From: a virus
IMG/VR virus record: IMGVR_UViG_3300030106_006223
Location: 1 to 37,724 of that record
Direction: 5' to 3' (one strand)
Length of the DNA stretch: 37,724 bases
This document shows positions 1 through 37,724 of this stretch, in pieces. Each line of letters opens with the position of its first letter. The stretch's first letter is position 1. The translations under genes and the position numbers were made by a program. The notes below the pieces were generated by a model. It had not been told where the DNA came from, searched no databases, and saw only the letters and a list, made by a program, of their open reading frames with translations.

Positions 1-51
1 CGCGACCTGCTCCCGCACCAACTGATTTCACTTCACTAACTCCGACAAATC

Positions 52-375
52 ATGCGTAAGATCGAACAGCAAATGAATGATGCAGTTGCTAACAACAAGT
101 CTTGGCAATCTGCAAATACTTCTGTTCACTTTAACGAAGAAAACAACACCTCTGTTGTTCGTCTTCACGGTAACAAAATTGCTGTGATTGGTGATGACTT
201 CCTTCAAATCTTTGATGGAGGTTGGCAAACAACAACGACCAAATCTCGCCTCAATGCACTCATCGACCGCTTCTGCAATGCTGTCACTGATGGTGTCTTT
301 CAAAAGGATTATCAGTGGTACATTCGTGACAACAATGTAACTCGTGATTTCGATAACGGTTACATTTTTGCCTGA
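52..375 (+). CDS. conserved phage hypothetical protein, 107 aa
   Basis: This is a small soluble protein with no signal peptide or membrane segment. It alternates polar helical stretches (residues 1-20 and 66-80) with beta-like stretches (HGNKIAVIGDDFLQIFDGG, about 39-57), which suggests a compact alpha/beta fold. I recognise the general type from T4-like cyanophage genomes but know no function. The ATG at 52 has no Shine-Dalgarno sequence. It follows a TAAC...TCATG leader that resembles those of the next two genes. A 9-bp perfect hairpin lies just after the stop. The reverse-strand frame over the same bases looks like a shadow, because the + strand protein has ordinary composition and fits the direction of every neighbour. 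Confidence 0.72.
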   Translation: MRKIEQQMNDAVANNKSWQSANTSVHFNEENNTSVVRLHGNKIAVIGDDFLQIFDGGWQTTTTKSRLNALIDRFCNAVTDGVFQKDYQWYIRDNNVTRDFDNGYIFA

Positions 376-382
376 TGTAATC

Positions 383-413
383 ATAGAGAGGTTACTAACA
401 CTTTCCTCTCTAT
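383..413 (+). other. perfect 9-bp intergenic hairpin
   Basis: ATAGAGAGG at 383-391 pairs exactly with CCTCTCTAT at 405-413 across a 13-nt loop. It starts 8 nt after the stop codon of the 52-375 gene. No T-run follows, so it is not a classic intrinsic terminator. It could be an RNA-stabilising or processing stem between the two small genes. Confidence 0.6.
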
Positions 414-443
414 AATTACTTCATTCACATTAACACTCTTCTC

Positions 444-602
444 ATGAAAATCATCCTCATTGCTATCATCGGTGTCCTGCTCTGGCAATCAACAGATGCA
501 AGAAAGTTCACTTCTGATGCACTACAATCAGTAAGTGATTTCATTGAACCAGCTAACAAGAATCAATCAATTGGTGAGAGGATTGATAGTTTTCTAGAGT
601 AA
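444..602 (+). CDS. small N-terminally hydrophobic protein, 52 aa
   Basis: The ATG at 444 opens a 52-residue frame. It starts with a positive residue followed by a hydrophobic run (MKIILIAIIGVLLWQ), then a polar helical tail with SDALQSVSDFIEP. This is either a single-pass inner-membrane anchor or an uncleaved signal sequence. I recognise the pattern (hydrophobic start, then DAR-F-T/S-D-A-L and DFI-P) as a small protein recurrent in marine T4-like cyanophages, with no known function. There is no Shine-Dalgarno sequence; the leader is TAACACTCTTCTCATG. It sits between two hairpins in a row of three tiny genes. A membrane role, such as host-envelope modification or superinfection exclusion, would be speculation. 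Confidence 0.75.
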   Translation: MKIILIAIIGVLLWQSTDARKFTSDALQSVSDFIEPANKNQSIGERIDSFLE

Positions 603-605
603 TTG

Positions 606-627
606 TATAGACCTAGTGATGTCTATA
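606..627 (+). other. perfect 7-bp intergenic hairpin
   Basis: TATAGAC at 606-612 pairs exactly with GTCTATA at 621-627 around an 8-nt loop. It begins three bases after the stop codon of the 52-aa gene. No T-tract follows. Like the stem at 383-413, it separates two SD-less small genes. Confidence 0.55.
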
Positions 628-659
628 AACCCACTATTCACTCTACCTAACACAAACTC

Positions 660-776
660 ATGTCCAAAGATGTTATGATCGGTATGCTCAAAGTTGCTAA
701 TAACGGCAACGATTTGCTTACCATTCTTGATACAATTGTTGATGATTACAACTGGGAGGTGATTGCTGCTAGTTAA
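660..776 (+). CDS. very small acidic protein, 38 aa
   Basis: The frame reads MSKDVMIGMLKVANNGNDLL, then TILDTIVDDYNWEVIAAS. It is probably one amphipathic helix plus a short acidic tail, and I do not recognise it. Three things support coding: the ATG follows a leader (TAACACAAACTCATG) much like that of the upstream gene, the frame fills the space between the 606-627 hairpin and the terminator at 803-829, and the strand agrees with its neighbours. At 38 codons, chance cannot be excluded. Confidence 0.55.
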   Translation: MSKDVMIGMLKVANNGNDLLTILDTIVDDYNWEVIAAS

Positions 777-802
777 AACCTAAGTGGACTAAGTGAATAG
801 TC

Positions 803-829
803 AGGAGGGTCAAAAAACCCTCCTTTTTT
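803..829 (+). terminator. intrinsic terminator closing the three-gene unit
   Basis: AGGAGGGT (803-810) pairs with ACCCTCCT (817-824) around a short A-rich loop and is followed directly by a run of T to 829. This has the form of a Rho-independent terminator and is the strongest one I found. It ends the unit 52-776 and insulates the control region downstream. Confidence 0.85.
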
Positions 830-902
830 ATACAAATATATAAAGATTAGTCTTTTTTTGTATTAAAAAAGGTTTTATAAATGTATATGCGTTGTTTATA
901 GT

Positions 903-962
903 TCTCCACAGCGTTGTGGATAAACCTTTGTATTTGTGTGGATTTGTGTGTGTTTCTGTGGA
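903..962. repeat. cluster of DnaA-box-like TGTGGA repeats
   Basis: TGTGGATAA at 915-923 is the exact reverse complement of the bacterial DnaA-box consensus TTATCCACA. TCCACA at 905-910 and TGTGGA at 915-920 form a perfect inverted repeat with a 4-nt spacer. Further TGTGGA copies start at 937 and 957, giving start spacings of 22 and 20 bp, close to two helical turns each. The cluster lies directly beside a strongly AT-rich stretch. This could be a protein-binding array, perhaps an origin or a repressor site. T4-type phages are not known to start replication through DnaA, so the role is open. Confidence 0.5.
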
Positions 963-1087
963 AAAGTATATGATTTAATGTACTCAGACCTTGTGATCTT
1001 GGCGAGCAGTCTATCACCACTCCGCAGAAATGTCAAGTCCCCCGTCACCAGTTCTGTGAGGATTTACGAAAAAACACACACCGACCT

Positions 1088-1095
1088 TATAAATA
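1088..1095 (+). promoter_or_regulatory. T4-type late promoter octamer TATAAATA
   Basis: An exact match to the T4 late-promoter consensus TATAAATA lies 69 nt upstream of the ATG at 1165, just ahead of a consensus sigma70 promoter. In T4-like phages such octamers are read by the gp55 sigma factor with gp33 and the gp45 clamp. Tandem late and host-sigma promoters would allow transcription both early and late. Confidence 0.55.
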
Positions 1096-1107
1096 TCAGA
1101 CAGCAGG

Positions 1108-1136
1108 TTGACAATTCCTCTCTGGTATTCTATAAT
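1108..1136 (+). promoter_or_regulatory. consensus sigma70 promoter (TTGACA-N17-TATAAT)
   Basis: TTGACA at 1108-1113 and TATAAT at 1131-1136 are separated by exactly 17 bp, so both hexamers and the spacing are fully consensus. Initiation is expected near 1143, giving a leader of about 22 nt before the ATG at 1165. Host RNA polymerase should read it without phage factors, which marks the gene as early. GTATCACT sits at the predicted start site. Confidence 0.85.
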
Positions 1137-1140
1137 AGTC

Positions 1141-1150
1141 AAGTATCACT
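1141..1150 (+). repeat. GTATCAST motif family, candidate operator
   Basis: AAGTATCACT at 1141-1150 recurs as its exact reverse complement AGTGATACTT at 1664-1673, overlapping the stop codon of the 1435-1668 gene. The related GTATCAGT occurs at 1402-1409 and 1724-1731. The copies near 1143 and 1724 fall at the predicted start sites of the sigma70 promoters at 1108 and 1687. I infer a shared regulatory site for this small early gene cluster; no binding protein is known. Confidence 0.4.
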
Positions 1151-1164
1151 CACGGAGCAGATTC

Positions 1165-1341
1165 ATGTCAGTTGTTTACAGTCAGGCACAGAAGCAGCGT
1201 TACAGAATCACGCTCGAACTTGAGACCTTAGAAGACTTCGACCCGCATCAGATTAACTGGGCAGAGTTATTTGAACTCGAAGGATCTGAGAAGGTAATTG
1301 ACAGCTACGTAGAAGACTTGAGTGCTCCTGTCCGGTGGTAA
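1165..1341 (+). CDS. small acidic early protein, 58 aa
   Basis: The ATG at 1165 is chosen because it follows an ACGGAG Shine-Dalgarno-like sequence at 1152-1157 and a consensus promoter whose start site falls near 1143. Longer versions would begin inside the promoter. The protein reads MSVVYSQAQKQRYRITLEL, followed by an acidic helical part with DPHQINWAELFELEGSEKV. It has no membrane segment and I recognise no domain. The segment around INWAEL resembles IHWTEL in the 1435-1668 product, so the two may be paralogues. With its own host-type promoter it is probably an early host-takeover or regulatory protein, but this is inference. Confidence 0.75.
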   Translation: MSVVYSQAQKQRYRITLELETLEDFDPHQINWAELFELEGSEKVIDSYVEDLSAPVRW

Positions 1342-1354
1342 TAGTGACCGCTAT

Positions 1355-1384
1355 TTGACAGTCTCTCTCCGTGAGTAATACTAA
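1355..1384 (+). promoter_or_regulatory. possible sigma70 promoter, weak -10
   Basis: TTGACA at 1355-1360 is a perfect -35 hexamer just after the stop of the 1165-1341 gene. The -10 is poor: TACTAA at 1379-1384 (18-bp spacer) or TAATAC at 1376-1381 (15-bp spacer). Its position matches the pattern of one TTGACA before each small gene here. GTATCAGT follows at 1402-1409. Confidence 0.35.
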
Positions 1385-1434
1385 GGGGGGTCGTTGAAAG
1401 TGTATCAGTTATGTAAGCACTACTCGAAGCGCCT

Positions 1435-1668
1435 TTGATCACCATCTCTCGTGAAACTGAGCACCTCTTCAATGTTATGAATGAGGCAGTCGCTAAGCTT
1501 ATGTCAACAGTCGAATTTCGTCACAATGTAACACTGGACGAATTTGTGCTAACTGATATCATTTGCGATAGTATTCCCGCTGATATACACTGGACTGAAC
1601 TTCCTGAGTATACTGCTGGCGAAATCTATCAGATGTGCTATCAGGAATTATTAGAGCACCTTCAGTGA
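1435..1668 (+). CDS. small acidic hypothetical protein, up to 77 aa
   Basis: This frame is read from a TTG at 1435, or from the in-frame ATG at 1477 (63 aa). A stop at 1414-1416 excludes longer forms. Residues 1-14 (ITISRETEHLFNV) look like real protein, so I keep the longer version without certainty. The C-terminal part, ADIHWTELPEYTAGEIYQMC, aligns by eye with HQINWAELFELEGSEKVIDS of the upstream gene, which suggests a paralogous pair. There is no signal peptide or membrane helix, and I know no function. Its stop codon lies within a 10-bp sequence complementary to the motif at the upstream promoter. Confidence 0.6.
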   Translation: MITISRETEHLFNVMNEAVAKLMSTVEFRHNVTLDEFVLTDIICDSIPADIHWTELPEYTAGEIYQMCYQELLEHLQ

Positions 1669-1686
1669 TACTTAAGAGCACGGGGG

Positions 1687-1715
1687 TTGACATCAGTTAG
1701 TCCCCGTGATATGAT
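1687..1715 (+). promoter_or_regulatory. near-consensus sigma70 promoter (TTGACA-N17-TATGAT)
   Basis: TTGACA at 1687-1692 and TATGAT at 1710-1715 are 17 bp apart, one mismatch from consensus. An inverted repeat, ACGGGG at 1680-1685 and CCCCGT at 1702-1707, encloses the -35 box and could be an operator. Initiation is expected near 1722-1724, at a GTATCAGT motif. The next gene starts at 1886, so the leader is about 160 nt. Confidence 0.7.
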
Positions 1716-1885
1716 AGCAGTGGGTATCAGTGAAACCACAGTGTTTTGATGCCGTTCGTTTATATCGGGCGGCGGGCGTGATAAAAATCAATAACTACCC
1801 TAACCTACAGAGGTGACAAATCGACTTATAGATATAAAAACGAAAAAAAATTTCCGCGCCCAGAAAAAAATTCCCGGAGGTAAAA
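1716..1885 (+). other. long structured-looking 5' leader
   Basis: This leader of about 160 nt is much longer than the 17-22 nt leaders of the flanking promoters. It contains a GC-rich island at 1766-1780 and a second at 1854-1862. GGGCGTG (1774-1780) can pair with CGCGCCC (1855-1861) with one G-U pair, close to the ribosome-binding site GGAGG at 1876-1880. A run of A with TTTCC and then TTCCC is imperfectly repeated at 1842-1875. A regulatory RNA fold is possible, but no known riboswitch class is recognised. Confidence 0.35.
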
Positions 1886-2095
1886 ATGTCCCAAAAGGAA
1901 AATTATAAAGATAAGGTATATCACATCTATGCAAAGGAAGAATGTATATACAACAATCTAAGTGAAAACCAATTTAATAAAACATGGGAAACCCTCAAAG
2001 GAATGGTTGGTCTAATGAAGACTGATTATGAACTTGAGGATTTATCATATGAAGAAGTATATGGTCTTCCGACGAATATGGAACATTCTTGTTGA
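1886..2095 (+). CDS. conserved cyanophage-type small protein, 69 aa
   Basis: The start is firm: GGAGG at 1876-1880 lies five bases before the ATG. The protein is acidic and helical, with a YHIYAKEECIYNNLSE stretch (12-27) followed by F-x-x-T-W and GLMKTDYELEDLSYEEV (42-58). I recognise this combination (KVYHIYAK-EC, W-TL--MVGLMKTDY, EDLSYE) as a small family recurrent in T4-like cyanophages, without known function. It lies downstream of a near-consensus sigma70 promoter with a long leader. A new promoter follows within 6 nt of its stop, so it is probably transcribed alone as an early gene. Confidence 0.8.
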   Translation: MSQKENYKDKVYHIYAKEECIYNNLSENQFNKTWETLKGMVGLMKTDYELEDLSYEEVYGLPTNMEHSC

Positions 2096-2100
2096 GTGAG

Positions 2101-2129
2101 TTGACATCATACATAATACACGTTATAAT
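2101..2129 (+). promoter_or_regulatory. consensus sigma70 promoter (TTGACA-N17-TATAAT)
   Basis: TTGACA at 2101-2106 and TATAAT at 2124-2129 are separated by exactly 17 bp. Initiation near 2136 leaves a leader of about 17 nt before the ATG at 2153. It is the second fully consensus host-type promoter in about 1 kb and drives the glycosyltransferase-like gene. Confidence 0.85.
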
Positions 2130-2152
2130 TGATCTGAAGTAATCAACACGTT

Positions 2153-2920
2153 ATGGCAAAAGGATTTACTGTAAAGGCCAACGCGCCTAAGAAGAAGAAA
2201 GAAGAGTGGGATATTCCTGCAATCAAAGAACGAATGAGGGGTAAGACGATTGTATTCTGTCTTCCTGGCCGTGGGTGTTCTTTTACATTTCTGAAGAATT
2301 TTGTTCAACTTTGTTTTGATATGGTACAAAGTGGAATGAGTATTCAGATTAGTCAAGATTACTCTTCTATGGTTAATTTTGCCCGTTGTAAGGTATTAGG
2401 TGCAAATGTCCTTCGTGGTCCTAAGCAAGTACCTTGGGATGGTAAATTAGAGTATGACTATCAGTTATGGATTGATAGTGACATTGTGTTTAATACAGAA
2501 AAGTTCTGGCAACTTTGTGATATGGCCATTGCAGAAGATGGTACAGAAAAGGAAATTGTTGCAGGATGGTATGCTACTGAGGATGGTCACACAACTTCTG
2601 TCGCACATTGGTTAGAGGAAGATGATTTCCGTCAGAATGGCGGAGTCATGAATCACGAGAATGTAGAATCCATTAGTAAGCGTCGTAAACCATTCACCGT
2701 AGATTATACAGGTTTTGGATGGGTATTAATCAAGAAGGGAGTTTTTGAGAATTTAGAGTATCCATGGTTTGCACCAAAGATGCAAATCTTTGAGAGTGGT
2801 GATGTACAAGACATGTGTGGTGAGGATGTCTCATTCTGTCTTGATGCAAAGGAAGCAGGTCATGAAATCTGGTGTGATCCTCGTATTAGAGTTGGTCACG
2901 AAAAAACTCGCGTTATTTAA
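2153..2920 (+). CDS. GT-A-fold glycosyltransferase-like protein, 255 aa
   Basis: This is probably a nucleotide-sugar-dependent glycosyltransferase. After a basic tail (residues 1-18), the core starts with TIVFCLPGRGCSFTFLKNF (about 32-50), the nucleotide-binding strand-loop-helix. YDYQLWIDSDIVF (101-113) carries the Asp-Ser-Asp at 108-110 typical of the metal-binding DxD motif. GEDVSFCLDAKEAG near the C-terminus resembles the ED motif of family 2 enzymes, and VGHEK supplies a possible metal-ligand His. The length fits a single GT-A domain. Cyanomyoviruses commonly carry such a gene near the wedge genes, with acceptor unknown: phage DNA, virion protein or host surface. The consensus early promoter suggests action before assembly. 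Substrate and reaction are inference. Confidence 0.78.
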   Translation: MAKGFTVKANAPKKKKEEWDIPAIKERMRGKTIVFCLPGRGCSFTFLKNFVQLCFDMVQSGMSIQISQDYSSMVNFARCKVLGANVLRGPKQVPWDGKLEYDYQLWIDSDIVFNTEKFWQLCDMAIAEDGTEKEIVAGWYATEDGHTTSVAHWLEEDDFRQNGGVMNHENVESISKRRKPFTVDYTGFGWVLIKKGVFENLEYPWFAPKMQIFESGDVQDMCGEDVSFCLDAKEAGHEIWCDPRIRVGHEKTRVI

Positions 2921-2933
2921 GAGGTACTAAATT

Positions 2934-3065
2934 ATGATGATGAAAGGTGGCACTTATGTCAAGAGCAAGCCAAAGAAAACTCGCCAAGGGAGCTCGCAGT
3001 ATACATTGTTATCCGCGACTTCTCGCAACGGACGTAAGAAGAAGTATAGAGGACAAGGTAGATAG
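2934..3065 (+). CDS. tiny strongly basic protein, 43 aa
   Basis: The frame starts with three consecutive ATG codons (2934, 2937, 2940) and ends TAG at 3063-3065. It reads MMMKGGTYVKSKPKKTRQG, then a Ser/Thr stretch, and ends RNGRKKKYRGQGR. About a third of its residues are Lys or Arg and there is almost no acidic residue, which suggests nucleic-acid binding or an unfolded internal virion peptide. I recognise the KGGT-VK-KPKKTRQG and SATSRNG-RK-YRGQGR pattern as a small family of T4-like cyanophages, without assigned function. It starts 13 nt after the glycosyltransferase-like gene with GAGG at 2921-2924 upstream, so it is probably in the same transcript. Confidence 0.78.
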   Translation: MMMKGGTYVKSKPKKTRQGSSQYTLLSATSRNGRKKKYRGQGR

Positions 3066-3092
3066 ATATTAATAAGTTAATAAAAGTTTATT

Positions 3093-3776
3093 ATGGCAGC
3101 ACTCATTTGCAACCTCCCCTCGATGGAGGTTTGGGTTCGTAAGGAGTATCTAACTGATCATCAAAGTGGTCACGGTGAATTTGTCAAAGGCGTTTGGGTA
3201 TCGGCAAAGTCGATTCCTGGACGCACTTTTTATTTTGAGACATACTTACCAGAGTATGCAGCAATGTATGACAAATTACCAATTAGTGCATTTATATCTG
3301 CTCCAGAAACTCCATCACCTGATATGGATCTTCCGAATCTACAATTTTGGAATTGTATGGACTATGGTGTTGTTGTAGTTCAGAAACAATTCATTGGTTC
3401 AATGGATTATGAACTGTATACAAGAGACTTTGGTATTCAAAAAGGTACATATATTTGTACTCTAGATAATTATCATCAGGATCCTGATGTAGTTGATTAT
3501 GCAACAAGTGAAAATCCAGCTGAACACAAGTCACATAACTTGATTGAATTAGAAAATGGACAGTATGCACTCTATCCTAATAATAGAATGCGTATTTTTG
3601 ATAATAGTTTGACACCTGTTGAACCAAAAATGCCTGATTTTAAGGTTTCAACTCAATATTATCAAGTTGAAAATGGTTTTGAACGCCTTGGAATGGGCCG
3701 TGAGGACGAATATTTCTGGAAAACAGCAAAAGAACGCGAAAACTTACCCGAAAAAGAAGAAAATGACCCCAAGTAA
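3093..3776 (+). CDS. conserved T4-like cyanophage hypothetical protein, 227 aa
   Basis: This soluble mixed alpha/beta protein has no signal or membrane segment. Early residues include SMEVWVRKEYLTDHQSGHGEF; a central part has FWNCMDYGVVVVQKQFIG and YELYTRD. The C-terminus (from about residue 165) has YPNNRMRIFDNSLTP and TQYYQVENGFERLGMGREDEYFW, ending in a charged KEREN-PEKEEND tail. I recognise it as a conserved neighbour of the wedge genes in cyanomyoviruses but cannot name a function. Synteny suggests an assembly or structural role. The next gene overlaps its end by 14 nt, indicating co-translation. Confidence 0.75.
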   Translation: MAALICNLPSMEVWVRKEYLTDHQSGHGEFVKGVWVSAKSIPGRTFYFETYLPEYAAMYDKLPISAFISAPETPSPDMDLPNLQFWNCMDYGVVVVQKQFIGSMDYELYTRDFGIQKGTYICTLDNYHQDPDVVDYATSENPAEHKSHNLIELENGQYALYPNNRMRIFDNSLTPVEPKMPDFKVSTQYYQVENGFERLGMGREDEYFWKTAKERENLPEKEENDPK

Positions 3777-3924
3777 CGATTTTTTAGACAACTTAGCAAC
3801 ACATCAACACGAAAAAATGCTTCGTGAGATCGCAAATGACGATTTAACTCCTAAAAAACGGGATAAAAAGCAAGAGACGGAAATTTTTGAGAACGAAACA
3901 CCACCTACACCTCTGTATGAGTGA
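3763..3924 (+). CDS. small charged hypothetical protein, 53 aa
   Basis: The ATG at 3763 lies inside the end of the previous gene (14-nt overlap), and the frame ends TGA at 3922-3924. The protein is highly charged: a helical DNLATHQHEKMLREIANDDL segment, then PKKRDKKQETEIFENE and a PPTPLYE terminus. It is probably a short helix with a disordered tail. An upstream extension of the frame to 3619 runs wholly inside the preceding gene and is disregarded. The following gene begins inside its last codons (ATGAGTGA), so the three genes look translationally coupled. Confidence 0.62.
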   Translation: MTPSNDFLDNLATHQHEKMLREIANDDLTPKKRDKKQETEIFENETPPTPLYE

Positions 3925-4117
3925 ATTTATACACGAAATTGATGAAGAAGTTCTTCCAAAAGTAGATAAACATGGATTTACAATCAAACCACCGATTAGT
4001 GATGAACTGTGTATCTTAATTTGTCTTAAGAATGCACCTTGTGGTACAAATAAAAAGCAAGTTGACCGTTTGGTTTCAGATTATGAAAATATAATTGACA
4101 AGTTCGTTGATAAATAA
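3917..4117 (+). CDS. small hypothetical protein upstream of gp25, 66 aa
   Basis: The ATG at 3917 overlaps the previous stop by 8 nt (ATGAGTGA). The frame encodes MSEFIHEIDEEVLPKVDKHG, then FTIKPPISDELCILICL and a helical tail ending ENIIDKFVDK. It is a compact soluble acidic protein that I do not recognise. An earlier in-frame start at 3887 would add ten residues with an unlikely MRTKHHLHLC beginning. Its stop codon TAA (4115-4117) overlaps the late-promoter octamer GATAAATA serving gp25. Confidence 0.68.
   Translation: MSEFIHEIDEEVLPKVDKHGFTIKPPISDELCILICLKNAPCGTNKKQVDRLVSDYENIIDKFVDK
4109..4116 (+). promoter_or_regulatory. late promoter GATAAATA ahead of gp25
   Basis: This NATAAATA octamer ends 21 nt before the GTG of the gp25 gene, a spacing like those before gp13 and the gene at 33624. 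It overlaps the stop codon of the preceding gene. It is the likely start of a wedge transcript covering gp25, gp6 and the giant gene. Confidence 0.65.
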
Positions 4118-4137
4118 CTTATATTTGCCATATAATT

Positions 4138-4539
4138 GTGCCTTTAGAAAGGGTAAGTCAAGGTTTTAGAGATGTTAGTATGTCATTCAAGAAAAATCCC
4201 TTGAATGATGATTTGATCCTGCTTAAAAATGCAAATGCAATCGCAAGATCAATTAAAAATATTGTGTTTACCTTTCCTGGTGAAAAACCTTTTAATGAAA
4301 CTTTTGGTTCACGGGTATCAAGGTTGTTATTTGACAATTTTGATGATTTAACAGCATCTAATATCAAAGATGAAATTGAATCATCAATTCGTAGATTTGA
4401 ACCAAGGGTGAGATTAAGATCAGTTAGAACAAAACCTGACTTTGAAGGTAATGCTTTTGATGTAAAAATAGTATATGATATTATAGGTGCAGATGTACCT
4501 GCACAGCAATTAGAATTCGTCTTGCAGCCAACAAGGTAA
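4138..4539 (+). CDS. 25: gp25-like baseplate wedge protein, 133 aa
   Basis: This is a homologue of T4 gp25, the small wedge component that helps join the wedge to sheath and hub; the family includes GPW/gp25 proteins and TssE. The 133-residue length matches the family (T4: 132). Visible features are the PLNDDLILLKN segment (21-31), the NIVFTFPGEKPFNETFGS motif (41-58) and the signature FEPRVRLRSV (87-96), which holds the conserved EPR triad, before a beta-rich end. It starts with GTG at 4138, supported by the family-typical MPLERVSQGF N-terminus and by the late promoter 21 nt upstream. The gp6 gene follows after one base. Confidence 0.95.
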   Translation: MPLERVSQGFRDVSMSFKKNPLNDDLILLKNANAIARSIKNIVFTFPGEKPFNETFGSRVSRLLFDNFDDLTASNIKDEIESSIRRFEPRVRLRSVRTKPDFEGNAFDVKIVYDIIGADVPAQQLEFVLQPTR

Positions 4540-4540
4540 A

Positions 4541-6673
4541 ATGCCATTAGTAAACTTCGCTAACCTGGATTTTGAACAGGTTAAAACATCACTTAAAGAA
4601 TACCTAAAGTCAAATTCCAACTTTACGGATTATGACTTTGAAGGATCTAATCTTTCAACAATCATTGATGTGTTGGCATATAATACGTATATTACCTCAT
4701 ACAATGCAAACATGGTTGCAAATGAGGTTTTTATTGATACTTCAACATTAAGAGAGAATGTTGTCGCACTTGCAAGAAATATTGGTTATGTACCTAAGTC
4801 AAGAAAAGCAGCACTAGCAACAGTTAGTTTTGAGGTTGATGTTTCGGATGTAAGTCCAAGTCCGGCATCCATTACTCTTAAAAAAGGAGTTGTTGCATCA
4901 TCTGCAGGAAGCTTTGCATCACAATCTTTTGTATTTTCAATTTTAGAAGACACCACTATTCCAATTTTTGACGGAATTGCAATTTTTGATGATTTAGAAA
5001 TTTATGAGGGAGTTCTTTTAGAATCAAATTTCACATATTCTTCTAGAAATTTAAATCAAAAATATATTTTACCAAATTCTGGTATTGACACTGATTTAAT
5101 TCGGGTTACTGTCAAAACTAATCAATTTTCTACAGCTGCAGCAAAATATTCACTTCAAGATAGTTTATTTGACATTAATTCAGAATCAAAAGTCTATTAT
5201 TTACAAGAAATTTCAGATGAAAGATATGAATTAATTTTTGGGGATGATATTTTTGGAAAAGCACTTGAAGAAGGTAATTATGTCACTGCAAATTATATTG
5301 TGTGCAACGGTGATGCTGCAAATGGCATTTCAAACTTTAGTTTTGCAGGAAGATTAACATATACAAGAAATGGAACTGAATATAATGTAACATCTGGAGT
5401 TTCTTTACTATCTCCAGGACTTATTGCTTCTGGTGGAGAAAATATTGAAACTGTTGAGTCAATTAAAAAGTTTGCCCCAAGAATATATGCAACACAGAAT
5501 CGTGCTTTAACATCTAATGATTACGAAACAATAATTCCAGCAAAAATTTATCCAGAAACTGAATCTATCTCTGTTTTTGGTGGAGAAGAATTAGTTCCAC
5601 CTCAATATGGAAAAGTTTTTATTAGTATTAAACCAACTTTTGGTGATTACTTACCAAACTTAATTAAAGAGAATATAAAACTGAAACTAAAGAAATATTC
5701 AGTTGCTGGTATTGTTCCGGAAATACTTGATCTAAAATATTTGTATCTTGAGAGTAATTCTAAGGTATATTATAACACAAATCTTGCAAATTCCTCAGAA
5801 TTGGTATCAACTCTCGTACAAAATAATGTTACAAAATACTCTGAATCAACTGAGTTAAATAAGTATGGAGCGAGGTTCAAATACAGTAAATTCTTGAAAG
5901 TAATTGATGATAGTCATGAATCCGTAACGTCGAATATTACAACTATTCAGATGAGACGAGATTTGAGAGTAACATTAAATGCTTTAGTTGAATATCAAAT
6001 TGGATTTGGTAATTCTTTCTATATTAAGAAAATGAGTGGTTACAACATTAAAACTTCTGCATTTAGAGTTGATGGTATTGGTGCTGATGTCTACATATCC
6101 GATGTACCGAATTCAGACAGAGAAACAGGTGAATTATTTTTATTCTCTGTTCCATCTATAAATTCGACAAGCCCCACAATTATTAGAAGAAATGTTGGAA
6201 CAATTGATTATAAGAGGGGTGTATTAACATTGAATCCAATCAATATTTTATCAGGAAAAACAAAAACTGGCCAGACAATTATTGAAATATCTGGGTGTCC
6301 TCTTTCAAATGATGTGATTGGACTACAGGATCTTTATTTGCAATTAGATATATCAACTAGCACTTTTGACACAGTGGCAGATGAAATTTCCTCTGGATCT
6401 GATCCTTCAGCATCTAATTATGTTGTGTCCTCCAGTTATGCGAATGGTGTCCTAGTGCGTCCTGGTGGTAGAGGTAGCGTTCCAGTTTCCAGAACCACAA
6501 CCACTACAACTACAACTGGTAATACAACTCTCGCGACTGGTTCAGTCTCTACTACCGGAACTGGACAAGCATCCACCTCAACATCTACATCTACATCCAC
6601 CTCTACTTCTACACCATCCTCTGGTGGAGGATCTACCCCGTCCAGCGGCGGCGGTTCATACGGCGGTTACTAA
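4541..6673 (+). CDS. 6: gp6-like baseplate wedge protein, 710 aa
   Basis: This is a homologue of T4 gp6, which dimerises around gp7 to form the wedge core and the inner ring of the baseplate. The N-terminus is diagnostic: NLDFEQVKTSLKEYLKSN (8-25), YDFEGSNLSTIIDVLAYNTY (31-50) and ANEVFIDTSTLRENVVALAR (60-79). The middle resembles J-like baseplate proteins, with LTSNDYETIIPAKIYPE and YGKVFISIKP. T4 gp6 is 660 residues; here residues from about 651 form an added low-complexity tail of Thr/Ser repeats ending in Gly-rich GGGSYGGY. The start lies one base after gp25, so the genes are coupled. The tail may be disordered or a surface extension. Confidence 0.95.
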   Translation: MPLVNFANLDFEQVKTSLKEYLKSNSNFTDYDFEGSNLSTIIDVLAYNTYITSYNANMVANEVFIDTSTLRENVVALARNIGYVPKSRKAALATVSFEVDVSDVSPSPASITLKKGVVASSAGSFASQSFVFSILEDTTIPIFDGIAIFDDLEIYEGVLLESNFTYSSRNLNQKYILPNSGIDTDLIRVTVKTNQFSTAAAKYSLQDSLFDINSESKVYYLQEISDERYELIFGDDIFGKALEEGNYVTANYIVCNGDAANGISNFSFAGRLTYTRNGTEYNVTSGVSLLSPGLIASGGENIETVESIKKFAPRIYATQNRALTSNDYETIIPAKIYPETESISVFGGEELVPPQYGKVFISIKPTFGDYLPNLIKENIKLKLKKYSVAGIVPEILDLKYLYLESNSKVYYNTNLANSSELVSTLVQNNVTKYSESTELNKYGARFKYSKFLKVIDDSHESVTSNITTIQMRRDLRVTLNALVEYQIGFGNSFYIKKMSGYNIKTSAFRVDGIGADVYISDVPNSDRETGELFLFSVPSINSTSPTIIRRNVGTIDYKRGVLTLNPINILSGKTKTGQTIIEISGCPLSNDVIGLQDLYLQLDISTSTFDTVADEISSGSDPSASNYVVSSSYANGVLVRPGGRGSVPVSRTTTTTTTTGNTTLATGSVSTTGTGQASTSTSTSTSTSTSTPSSGGGSTPSSGGGSYGGY
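6491..6669 (+). repeat. simple-sequence repeat coding the gp6 tail
   Basis: The 3' end of gene 6 is a microsatellite-like run of ACA/ACT/ACC codons, then alternating ACA-TCT type codons (Thr-Ser), then TCTGGTGGAGG-type Ser-Gly units, ending in a Gly/Tyr tail. Base composition and codon pattern differ sharply from the rest of the gene. Such tracts are prone to slippage, so tail length may vary between isolates. Confidence 0.8.
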
Positions 6674-6688
6674 TAGTATCATAAACAA

Positions 6689-9600
6689 ATGTCAGAAAAA
6701 AGAGTTCAGTTTAATAACATCGTTCAGAATCAACTCCCTTCTTATGTTAGGGATGAGTTTCCGCTTATTTCTGAGTTTTTAAAATCATACTACCAAGCAC
6801 TTGAATTTCAAGGTGCTCCCATTGATTTGATACAAAATATTGATCGCTATATTAAACTTGATGAGACAACTAGTATTGCTGAATCTGTTGTCTTATCAGC
6901 TGATATATCTGCTATTGACACAACTATATCTGTTGACTTTGCAAATAGTCCAACAGGGACGGATGGGTTTCCTGATACTTATGGGCTTATTAAAATAGAT
7001 GACGAGATTATAACATATACTGGAAAAACTGATGGATCTTTTACTGGATGTATTAGGGGTTTTTCTGGTATTACATCATATAAACAAGATGCAAATCCAG
7101 AAAACTTAGTATTTGCTACTTCAGAACAAACAACTCATAAAAAGGGTGTTACGATTCAAAATCTAAGCACTCTATTCTTAAAAGAATTTTTAGTAAAAAC
7201 AAAACATCAATTTTTGCCTCTTCTTGATGAAAGACCTCTCTCAGAGGATTTGAATCAAAATTTATTCATCAAACAATCCAAAGATTTTTATCTGAGTAGA
7301 GGAACAGATAGGTCTTTTGAAATTTTATTTAAATCTTTATACAATGCAGATGCAGTTGTAGTCAAACCAAGAGATTTTCTTTTTACTCCATCAAATTCTG
7401 ATTTTAGAGTTACAAACGATTTGGTTGTAGAGTCTATAGAAGGAGATCCTCTTGACTTAGAACAAGCAACTCTCTTTCAAGATGAATATGATGATGCTGG
7501 ATTAGTAAAAGCATATGGCCCAATTACAGATGTAGAAAAACTTCAGGTATTTCAAGTAGGGTCAGCAACAAGTTTTTACAAGTTTAGTATTGATAGTGGA
7601 TATGACAGAGATGTCGAAGTTCAAGGTGCTATTCGGGGAGCATTTGGAATTCATCCTAAAACTAGATTAATTAGTCAAGTGGGGTCTGGTGCAAGTATTT
7701 TATATGTTGATTCTACTGTTGGTTTTGGAACTACAGGAGAATTATTTGTAACTTATAATGATACTACCACTGGAGTCGTATCTTATACATCAAAGAACTA
7801 TACTCAATTTTTTGGATGTACTAATATAACAGGCACAATACCTAGTGCGGGTGTTATTGGTATCAACACATTTGCTTATGGAAGATCATTTAAAGATCAA
7901 AATGAAACTATTAAAGTTAGAATTAATTCTGTACTGAGCGATTTTGTATATCCAGCAGATACAAAAAATTTCCAGGGTGGAGATATTGCACAAATCAAAA
8001 CTCTAGGTAATAATAAAGATTCATCAATTTATAATAATTGGTTCTATAATTATGCGTCGGATCATCTAGTTAATTCTATTGAATTAATAGATTCTTCTGA
8101 TAATAGTTATGAATTTATTTTGAATAAGAAACATTTTTTCAAAGAAAATGATAGTGTTAATATAACTGAACTTAATGGAACCACACAGTTTGGTGGATTT
8201 GTATATAGAATAAATTCTGCGACATCAATCAATATAAAAGGATCAGGTTCCTTAAACTCTAGCAAAACATATAGACTCACAAGGAATGTATTATCGGGAG
8301 ATGCTACTAATTTCCCATCAGCACAGTTGTATCAGTCTAATGTTCAAGGAATTTTTAATAATGATGAAAATTTCCTCGTAGCATCTTCTTCTATACCATC
8401 ATATTTGGGAATAAGACTTAATGCTACAGATAGATCAGTAACTTTTTCTGGAACATTCTCAGGAGAGGAGTTAACGATATCTCCGGATTCAAAACACAAT
8501 TTTTATTCTGGAGATCCTGTTTATTATTCTGCAGGAGTTGGAACAGAAAAATTTATTAATGACTCTGGACAAATTGATATACAAGAAGTTAGAAGTCAAT
8601 CTTTAGGCGATAACTTTCCTGATGGTTTATATTATGTTAAGAGATTATCCGATACAAGTGTTAAACTGGCAAAAAGTAAGAGTGATATCTATAACAATAA
8701 ATTCTTATCAGTAGAAAGTTCGGTTACCGTAACTAGCAATACTCTAAAACCATATTATTTTCAAGATAAAGAATTAAGTTCACAAAAACTCATAAGAGAA
8801 ATTCCACTAAGTGCTCATCACACTGGTAATTTAACTCCAACGGAACCGGGTTTTAATGGAATCTTAGTCAATGGTGTTGAAATTTTAAATTACAAATCTC
8901 CTGATGTTATTCATTATGGACAGATTGATAATATTGAAGTTCTTGCTCCAGGAGATAACTTTGATATTATTGACCCCCCACAGTTACTAATTAGTGACTC
9001 AGTGGGAACAGGAGCTACTGGAAATATTGCAGTTTCTGGATCTTTGGAATCTATAAGAATTTTAGATCCTGGATTTGATTATGATGAAACTCCAGTTATC
9101 ACTATCACAGGTGGCAACGGTATTGGGGCAGTAGTTGAACCAAATATGAAATTGATTGACCATTCAATTTCATTTTTTGCTGAAGCAAGTTCTGCTGGTG
9201 TAAGCACAGTTGATGCAACTGATCCTAATACTATTGGATTCTCAACTTTTCACAAACTAAGAGATGGTGAGCAAGTTATATACAGAACTAAAGGTCAATC
9301 TGGTGTTGCTGGTTTAACAACAGACGCAAAGTATTTTGTAAATACGACTAATAATATCACGATAAAATTGCATAATACTCTCTCTGATGTTATTTCAGGT
9401 ATTAATACCGTAGTATTAACTGACTTTGGTATTGGATCTCATAGTTTTGAAACGGTAAAGAAAAAATCGATCCTTGAATCAGTTTCGGTAATTAGTAGTG
9501 GTGATGGATATGAAAATAAAAAAAGATCTTCAGGAATTTCTGGAATCAGCACATCTCAAGACACCATTAATATAAAGAATCATGATTATAAGTCTGGGGA

Positions 9601-12600
9601 GATAATAAACTATAGTGCAGGATCTTCCGCTATCAGTGGTTTAACTGATGGGACTGACTATTATGTAATTAAAGTAGATGATGATAATTTTAAATTAGCG
9701 AATGTTGGTTTAACAACGTCAACAAAAAGATATTTTTATGAAACAAATCAATATATTGATTTAACTTCTGTAGGGGCCGGAACACACTCATTTAATTATC
9801 CAGCAATTTCTGTTTCTATCACTGGACAGATTGGCATCTCTTCTATTGGTTTAGAAACTTTCCAAGCACAATTACAACCTATTTTCAGAGGACAGATTAC
9901 ATCAGTTAATTTATCCAATAATGGTGTTGGTTATGGTGTTTCTGAAGTTTTGAACTTAGATAGACCTCCCTCTGCTATAGCTGTTTCTGGTGAAGATGCA
10001 CAGTGCCTAGCGATTGTCAATGAGGGAAGAATTGAAGAGGTTCTCGTTCTAAACTCTGGTAAACAATATCTTTCCCCTCCAGATCTTGTAATTCAGGGAG
10101 AGGGAATTGGAGCTGTTATAACTCCAGTATTGAGTAATGGTACTCTAACATCAGTTAAAGTACTTGAACCTGGTTTAGGATATAATCAAAGCACAACTAC
10201 AATTAATGTAATTCATGCAGGAGAAGGTGAAGTATTAAAGGCAAATCTGCAAATATGGAGAGTCAATTTATTTCAGAAATATCTTTTTTCACTTAAGGAT
10301 GATGATGGAGTTATCAGTACTGGTACTAATGAAAATTTTGGATCGCAATATTGTCACATATATGCACCAAGAAAACTAAGACAGTCAATAAACTCAGTTG
10401 ATGGTGATGGTAATGAAATTTATGGAGATGCTGATTTAAGAATAAATGTTAACACCAAACAAGAGGCAGTTTCAGAAAATCATTCCCCAATAATTGGATG
10501 GGCATATGATGGACATCCAATTTATGGTCCATATGGATATACGTCAAGATCTGGCGGAGCAGTCACCATCATGGAGAGTGGATATGTTGAAAGAGCGACT
10601 GCACCACAAAGACCTCCATTAACAACATGGCCGTCGGGTTTCTTTGTTAATGATTTTGTATATGAAAACAAAACGAATGAAACTGTTTTGGATGAAAATA
10701 ACGGAAGACATTGTGTTACACCGGATTTTCCTGATGGAACTTACGCTTATTTTGCTACGATAGCAACTGATGAAGCAGACACACAATCTCCGTTTACTAA
10801 CTTTAGGAGACCTAAATTCCCATATTTGGTCGGAGAAAATTTTCATGCAAAACCTAATGAGTTTAATTTCTCCAGAGTATCAAATCAAGATGATTATAAA
10901 ATTAATACCACTGATTATATAAAAAATACTACTCCTTTTAATTTCTTTGATGATAAGGATGTTCAGTATCAATATCTCTCTTTACCAGCAAATTTAACTC
11001 AAAAAATTGAGGTTGTAAATGCAGAAAAAGGTAGAGTCACCAGTGTTGGTATTATAACAGGTGGAGACAATTATAAAGTAGGAGACCCAGTTGTATTCAA
11101 TGAGTCAGAAACAGGTGGTACAGGCGTTTCTGCGAGGGTCTCACACATTCTAGGAAAACCTGTTGATAGTGTGAGTGTTGCCACAAGTTCTATTGAAAAT
11201 GTTGAATTTTATCCGGATGGAAAGAATAGATATCTACTGTTTGCTGATAACCCACATAACATATCCAATTTTGATACGATATCAGTAAGTGGAGTATCAA
11301 CAACTGCAGCAGATCTTGAAGGAATTTATGCTGCTGGTATTGGCACAAATGTATTTAAAATTGCTGGTGTAGGAATCTCAACTAATGGAGTTGGAACTGT
11401 TAGTTACACTGGATTAGTCACCTACTTTAATTTAACCGGAAATCTTAATTATCCAAATATTAGAGAGAATGATATTCTTGGAATTGGAACAGAAAAAGTA
11501 AAAGTCCTAAATGTTGATAATCGTTTATCAAGAGTCAGAGTTCTTAGGTCTATTAATGGAGTTGTTGGAGTTGCTCATACGGTCGGAACAGGTGTAACTG
11601 TATCTGAAAGAAAACTAAGCATCATTGCAGGATTTAAAACTGATATTTCTTATAGAGTAAATAAACAAATTTATTTTAATCCAGTTGAGACTGTTGGACT
11701 AGGCAGCACGGGTGGAGTTGGTATTGGAAGTACAATATTCTTTGAAAATCCAGGAGCTGGTGCAACTTCTATTATTATACCAACTAAAACTCTCTTTATT
11801 AAAGATCATGGACTTGAGACCGGTGATCAAGTAATATATTCTCCAAATGGAGGAAAGGCACTCATTGCCCAGGATAATCACACTAGCACTCTAGCTGGTG
11901 GTGGATTTAATTATAGTGCAGATCCAAGTGCTTTTGGTCTTATTGGAATTGGACAGACAGTCACCGATGGGACTACTTTCTTTGTAGCTAAGGTCGCAGA
12001 TAATTTGATTGGTTTAGCAACCGCACGAGTTGGTCTTGGAACCACTGGAATGTTTGAAGGAAAAGTAGGTGGTTCATCAACTGTCACCACATTATCATTC
12101 ATTGGAGTGGGAACAGGTGTTTACCATAGTCTTAAGACTAATCATAGTGTTATTACTGGAAATATAAGTAAGAACACCGTTACAGTTTCTACAGGACAAT
12201 CTCATGGTATTAAAGTTGGTCATGATGTAATTCTGGATGTTAATCCAGGTGTTACATCAGCATTCAATATTTCATATAATGATTTTAACAGAAAATTAAT
12301 TATAGATCCAAAATCATATACTTCAACCGGAATTAATACCTCCACTGGGGTGATTACTATTGAGAAACATGAATTAACTCACGGACAAAAAGTTGTATAT
12401 ACCGAAACTAGTTCTAGTCCAACAGAAGGACTTACAAACAATGCAATCTATTATATTTCTATAATTGATAGTAATTCATTCCAACTTTCTACCACATATA
12501 AAAATGCCATTATGGATATCCCAACTACGGTTGGGATAGCTAGCACTGGTGGTGGCGGTGTAATTAATCCGATTAATCCACCGTTAAAGTTGTATCGCGA

Positions 12601-15600
12601 TTCTACCGTTACTTTTGATTTAACAAGTTCAACTCTCTCACATACAATCGAATCTACAACTTATCCTTCCTTTGAGTTTAATTTATACCATGATAAAAAT
12701 TTCTCTAACAAATATGTTGGAAAAATTAGTGATAATAAAAACTATGATGTAACTAGAGATGGTGTAGTTGGTGTTGATAGTGCAGCAAAAGTTGTTTTAA
12801 AAGTTAACGAAAATACTCCTGAGGAGTTGTATTATAGACTTGACTTAACGTATGAGAGTGGTGAGATTCCTGTAGAGAAAACAGAAATTAATATTGATGA
12901 TGAAGTATTTTCAAACAATACTATTTCCATTACTAAGAGTCTTTATAATGGAAAAAATAAAGTATCTGTTGCAGGAACTAATTCTTTTGGTTTTACGGTG
13001 GGTGTAATTCCGGAAGAGTCCTCATATATTTCATCAACAACTGCAGCTAATATTACCTATGAAACTACCTGTACTCATGCAGATGGTCCAATAACAAAAG
13101 TTGAAGTTATTAATAGTGGTAAAGGTTATCAATCTCTGCCAGGTATTACTACTGTTACCAGCACAAGTGGCAAAGGAGTAATCTTAGAAGCAGATAGTAA
13201 TCAGATCGGAAAGATAACCAAGACCAAAATTAAAGATATTGGATTCGATTTCCCATCAGATAAAACACTTAGACCATCGATTACGCTTCCAAATATTATT
13301 AAGATTAAATCTTTAAAATCTTTTGGTTTTATTGGTATTTCTTCTGGCGGAAGAGGATACTCTTCAGCACCAAAATTATTGGTATTTGATGGAAAAACTA
13401 ATGAACAAATTAAAGATGTGGATCTTGATTATAAACTTGGAGATAATCAAGTAAACATTCTTAAAAACACAAAGGGAATTAGTAACACCACTCCCACTAT
13501 ATTACCTATCTTCAATACCAATGGTTGTGGAATTAGTACGATTGGATTTAACACAGAGACAAATCAAGTCACTGTTGAATTATCCGTTGGATTCAGTGCA
13601 TCAGATGAGTTCCCAGTTGAAGTTGGTGATAAAGTACTGATTGAAAATATTAGTGTGGGTATTGGTTCAACGGGAGTGAATTTTAATTCTTCTGCTCACA
13701 ACTACAAGTTATTCCCAGTTATCTACGTAGATAAAAATTTGGGTGGGGTTGGTGCAACTTTTTCTTATAGTGGAGAGGGTTTACTTGATGCAAGTAAGAG
13801 TGAATTTTTTGGTAAATTTGATAGTTTCAATTCTTCCGGAAGATTTATCGCGGAAAGGCATTTCCCAATTTTTGATGTCACTCTCAAGGATAACGAATTC
13901 CTTGATGGTGAAGAAGCTAAATCTCCTACAACTTCAGGAATTGTGGAAAGTTGGGATAGAAAAACGGGAACGCTTAGAGTTTCAACATCCAAAAACTTCA
14001 CTAAAGGAGAAATTATTGAGGGACTTTCCTCCAAAACTCAAGGAGTCGTTGATAGAATAACGGTGTATGATTCTATCCTCAATACTGATGCATCATCTAG
14101 AGTTGTTAGAGGATCTGTCACTGACTCAGGATTTCTTAATTCTAATTTACAAAGAATACAAGATAGTTTCTATTATCAAAATTTTTCATATTCAATTAGA
14201 TCGAGAGTTGATTTTGATACCTGGGACGATGTTGTAAGTACAACAAATCACACAGCTGGTTTTAAAAAATTCTCCGATTATCAATTGGAAACTCCTGCAG
14301 ATCTTTCGCAAGTTGAACAAAATTCAATGCGAGTTGGATTATCTACACAGTTATCATATTTCACTTCAGTTAATGATCTTTACAGTATTGGAGATTTTAA
14401 CTGTACTTATGATTTTGATCTTGCTTTAGAAAATTCTTTAAATGCTGGTGGTAGTATCTTCTCGGATGAAATTATTTTCTCAAGTAGAATTTTAACAGAC
14501 TTTTTTGAATCTTCTGGAAACAGAGCTGTTGATTTTGATGATATAAGTCATCTGTTCAATAGTAATCCTAGAGCAACTAGATTCCAACTGATTGATGAAT
14601 TTAATGTTAGTACTAGTAGATTTTTAAAGTATTTTATTTACTTTAAGGATGAAAGATTTGATAGTGAGAGGCAGTTTGGTATTGTATCTTTACTTCAAGA
14701 TGGACAGATTTCATTCATGAATCAATATGGAAGAATGACCAGTGTGGGAGATCTTGGAGATTTTGACTTTAAGGTTTCTGGAACACAAGGTTCTCTACAG
14801 TTTTTCCCAATCGACTTTGCAGTTAATGATTATCAAATTGTAAGCCTTGCATATCATTTAGATGATAATGTTGTTGGTCTTGGAACTTCTATCATATTAG
14901 GTGATAGTAGTGTAGATATCCGCACAAACAGTGTTGCTGTTCCCGCTGGTGCTGGATCTAGAACAACAGTTGTATCTACTGCGGCAACAACCAGATCGAT
15001 GAAGGTTATGTCCCTCATCTCTGATCCAAGCACTAACGATCACCAATATGATGAATTAAATATTATTCATGATGACACTAATGTCAGTATAACTGAATTT
15101 GGTAGATTGGTATCAAATGAAAACAGTACTTCATTTACCGGATTGGGATTTGGAACTTACTATCCATATCTTGATAGTAGTACACTGAAAGTTGACTTCA
15201 TACCAAGTGTAGGTGTTGCATTAACTTCTAATACTTTGAAAATAGGTTTTGGAACTGATGGAATATCTGGAATCAGCACCGATCAGATGAAACATGCTCT
15301 TCTTGAGGGTAGATCAACATCAATTGCATCTACAGGAACTCCGGGTATTACAACTGTTGGGGAGTATGCCACAGATTATGATTCCGCATATTTCATGGTA
15401 TCAATCACGGATAAAACGAATGATACTTATGAAATGAGAGAACTTATTCTTATTGATACGGATAGTAATGAAGATGGAACTGGAGAAGTAGAGGTTCAGG
15501 ACTTTGGTATTGTTGAGACACCAAATAATATGCCATATTCAGGGCTTGGAACTTTTGGTGCAAGAGTAAATTCTAGTGGTGGTGTTTCCATAACATTTAC

Positions 15601-18600
15601 TCCAGAGGCAAACATCGCTGTTGATGTAAAGACTTTCACTCAAGCACTAAGACTTGAAGATGATAGTAGAGACGAAAGGAGTTTTGGTAATGGATTATTC
15701 GTATCAAATTATGCAAGATATGAAGGAACAGAAAATGCTGTTAAGAAGACTTTCACTTTGGAGCATAGGTCTGCACCGATATTTGAAAAGTATTTCTTAG
15801 GTAATGATTCAAATATTGTTAGTATCAGTGCTGATACAATTAATATTCCGAATCACTTCTTTGTTTCTGGTGAAAAAGTTAGATATGATAGAAATGGCGG
15901 AATTACATCCTCTATTGGTATTGGGGAGACTAATTTTGCTGGACTTGGTAATACTGAATACTTACCTATTGAACAAGATATTTTTGTGATTAAAGTTAAT
16001 GATGATAAGATTAAACTTGCATCTTCTGCAGAAAATGCATTGAAGAAAATTCCAGTTCCCATTGATATTACTAGTGTTGGAATTGGAACTTCACATAGGT
16101 TTAGTTCAACCAATCAAAATGCAAGATGCCTTCTTGCACTTGACAATTTAATTCAGTCTCCAATCGTCTCTACTTCGCAGACAACCGGTCTTTCTACTAA
16201 TGTTAGCACTGTTGATAATATTATTTCACTGAGTGGTATACAATCATACTTTGGATCTGATCTCATTAAAATGGGTAATGAGATCATGAAAATTACTGCT
16301 GTTGGAGTTGGAAGCACAAATGCAGTTACAGTTAGAAGAGGCCAACTTGGAACAAAAATTGGTATTGGATCTACTGGAGATGCAATTACTAAAGTTGTAG
16401 GAAATTACAATATTACTGACAGTACTCTTCACTTCGCTGAAGCACCTTTCGGTGGTCAACCAATTGGTAGTACAACAAACAGACCAGATGAAAGAGATTG
16501 GGAGGGTATTACACAAAGTTCTTCTTTCCAAGGAAGAACATTTATGAGATCTGGTATTGAAGATGATACAGATGATACTTATTCTACAAATTATATTTTT
16601 GATAGTCTCTCTAATAAATTTGATGGTAATACTTCTGCATATACTTTAACAAGTGTAGGATCAAATGATATTACTGGAATTTCTACTGGTAATGCAGTTG
16701 TTCTAATTAATGATATTCTGCAAGGTCCTGGATTAAGTAGAGACTTTACATTAAGTGAAAATTCTGGTATTACCACCATTACATTTACTGGAACTGCATC
16801 ATCTACAACTACAGATGCCAATACTTCCGGATTACCTGTCGGTGGTGTTCTGCTTTCTATGGGATCTTCGGAAGGATTTGGATATCAACCTCTTGTTTCT
16901 GCTGGAGCAACTGCTAAGGTAACTAACACTGGAATTCTTACCGATGTTGCCATTGGTAACACTGGATCTGGATATAGAGCATCTGAGAAGTATGAATTCC
17001 TTGTTAATACCAATGAGTTTGTAGGAATTGGATCAACTGAAATATTCATTCCAAATACTGGAAGTGTTCTTGATATTCTTCCACAATTAAACAGTGGTTC
17101 TAACTGTGAAATAACATTTGGAAAATTAACAGACTCATTTGTCTCTGGCACTATCGTATCATCTGCATCCACTTTTGTAAGACTTCATATAGATGATGAG
17201 ACAACTGTAGGAATTCCAACAGGAACTCAAACTTTAATTAGTGTGTCTAATCCTCCAATTGGATTTGTCAATATAAGTGCTGCTTCTACAAGTGTTGGTG
17301 TAGAAACTTCTATCTATCACGTTGGATTCTCTACTATAATTAATGGACGTGTTTCAACTGCTATTTCGGTTACTAATACCACTGCACAGTTCTATCCAGA
17401 AAAATCAATCACTAACGTTGGTTATAGTTCAATCACAGGAATAACAACTGTTACAACATCTACTGATCATGGTTTATCTGCGGGTGAAGCGATTCAATTA
17501 TCAGGTATAGCATTCACCTGTACTTATGCACCACCTGTTAACGTTTCAAATGTTCTTTATGATAACAATAGTGGGGTTACTACAATCACTACATCTGCCA
17601 TACACCAATTACAGGTAGGAAAAGGTGTAGTTCTAACTGGTATCGCATTTACTTGTGGTCTTGATAATGGTTCATCAACTCACACATATCCAAGAACTAC
17701 CGATCCAGCTTATTGTGGTGTTAAAGTTATTGAGGTACTGAGTACAACACAATTCGTTGTTAACACTGGAATATCTACAGTTCCAACTTTCTATCAGAGT
17801 GGTGGAACAATTCAGGGTGCTATTATTGATGCTCCAAGGAAAAAGAATAAGTCTGCTACTGGAAATGATTTTGCATCTGGTGGTTCCTCAGTAATTGCAG
17901 TTCTTTCTCCTACGTCTTTCGTTGTAAACACTGGAACCTCGACTTGCCCTCATTTCTATAATAGATGTGGTAAGGTCAACAGGCCATTGTCCCTGTTTGT
18001 TGATGATCCACTTTCATATACTAATATCCCACTCAATTATGTTGGTGCGGCAAATTCTGGATTAAATGGGACAGTTGACGTTGTTGTTGGTCAAGGATCT
18101 AGTATTATTGATTTTTCTATTAATAATAAAGGTGTTGGATATAAAGAAGGGGAAATCCTCACTATTCCAACTGGGGGTCTCACAGGAATTCCTACAACAG
18201 GATCATACAGTAATTTTAGGCAATTTGAATTAACCGTTCAAAAAGTATTCTCAGATGAATTTACTGGATGGAGTCTTGGTGTCCTTCAAGCACTTGATGA
18301 TCCATCAGTTCTCTTTGATGGTTCAACTAGGGCATTTAATCTAACACTTTCTGGATCTCAACTTTCTATTAAAGCGTCAAGAGGATCTAAAGTTGACGTT
18401 GAAAAAGTTCTTGTTGTAACTATTAATGATATTCTCCAAGAACCAGGCAAAGGTTACACATTCCCAGGTGGTAGTGTAATTACATTTACAGAACCACCTA
18501 AAGTTGGTGATAGTTGTAAGATTCTCTTCTATAAGGGAACTGGTGATGACACTGATGTTATCTTTAGAGAAGTCATCGAAACCGTTAAAAAAGGAGATAC

Positions 18601-19858
18601 GTTAACTCTTGGATTTGATTCTCCAAATCAAAAATCGTTCCTTCAGGAGGATGCTAGAACAGTAACGAATGTAAATTCAACTGATCAAGTTCAAACATTT
18701 CCATACTTTGGGCCAGGAAATACAGAAGATGAAACTTTACAAAGAAGAGTTACCTGGTGTAGACAAACTGAAGATAAGATTATTGATGAAAAACGTGTTT
18801 CTAAAGATAGAGAACTTTATGAACCGCAAATTCATCCATATGCATACATCATTAAATCTGTTGGTATTGGGTCCACATCAATTTATGTTGATAGATTAAG
18901 ACCACTGTTTAATGCAAGAAATGAAAATGACACTTCTTTAACTTTCCAGAATAAGTTTAAGTTCGCATCACAGGTAGTAACATCTGGAGCAGCAGGAACT
19001 GCTGTTGTGAGCGACACTGGAACTATTTCATCTATTGTTCTTTCTAATGGTGGTGTTGGATATAGCACTGCTACAGTTACAATTGGATCAACTTCTCACC
19101 TTGTTCCTCATCTTGGACTTACAACTGCATTAGGAAATCCAGTGATCAGTGCAGGAGGAACGATTTCTTCCATCACTATCGATAATGCTGGAACTGGATA
19201 TACTAGTACAAATCCACCAATAGTGCTCATAAGTGAACCAGGTTATAGTGAAGAAGAAAATGAAGTTGAAAGTTATCTAGGTGACTCTGGAGTTATTGTT
19301 GGATTTGGAACCACAACAATTAGTAGTGGCGTCACTACACAATTTGTATTTGATTTACATATTCCTTTTGATTCTAAATTAAGAGATACCTCCATAGTTG
19401 GAACAGCAGTAACTCTTAGTGCAATAGGAGTCAATGATTACTTCATCGTTTCTAATTCAAATGTTGGATCAGCAACAACGTCTATTACAGCATTTGATAG
19501 AGCTGGAGTGACAGCATCAGGCATTGGTAAGTCTTTTGTTGATAACATATATGTTGTCCATAGTGTAGAAAACATTGAAAGAACAATCCGTCTGGACGCT
19601 GCTGGTGTTGGAATTGGAACAACTGTTTGCAGAAGAGTGGCAGTCAATATTAATGACTCATTTGATATTGGTATTACGACACAATCTGAATCCACTGTTG
19701 CTGGATATGGTAACTACAGTTGGGGTAACATAACAATTTCTTCAAGAACAGGGTTGAATAGTTACACTGCATATACTGAGAATGGTATTCTAGGAATTAC
19801 CACATCAACAAGAGTGGAGAGATCTGCCCAATTGAGATTTAAAAATTATGATACATAA
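6689..19858 (+). CDS. giant virion protein with gp7-like N-terminus, 4389 aa
   Basis: The N-terminus resembles the C-terminal core of T4 gp7: FPLISEFLKSYYQALEF (24-40), then after an inserted module (about 65-152) FLKEFLVKTKHQFLPLL and QSKDFYLSRGTDRSFEILF (196-214), like T4 SRSYDFYSTKGIEASYKFLF. Position between gp6 and gp8 fits gene 7, but T4 gp7 has only 1032 residues. The remainder is a modular beta-rich chain. It has about a dozen GxGY repeats, at least five GD-V-Y / YYV adhesin-like modules (about 595-680, 845-925, 954-1036, 1694-1814, 1885-1955, 3045-3142), a YHYH-type domain (about 1230-1370, with WAYDGHPIYGPYGY) and FTC repeats (about 3581-3720). Two INDILQ modules lie at about 3301-3371 and 3871-3971. 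It is probably a wedge protein extended into a peripheral or host-contact structure. The gp7 call is inference; a virion role is near certain. Confidence 0.85.
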   Translation: MSEKRVQFNNIVQNQLPSYVRDEFPLISEFLKSYYQALEFQGAPIDLIQNIDRYIKLDETTSIAESVVLSADISAIDTTISVDFANSPTGTDGFPDTYGLIKIDDEIITYTGKTDGSFTGCIRGFSGITSYKQDANPENLVFATSEQTTHKKGVTIQNLSTLFLKEFLVKTKHQFLPLLDERPLSEDLNQNLFIKQSKDFYLSRGTDRSFEILFKSLYNADAVVVKPRDFLFTPSNSDFRVTNDLVVESIEGDPLDLEQATLFQDEYDDAGLVKAYGPITDVEKLQVFQVGSATSFYKFSIDSGYDRDVEVQGAIRGAFGIHPKTRLISQVGSGASILYVDSTVGFGTTGELFVTYNDTTTGVVSYTSKNYTQFFGCTNITGTIPSAGVIGINTFAYGRSFKDQNETIKVRINSVLSDFVYPADTKNFQGGDIAQIKTLGNNKDSSIYNNWFYNYASDHLVNSIELIDSSDNSYEFILNKKHFFKENDSVNITELNGTTQFGGFVYRINSATSINIKGSGSLNSSKTYRLTRNVLSGDATNFPSAQLYQSNVQGIFNNDENFLVASSSIPSYLGIRLNATDRSVTFSGTFSGEELTISPDSKHNFYSGDPVYYSAGVGTEKFINDSGQIDIQEVRSQSLGDNFPDGLYYVKRLSDTSVKLAKSKSDIYNNKFLSVESSVTVTSNTLKPYYFQDKELSSQKLIREIPLSAHHTGNLTPTEPGFNGILVNGVEILNYKSPDVIHYGQIDNIEVLAPGDNFDIIDPPQLLISDSVGTGATGNIAVSGSLESIRILDPGFDYDETPVITITGGNGIGAVVEPNMKLIDHSISFFAEASSAGVSTVDATDPNTIGFSTFHKLRDGEQVIYRTKGQSGVAGLTTDAKYFVNTTNNITIKLHNTLSDVISGINTVVLTDFGIGSHSFETVKKKSILESVSVISSGDGYENKKRSSGISGISTSQDTINIKNHDYKSGEIINYSAGSSAISGLTDGTDYYVIKVDDDNFKLANVGLTTSTKRYFYETNQYIDLTSVGAGTHSFNYPAISVSITGQIGISSIGLETFQAQLQPIFRGQITSVNLSNNGVGYGVSEVLNLDRPPSAIAVSGEDAQCLAIVNEGRIEEVLVLNSGKQYLSPPDLVIQGEGIGAVITPVLSNGTLTSVKVLEPGLGYNQSTTTINVIHAGEGEVLKANLQIWRVNLFQKYLFSLKDDDGVISTGTNENFGSQYCHIYAPRKLRQSINSVDGDGNEIYGDADLRINVNTKQEAVSENHSPIIGWAYDGHPIYGPYGYTSRSGGAVTIMESGYVERATAPQRPPLTTWPSGFFVNDFVYENKTNETVLDENNGRHCVTPDFPDGTYAYFATIATDEADTQSPFTNFRRPKFPYLVGENFHAKPNEFNFSRVSNQDDYKINTTDYIKNTTPFNFFDDKDVQYQYLSLPANLTQKIEVVNAEKGRVTSVGIITGGDNYKVGDPVVFNESETGGTGVSARVSHILGKPVDSVSVATSSIENVEFYPDGKNRYLLFADNPHNISNFDTISVSGVSTTAADLEGIYAAGIGTNVFKIAGVGISTNGVGTVSYTGLVTYFNLTGNLNYPNIRENDILGIGTEKVKVLNVDNRLSRVRVLRSINGVVGVAHTVGTGVTVSERKLSIIAGFKTDISYRVNKQIYFNPVETVGLGSTGGVGIGSTIFFENPGAGATSIIIPTKTLFIKDHGLETGDQVIYSPNGGKALIAQDNHTSTLAGGGFNYSADPSAFGLIGIGQTVTDGTTFFVAKVADNLIGLATARVGLGTTGMFEGKVGGSSTVTTLSFIGVGTGVYHSLKTNHSVITGNISKNTVTVSTGQSHGIKVGHDVILDVNPGVTSAFNISYNDFNRKLIIDPKSYTSTGINTSTGVITIEKHELTHGQKVVYTETSSSPTEGLTNNAIYYISIIDSNSFQLSTTYKNAIMDIPTTVGIASTGGGGVINPINPPLKLYRDSTVTFDLTSSTLSHTIESTTYPSFEFNLYHDKNFSNKYVGKISDNKNYDVTRDGVVGVDSAAKVVLKVNENTPEELYYRLDLTYESGEIPVEKTEINIDDEVFSNNTISITKSLYNGKNKVSVAGTNSFGFTVGVIPEESSYISSTTAANITYETTCTHADGPITKVEVINSGKGYQSLPGITTVTSTSGKGVILEADSNQIGKITKTKIKDIGFDFPSDKTLRPSITLPNIIKIKSLKSFGFIGISSGGRGYSSAPKLLVFDGKTNEQIKDVDLDYKLGDNQVNILKNTKGISNTTPTILPIFNTNGCGISTIGFNTETNQVTVELSVGFSASDEFPVEVGDKVLIENISVGIGSTGVNFNSSAHNYKLFPVIYVDKNLGGVGATFSYSGEGLLDASKSEFFGKFDSFNSSGRFIAERHFPIFDVTLKDNEFLDGEEAKSPTTSGIVESWDRKTGTLRVSTSKNFTKGEIIEGLSSKTQGVVDRITVYDSILNTDASSRVVRGSVTDSGFLNSNLQRIQDSFYYQNFSYSIRSRVDFDTWDDVVSTTNHTAGFKKFSDYQLETPADLSQVEQNSMRVGLSTQLSYFTSVNDLYSIGDFNCTYDFDLALENSLNAGGSIFSDEIIFSSRILTDFFESSGNRAVDFDDISHLFNSNPRATRFQLIDEFNVSTSRFLKYFIYFKDERFDSERQFGIVSLLQDGQISFMNQYGRMTSVGDLGDFDFKVSGTQGSLQFFPIDFAVNDYQIVSLAYHLDDNVVGLGTSIILGDSSVDIRTNSVAVPAGAGSRTTVVSTAATTRSMKVMSLISDPSTNDHQYDELNIIHDDTNVSITEFGRLVSNENSTSFTGLGFGTYYPYLDSSTLKVDFIPSVGVALTSNTLKIGFGTDGISGISTDQMKHALLEGRSTSIASTGTPGITTVGEYATDYDSAYFMVSITDKTNDTYEMRELILIDTDSNEDGTGEVEVQDFGIVETPNNMPYSGLGTFGARVNSSGGVSITFTPEANIAVDVKTFTQALRLEDDSRDERSFGNGLFVSNYARYEGTENAVKKTFTLEHRSAPIFEKYFLGNDSNIVSISADTINIPNHFFVSGEKVRYDRNGGITSSIGIGETNFAGLGNTEYLPIEQDIFVIKVNDDKIKLASSAENALKKIPVPIDITSVGIGTSHRFSSTNQNARCLLALDNLIQSPIVSTSQTTGLSTNVSTVDNIISLSGIQSYFGSDLIKMGNEIMKITAVGVGSTNAVTVRRGQLGTKIGIGSTGDAITKVVGNYNITDSTLHFAEAPFGGQPIGSTTNRPDERDWEGITQSSSFQGRTFMRSGIEDDTDDTYSTNYIFDSLSNKFDGNTSAYTLTSVGSNDITGISTGNAVVLINDILQGPGLSRDFTLSENSGITTITFTGTASSTTTDANTSGLPVGGVLLSMGSSEGFGYQPLVSAGATAKVTNTGILTDVAIGNTGSGYRASEKYEFLVNTNEFVGIGSTEIFIPNTGSVLDILPQLNSGSNCEITFGKLTDSFVSGTIVSSASTFVRLHIDDETTVGIPTGTQTLISVSNPPIGFVNISAASTSVGVETSIYHVGFSTIINGRVSTAISVTNTTAQFYPEKSITNVGYSSITGITTVTTSTDHGLSAGEAIQLSGIAFTCTYAPPVNVSNVLYDNNSGVTTITTSAIHQLQVGKGVVLTGIAFTCGLDNGSSTHTYPRTTDPAYCGVKVIEVLSTTQFVVNTGISTVPTFYQSGGTIQGAIIDAPRKKNKSATGNDFASGGSSVIAVLSPTSFVVNTGTSTCPHFYNRCGKVNRPLSLFVDDPLSYTNIPLNYVGAANSGLNGTVDVVVGQGSSIIDFSINNKGVGYKEGEILTIPTGGLTGIPTTGSYSNFRQFELTVQKVFSDEFTGWSLGVLQALDDPSVLFDGSTRAFNLTLSGSQLSIKASRGSKVDVEKVLVVTINDILQEPGKGYTFPGGSVITFTEPPKVGDSCKILFYKGTGDDTDVIFREVIETVKKGDTLTLGFDSPNQKSFLQEDARTVTNVNSTDQVQTFPYFGPGNTEDETLQRRVTWCRQTEDKIIDEKRVSKDRELYEPQIHPYAYIIKSVGIGSTSIYVDRLRPLFNARNENDTSLTFQNKFKFASQVVTSGAAGTAVVSDTGTISSIVLSNGGVGYSTATVTIGSTSHLVPHLGLTTALGNPVISAGGTISSITIDNAGTGYTSTNPPIVLISEPGYSEEENEVESYLGDSGVIVGFGTTTISSGVTTQFVFDLHIPFDSKLRDTSIVGTAVTLSAIGVNDYFIVSNSNVGSATTSITAFDRAGVTASGIGKSFVDNIYVVHSVENIERTIRLDAAGVGIGTTVCRRVAVNINDSFDIGITTQSESTVAGYGNYSWGNITISSRTGLNSYTAYTENGILGITTSTRVERSAQLRFKNYDT

Positions 19859-19863
19859 TGTTG

Positions 19864-19871
19864 AATAAATA
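19864..19871 (+). promoter_or_regulatory. late promoter AATAAATA ahead of gp8
   Basis: This NATAAATA octamer lies in the 41-nt gap between the giant gene and gp8 and ends 28 nt before the gp8 ATG. It starts 6 nt after the upstream stop and is the only boundary octamer that does not overlap a stop codon. It restarts transcription after the 13-kb gene. Confidence 0.6.
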
Positions 19872-19899
19872 AAAAAAAACTCCGTTTAACTGACACAAA

Positions 19900-21450
19900 A
19901 TGGCTGCAATTATAACTGATCAGATTAGAATTCTGAATGCGAAAAATTTTGTATCTGGAGTTACTTCCAGTTCCAATGCATATTATTCTTTCATTGGATT
20001 ACCAAATCCTGCAGATTATCAAAGTGATTGGGACTCATCTCCCCCCGCACCAAAAGATAATTTTAGTGAAGAGAATGATTATTGGGATACGATGATTGCA
20101 GTGAAAAAAATTAATTCTTCTGATGTTAGACAAGTAATCCCCAAGAGAACTTGGACATCAGGAACAACTTATGACATGTATCGGCATGATTACAGCGTCA
20201 CCAATACTGCAGCTGTGTCTGGTGCCACTAATTTGTATTCGGCATTTTACTATGTAATTAATAGTGATTTTAAAGTTTATATTTGCTTACAGAATGGAAC
20301 TGATCCAGATAATCCCAATGGAAAACCATCTCTTGATGAACCAACATTTACCGATTTAGAACCAAGATCTGCAGGATCAAGTGGTGATGGTTATATTTGG
20401 AAGTATTTGTATACTATTAAAGCGAATGAAGTTGTAAAGTTTGAGTCTACAGACTTTATGCCAGTTCCTTCTAATTGGGCATCTAGTGGTGATAATGCTG
20501 CCGTGAGAGATAATGCTGTAGATGGATCAATTAAGATTGTAACAGTTACTAATGCTGGAGTTGGCATTGGAACTGCTAATTCAACTTATACAAGAGTTCC
20601 GATCGAAGGTGATGGATCTGGTGCTGAATGTACAATTACTGTTGGAGCAGATGCAAAAGTTAGTGGAGTCACTATTTCCAATCAAGGATCAAATTATTCT
20701 TATGGAAGCGTAAATCTATCAGGAGGTAGTGTTCCTACAGGAACCACTATTCCAACTTTTGATGTAATTATGTCTCCTCAAGGTGGGCATGGAAAGGACA
20801 TTTATAGAGAATTGGGTGCATATAATGTTCTTCTATATTCTAGAATTGAAAATGACAATGAAAACCCCGATTTTATTACAGGTAATCAAATTGCAAGAGT
20901 AGGAGTTATTGAAAATCCAGAAGTTTCTACTGGAAACGTATTAACTTCTGATAAAGCAAGTGTTCTTAGTGCTCTTAAATTGACTGGAGTTGGATACAGT
21001 TCGGCCACATTTGATGCAGATTCAACATTTACTCAAACTGTTGGAACTGGAGCGACTGCGGTTGGTAGAGTTGTTAGTTATAACACAACAACTGGAGTTC
21101 TTAAGTATTGGCAAGATAGATCTCTTGTTGGATTTACAACTGCTGGAATTGGAATTACAAATCCATCTTATGGATTTAATTTGACTGAATTTACATCCTC
21201 ACCAGATACTGGTGGTAGTGTTGTAATTACACCCTCAAGTGGATCTAATTTAAGTATTGACTCTAACTTTACTGGTATCACTACTGTAATAAATAATCGT
21301 ACATATTATCTTGGTCAGTCATTTACAAGTGGAGTTGCGGGTCCTGAGGTTAAAAAACACGCAGGAAATATCATTTATGTTGATAATAGACCTTCGATCA
21401 CCAGATCATCTAACCAAAAAGAAGATATCAAAATTATTTTGCAGTTCTAA
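19900..21450 (+). CDS. 8: gp8-like baseplate wedge protein, 516 aa
   Basis: This is a homologue of T4 gp8, the dimeric wedge protein that binds the gp6/gp7 core. Motifs shared with T4 gp8 are VIPKRTW (79-85; T4 VIPRRDW), GDGYIWKYLYTIK (162-174; T4 GDGYVWEYLFEI) and the C-terminal GNIIYVDNRPSITRSS...EDIKIILQF (489-516; T4 GEMIYMENRPPI...EEINILFTF). T4 gp8 has 334 residues. The extra length lies between the GDGY motif and the C-terminus and includes GxGY-type beta modules (about 210-285) like those of the giant protein. It starts at ATG 19900 without a Shine-Dalgarno sequence, after a late promoter. The DUF4815 gene follows after 6 nt. Confidence 0.93.
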   Translation: MAAIITDQIRILNAKNFVSGVTSSSNAYYSFIGLPNPADYQSDWDSSPPAPKDNFSEENDYWDTMIAVKKINSSDVRQVIPKRTWTSGTTYDMYRHDYSVTNTAAVSGATNLYSAFYYVINSDFKVYICLQNGTDPDNPNGKPSLDEPTFTDLEPRSAGSSGDGYIWKYLYTIKANEVVKFESTDFMPVPSNWASSGDNAAVRDNAVDGSIKIVTVTNAGVGIGTANSTYTRVPIEGDGSGAECTITVGADAKVSGVTISNQGSNYSYGSVNLSGGSVPTGTTIPTFDVIMSPQGGHGKDIYRELGAYNVLLYSRIENDNENPDFITGNQIARVGVIENPEVSTGNVLTSDKASVLSALKLTGVGYSSATFDADSTFTQTVGTGATAVGRVVSYNTTTGVLKYWQDRSLVGFTTAGIGITNPSYGFNLTEFTSSPDTGGSVVITPSSGSNLSIDSNFTGITTVINNRTYYLGQSFTSGVAGPEVKKHAGNIIYVDNRPSITRSSNQKEDIKIILQF

Positions 21451-21456
21451 AGAATT

Positions 21457-24400
21457 ATGCCACAGCAAACGAACCTTAATGTAGCACCATATTTTGATGA
21501 TTTTGATCCGGTAGATGATTACCATAAGGTGCTATTTAAACCTGGTTATCCAGTTCAAGCAAGAGAATTAACTACTTTACAATCGATTCTTCAGAATCAG
21601 GTTGAGAAGTTTGGCCAGCACTTTTTCAAAGAGGGTGCTAAGGTAATTCCAGGCAATACTGGTTATACTCAATTATATTATTGCGTTCAACTACAAAATA
21701 CTTATTTGGGTGTTCCTGTTGCAGCATATGCTCAACAATTGGTTGGAACTAAAATTACTGGAGAAACATCTGGAGTAAGTGCTGTTGTAGATAAGGTTCT
21801 TTTGTCAGATGATTCTGAAAGAGGAAATCTTACACTTTATATTAATTATCTTAATTCTAGCACTACAAATAATTCAACTCAAACTTTCTCTGATGGAGAA
21901 AACTTAACATGTAATCAGGTTATTGCTTCTGGTCTCCTTGGGAATAGCACTATATCTGCTGGATCACCTTTTGCAACAACAATTTCAGATGAAGCATCTG
22001 CTACTGGATCTGCTTTTCAAATTCAAGAAGGTGTATATTTTATTCGTGGGCATTTTGTTAACGTTAATACAGAAACTCTAATTCTTGATCAGTATAGTAA
22101 TAATCCTAACTATAGGGTTGGTCTATTCGTAAATGAGACAATTGTCAATGCTGATGAAGATGATTCTCTGAATGATAACTCTCAAGGATTTAATAACTAC
22201 TCAGCTCCAGGTGCAGATAGACTTAAAATTTCTGTAAGTTTGTTTAAAAAATCACTAACTGACTACAATGATGATCAGTTTGTTGAGTTAGCAATTATTG
22301 AAGATGGAAATATAAAAACAAAAGCAGACAGAGGAGATCTTGGTGGAGGACCAGGACATCTTGATGTTAGAGATATTTTAGCAAAAAGAACTTATGCAGA
22401 ATCTGGTGATTATTATGTAAAGGCATTTGATTTATCCGTTCATGAGTCCCTTAATAATGGAATAGGAAACAGAGGTGTATTTAAATCTGGCCAGTTGACT
22501 TTTGGAGGACAAACTCCATCTGATGACTTGATGCTGTATAAATTCTCTCCAGGTAGAGCATTTATTCGTGGTTATGATATTGATATTTCTAGTGTTACTT
22601 TTATTGATGTTCCCAAACCAAGAACAACTGCAACTATTGATGATCAATCAATAATTTATAATACCGGTCCAACACTGAAAGTTAATAGAACTTGGAGAGC
22701 ACCAGATGTTGGAGTTGGTAATACATACATTCTTAGTTTAAGAGATCAAAGAGTAGGTATTTTAACAGATGGAGACTCAGGAGTTCCGAATCCTGCCGGT
22801 AGAGAAATTGGTGTTGCTAGAGTATATGATTACAGATTAGAGTCTGGTTCTTATAGCACTACTAATAGTAGTCTAAATGAGTGGAATCTTTCTCTGTATG
22901 ATGTTCAAACAACAGTAGATTTGGTTCTTAATCAAGCAACAACTCTTTCTGTCCCTACTTTTGTTCAGGGTAATAATAGTGGTGCAACTGCATTTATTAA
23001 AGATGCAGTCTCAGACTCAAATGCAGTATCTTTGTATGAGGTAGAGGGGGACTTTATTCCTAATGAAGCCCTGGTGTTCGATGGAATTATTGACGGCAGA
23101 ATTGCTATTGCAGTGACTACATACAGTTTATCCGATGTAAAATCTGTCTTTGGAAGCAATGATAGAACAACTGGTATTAATACTTTTGCTGCTGATGTTG
23201 TTCAGTCTCCAGTAATTAATGTTGGTGTTGCAACTATATCTACTGCATCTGGTGGAGTTAGTACAGTAAGAAGCACCAGTGATGCACTTCCCGGATTATT
23301 TAAAGTTGGGGATCTTGTTGAGTATACTAATACTGCATTAACTTTAACTGATATTTCGGTTGCAAGGGTTTCTAGTGTTGGTATTGATAGTATTGGACTT
23401 AGTGCAGTAACTCGTGTCCCAGGAATTGCATTTGGTGCTCTTCCAACATCCAATATCAACGTAAATGACTTTAAGTTAGTAACAACAAAACTTGATCCTT
23501 CTTCCGACAGTACACTTTACACAAGACTACCAAAAACCGATGTTGCCACTGTTGATTTTACCGACGCATCTCTAACAATAAGAAAAGTATTTAGTGTTGA
23601 TATTACCAATAATCAACTTGCTTCTCAATTAATTGCTGATGTTAATGAGACTTTCTTACCGTTTGATGAAGAAAGATACGCACTTATTAGAAGTGATGGA
23701 GTAACTGAAGCATTATCTGCAGATAAAATATCTATTAATACTGCTGGAACAGGATTAAACATTTATGGTCTTGGTGCTGATGATACTGGAGCATCTCTTA
23801 TTGCATCATTAAAGAAGATTAAACCAACTTCAAAAATTAAAATCAAGAACAGAGTTAAATCTTTAATCGTTGACAAATCAAACGTTCAGGCTTCCGGAAT
23901 TGGATCAACAACATTAAATGATGGATTGGATTATGGTAATGGTAATTTTCCATATGGAACTAGAGTTCAAGATACCACCATTTCCTTAAACGTTCCAGAT
24001 ATTATTGAAGTTCATGGTGTTTTTGAATCTGCGGATACTAATAATGCTACTGCACCCAAAGTTTCTCTTATTAATATTAGTAGTACATCTACTACAACAG
24101 GAGAGTTGTTAGTTGGAGAGTCTTTTATCGGACAAACCTCTGGAGCAAATGGAATCGTAGCAGAAAAACTCACTTCTTCACAGATATCATATATCTCTAA
24201 AAACGATAAGAAGTTTGTGGAAGGAGAAACTATTATCTTCCAAGAAACAGCAATTCAATCTGTAATATCTGTTTTAAATTCTGATAGTTTTGATATATCG
24301 GATAATTATAAATTTAGAACTGGTCAGGAGGAAACTTTTTACGATCAGGGAAGAATTATTCTAAAACAAGGAAAGTCTGCTCCCACTAAAAAATTAAAGA

Positions 24401-27400
24401 TTTACTATAAGAGTGCGTCTTTTGATTCAACAGACAATGGAGATCTTACTACCGTAGAGTCATATAAGAATTTTGACTATAGCAGGGAAATTAAAAGTAT
24501 TAATGGAGATGCGAATACTGATATAATTGACATCAGACCGAGAGTTTCTGAATATACTGTCTCGGAAGGTACAAGGTCACCTCTTGAATTTTTTGGAAGA
24601 ACTTTTAATGGTTCAGGAAATTCAGCTACAAATGCATTAGCATCTGATGAGGCTATACTAACAACATTTTCTCATTATCTTGGAAGAATTGATAGAGTAT
24701 TTTTAGATAAGAAAGGAAAATTTCAAATTGTATATGGAACTCCATCAGAATTACCACAACCACCGAATCCAATTGATGATGCTTTAGAGGTTGCTAAGGT
24801 TACTCTACCTCCTTATCTCTATAATGTTAAGCAGGCATCTCTGAAGTTCTTGGAACACAAGAGATACCAGATGAAGGATATCAAGAAACTTGATAATAGA
24901 ATCTCAAGTCTTGAGTATTACACATCACTTTCTTTACTTGAGACAAATACAGCAAATCTATTTCTCCCAGATGGTGATGGATTAAACAGATTTAAGTCTG
25001 GTTTCTTTGTAGATAATTTTACTGGATTTGCTGCTCAAGAGACGAGCGCACCAGTAAAAAACAGTATTGATAGGGCACACAAAGAGTTGAGACCAAGACA
25101 TTACACAAACTCGGTCGATCTTATTTTTGGTCCTGTTGTTAATGTAGACTCAACCGCAGATCTTAATTTTGCAACCATTGAAGGAAATAATATAAGAAAG
25201 GCAAATGATGTAATTACTCTCGATTATAGTGAAGTTGAATATATTAATCAACCATTTGCAACTAGAACAGAGAGTGTCACTCCTTTCTTGATTAGTTTCT
25301 GGCAGGGAAGTATGGAGTTAAGTCCAGTATCTGATACTTGGGTTGATACTGTAAGAATTGAACCTAAAGTTATTGATATTGAAGGTGATTATGCATCTCA
25401 AATTGAGATCCTTCAACAAACAGAAAATCTTGATCCACAAACTGGTTTTGCTCCTGTTCTTTGGAATTCATGGGAAACTAATTGGACTGGATTTGACTTT
25501 AATGATACAACTGAAAGAAGAACAACAACGCAGAATGGTGGCAGAAGAGGTGTTGGCGGTTGGATCAATGGTGGTTCTGGTACGGCACAATGGGTTGTAG
25601 ATCAAACCACATCGACTATTGAAGATACTGTTAGAGAAACCATTGAAACTGGAGTCGAAACAAGAACTGGTAGCCAGTTATTTGTTCATGAGCAGTTTGA
25701 CCGTGAGTCTGTAGGAGACAGAACAGTAAGTAGAGATCTCGTTCCATTTATGAGATCAAGAAACGTTGAATTTATTGCTAAGAGAATGAAACCCCTCACA
25801 AGAATGCACGCATTTTTTGATGGAGAGCAGGTTGATGAATTCTGTGTTCCAAAACTTCTTGAAATTTCTATGACATCTGGAACATTCCAGATTGGAGAAA
25901 CTGTTATTGGTAGAATGGCTAGACCTGGACTTGCACCCGTTGCAAGAAGATTAGTTAATGAAGATCCAAGAATTACTTTTAGAGTTGCACAATCAAATCA
26001 TAGAGAGGGAGAATATAATGCACCTGATCAAGTATTCAGAGAAAGTCCTTATGATGGAACTCCTCTATCCGCCATATATTCTGCAACATCAACAATATTA
26101 AATGTTGATACATTTTCATTATCGAACGAATCTCAGGGGCAGTATTCTGGGTTTATTTCTGAGGGGATGATTCTTAAAGGATCTACTAGTGGTGCAGAAG
26201 CAGTTATAACAGGAAATAGACTAATTTCTGATATTGCTTCAAATTTGTCAGGTAGTTTCTTCATTCCTAATCCAAATAGTGTTAATCACCCAAGATTTGA
26301 GGCGGGAACAAAAACACTTACTTTAACTAATGATGAGGATAATGATCCAAATATAGCAACAACCATTGCCGAAGAAGTATTTACTTCCTCCGGAACACTT
26401 GAAACGGTTCAGGAAAATATCATTTCCGTCAGAAACGCAAGAATTGAAAGAAGGCAGGAGTTCCAGGAAAGAAACGTAAACAGAAGTCTTGGAACCGAAG
26501 TCGTTGGTTCTCAAGTTACAAATCAATCAACTACGACAGCGGTGGTTGGTTGGTATGACCCTCTTGCACAATCATTCCTGGTTGAGGAAGAGACTGGCGT
26601 ATTCATCACCAAGTGTGATGTGTTTTTCAGGACAAAAGATGATAATGATGTTCCTCTGGTGTTCCAGATCAGAACAATGGAAAATGGATTCCCGACTCAA
26701 AAGGTTCTTCCATTCTCTGAAATTGTTATTGATCCTGCAGATATTGATACATCTGATGATGGTTCAGTAGCAACAACAATTGAATTCAAAGCTCCTGTTT
26801 TCTTAGAAGGTGGTAATGAATATGCAATCGCTCTTGCATCTAACTCTACTAAGTATAGTGTTTATATTTCTAGAATTGGAGAGAATGATCTCTTGAGTGA
26901 TTCATTCATCTCAAACCAACCATATCTTGGATCTTTGTTTAAGTCTCAGAATGCTTCAACTTGGGAAGCAAGTCAGTGGGAAGATCTTAAGTTTATCATG
27001 TATAGAGCAGACTTCCTTGAATCTGGCACTATCGATTTCTATAGTCCAGAACTATCCGAAGGAAATAGACAGATACCTGTTCTTCAACCAGATGCACTTG
27101 AGGTTTCCTCTAGAAAAATTAGAGTTGGTTTAGGAACTACCGTTCAAGATGCCAACTATGAGATTGGAAATTTATTCTTCCAGGGCATTGGAACCATAAA
27201 TCCATCTAATAGTAGTGGAGTTTTGATCGGTGTCGCAGGAACAATTCCAAGTGCCTCATTGACAGTCTCTAATGCGGGTATTGGATTAACTCCAACTGAT
27301 GGGTCTTTTACATTCACTGGAGTTGATCTAGTAACACTAACAGGAAATGGTAGGGGTGCTCAAGCCACTGTTGCAGTTACTAATGGTGCTGTTACATCAG

Positions 27401-29037
27401 CAACTATTACTGGTTCTGGTGGTAATGGATATCAAACTGGTGATGTTGTCGGAATTGATACGATTGGTGCAGCATCAGTTGGTAGAAATGTAAGACTTAC
27501 AGTTTCTGGTATTGGTAAAACTAGTGAACTTATTCTTGATAATGTTCAAGGAGAATTTAAGACAGGTGCTGGTGTCGGAGTGCTTAACTTCTTTGATAGT
27601 GTGGGTATTGCTAGAACTCTGAATAATGATCTACCTGCCGCACCTGGTGGAAATGTCACAATTAATGCTATCACTGAAATTTCTGATGGACTTCATATTA
27701 AGGTTAATCATCAAAACCATGGAATGTACTTCCCAGATAATAGAGTTATTATCTCCGGAGTTCTTCCAGATGTTAAACCAACTAAGTTGAGTGCTGAGTA
27801 TGCTTCTAACTCTACGTCTGGTATATCTGTTGTAAATGCAGATTCTTTCTCCACCTTTGAGAATGTTAGTGTTGGAACCACAAATACAGGATATCTCTTG
27901 ATTGGGGAAGAAATTATTGAATACTCTAGTGTTGATGGAACTACTATTGGTGGTAATATCTCCAGAGGAAGTAATCCGATTACATATCCTGTCGGAACTC
28001 CAGTTTACAAGTATGAACTCGGTGGAGTTTGTCTTCATAGAATTAATAAAACTCATACCTTGAGTGATGTTTCTATCGGAAGTTCTATTACTTTTGATTC
28101 TTATAATATCAAACTTGATATGTCTGAGAAGTTTAATGCTAGTAATGATGATAGGAGTAATGATGTTGGGTTCCCCAAACTTTATATGGGCACTACCGGA
28201 TCTACCGGAGGACCAAATATCACAGCAACTCAAAACATGCCATTTGAAATTATTACTCCAATTGTTCAAAATGTAACAACAAGAGGAACTTCTATCAGTG
28301 CCGAGGTTAGAACTGTAACGAGTAAGAGTATAAGTGGTAATGAAATTGCTTATCTTGACGCTGGATTTGAGGCTATTGTTCCAAACGCACCAAACTACCT
28401 TAATAGTACGAGAATGATTGCGTCTAAAGTTAATGAGGACGCTAAGTTGACTAATATTGAGGGTGCTAAGTCACTACAAATGAGACTTAACATGGTGACA
28501 ACTGATTCTCTTATTTCTCCAGTGATTGATGGTCAGAGAGTAAGCACGATTCTTTCATCGAATAGAGTTGATAGTCAAATTACTGATATTGCAAATGATT
28601 CTAGAGTGAAAGGAATACTGACAGATCCAACTGCTTGTCAGTATATTTCTAAGGAGATTAAACTTGAAAATCCAGCTACTTCACTTAAAGTCATTTTAGA
28701 TGCCCATATCAATGATTTCTCCGATATTAGAGTTTTGTATGCTATCAGTAATAAAGATGGATTTAATCCCATTTTTGTTCCATTCCCTGGATATAAGAAC
28801 TTGAATTCAAAGGGTCAAATCATCGACATTGCAAACAATAATGGAGAACCTGATTCGTTTGTATCGAAAACTCCCACATATGGATTTGATAGCGGTTCTG
28901 TTGAATTTAAGGAACATACATTTAGTATTGATGAATTGCCTTCATTCAAATGCTACAGAGTTAAAATTCTGTTGACAGGCACTTCTCAAACATATGTACC
29001 AAGAGCTAGAAACCTAAGAGTCATGGCTTTAGCATAA
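21457..29037 (+). CDS. DUF4815-type large tail/baseplate protein, 2526 aa
   Basis: The N-terminus (LNVAPYFDDFDPVDDYHKVLFKPGYPVQARELTTLQ..., residues 7-42) is typical of DUF4815 proteins, large virion proteins of T4-like marine phages. Later segments include a GETSG module at about 101-106 and again near 883-905. FIAKRMKPLTRMHAFFDGEQ is at about 1440-1460. DPLAQSFLVEEETGVFITKCDVFF, near 1700, opens a beta-sandwich seen in phage fibre proteins. An RG-type insert lies near 2124-2188 and a compact C-terminal beta domain ends RARNLRVMALA. It occupies the place of T4 genes 9-12, so it may replace the peripheral wedge and fibre-attachment proteins; this is inference. Its stop overlaps the next start (TAATG). 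Confidence 0.88.
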   Translation: MPQQTNLNVAPYFDDFDPVDDYHKVLFKPGYPVQARELTTLQSILQNQVEKFGQHFFKEGAKVIPGNTGYTQLYYCVQLQNTYLGVPVAAYAQQLVGTKITGETSGVSAVVDKVLLSDDSERGNLTLYINYLNSSTTNNSTQTFSDGENLTCNQVIASGLLGNSTISAGSPFATTISDEASATGSAFQIQEGVYFIRGHFVNVNTETLILDQYSNNPNYRVGLFVNETIVNADEDDSLNDNSQGFNNYSAPGADRLKISVSLFKKSLTDYNDDQFVELAIIEDGNIKTKADRGDLGGGPGHLDVRDILAKRTYAESGDYYVKAFDLSVHESLNNGIGNRGVFKSGQLTFGGQTPSDDLMLYKFSPGRAFIRGYDIDISSVTFIDVPKPRTTATIDDQSIIYNTGPTLKVNRTWRAPDVGVGNTYILSLRDQRVGILTDGDSGVPNPAGREIGVARVYDYRLESGSYSTTNSSLNEWNLSLYDVQTTVDLVLNQATTLSVPTFVQGNNSGATAFIKDAVSDSNAVSLYEVEGDFIPNEALVFDGIIDGRIAIAVTTYSLSDVKSVFGSNDRTTGINTFAADVVQSPVINVGVATISTASGGVSTVRSTSDALPGLFKVGDLVEYTNTALTLTDISVARVSSVGIDSIGLSAVTRVPGIAFGALPTSNINVNDFKLVTTKLDPSSDSTLYTRLPKTDVATVDFTDASLTIRKVFSVDITNNQLASQLIADVNETFLPFDEERYALIRSDGVTEALSADKISINTAGTGLNIYGLGADDTGASLIASLKKIKPTSKIKIKNRVKSLIVDKSNVQASGIGSTTLNDGLDYGNGNFPYGTRVQDTTISLNVPDIIEVHGVFESADTNNATAPKVSLINISSTSTTTGELLVGESFIGQTSGANGIVAEKLTSSQISYISKNDKKFVEGETIIFQETAIQSVISVLNSDSFDISDNYKFRTGQEETFYDQGRIILKQGKSAPTKKLKIYYKSASFDSTDNGDLTTVESYKNFDYSREIKSINGDANTDIIDIRPRVSEYTVSEGTRSPLEFFGRTFNGSGNSATNALASDEAILTTFSHYLGRIDRVFLDKKGKFQIVYGTPSELPQPPNPIDDALEVAKVTLPPYLYNVKQASLKFLEHKRYQMKDIKKLDNRISSLEYYTSLSLLETNTANLFLPDGDGLNRFKSGFFVDNFTGFAAQETSAPVKNSIDRAHKELRPRHYTNSVDLIFGPVVNVDSTADLNFATIEGNNIRKANDVITLDYSEVEYINQPFATRTESVTPFLISFWQGSMELSPVSDTWVDTVRIEPKVIDIEGDYASQIEILQQTENLDPQTGFAPVLWNSWETNWTGFDFNDTTERRTTTQNGGRRGVGGWINGGSGTAQWVVDQTTSTIEDTVRETIETGVETRTGSQLFVHEQFDRESVGDRTVSRDLVPFMRSRNVEFIAKRMKPLTRMHAFFDGEQVDEFCVPKLLEISMTSGTFQIGETVIGRMARPGLAPVARRLVNEDPRITFRVAQSNHREGEYNAPDQVFRESPYDGTPLSAIYSATSTILNVDTFSLSNESQGQYSGFISEGMILKGSTSGAEAVITGNRLISDIASNLSGSFFIPNPNSVNHPRFEAGTKTLTLTNDEDNDPNIATTIAEEVFTSSGTLETVQENIISVRNARIERRQEFQERNVNRSLGTEVVGSQVTNQSTTTAVVGWYDPLAQSFLVEEETGVFITKCDVFFRTKDDNDVPLVFQIRTMENGFPTQKVLPFSEIVIDPADIDTSDDGSVATTIEFKAPVFLEGGNEYAIALASNSTKYSVYISRIGENDLLSDSFISNQPYLGSLFKSQNASTWEASQWEDLKFIMYRADFLESGTIDFYSPELSEGNRQIPVLQPDALEVSSRKIRVGLGTTVQDANYEIGNLFFQGIGTINPSNSSGVLIGVAGTIPSASLTVSNAGIGLTPTDGSFTFTGVDLVTLTGNGRGAQATVAVTNGAVTSATITGSGGNGYQTGDVVGIDTIGAASVGRNVRLTVSGIGKTSELILDNVQGEFKTGAGVGVLNFFDSVGIARTLNNDLPAAPGGNVTINAITEISDGLHIKVNHQNHGMYFPDNRVIISGVLPDVKPTKLSAEYASNSTSGISVVNADSFSTFENVSVGTTNTGYLLIGEEIIEYSSVDGTTIGGNISRGSNPITYPVGTPVYKYELGGVCLHRINKTHTLSDVSIGSSITFDSYNIKLDMSEKFNASNDDRSNDVGFPKLYMGTTGSTGGPNITATQNMPFEIITPIVQNVTTRGTSISAEVRTVTSKSISGNEIAYLDAGFEAIVPNAPNYLNSTRMIASKVNEDAKLTNIEGAKSLQMRLNMVTTDSLISPVIDGQRVSTILSSNRVDSQITDIANDSRVKGILTDPTACQYISKEIKLENPATSLKVILDAHINDFSDIRVLYAISNKDGFNPIFVPFPGYKNLNSKGQIIDIANNNGEPDSFVSKTPTYGFDSGSVEFKEHTFSIDELPSFKCYRVKILLTGTSQTYVPRARNLRVMALA

Positions 29038-29258
29038 TGTATAAAGTAAAAGATTACGTGGATCTCGTAAGGGATCCACGAACTGGTGCCATATTAAACC
29101 TAAATTCTTTAGATCATGAAAAATATGTTGAAAGACGTAAAGTGAAAAATAAAGAGCATCAAAAGGTACAGAATATTGAAGAGGAAGTTGCTAACCTTAA
29201 AGAGGATATTTCCGAAATTAAATCACTATTAAAGGAGTTAATCAATGGATCCAACTGA
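29037..29258 (+). CDS. small coiled-coil protein, 73 aa
   Basis: It starts at an ATG sharing one base with the preceding TAA (TAATG), a classic coupled start. An N-terminal YVDLVRDPRTGAILNLNSLD segment (8-27) is followed by a continuous charged heptad helix from about 28 to 70 (IEEEVANLKEDISEIKSLL). A short N-terminal motif plus coiled coil suggests an oligomeric adaptor or chaperone for the large DUF4815 protein. I associate such genes with cyanophages but know no function. The next gene's ribosome-binding site lies inside its end. Confidence 0.75.
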   Translation: MYKVKDYVDLVRDPRTGAILNLNSLDHEKYVERRKVKNKEHQKVQNIEEEVANLKEDISEIKSLLKELINGSN

Positions 29259-29427
29259 AATAACTTTAGATAATCTAACTAAAAGTTTTGAATATACAAA
29301 AATAGCAGGTCAAATAGATAGTTGTGATGATAGAGAAGAACTTAGGAATATTGCTAAGTGTTTCTGCAAACTTTATTATAAACAACAAGAAACAATATCG
29401 GTAATAGGTATACCAAATGGCAACTAA
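29245..29427 (+). CDS. small acidic helical protein, 60 aa
   Basis: The ATG at 29245 overlaps the previous gene by 14 nt and is preceded by AAAGGAG at 29231-29237, one of the best Shine-Dalgarno sequences in the window. The product reads MDPTEITLDNLTKSFEYTKI, then DSCDDREELRNIAKCFCKLY and KQQETISVIG. The LTKSFEY and DSCDD--ELRNIAKCF-KLY-KQQE pattern is familiar from T4-like cyanophages at this locus; function is unknown. Three cysteines and an all-helical look suggest a small dimer. It overlaps the next gene by 11 nt, so the run 29037-29815 is co-translated. Confidence 0.75.
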   Translation: MDPTEITLDNLTKSFEYTKIAGQIDSCDDREELRNIAKCFCKLYYKQQETISVIGIPNGN

Positions 29428-29815
29428 AAACGTAACCTTTGACCCTGATGCTGGAGTGCCAAAAGGCGTAAACTTAACGATGTATGGTGGATCAGATTTT
29501 GAGGTTAATTTAGTTGTTAACACAACATCAAACACTGCATTTGATTTAACAAACTACAGTGGATCTGCCGCAATGTCCAAGAGTGTTGCTATTGGAGCAA
29601 CCCTTGGCATTACCTCGGCTTTCACTGTTGGATTCACTAGTGCGTATGATGGTAAATTAAAAGTATCATTGGGTGCCACCGATACGAGAGCAACAGCGGA
29701 AGGTAGATATGTTTACGATGTTCTGTTAAAACATGAAGTTGGTAGCGGATCAACTATTCATCCTTTAATATCAGGTAATATATTAGTTGTTAATCCTATC
29801 TCTTCAGCACCATAA
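29417..29815 (+). CDS. beta-sandwich virion protein, 132 aa
   Basis: The frame is beta-rich with the pattern YGGSDFEVNLVVNTTSN..AFDLTNYSG.AAMSKS, then GKLKVSLGATDTRATAEGRYVYDVLLKH and ISGNILVVNP. This order (G-D-F--, DLT-Y----M-KS, GRYVYD, G-I-V) resembles the N-terminal beta domain of phage receptor-binding and BppU-like proteins and a common cyanophage virion protein. A structural role at the baseplate periphery or tail is likely but not proven. The start overlaps the preceding gene by 11 nt. Its TAA stop (29813-29815) lies inside the late promoter for gp13. Confidence 0.75.
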   Translation: MATKNVTFDPDAGVPKGVNLTMYGGSDFEVNLVVNTTSNTAFDLTNYSGSAAMSKSVAIGATLGITSAFTVGFTSAYDGKLKVSLGATDTRATAEGRYVYDVLLKHEVGSGSTIHPLISGNILVVNPISSAP

Positions 29816-29818
29816 ATA
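29811..29818 (+). promoter_or_regulatory. late promoter CATAAATA ahead of gp13
   Basis: This NATAAATA octamer ends 22 nt before the gp13 ATG and contains the stop codon TAA (29813-29815) of the preceding gene. It is the likely start of the neck transcript gp13-gp14. Confidence 0.68.
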
Positions 29819-29840
29819 TAGTTACGGAATTAGTGTATAA

Positions 29841-30686
29841 ATGGCTCAACCCGCAAGTAGGTCTGACCTAGTAAACTACTGTAAAAGACAACTGGGAGCA
29901 CCAGTTTTAGAAATCAATGTTGCTGAAGAGCAAATTGATGATCTAATAGATGATGCCCTTCAGTATTTTCATGAAAGACATTTTGATGGTGTAGTACAAA
30001 CATATTTAAAATATAAAATCACAGAAGGAGATATTAATAGAGGCAGAACACGAGGGGATAATCAAACTGTTGGTATTGTAACCACAACAGCGTCTTCAAC
30101 TATAGACGGTGCGTCTGTAACATTTTCCTTTGAGGAAAACAGCAACTATTTACAAATTCCCCCACAAGTTATTGGGATAAACAAGATATTCAGATATGAT
30201 GGGTCACAAACGGTGACCAATAATATGTTCAGTGTGAAATATCAATTATTCTTGAATGATCTTTATAACTTCAGTTCTGTAGATATACTATCCTATGCGA
30301 TGGTGAAAAGGTATCTTGAAGATGTGGACTTTTTATTAAATACAGAAAAACAAATAAGATTTAATCAGAGACAGGATAGACTTTATCTTGATGTTGATTG
30401 GGGTGATGTGACTAAAGACGATTATCTCATTATTGACTGTTATAGACTTTTAGATCCAAACGATTTTACTAGAGTTTGGAATGATTCTTTCCTGAAAAGA
30501 TATGTGACTCAATTAATTAAAAGACAGTGGGGACAAAATCTTATGAAGTTTCAAGGAGTAAAGCTTCCTGGTGGAGTTGAACTGAATGGTAGACAAATTT
30601 ATGATGATGCTCAAAAGGAACTTGATGCGATTAGAGAGGTCATGTCTAATACTTATGAACTTCCTCCATTAGACATGATTGGTTAA
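29841..30686 (+). CDS. 13: gp13-like neck (head-completion) protein, 281 aa
   Basis: This is a homologue of T4 gp13, which with gp14 completes the portal vertex and forms the platform for tail attachment. Residues 8-55 are diagnostic: a short helix, then QLGAPVLEINVAEEQIDDLI and LQYFHERHFDGVVQTYLKY, parallel to T4 KLGAPVLNIEVTDDQIDSCI...GEYHFDGVNKGY. The length (281) is close to T4 (309). A later segment, PNDFTRVWNDSFLKRYVTQL and KRQWGQNLMKFQGVKLPGGV, is typical of the family. It starts at ATG 29841 after a late promoter. The gp14 ATG follows four bases after its stop. Confidence 0.94.
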   Translation: MAQPASRSDLVNYCKRQLGAPVLEINVAEEQIDDLIDDALQYFHERHFDGVVQTYLKYKITEGDINRGRTRGDNQTVGIVTTTASSTIDGASVTFSFEENSNYLQIPPQVIGINKIFRYDGSQTVTNNMFSVKYQLFLNDLYNFSSVDILSYAMVKRYLEDVDFLLNTEKQIRFNQRQDRLYLDVDWGDVTKDDYLIIDCYRLLDPNDFTRVWNDSFLKRYVTQLIKRQWGQNLMKFQGVKLPGGVELNGRQIYDDAQKELDAIREVMSNTYELPPLDMIG

Positions 30687-30690
30687 TCTT

Positions 30691-32136
30691 ATGCTTAATC
30701 CATATTTCCAGCAAGGGGCAAGGTCTGAACAAAATTTAATTCAGGATCTTATCAACGAACAGTTGAGGATGTATGGCGTTGAGGTGCATTATCTTCCGAG
30801 AAAATATTTAACTGAGAATACAGTCATTAAAGAAGTAATACAATCTAAATTTGATGATTCATATCCAATAGAGGCATATGTAGATAATTTTGATGGTTAT
30901 AATGATAATGCAACAATATTATCAAAGTTTGGAATACAACAGCAGCAAGAATTAAATTTAATTATTTCAAAGGAAAGATTTGAGACTTATATTTCTCCTT
31001 TGATGAAAAATGAACAGAATGTGAGATTGTCTACGAGACCGAAAGAAGGGGATTTAATTTATTTTCCACTCGGGGATAGACTTTTTGAGATTAAATTTGT
31101 TGAGCATGAAAAACCATTCTATCAACTACAAAAAAATTATGTTTATGAACTGAGATGTGAATTGTTCAGATTTGAAGATGAGGTAATTGACACTGGTATT
31201 GATAGTATTGATGATGTTTTGATAGGTGGAGAATCTGATGGTTTATCTGATAGTGGAACGTCTAGTATTATTGGAAACATTCAAACTCTTACTCTTGTTG
31301 GAACTGGTGTAACTGCAACTGCGGTGGCTGGTATTATTACTGAGGGTGGAATTCGTACAATTACTGTAACAAACAGAGGTGGCGGATACACCTCTGTTCC
31401 AAGAGTTGCAATATCATCTGCTCCCTCAGGAGGAATTACTGGTATTGCAACTGCAGTGATGATAGGTGGAATTAATGTATGTAATCAGAGTGCTAATCCT
31501 AAAGCAAGATCTGTTCAAAATATTAATATTATAAATCCAGGAGCTGCATATACTCTTGCTCCAGGTGTTCAGGTTACAGGTGGAGGAGGTGCTGGTGCCG
31601 CTGCAACAGCAACAATTGCTGATGGTGTTGTAGGAATTATAACTATCACTGCAGGCGGTTCTGGATACGTTACGGACCCAACTATTACATTTAGTAATGA
31701 AGTATTCTTGTCCGGTGTAAGCACTGCAGGTGCCGCTGCAACAGCAATTGTTAGTGCTGCTGGTACTATCAGCGGTATTCACTTTACTAATGCTGGATTG
31801 GGGTATAGCACTGCACCTACAATTACAATCTCTGATCCAGATATGGATTCTACAGGTGAGTTTGTATTTAATGAAGTTGTTACGGGATCTAGTAGTGGGA
31901 CAACTGGCAGAGTCAGAGTTTGGAACTCTGAAACCAATATCCTTGAGATAGCAAATGTTACAGGAACTTTCACTCTTGGAGAAAACATTGTTGGATCTAC
32001 GTCGGGTGCATCGCATGAACTTAGAAAAGTCAACGTAAATCCAATTGATGACGGATTTGCAGATAATGTTAATATAGAAAACGAAGCAGATTCTATCATA
32101 GACTTCTCTGAACAAAACCCATTTGGAATTCCATAA
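30691..32136 (+). CDS. 14: gp14-like neck protein with beta-repeat extension, 481 aa
   Basis: This is a homologue of T4 gp14, the neck protein acting with gp13. The N-terminal half matches: MLNPYFQQGARSEQNLIQDL, then YGVEVHYLPRKYL, EAYVDNFDGYNDNATILSKFG, EGDLIYFPLGDRLFEIKFVE and PFYQLQKNYVYELRCELFRF. T4 gp14 has 256 residues. Here residues about 214-384 are four GxGY beta repeats (GGGYTSVPRV, GAAYTLAPGV, GSGYVTDPTI, GLGYSTAPTI). A GE-x-V-x-G-x-SG module follows at about 388-450, then a short end. I chose ATG 30691 over the in-frame TTG at 30679, which overlaps gp13. Its stop lies inside the gp15 late promoter. The extension implies neck decorations absent from T4. Confidence 0.93.
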   Translation: MLNPYFQQGARSEQNLIQDLINEQLRMYGVEVHYLPRKYLTENTVIKEVIQSKFDDSYPIEAYVDNFDGYNDNATILSKFGIQQQQELNLIISKERFETYISPLMKNEQNVRLSTRPKEGDLIYFPLGDRLFEIKFVEHEKPFYQLQKNYVYELRCELFRFEDEVIDTGIDSIDDVLIGGESDGLSDSGTSSIIGNIQTLTLVGTGVTATAVAGIITEGGIRTITVTNRGGGYTSVPRVAISSAPSGGITGIATAVMIGGINVCNQSANPKARSVQNINIINPGAAYTLAPGVQVTGGGGAGAAATATIADGVVGIITITAGGSGYVTDPTITFSNEVFLSGVSTAGAAATAIVSAAGTISGIHFTNAGLGYSTAPTITISDPDMDSTGEFVFNEVVTGSSSGTTGRVRVWNSETNILEIANVTGTFTLGENIVGSTSGASHELRKVNVNPIDDGFADNVNIENEADSIIDFSEQNPFGIP

Positions 32137-32139
32137 ATA
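32132..32139 (+). promoter_or_regulatory. late promoter CATAAATA ahead of gp15
   Basis: This NATAAATA octamer ends 40 nt before the gp15 ATG and contains the gp14 stop codon TAA (32134-32136). It probably starts a gp15-gp16 transcript. Confidence 0.65.
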
Positions 32140-32179
32140 ATATTAACCTCATAGTAGTGTAATTCCATAGGGATCAAAA

Positions 32180-33181
32180 ATGTTTGAATATTTTTATAAC
32201 GAAATTTTGAGGAGGACCATCATATCCTTTGGCACTCTATTTAATGCTATAACAATTAAGCAAACTAATAGTTCTGATAGCATTGTTAACACTATCAGAG
32301 TCCCTTTATCCTATGGACCTACTCAAAAGTTTCTTGCAAGACTTGAGCAGCAAGCAGATTTAAATAAATCTACATCAATTACATTGCCAAGAATGTCATT
32401 TGAATTTATTGGAATGACATATGATCCCTCAAGAAAAGTATCAACAACACAACAATACACTGTAAAAGACCCAGACGATGGATCTGAGTCAAAGAAAATT
32501 TATATGCCAGTTCCATATAATATGCAGTTTGAGTTGAGCATAATGTCAAAGTTAAATGATGATGCTCTACAAATTGTTGAACAAATCCTACCATTTTTTC
32601 AACCATCATATAATTTAACTGTTGAGTTAGTTGAGTCGATACAAGAAAAGCGTGATATTCCAGTGATTCTTGAGAATATCACTATGCAGGATGATTATGA
32701 AGGTGATTTTACAACAAGAAGAGTTCTTCTCTATACTTTAAGATTCACCGCAAAAACATATCTGTTTGGCCCTGCAACATCTGCAACCAAGGATATTATC
32801 AAGAAAGCATCTATCAGTTATCTTACTGGAACAGATACTACAAATACGACAAGAGAAGTTACTTATTCTACTGTTCCAAGAGCAATCAAGAATTACACTG
32901 GAGACGCTGCTACAACTGTTGCAGTGGATGCCACTAAGACTGCCAAGTTAATTGAAGTTGAAAGCGTAAGTGGATTAACTGCTAAGTCTTACATCGCTAT
33001 TAATGATGAAGAACTCTTTATCTCTTCCATCACCGGCAATAAACTTACCGTCAAGAGAGCACAAGATAAAACAACTGCAACAGAACATCTTAGAGGTGCA
33101 GAAGTTCATGTTATTGATTCTGCTGATAATGCATTGATTGAAGAGGGTGATGATTTTGGATTTAGTGGTACGTTAACATGA
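32180..33181 (+). CDS. 15: gp15-like tail completion and sheath-stabilising protein, 333 aa
   Basis: This is a homologue of T4 gp15, the hexameric terminator that caps tube and sheath and joins tail to neck. Matches include the start MFEYFYNEILRRTIISFGTL, IRVPLSYGPTQKFLARLEQ (39-57), LPRMSFEFIGMTYDPSRK (69-86), PVPYNMQFELSIMSK (110-124) and DALQIVEQILPFFQPSYNLT (128-147). T4 gp15 has 272 residues. The surplus is a C-terminal module at about 256-312 (LIEVESVSGL...YIAINDEELFISS...RGAEVHVI) of the RG-insert type found in the giant and DUF4815 proteins. It starts at ATG 32180. The stop overlaps the gp16 ATG by four bases. Confidence 0.95.
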   Translation: MFEYFYNEILRRTIISFGTLFNAITIKQTNSSDSIVNTIRVPLSYGPTQKFLARLEQQADLNKSTSITLPRMSFEFIGMTYDPSRKVSTTQQYTVKDPDDGSESKKIYMPVPYNMQFELSIMSKLNDDALQIVEQILPFFQPSYNLTVELVESIQEKRDIPVILENITMQDDYEGDFTTRRVLLYTLRFTAKTYLFGPATSATKDIIKKASISYLTGTDTTNTTREVTYSTVPRAIKNYTGDAATTVAVDATKTAKLIEVESVSGLTAKSYIAINDEELFISSITGNKLTVKRAQDKTTATEHLRGAEVHVIDSADNALIEEGDDFGFSGTLT

Positions 33182-33600
33182 CAAGTAAATTTGATAGTTT
33201 AAATAATGAGTTCAATGTTGATGGAGACATTGTGCAGTCTGAAATCGTTAATGAAAAAATTCAAAAAATAGAAAAAACATCAGATGATATTAAAAAGGAT
33301 TACGATTACACAAGAGGAAATCTTTATAGTATAATAGAAAAAGGGCAAGAGGCAATCAATGGTATTTTGGAACTTGCACAGGAAAGTGAGATGCCCAGAG
33401 CATATGAAGTTGCAGGTCAATTGATTAAAAATGTTGCTGATGCCACAGACAAATTAATGGATCTTCAGAAAAAACTGAAGGATGTTGAAGAAGAAAAACA
33501 ATCTCGTGGACCATCCACTGTTAATAACGCACTCTTTGTCGGATCTACAGCAGAACTTGCAAAGATGTTAAAACAGGGGGTAAAGGAAGAGAATAAATAA
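33178..33600 (+). CDS. 16: gp16-like small terminase subunit, 140 aa
   Basis: This is a homologue of T4 gp16, which recognises phage DNA and regulates the gp17 packaging motor. The core DYDYTRGNLYSIIEKGQEAI (41-60) with PRAYEVAGQLIKNVADATDK and LMDLQKKLKDVEEEK matches the T4 central hairpin (DDYGVVRRNM...SPRHMEVFATLMGQ...). The end NNALFVGSTAELAKML matches T4 NATVFMGSPTELMDEI. The length (140) is near T4 (164). It starts by ATGA overlap with gp15. Gene 17 does not follow directly: three other genes lie between here and the window end. Its stop overlaps a late promoter. Confidence 0.93.
   Translation: MTSKFDSLNNEFNVDGDIVQSEIVNEKIQKIEKTSDDIKKDYDYTRGNLYSIIEKGQEAINGILELAQESEMPRAYEVAGQLIKNVADATDKLMDLQKKLKDVEEEKQSRGPSTVNNALFVGSTAELAKMLKQGVKEENK
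33592..33599 (+). promoter_or_regulatory. late promoter AATAAATA ahead of the fibre gene
   Basis: This NATAAATA octamer ends 24 nt before the GTG at 33624 and overlaps the stop codon of gp16 (33598-33600). It probably starts the transcript for the three downstream genes. Confidence 0.65.
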
Positions 33601-33623
33601 TAGAGACGGAGTTTATATTAAAC

Positions 33624-35804
33624 GTGCCATTAAAGAAACCTTCAGAATTTTTTGGTAAGAATAAAAACGACTTTGATGAGATCAAAGATAATTTTTCTGC
33701 GGAAAAAATTGAAACGGTTTCAGAGGCTTTCAGTGCTTTCAAAACAAACTTAAATCACATACAATCTATATCAGACTTTTCTGTTACTGTTGAAAACTTT
33801 AAACAGAATGTTGATAGAGTTGAAAGTATTTCCAAAGAAATTTCAGAAGTAAAAGAAGATATTCAAGGACTGATTAGTAAAGAAGATTTGGATGAGGCAA
33901 TGGTTGCCCACCTCCTCTTTGTGGAAGAGTCTATCAAGAAAATTGAGGGAAGAATCAAGAGTATCAATGGAGATACTATTGATAAAATAAAAGAAGATTT
34001 TACAAACCTATCTCAAACGGTAGAAAATTTTGTCGATGTTGATATTCCAAATTACAAAAAATTAGTATCAGAATCTGAAATTAGATTTGATACTAGATTC
34101 TCAAATTTCAAAGGTAATGTAGAAGAAAATATTGATACTATTAGAGCAGATGTTAATAAAGAAGTTACAACTGCTTTATCTGATGTTCAATCGATCAATC
34201 AAAATACCGTATTAAACTTAAAAGAAGATTTAAAGAAAACAACAAAAGACATTAATGAGACTGTTAGCGATCTTGTTAATGAAGAGTTTCCCAAGTATAA
34301 AAAACTTTTTGCAGAGACTGAATTAAAAACGGAACAGAGAGTTTCTGCATATGATGAAGTCATTGAAAAGTTAACCTTAATGGTTAAGGAGTTTACTGAG
34401 AATGAAATTCCAAAGTATAGTAACTTACTTGTAGAGACAAAGATAAAATCAGAAGAAGAAGTAAAAGAATTAGAAAAGAATGTATTGGAACAAGTTCAGT
34501 CTCTGAAAGAGCAGATTGAAGTTTTATCTAGTGATGTTACAGAAAAAACTTCTGATATTGATTCTCTAATTGAAAGTAAAATAGAAGAATTGCAATCAAC
34601 AATTGATGACTCTAAACAAAAAATAGGAGATATATCTGATGTTTACATGGCTCTCTATAAAGATTTTAAGGATAGAGAAATTCATGAAAATAAAAAATTA
34701 GAGGAATATTCTGGAGAACTTGATAAATTCTCAAAGAAATTTTCTTTCTTTGAGGAAACTCTTTCCGAAGATGTAAGAGAACTCCAAAATGTATTGGATA
34801 TCGGTACAACAAAATATTATGATATTCTTAAGAATGAGGTAGGAGAATTTGAAGAAAATATGTCCAATCAGATTAAGGATTTAGAACTTAATTTGGTTGT
34901 TAATGAGAAACATATCAAAAAACAAAATGAAAGTATTGACAGCATCAAGGAAGAGATAAAAGATGTTATAGAAAAACTTCAAATTAATTCGATTGAGGAA
35001 AAAAATAAATCTTTATCTGAGAAAGTAGTTTACATTGAAAAAATCCTTACAGAGTTTAATGAAAAAGCAATATTAAAAGAAGATAATCCAACTCTACCAG
35101 GAGATGCCTCTACAAAAAATTCAGCAGATCCTTTAACTCCTCTTGATCAAAATTTTGTAACTATTGATCAATTACAACAACACTACAAACTTTTCATCAA
35201 TAGAATCCAGCAACAAATTGCTACCATCGGTGGTGGTGGCGCTGGATTCATTAAAGATTTAGATGATGTTACCTTTGATCAAACCACGGGCACTAATGAG
35301 TTGCTCATTTATAACGGATCGAAGTGGGTTGGAATTGCTAGTACATCATTAAGTGGTACGACACAACTTATTAGTCTCACTGATGTTGATACTGCAAATC
35401 TTGGTGACGGTAGATTTTTAAGATATGATGCTTCAGCTGAGGAATTTACATTTGCTCCGGTATCAGCAACTAATCTTGAATTAATTGCTGGTGATATACA
35501 ATCGGGTATCCTTACAACAACTAGTACAAGTGCTGCGGTTGTAATGTCCATAAGTGCATCGACTTATAGATCTGTAAATTATCAAATTCAGGTCACTAGA
35601 GGGACTAATTATAATATGTCAACCATTAATGTTATACATGATGGCACGACTACATATATGACTGAATATGGTACTATTAATCAACCAATTGGAGTTGCGA
35701 CTTTCTCATCCGATATTAGTAGTGGTTCATTAAGATTGATAGGACATCCAGCATTTTCTTCAGAAACAACTTTTAAGGTAGTATTCACTGCACTAGAGGT
35801 ATGA
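33624..35804 (+). CDS. long coiled-coil fibre-like virion protein, 726 aa
   Basis: It starts with GTG at 33624 after a late promoter; MPLKKPSEFFGKNKN is a plausible anchor. Residues about 15-500 are almost entirely charged heptad helix, interrupted by a recurring break motif at about 140 (DIPNYKKL), 221 (EFPKYKKL) and 261 (EIPKYSNL). A linker (LPGDASTKNSADPLTPLDQN) leads to a short helix and a GGGGAG hinge near 540. Two fibre-type units follow (LDDVTFDQTTGTNELLIYNG; LTDVDTANLGDGRFLRYD). The last 90 residues form a beta domain with STINVIHDGTTTYMTEYGTI, similar to part of the giant protein. This looks like a trimeric rod with a distal head, perhaps a whisker or collar fibre. Function is inferred from architecture and position only. 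Confidence 0.82.
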   Translation: MPLKKPSEFFGKNKNDFDEIKDNFSAEKIETVSEAFSAFKTNLNHIQSISDFSVTVENFKQNVDRVESISKEISEVKEDIQGLISKEDLDEAMVAHLLFVEESIKKIEGRIKSINGDTIDKIKEDFTNLSQTVENFVDVDIPNYKKLVSESEIRFDTRFSNFKGNVEENIDTIRADVNKEVTTALSDVQSINQNTVLNLKEDLKKTTKDINETVSDLVNEEFPKYKKLFAETELKTEQRVSAYDEVIEKLTLMVKEFTENEIPKYSNLLVETKIKSEEEVKELEKNVLEQVQSLKEQIEVLSSDVTEKTSDIDSLIESKIEELQSTIDDSKQKIGDISDVYMALYKDFKDREIHENKKLEEYSGELDKFSKKFSFFEETLSEDVRELQNVLDIGTTKYYDILKNEVGEFEENMSNQIKDLELNLVVNEKHIKKQNESIDSIKEEIKDVIEKLQINSIEEKNKSLSEKVVYIEKILTEFNEKAILKEDNPTLPGDASTKNSADPLTPLDQNFVTIDQLQQHYKLFINRIQQQIATIGGGGAGFIKDLDDVTFDQTTGTNELLIYNGSKWVGIASTSLSGTTQLISLTDVDTANLGDGRFLRYDASAEEFTFAPVSATNLELIAGDIQSGILTTTSTSAAVVMSISASTYRSVNYQIQVTRGTNYNMSTINVIHDGTTTYMTEYGTINQPIGVATFSSDISSGSLRLIGHPAFSSETTFKVVFTALEV

Positions 35805-36235
35805 AAAATTTTAATCAGTTCCTTAATGAGCAACCAACTAATAATGTGGGTAATGGTGGATACACCAATGATGGAGGACAGACTGTTGCTGGATTTGATA
35901 AAAAACTGTTTCCCTCCGATGAAGATGATTTAACTCAAGACTATCAAACTCCTGGAGAATCTGGAGAATCAAAGTGGAGATTTTCTGATGTTTATCCTGT
36001 TCTAAAATTATCCCTAAGTAAATCAAGTGATGGACCCTCAATCGATGCTATGGTTGCAGCATCAAAAATGTTTGTAGATAGAATGGATAATCCTCAGGAG
36101 AGAGTTAGAAAAACATTTGAACAGTTTCAAGAGGATTGGAGTGATAAATATAAAAAGAGTATTGACTGCTCTAATCCAAAAGGATTCTCACAAAAAGCAC
36201 ATTGTGCTGGACGTAAAAAGAGATCTAAAAAATGA
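35801..36235 (+). CDS. small probable virion protein with basic Cys-pair tail, 144 aa
   Basis: The ATG overlaps the fibre stop (ATGA). An N-terminal NFNQFLNE segment is followed by a Gly/Asn/Asp-rich, probably flexible region to about residue 50. Next comes a helical part with FSDVYPVLKLSLSKSSDG and AMVAASKMFVDRMDNPQERV, and finally a basic motif IDCSNPKGFSQKAHCAGRKK with Cys at 123 and 135. I recognise the C-NPKGFSQ-AHC-GRKKR tail as a short unit at the C-terminus of several marine phage proteins; its role is not established to my knowledge. It could bind DNA, metal or membrane. The next gene also starts by ATGA overlap. Confidence 0.75.
   Translation: MKNFNQFLNEQPTNNVGNGGYTNDGGQTVAGFDKKLFPSDEDDLTQDYQTPGESGESKWRFSDVYPVLKLSLSKSSDGPSIDAMVAASKMFVDRMDNPQERVRKTFEQFQEDWSDKYKKSIDCSNPKGFSQKAHCAGRKKRSKK
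36143..36150 (+). promoter_or_regulatory. possible internal late promoter GATAAATA
   Basis: This NATAAATA octamer lies inside the 144-aa gene, 81 nt before the start of the last gene. Coding constraint could produce it by chance (the codons read Asp-Lys-Tyr), so support is weak. Confidence 0.25.
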
Positions 36236-37724
36236 GCAACCCTCGTATTCCAAGAAAACCTGGTCAACCAGCAAATTCCAAGAAGCACTCCGATCTTTAT
36301 ACGGATGAAAATCCAAAGGGGACGATTCATGGACTTGGATTCAAGGATGTTGCAACTGCTAAAGCATCTGTAACTAAAATTCGTAATTCTTCTAGATCAC
36401 ATGCTCATAAAATCCAGGCTGCCGTTGCCATGGAACAGAGAGCAAGAGAAATGGGTAAAACTTCAGAAGCAGCAGTTTATCGTAAGTTCATTAATTCTAT
36501 GAAGAAAAAGACTAAAGAGATGAACGAAGAGAAGAAGAACGGTCGTTGTCCAGAAGGACAATACTATTGTTACACTGATAAAAAATGTAAACCTATTCCA
36601 AAGGGTTACAAGATGGTAGGCCGTGCTGGATATCTTCGTAAAGAAAACGGTCACTCCGTTGATGATAGTAAAAAAAATGGTAATGGGAACGGAAATGGAA
36701 GCACAAACGGAAACGGGAACGGGAACGGAAACGGGAACGGCGGTGCGGTCTCGGAGGGGAACAAAAGTGGTGATTCTTCTTTGCGTGACTGGTTTGGCAA
36801 GAGTCGCTCTTCTGATGGGAAGCCTGGCTGGGTTCAGTTGGGTGGGAAGTATGCAGGAAAACCCTGTGCCAGACAACCAGGACAAACAACAAAACCAAAG
36901 TGCGGTTCTAGCAAAATGAAGCGCAATCTTTCCAAAAAAGAGGAAGATGCAGCCTTTCGTCGTAAGAATCGTCAAGATCCAAATCCAGATAGAAAAGGGA
37001 AGGCAATTAACGTGAAGACTGAAGAATTTACAACCTTACCACTCAACATTGAGATTCCTAATAACATTAGAGATTTCAATCTTGGACTTATGTTCCGTGA
37101 AAGTCTGGATATCAACAGTGGAATGCTATTCATCTTTGAAGAAGTTGAGCAGCAGTCCTTCTATATGAAAGAAACAAAAATTCCTCTCGATATTGCTTTC
37201 ATTAGAGAGGATGGAATAATCGAAAGTATTAAAGAATTAGAACCATATGACGAAACCCCAGTAACTTCTGATGGAGAAGTTCTGTGCGCTTTAGAAGTAA
37301 ATCGTGGATGGTTCGCTGAAAATAATGTTGAAGTAGGTGATGAGATTGACATTGAGGAAGGTAAGAAAGATGCTTGCTACCATAAAGTCAAATCACGCTA
37401 CTCAGTTTGGCCAAGTGCATATGCGTCAGGAGCACTTGTCAAATGTCGTAAAGTTGGTGCTGCCAACTGGGGAAATAAAACAAAGAAAGAAGAATTTTCA
37501 AATTGGAGAGATAACTACATTCCAACAGATTATGAAACAACAGATCTCATTACACCAGAACCATTAACCGCTACAAAAGGTATTGGTAGTGAAATGTTGG
37601 ATGAAGCAGGTAAGAAATGTTGGAAGGGTTACAAAAAAGCAGGAACTCAAAAACTCTTCGGTAAGACTTACAATCGCTGTGTAAAAGCCGGAGATGAAGT
37701 TATACATGATGGTGAAGATATTGC
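36232..37724 (+). CDS. multi-domain DUF192 protein with Cys-pair motifs, partial (497+ aa)
   Basis: It begins by ATGA overlap at 36232 and stays open to the window edge. Modules in order: a basic helical N-terminus (about 1-100) with GTIHGLGFKDVATAKASV and HAHKIQAAVAMEQRAREMGK, familiar from marine viruses; a three-Cys motif (C106, C113, C119); an Asn-Gly repeat linker (149-171); and a DUF5872-like basic segment with KPGW and C212/C224. A DUF192 (UPF0127) domain follows at about 269-375 (GLMFRESL, SGMLFIFEEVEQQSFYMKET, IPLDIAFI, ALEVNRGWF). Two more basic Cys pairs are C382/C405 (YSVWPSAYASGALVKC) and C463/C483 (CWKGYKKAGTQKLFGKTYNR). It is probably a late, possibly virion-carried protein. 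DUF192 function is itself unsettled. The true end is outside the window. Confidence 0.82.
   Translation, partial: MSNPRIPRKPGQPANSKKHSDLYTDENPKGTIHGLGFKDVATAKASVTKIRNSSRSHAHKIQAAVAMEQRAREMGKTSEAAVYRKFINSMKKKTKEMNEEKKNGRCPEGQYYCYTDKKCKPIPKGYKMVGRAGYLRKENGHSVDDSKKNGNGNGNGSTNGNGNGNGNGNGGAVSEGNKSGDSSLRDWFGKSRSSDGKPGWVQLGGKYAGKPCARQPGQTTKPKCGSSKMKRNLSKKEEDAAFRRKNRQDPNPDRKGKAINVKTEEFTTLPLNIEIPNNIRDFNLGLMFRESLDINSGMLFIFEEVEQQSFYMKETKIPLDIAFIREDGIIESIKELEPYDETPVTSDGEVLCALEVNRGWFAENNVEVGDEIDIEEGKKDACYHKVKSRYSVWPSAYASGALVKCRKVGAANWGNKTKKEEFSNWRDNYIPTDYETTDLITPEPLTATKGIGSEMLDEAGKKCWKGYKKAGTQKLFGKTYNRCVKAGDEVIHDGEDI
36676..36744 (+). repeat. Asn-Gly dipeptide repeat
   Basis: Alternating AAC/AAT and GGN codons encode ten Asn-Gly pairs interrupted once by Ser-Thr. 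The tract links the three-Cys motif to the DUF5872-like segment and is presumably a flexible linker. The GGGAAC/GGAAAC hexamer repetition makes it prone to length change. Confidence 0.85.

Follow-up and report, generated by a model that had tools for sequence, protein, structure and literature searches.

gp7 in T4 and in cyanophages

Ocean cyanobacteria are infected by abundant viruses of the family Kyanoviridae. In the baseplate of phage T4, gp7 contacts gp10, among other proteins. T4 gp7 (1032 aa; PDB 5hx2, 5iv5) has been described as a monomer, of which there are six copies, in contact with gp6 and gp8, and T4 gp9 as the long-tail-fibre attachment protein (PMC3004832). As for cyanophages, gp7 has been counted in a non-cyanophage core, with a remark on its strong divergence (PMC3037559), and T4 gp7 has been stated to be absent in cyano- and pelagimyophages, where it is apparently replaced by VrlC (PMC7029224). 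The identity and size of the cyanophage protein are already known to databases: the 4,156-aa protein of Synechococcus phage S-SM2 is annotated as gp7, baseplate wedge subunit/initiator. Mass spectrometry has detected the 6,619-aa 'baseplate wedge initiator' S-SZBM1_208 in virions (71 peptides, 13.5% coverage; PMC9146016), and for ORF122 of S-CREM2, located in the gp6-gp8 slot and known here from the paper alone, 91 unique peptides and 27.2% coverage have been reported (PMC10665884). A search of the literature found no baseplate structure for Kyanoviridae; cyanophage A-1(L), which surfaced in this search, is unrelated.

A giant gene in the gp7 slot

We analyzed a 37,724-base stretch from an IMG/VR virus record (hereafter, the window), in which the genes follow the T4-like order gp25, gp6, the giant gene, gp8, a VrlC-type gene, gp13, gp14, gp15 and gp16 (Table 1). 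The giant gene (6689-19858, + strand) starts with ATG and is a single open frame, without an internal stop, that encodes a protein of 4389 aa (472.5 kDa). Its placement in the gp7 slot, proposed in the preliminary description, is borne out by the neighbors, which contain Pfam Gp6 domains and the gp8 domain PF09215, respectively. Residues 1-4385 match PHROG 2885, 'baseplate wedge subunit', and the gene is the same, in slot and architecture, as that of S-SM2 and other cyanophages of this PHROG. S-SM2 is also the closest named relative by DNA (73% across 49% of the giant gene), and the phage is a cyanophage myovirus. Below its own cut-off, Pfam PF23786 is seen at residues 7-39.

Relatives of residues 1-260 were detected by tblastn in 496 of 50,697 phage records. 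Giant gp7 is present in all 10 cyanophages of our first panel, namely S-RSM4 (3,515 aa), S-CAM9 (3,884 aa), Bellamy and SynMITS9220M01 (4,067 aa each), S-SM2 (4,156 aa), P-TIM68 (4,307 aa), P-SSM2 (5,195 aa) and three phages with still longer open frames. These three are S-CAM8 (6,167 aa), S-SM1 (6,180 aa) and S-SZBM1 (6,619 aa); smaller Kyanoviridae frames are found in S-CRM01 (1,456 aa), HTVC008M (1,016 aa) and Melnitz-2 (896 aa). With the whole giant protein, phmmer found no match in the PDB at 0.1. Comparison of the protein with itself by BLASTP at E 0.01 yielded no pairs, which rules out a simple tandem-repeat gene and indicates that its modules are diverged.

Table 1. Positions in the window of the giant gp7 gene regions and of neighboring genes
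Feature	Residues	Position	Strand	Evidence
gp25		4138-4539		
gp6, wedge partner		4541-6673	+	Pfam PF21379, PF21387, PF21871
N-half, predicted gp7 wedge core	1-250	6689-7438	+	HMM, PDB profile search, AlphaFold
First insert, small beta module between two helical parts	~65-152	6881-7144	+	AlphaFold
Second, giant insert inside the predicted gp7 core	~251-2384	7439-13840	+	Flanked by N-half and C-half
YHYH domain (PF14240); match limited to profile positions 86-183 of 193, the C-terminal half	1259-1359	10463-10765	+	Pfam
C-half, predicted gp7 wedge core: beta region and motif YYQxFSYxIxS...HxxGxxxF	~2385-2480 and 2481-2535	13841-14293	+	
C-terminal tail	2536-4389	14294-19855	+	Conservation profile
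Domain with predicted T4 gp9 C-terminal (long-tail-fibre) fold	2739-2857	14903-15259	+	VIA-align, Foldseek
Variable module slot (two ~104-aa modules)	3430-3769	16976-17995	+	
gp8, wedge partner		19900-21450	+	Pfam PF09215
DUF4815/VrlC-type protein, 2526 aa		21457-29037		

The N-terminal half of the gp7 core

The giant carries the helical motif FYxx[KR]GTxxSFxxLFKxLY of the N-half. A profile of the second set of helices in this half, built from 13 cyanophage and compact gp7s with T4-type sequences excluded, had two matches up to E 10 among 177,635 PDB sequences, both of them T4-type gp7 (3.6e-7 and 5.4e-7; T4 residues 726-758), in line with the likeness to the C-terminal part of T4 gp7 noted in the preliminary description. 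An HMM derived from ten non-cyanophage gp7s matches the window protein at 183-244 (9.2e-14) and, weakly, at 9-55 (0.0028), the best reversed or shuffled control being 0.015 for a whole sequence (a shuffled protein) and 0.096 per stretch; the E-values of this HMM and of its C-half counterpart were computed for 22 sequences, and 33 were searched.

The AlphaFold model of the N-terminus (mean pLDDT 69.4) consists of helices 9-55, strands 66-158 and helices 160-218, so that the beta module described earlier at about 65-152 is indeed predicted to lie within the core. This first insert is missing from Moby, ACP17 and phiM7 and, by alignment, reaches ~600 aa in S-SM1 (the S-SM1 protein was examined to residue 5,420 of 6,180 aa). 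The expected structural likeness of residues 1-260 to gp7 was recovered weakly: for the N-core model, Foldseek places first a baseplate chain of 1031 residues from a T4-like phage (E 1.0e-3, TM 0.08, probability 0.25), and gp7 is not among the 50 matches listed by VIA-align for the N-terminal predicted model. In the same model, a beta-barrel at 448-536 resembles the barrels of V-ATPase, helicase and EF-Tu (Z 8-9.5), and a module at 321-393 resembles phage tail proteins (Z up to 9.9); we take both likenesses, which come from predicted structures, as common folds.

T4 gp7 has a 640-residue N-terminal extension that was not found in the giants. An HMM of T4 residues 1-640, built from six T4-type gp7s and matching the held-out phage F86 at 1.5e-102, did not find this region in 42 giants (see below), Moby, ACP17, phiM7, Melnitz-2 or S-RSM4 (0.22 or worse). 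This result rules out T4 N-terminal domains hidden in the giant, and accordingly the protein is gp7 but not of the Straboviridae-type full-length subtype. Sequence search also found no counterpart of T4 gp7 residues 905-1032 in the giant tail.

A second half of the core, far downstream

The preliminary description considered the roughly 4100 residues beyond the N-terminal core to be absent from T4. This does not hold for residues 2385-2535, in which sequence comparison identifies the other half of the gp7 core. Compact gp7s and T4 have in common a second conserved stretch, YYQxFSYxIxS...HPxGxxxF, and an HMM of this half built from nine non-cyanophage gp7s matches the window protein at 2487-2527 (3.5e-7), nine giants in all, and phiM7. 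Reversed and shuffled controls score 0.4 or worse with this HMM, and a separate 1389-aa protein of S-CAM8 scores 0.28, values that we regard as noise. In a search of the 177,635 PDB sequences with a C-half profile from which T4-type sequences had been left out, T4 gp7 comes first (E 0.025, residues 865-888), followed by a KP1-type gp7 (0.071) and an unrelated third match (0.56), all of these values being above 0.01. The beta region and the motif together are colinear with T4 752-880 (hhalign E 4.5e-4, probability 33%). AlphaFold models residues 2400-2459 with confidence (block pLDDT 83-89), and the helices of the motif fall under 50.

The N-half profile has one match in each of 21 whole records, namely those of 20 named phages and that of the window. 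Thus, no second N-half is found in the 20 named whole records, and the window, a 37.7-kb fragment, has its single match, so that the duplicate gp7 gene envisaged in the preliminary description as a possible objection is not seen there. The C-half profile likewise has one match in 20 of the 21 records, the exception being S-SKS1, with a second match at E 0.0045 that contains a stop. Both halves reside in one open frame in 20 of the 21, S-SKS1, with its frame-broken gene, again being the exception. These profiles include a row from 13 of the 21 records; the eight that contributed none (S-SZBM1, S-CAM8, T4, HTVC008M, ViI, S-CRM01, pf16 and S-SKS1) match both halves as well.

Among the fetched loci, the halves are colinear in 125 of the 125 frames that match both. 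In this larger search, the C-half HMM built from non-cyanophage sequences, when used alone, left five complete frames of more than 4,000 aa, that of S-SM2 among them, below the cut-off. An HMM that includes cyanophage rows, the window among them, detects the C-half in 113 of the 115 N-half-bearing frames that are complete or long, these five included, and the other two, from S-SKS1 and contig L175, are frame-broken yet colinear. The contig relatives are the best 80 per scan, and the sample therefore leans toward close kin.

Conservation points in the same direction. Mean identity to the window, taken over 41 relatives, amounts to 0.69 in the C-half motif and to 0.67 and 0.62 in the two parts of the N-half; it drops to 0.56 in the first insert, 0.47 in the big insert, and 0.43 in both the tail and the beta region 2385-2480. 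No other region measured is as conserved as the N-half helices and the C-half motif, and the beta region is conserved no more than the tail. In a 597-residue alignment, 11 of the 15 columns invariant among eight phages, and 13 of the 42 invariant among 62 sequences, fall inside the 48-residue motif 2481-2528.

It could be argued, in keeping with the preliminary description, that gp7 comprises residues 1-250 alone, the rest being a fibre-like C-terminal extension in which the motif 2481-2535 is an unrelated recurrent cyanophage module. The modest E of 0.025 of the C-half PDB match, taken by itself, and a motif left unfolded by AlphaFold would fit such a view. The motif, however, occurs in T4 and in the compact gp7s of ViI, Moby, ACP17 and pf16, is the sole match in 20 of 21 whole records, where it always lies in the gp7 frame, and combines invariable colinearity with the highest conservation, so that we consider this possibility very unlikely. 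With the C-half found at 2385-2535, we reject a gp7 limited to the first 250 residues. Because these ~150 residues belong to the second half of gp7, the larger share of the extra mass is an insertion within the core, closed at both ends.

The same matches bear on the published view that gp7 is missing and replaced by a VrlC-like protein, encoded here immediately downstream of gp8, in which case the giant would be an unrelated structural protein. This is the position of PMC7029224 for cyano- and pelagimyophages, and the listing of gp7 in the non-cyanophage core (PMC3037559) accords with it. Yet 10 of 10 first-panel cyanophages, S-CRM01 and the pelagimyophage HTVC008M (frame of 1016 aa) have both halves in one frame, and S-SKS1 has them in different frames of its broken gene. 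The occurrence of the gp7 halves in 12 named cyanophages (in broken frames in S-SKS1) and in HTVC008M contradicts the replacement, which appears extremely improbable as an account of this locus. We conclude, on the strength of these comparisons, that the giant is orthologous to gp7, with a core split into an N-half (1-250) and a second half (2385-2535).

The 6,619-aa frame of S-SZBM1 contains both halves, so that an ortholog has been found in virions, and the absence from particles that would have spoken against the preliminary description is not what was published (PMC9146016). The detected peptides are also compatible, at 13.5% coverage, with post-translational cleavage that would yield a small gp7 alongside fibre or shell proteins as chains of their own, leaving no giant wedge subunit in the particle. 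The gene is spread over several frames in S-SKS1 and contig L175, so that a division into pieces may be tolerated. These breaks, however, interrupt a gene that is colinear in all other respects, and errors in the records may account for them; moreover, a cut inside the insert would place the halves of the core on different chains; we regard such processing as quite unlikely.

One insertion site, inserts of very different length

The distance between the N- and C-half profile matches (spacer) is 2,232 residues in the window. It is shortest in ViI, at 16 residues, where the matches are weak and partial (1.8e-6 and 0.001) and lie in one 308-aa frame, and amounts to 106 residues in T4, also between partial matches. 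Compact gp7s, namely those of ViI, the Stenotrophomonas phage Moby (503 aa), the Acidovorax phage ACP17 (482 aa) and pf16 (529-aa frame), likewise have both halves in one frame, with spacers of 16-246 residues, and the Moby and ACP17 proteins begin directly at the core. The further values, in residues, are 232 (pf16), 246 (Moby and ACP17), 376 (Melnitz-2) and 512 (HTVC008M), followed by intermediate spacers of 790 (phiM7), 1,077 (S-CRM01) and 1,563 (S-RSM4), and by giant spacers of 2,155 (S-CAM9), 2,204 (S-SM2), 2,213 (SynMITS9220M01), 2,214 (Bellamy and P-TIM68) and 2,216 (P-SSM2). The longest are those of S-SKS1 (2,365, in the broken gene), S-CAM8 (2,700), S-SM1 (2,701) and S-SZBM1 (2,776).

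Within a set of 42 complete relatives (the window, six named phages and 35 contig open reading frames of more than 3,000 aa with an N-half; not dereplicated, and without the more diverged S-RSM4, S-SM1, S-CAM8 and S-SZBM1), the big insert spans 2,037-2,127 residues (columns 261-2380), a range of ~4%, and is aligned with few gaps at ~47% identity. Judging from the spacers and these alignments, there is a single insertion site between the gp7 halves, and the insert is of fixed size in the 42 relatives. The ~2,130 residues inside the core are beta-rich modules. Modules of the GxGY type, similar to those of the giant insert, are found already in the Moby and ACP17 spacers (best hhalign E 4.7e-6; reversed control 0.91), and the same kind of module is also found in the tail of the giant (hhalign 6.5e-5).

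Among the domains of the insert is a partial YHYH domain, the PF14240 match scoring 80.1 bits against a cut-off of 25. YHYH proteins have been predicted to be zinc hydrolases with a site of three His and one Asp (PMC7824862). H1265 and D1274 are present in 42/42 relatives, H1276 in 8/42 and H1341 in 4/42, and H1265 is the only one of the five His in residues 1215-1400 that is kept in at least 41/42 (window numbering). From this conservation pattern, a structural or binding role of the YHYH domain in gp7 looks likelier than catalysis.

The C-terminal tail: a gp9-like domain and a variable slot

Residues 2739-2857 of the tail fold, in the predicted model, like the C-terminal domain of T4 gp9. 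VIA-align superimposes this region on residues 169-284 of 1qex with Z 12.9 (rmsd 2.4, 113 residues), and Foldseek also ranks 1qex first (E 2.9e-3). Another VIA-align match, with Z 10.8, is 9f4a_LA, a 303-residue baseplate chain that we take to be gp9 of the KP1-variant baseplate. Five phage tailspike or tail-fibre domains follow (Z 7.3-10.5), and the remaining rows for this domain score 5.4 or below. The T4 gp9 sequence aligns with this region very weakly but in the same register (hhalign E 0.0055, probability 6.6%), and a profile of residues 2370-2966 retrieved no gp9 from the PDB, its one match being unrelated (E 1.5). The N-terminal domain of gp9, PF07880, is missing from the 4389-aa protein (Pfam, E 0.1), and for this reason the giant is not classed as gp9. 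PF07880, the gp9/gp10 N-terminal family, is found in T4 and in 4 of 10 cyanophage records; it was not found in those of S-SM2, Bellamy, SynMITS9220M01, P-SSM2, S-CAM9 and S-RSM4.

Further along the tail lies a slot of variable length, 51-1,112 residues across the 42 relatives and near-empty (51-62 aa) in 25 of them. It contains 0-10 copies of a ~104-aa module, two in the window and none in 30/42, and the slot grows with copy number across the 42 relatives (r = 0.987), the slope being 104 aa for each added copy. The module HMM, seeded by 34 stretches from seven of the same 42 proteins, found no copy outside the slot in these relatives. Relatives of the slot sequence of the window are found in 171 of 50,697 phage records, and the annotated genes among the 40 matches listed include tail fibre, hypothetical, structural, exoprotein and baseplate wedge/gp7 genes. 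In S-CAM9, the gp7 slot is near-empty, yet the module is present in a tail-fibre gene. Similar modules also occur in gp14, another virion protein.

The inserts and the tail might be viewed as neutral filler that arose by module duplication and has no role in host contact. The modules in gp14 and the near-empty slot in 25 of 42 relatives are what such an origin would predict, but the big insert holds its length and its sequence identity across the 42 relatives to a degree unexpected for unconstrained filler, and the slot modules are shared with tail-fibre genes. Therefore, neutral filler seems unlikely. The earlier proposal of a host-contact apparatus is supported in part by the gp9/tailspike-like fold and the slot for fibre-gene modules, both in the tail, and binding itself stays at the level of inference.

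Proposed arrangement and implications

Taken together, these observations lead us to propose, with a probability of about 0.8, that the giant is gp7 with a core interrupted by ~2,130 residues, and that it forms two arms, namely, a closed arm made by the insert and a free arm made by the tail, the latter with fibre-type modules. The two gp7 halves would pack together on gp6, gp25 and gp53, as in T4. If the halves meet on gp6 in this manner, the insert would have to extend from the wedge and come back to it as an arm closed at either end, and such an arm of fixed size might be part of the peripheral baseplate. The tail would be a free arm attached to the second half, with the gp9-C-like domain near its root and the variable slot further out; it is probably dedicated to fibre attachment or host contact and to relaying to the wedge core the signal for contraction. 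By analogy with T4 gp7, a monomer in six copies (PMC3004832), there would be six of each arm per baseplate.

The split core, the series of insertions and the module slot are not mentioned in the S-SM2-type annotation, S-SM2 itself being without the slot module, and we found no description of them in the literature searched, most of it open-access. Within this scope, these three features are apparently new. A broader generalization is offered tentatively, at somewhat less than even odds: across the T4 superfamily, the site in gp7 would accommodate 16 to ~2,780 residues, and cyanophage gp7 would be a scaffold that merges the roles of gp9, and perhaps of gp10-gp12, and trades fibre modules.

The printed statement that gp7 is absent is contradicted, and exact wedge-core residues are supplied for placement in a map. 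A single site is delineated at which spacer length differs ~170-fold among relatives. On sequence grounds, the slot at residues 3430-3769 is the first candidate region for host contact. If the broader generalization holds, the baseplate wedges of these phages would combine a closed arm of fixed size with a free arm that recombines, and modules would be exchanged between gp7 and tail-fibre genes.

Structure of gp7 in related phages

Both halves of the gp7 core are encoded in a single frame of 1016 residues in the pelagimyophage HTVC008M (NC_020484, 33912-35867). The gp7 gene of S-SKS1 (13983-26369) is spread over several frames, with about 7 kb devoid of annotated coding sequences, and that of another relative, L175, occupies two frames; both of these broken genes are colinear with the giant gp7 of the window. 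The breaks could be either shifts in the records or genuine splits.

The first insert, the small beta module that separates the two helical parts of the N-terminal half, spans about 90 residues in the window protein vs. approximately 600 in S-SM1, and the N-terminal half helices of S-SZBM1 are located equally deep (675). A separate protein of the N-terminal gp9/gp10 family (PF07880) is encoded near gp7 in S-SM1, S-SZBM1 and S-CAM8. The first insert of the window protein (6881-7144) also resembles a part of a protein annotated as tail tube B in the Pelagibacter podophage Skadi-7 (residues 69-124; 52%, E 1e-3).

Other genes of the window

Selected features of the window
Feature	Coordinates	Length	Remarks
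DUF4815/VrlC-type virion protein	21457-29037	2526 aa	directly after gp8
gp14 (neck)	30679-32133	485 aa	T4 neck-protein domain, residues 4-181
Two ORFs between gp16 and DUF192 ORF	33624-35804, 35801-36235		family match weak or none
ORF with DUF192 domain	36232-37722		domain at residues 272-374; extends beyond window end

A statement in PMC7029224 on cyano- and pelagimyophages takes the VrlC-type protein as the replacement of gp7, which is not supported by the present data. At the right end of the window, the gene order can be compared with that of S-SM2, where gp16 is followed by three ORFs and then by gp17.

Past its neck domain, gp14 contains stretches (residues ~256-388) with PHROG matches to gp7, tail fibres and virion proteins, so modules of a similar kind are present in a neck protein.

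Follow-up and report, generated by a model that had tools for sequence, protein, structure and literature searches.

We think it somewhat probable (roughly 0.55) that the 144-aa and 676-aa proteins described here are basic proteins of the head interior, processed by the prohead protease and carried with the DNA. Targeting to the head is well supported; the presumed targeting signal, and the copy of a capsid-protein arm that follows it, are read from sequence. A fuller version is offered tentatively, as one that we hold less probable: heads would be loaded with a cut-apart polyprotein of basic Cys units (beads) and with small proteins bearing a copy of the mature N-arm of their own capsid protein, the cargo attaching at the inner shell in imitation of a shell subunit.

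Locus and domain organization

The window is the whole stretch of 37,724 nucleotides that was analysed. Its source is a marine T4-like virus of cyanobacteria, and the two bead genes are neighbours. The genes concerned are the following.

33178..33600, + strand: gp16, terminase small subunit, the left landmark (phrog_445, E 5.9e-56)
33624..35804, + strand: 726-aa tail-fibre-like coiled-coil protein, in the position of S-SM2_107 "phage tail fiber-like"
35801..36235, + strand: 144-aa protein, with a putative targeting start, a capsid-arm copy, a middle region and a basic C-x11-C bead
36232..37722, + strand: bead protein (phrog_727), 497-aa part of 676 aa, open at the window end

The 726-aa and 144-aa genes overlap where the first stops and the second starts. 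On a 99%-identical contig, L005, the bead protein runs to aa 676, a few bases before TerL begins, and with gp16 on the left this confirms the location between gp16 and gp17 given by the earlier note. Gene content between g15 and g18 is variable; this is a hyperplastic region thought to be adaptive (PMC2984593).

Over its full length the 676-aa protein belongs to phrog_727 (E 7e-172). Its units and the candidate protease cuts within the window are listed below.

36232..36525, + strand: U1 (aa 1-98), a basic helical unit that has no Cys
36520..36528, + strand: candidate cut MNE99/E
36538..36651, + strand: bead U2 (C106, C113, C119)
36748..36756, + strand: candidate cut VSE175/G
36766..37011, + strand: bead U3 (C212, C224)
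37045..37353, + strand: DUF192 domain (PF02643; E 8.5e-26; matched to PDB 3m7a and 3pjy in both sequence and fold)
37351..37359, + strand: candidate cut IEE376/G
37363..37491, + strand: bead U5 (C382, C405)
37597..37605, + strand: candidate cut LDE458/A, of the strict T4 type L-x-E/A
37612..37692, + strand: bead U6 (C463, C483)

The Cys residues in this list are those that the earlier note had given for the 497-aa reading frame, and all are in place; one more, C352, lies inside the DUF192 domain. Both this domain and the true end of the protein had been overlooked. Beyond the window, L005 encodes a Cys/His unit, then a folded unit, U8, and then DUF6321 (PF19846, E 1.7e-22). Membership is above the curated cut-offs for DUF192 (90.4 bits vs 27 in Pfam) and for DUF6321 (80.3 bits vs 28.5), both of them families of unknown function. 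The AlphaFold model of the 676-aa protein has a mean pLDDT of 48 and gave no bead fold, and Foldseek with this model returned significant matches to DUF192 structures only. An AbiV-like match in U1 was weak, below the cut-off, and was ignored.

Bead units and the joints between them

Conservation of the Cys residues in homologues had been named beforehand as a test. Each listed Cys is invariant, beyond what chance would give, among relatives collected by HMM, many of them closely related: 46/46 for all three in U2, 64/64 in U3, 33/33 in U5, 19/19 and 18/18 in U6, and 13/13 in U10, the bead of the 144-aa protein. The description of these units as one family of Cys-pair motifs was wrong, because they show no detectable mutual relationship. 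Profile-profile comparison by hhalign found no two units similar (probability below 3% for all pairs), which rules out a single homologous Cys family; by this comparison they fall into several small families that are unrelated to one another. Several units also exceed 10-30 residues, U3 having about 80 and U9 about 72. The picture of beads on a string held up: units recur in different, widely varying orders and as stand-alone genes. Searches of Pfam, NCBIfam and PDB sequences with the beads found nothing besides DUF192 and DUF6321. For a zinc-binding domain, four conserved Cys/His ligands were looked for in a single unit. U3, U5, U6, U9 and U10 have two conserved Cys each and no more. U7 has the pattern C-x-H-x-[HN]...C-P-x-H-G...C (C-H-H/N-C-H-C), with its three Cys in 45/45. 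Among the units, U7 alone has ligands enough to hint at a metal site of its own.

Unrelated marine phages encode the beads as individual small genes, adjoining those of the major head protein, the connector or TerL. U5 is found in other phages as free-standing genes of 44-64 aa, and in P-TIM68 the series U1-U10-U2 stands a short way after gp23. Some matches carry bacterial or archaeal labels, but several of the contigs concerned bear phage head genes, and for that reason we did not accept that the beads came from cells.

The joints between beads are strongly enriched in sites of the form hydrophobic-x-E. Out of 114 nonredundant joints, 97 have the pattern [LIVMF]xE, compared with 42.3 after shuffling and with 26% of the windows taken from other proteins, and 50 have [LIVMF]xE[AGS] (9.3 shuffled). 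The strict T4 form [LI]xE is found at only 41/114 (18.1 expected). Judged from this enrichment, cutting between beads by the prohead protease is plausible, and the conserved Cys units in both proteins look as if they were meant to be separated by cutting. The best of the other explanations, tentative in its turn, keeps the string inside the head and leaves it as one long basic protein, the x-x-E joints being a by-product of module exchange at a common linker or recombination seam. V or M occupies P3 in most joints, where T4 and all ten gp23 have L or I, and the widely varying module order is what exchange at shared seams would give. However, the enrichment demands a hydrophobic residue at -2 and A, G or S at +1 around the E, across the joints of unrelated units. 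Moreover, free-standing beads exist, and therefore single units can work alone.

The putative targeting start and the capsid-arm copy

The 144-aa protein has the following features.

35801..35830, + strand: CTS-like start MKNFNQFLNE (aa 1-10), with a putative prohead-protease cut after E10
35831..35914, + strand: copy of the mature gp23 N-arm, QPTNNVGNGGYTNDGGQTVAGFDKKLFP (aa 11-38), by alignment with gp23
36110..36133, + strand: internal KTFEQFQE (aa 104-111), by alignment the counterpart of the N-terminal MKTFKQFQE in stand-alone bead proteins
36137..36232, + strand: bead U10, WSDKYKKSIDC-x11-CAGRKKRSKK

Its start, MKNFNQFLNE/Q, may be compared with MKTYQEFIAE/A of T4 IPII/IPIII, a capsid targeting sequence (CTS) with the prohead-protease site. 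It has the aromatic residues at 4 and 7, the hydrophobic residue at 8 and the E10 by which an N-terminal CTS was recognised, and F4, F7, L8 and E10 coincide with positions to which targeting and processing have been assigned (PMC9026906); three homologues have L at position 4. The putative site has the form [LI]xE, which is also present in gp23. At the other end of the protein the C-x11-C basic motif was found as described (C123 and C135), with K/R-rich flanks and a net charge of +7 over aa 104-144. Small proteins elsewhere carry U10 or U8 directly after a CTS-like start. The 676-aa protein begins MSNPRIPRKPGQ, an N-terminus that is not CTS-like.

Right after the putative protease junction begins the arm copy. 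Residues 7-36 are 73% identical to S-SM2 gp23 (E 9.3e-10; shuffle z 19), [LI]xE precedes the arm in 10/10 gp23, and arm-copy proteins occur in 9/10 cyanophage genomes tested. The gp23 gene of the virus analysed here is located outside the window; its arm is predicted to look like [LI]xE/QPTN.VGNGGYT..GGQTVAGFDP. The small arm-copy proteins match phrog_696 (E 3e-12), which is labelled "major head protein", whereas S-SM2 gp23 falls in phrog_138. The own gp23 is the best arm match for only 5/9 arm-copy proteins; because this is too weak by itself, arm matching was dropped as proof of co-evolution with the own capsid. It is possible, though rather unlikely, that the similarity reflects a shared short signal, such as one directed to the scaffold or the protease, which gp23 also bears, and not shell mimicry. 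The arm is short and Gly/Ala-rich, and in four phages the copy is at least as similar to the gp23 of another phage as to that of its own. Against this, the copies of S-SM2, P-TIM68, S-CREM2 and SynMITS are closest to their own gp23, idiosyncratic stretches included, and the similarity falls in the mature part, past the cut, where a signal for the protease would serve no purpose.

Occurrence in virions, proposed role and known systems

The strongest functional evidence concerns location. Virion mass spectrometry, which does not distinguish head from tail, covers relatives and other CTS-marked proteins. The S-CREM2 bead proteins gp137 and gp160 are listed in its virion proteome (PMC10665884), and gp160 fuses an arm copy with beads. 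The bead protein S-SCSM1_29 (gp29) is a published or annotated virion protein, and the arm-copy protein S-SCSM1_97 is annotated "virion protein"; S-SCSM1_30 has a CTS-like start yet no such label. CTS-like starts were found on 21 of 2577 approximate genes from 10 cyanophages, against 2.8 expected. In S-CREM2, all three matches of the first, stricter scan are in the published virion proteome, as are 6/7 of the annotated genes that fit the relaxed pattern (P 8e-4), namely a SAM hydrolase, a Cas9-like nuclease, gp13, a kinase, gp136 and a cytidylyltransferase (PMC10665884). The authors of that proteome caution that co-purification is possible (PMC10665884).

We propose that the 144-aa protein would be directed into the prohead during assembly by a capsid targeting sequence of T4 type at its N-terminus; a gp21-type prohead protease would remove this sequence after E10. 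Removal would bare a copy of the N-arm of the mature major capsid protein, and with the copy so exposed the protein could settle at an arm-binding site of the inner shell or of the scaffold and keep its basic Cys bead at that spot. The 676-aa protein, in which unrelated basic Cys beads are joined to DUF192 and DUF6321 with hydrophobic-x-E at the joints, would probably be cut, at least partly, by the same protease into bead peptides. These would stay with the DNA, perhaps in contact with it, and disulfide or metal chemistry may be involved. The earlier note had suggested proteins packaged or ejected with DNA: packaging is supported by the relatives in virion proteomes, the CTS-like start with the arm copy and the linkage to head genes, and ejection into the host we infer.

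It is less likely that the beads serve host takeover after ejection, in the manner of T4 IPI or Alt, instead of being DNA-bound structural peptides. CTS-marked proteins of cyanophages also include enzymes for which action in the host is conceivable (SAM hydrolase, kinase, NMNAT), and the variable content of the g15-g18 region would suit such a role. However, the basic charge, the invariant Cys and the linkage to head genes in unrelated phages also indicate a role in the virion, and no enzyme or inhibitor family was recognised among the beads. Proteins of a tail-fibre or neck cassette attached outside the head are improbable: the tail-fibre-like 726-aa gene overlaps the 144-aa start codon and the neck genes gp13-gp15 are nearby, but the CTS-like start, the capsid-arm copy, the location of beads in other phages, either after TerL or between the genes for the major head protein and the connector, and the P-TIM68 series shortly downstream of gp23 all speak against it.

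Cyanophage virion proteomes contain enzymes and hypothetical proteins, and how these reach the particle had not been explained; the S-CREM2 authors left undecided whether they are real cargo (PMC10665884). A T4-type targeting start on six S-CREM2 virion proteins amounts to a simple sorting rule open to testing, and the capsid-arm copies suggest a second means of holding cargo inside the head. For the bead families, which unrelated marine phages share as separate genes, this would be the first functional context. The cyanophage proteins of phrog_727 (T4-GC119) are "hypothetical" in PMC3037559; one is a "structural protein" in the S-E7 record, and phrog_727 has no recorded function. A literature search on DUF6321 or capsid targeting in cyanophages found nothing except one T4 review.

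We propose that the bead proteins extend the T4 internal-protein system as a variant. T4 IPI, IPII, IPIII and Alt share with the 144-aa protein the N-terminal decapeptide with its aromatic 4 and 7, hydrophobic 8 and E10, and the T4 internal proteins are small and variable among relatives, like the bead system; neither a capsid-arm copy nor Cys beads are mentioned for them in the cited T4 literature (PMC9026906). They carry a CTS, whereas the 676-aa string lacks a CTS-like start. The T4 core proteins gp22, gp67 and gp68, cut by gp21 into several peptides, have several [LI]xE-type sites per head protein, comparable with the candidate cuts in the bead protein, but their fragments mostly exit the head, whereas the putative fragments of the bead protein are conserved Cys units. 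The inner-body and ejection proteins of phiKZ and SPN3US are head-internal and are cut behind a short motif whose last residue is Glu (PMC9026906), as is proposed for the bead proteins; they are far larger and belong to unrelated phages, and the likeness is one of description.

Gene order and bead units

Toward the right end of the window, a 37.7-kb T4-like cyanomyovirus record, gp13 (Ad2), gp14, gp15 and gp16 are followed by a 726-aa tail-fibre-like gene, the gene for the 144-aa protein (35801-36235) and an open 497-aa frame. A second contig, L005, has 99% identity to the window; there this last protein is complete at 676 aa and the terminase large subunit lies close behind. The nearest isolates, SynMITS9220M01, Bellamy and S-SM2, have a very similar gene order. 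Two very long frames lie upstream of the neck genes (6689-19858, 4389 aa; 21457-29037, 2526 aa), and the C-terminal half of gp14 (head closure Hc2; 30679-32136, 485 aa) resembles parts of tail-fibre, baseplate and virion structural proteins, apparently an inserted fibre-like domain.

The 676-aa protein was divided into nine units or beads (U1-U9), and the bead that ends the 144-aa protein was named U10. Four units stand apart:

U1: helical, without Cys
U4: DUF192
U8: small beta-beta-alpha-beta unit in the predicted structure (AlphaFold), without Cys
U9: DUF6321

Each of the others has two or three Cys. All Cys residues that the earlier note lists are present and invariant among the unique sequences gathered by HMM; since many of these are close relatives, invariance by itself is moderate evidence. 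Stronger evidence is their recurrence in differing orders: U8-U10-U3-U5-U6-U9 in S-CAM9, U3-U6-U5 in S-CREM2 and U1-U10-U2 in P-TIM68. The idea of a single motif family does not hold, as the units show no mutual relation in profile comparison. Net charges are +13 (U3), +9 (U5), +9 (U6) and +15 (U9), with -19 for DUF192 and -3 for U7; the strongly positive charge of most beads would fit contact with packaged DNA. Because they carry two Cys each, most beads appear better candidates for disulfides than for metal sites; U7 could bind metal. U2 and U3 are joined by an Asn-Gly repeat linker (36658-36747) whose length differs between the window and L005.

A targeting-like start and a copy of the capsid arm

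The 144-aa protein begins MKNFNQFLNE/Q (slash, cleavage point), compared with MKTYQEFIAE/A at the start of both T4 IPII and IPIII (T4 record). In this capsid targeting sequence (CTS) decapeptide, residues 4 and 7 serve targeting and 8 and 10 processing, and the prohead protease gp21 cleaves after L/I-x-E (PMC9026906). The 676-aa protein lacks such a start. Stand-alone U10 proteins (39-51 aa) begin with the closely similar MKTFKQFQE.

Across ten genomes 21 genes have a CTS-like start, among them short U8 proteins adjoining TerL, against 2.8 expected from shuffled N-termini. A first scan pattern, built from T4 and window sequences, matched three S-CREM2 genes, all three in the published virion proteome (52 proteins detected of 219 annotated genes; PMC10665884). 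The pattern was later relaxed with knowledge of the detected proteins' N-termini, and 6 of 7 marked genes were then virion-detected (hypergeometric P 8e-4, partly post hoc). The scan marked two genes in the independent phage S-SCSM1, of which one, the NMNAT, encodes a virion protein. In S-CREM2, starts of the form [FL]..F[LMF].E are shared by six proteins detected in virions, the SAM hydrolase, Cas9-like nuclease, kinase, gp13, gp136 and cytidylyltransferase, encoded within OR473000.1 3837-5081, 7704-12846, 107301-108014 and 124608-125468. Virion-detected S-CREM2 gp15 (12843-13331) begins MNFSEFNE, then CPEGYKWNKKLGKCEP, resembling U2. The CTS-like start may be a rule by which cyanophages sort cargo into their virions.

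Residues 7-36 of the 144-aa protein match gp23, the major capsid protein, of S-SM2 (E 9e-10), and the similarity spans the protease junction: MIAE/QPTNAVGNGGYTSSGGQTVAGFDPVL in gp23, FLNE/QPTNNVGNGGYTNDGGQTVAGFDKKL in the 144-aa protein. When each genome was searched with its own mature gp23 N-arm, 9 of 10 had an arm-copy protein (E 5e-12 to 6e-4; unrelated matches begin at E ~0.015). The small basic arm-copy genes are:

S-SM1 152805-153353 (T4-GC426 in its record)
S-SCSM1 93082-93306
SynMITS9220M01 135146-135340
S-CAM9 135665-135895
S-PRM1 57190-57420
DSL-LC02 115061-115276
P-TIM68 146969-147283

In the first three phages the gene precedes that of the primase by a few hundred bases. PHROGs, independently, places these small proteins in a group labelled 'major head protein', which is separate from that of gp23 itself. 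The best match of the arm copy is the phage's own gp23 in 5 of 9 cases, which is suggestive of co-evolution, not proof.

Head-gene linkage, virions and joints

By tblastn, U2 is present in 40 phage records, U3 in 349, U5 in 366 and U6 in 51, nearly all from cyanophages; U5 is also present in roseophages, and on 23 further contigs filed under bacteria or archaea. On contigs so filed, most beads are encoded by small genes of their own that lie next to one another, such as U9, U10 and U5 consecutively on L144. They lie downstream of the major head protein on L144, L148 and L150, immediately behind TerL on L153 and behind a cytidylyltransferase on L141. The head-gene association is thus independent of T4-like gene order. 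Several of the MAG-filed contigs (L139, L141, L144, L147-L155) bear phage head genes beside the beads, so they are probably of viral origin and were binned with cells.

Both S-CREM2 bead proteins are virion-detected (PMC10665884): gp137 (U8 and U9) with 4 unique peptides, and gp160, an arm copy fused to U3, U6 and U5, with 7. In S-SCSM1, where 45 virion proteins were reported from mass spectrometry, the multi-bead gp29 and the arm-copy protein S-SCSM1_97 are annotated as virion proteins. The S-E7 homologue is labelled 'structural protein, T4 GC0119'; T4-GC119 was termed hypothetical (PMC3037559). Detection places the proteins in the particle only; placement inside the head is suggested by the head-gene linkage, the CTS-like start and the arm copy.

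Among 114 nonredundant inter-unit joints, [LIVMF]xE occurs at 97 (42.3 when each joint is shuffled), [LIVMF]xE[AGS] at 50 (9.3) and strict [LI]xE at 41 (18.1); the relaxed motif occurs in 26% of equal windows from ordinary proteins of the same phages. Six linker sites of the L005 protein fit it (E99, E173, E374, E456, E497 and E524). Cutting between beads is rated as plausible and no more, mainly because P3 is L or I in 10 of 10 gp23 but often V or M at the joints.

A proposed variant of the T4 internal-protein system

We favour a head-internal role for both proteins. The targeting start and arm copy would deliver the basic Cys bead of the 144-aa protein to the inner shell, the neighbouring gene would provide a string of additional beads, and the prohead protease may free these, at least partly, prior to DNA entry. 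The observation in the earlier note of basic Cys motifs in two adjacent late proteins is confirmed; its interpretation, that they may be packaged or ejected with DNA, is supported in part and made more specific. The bead and arm-copy proteins are best read as a variation on the internal proteins of T4, in which the copies of the capsid arm are the most unexpected element.
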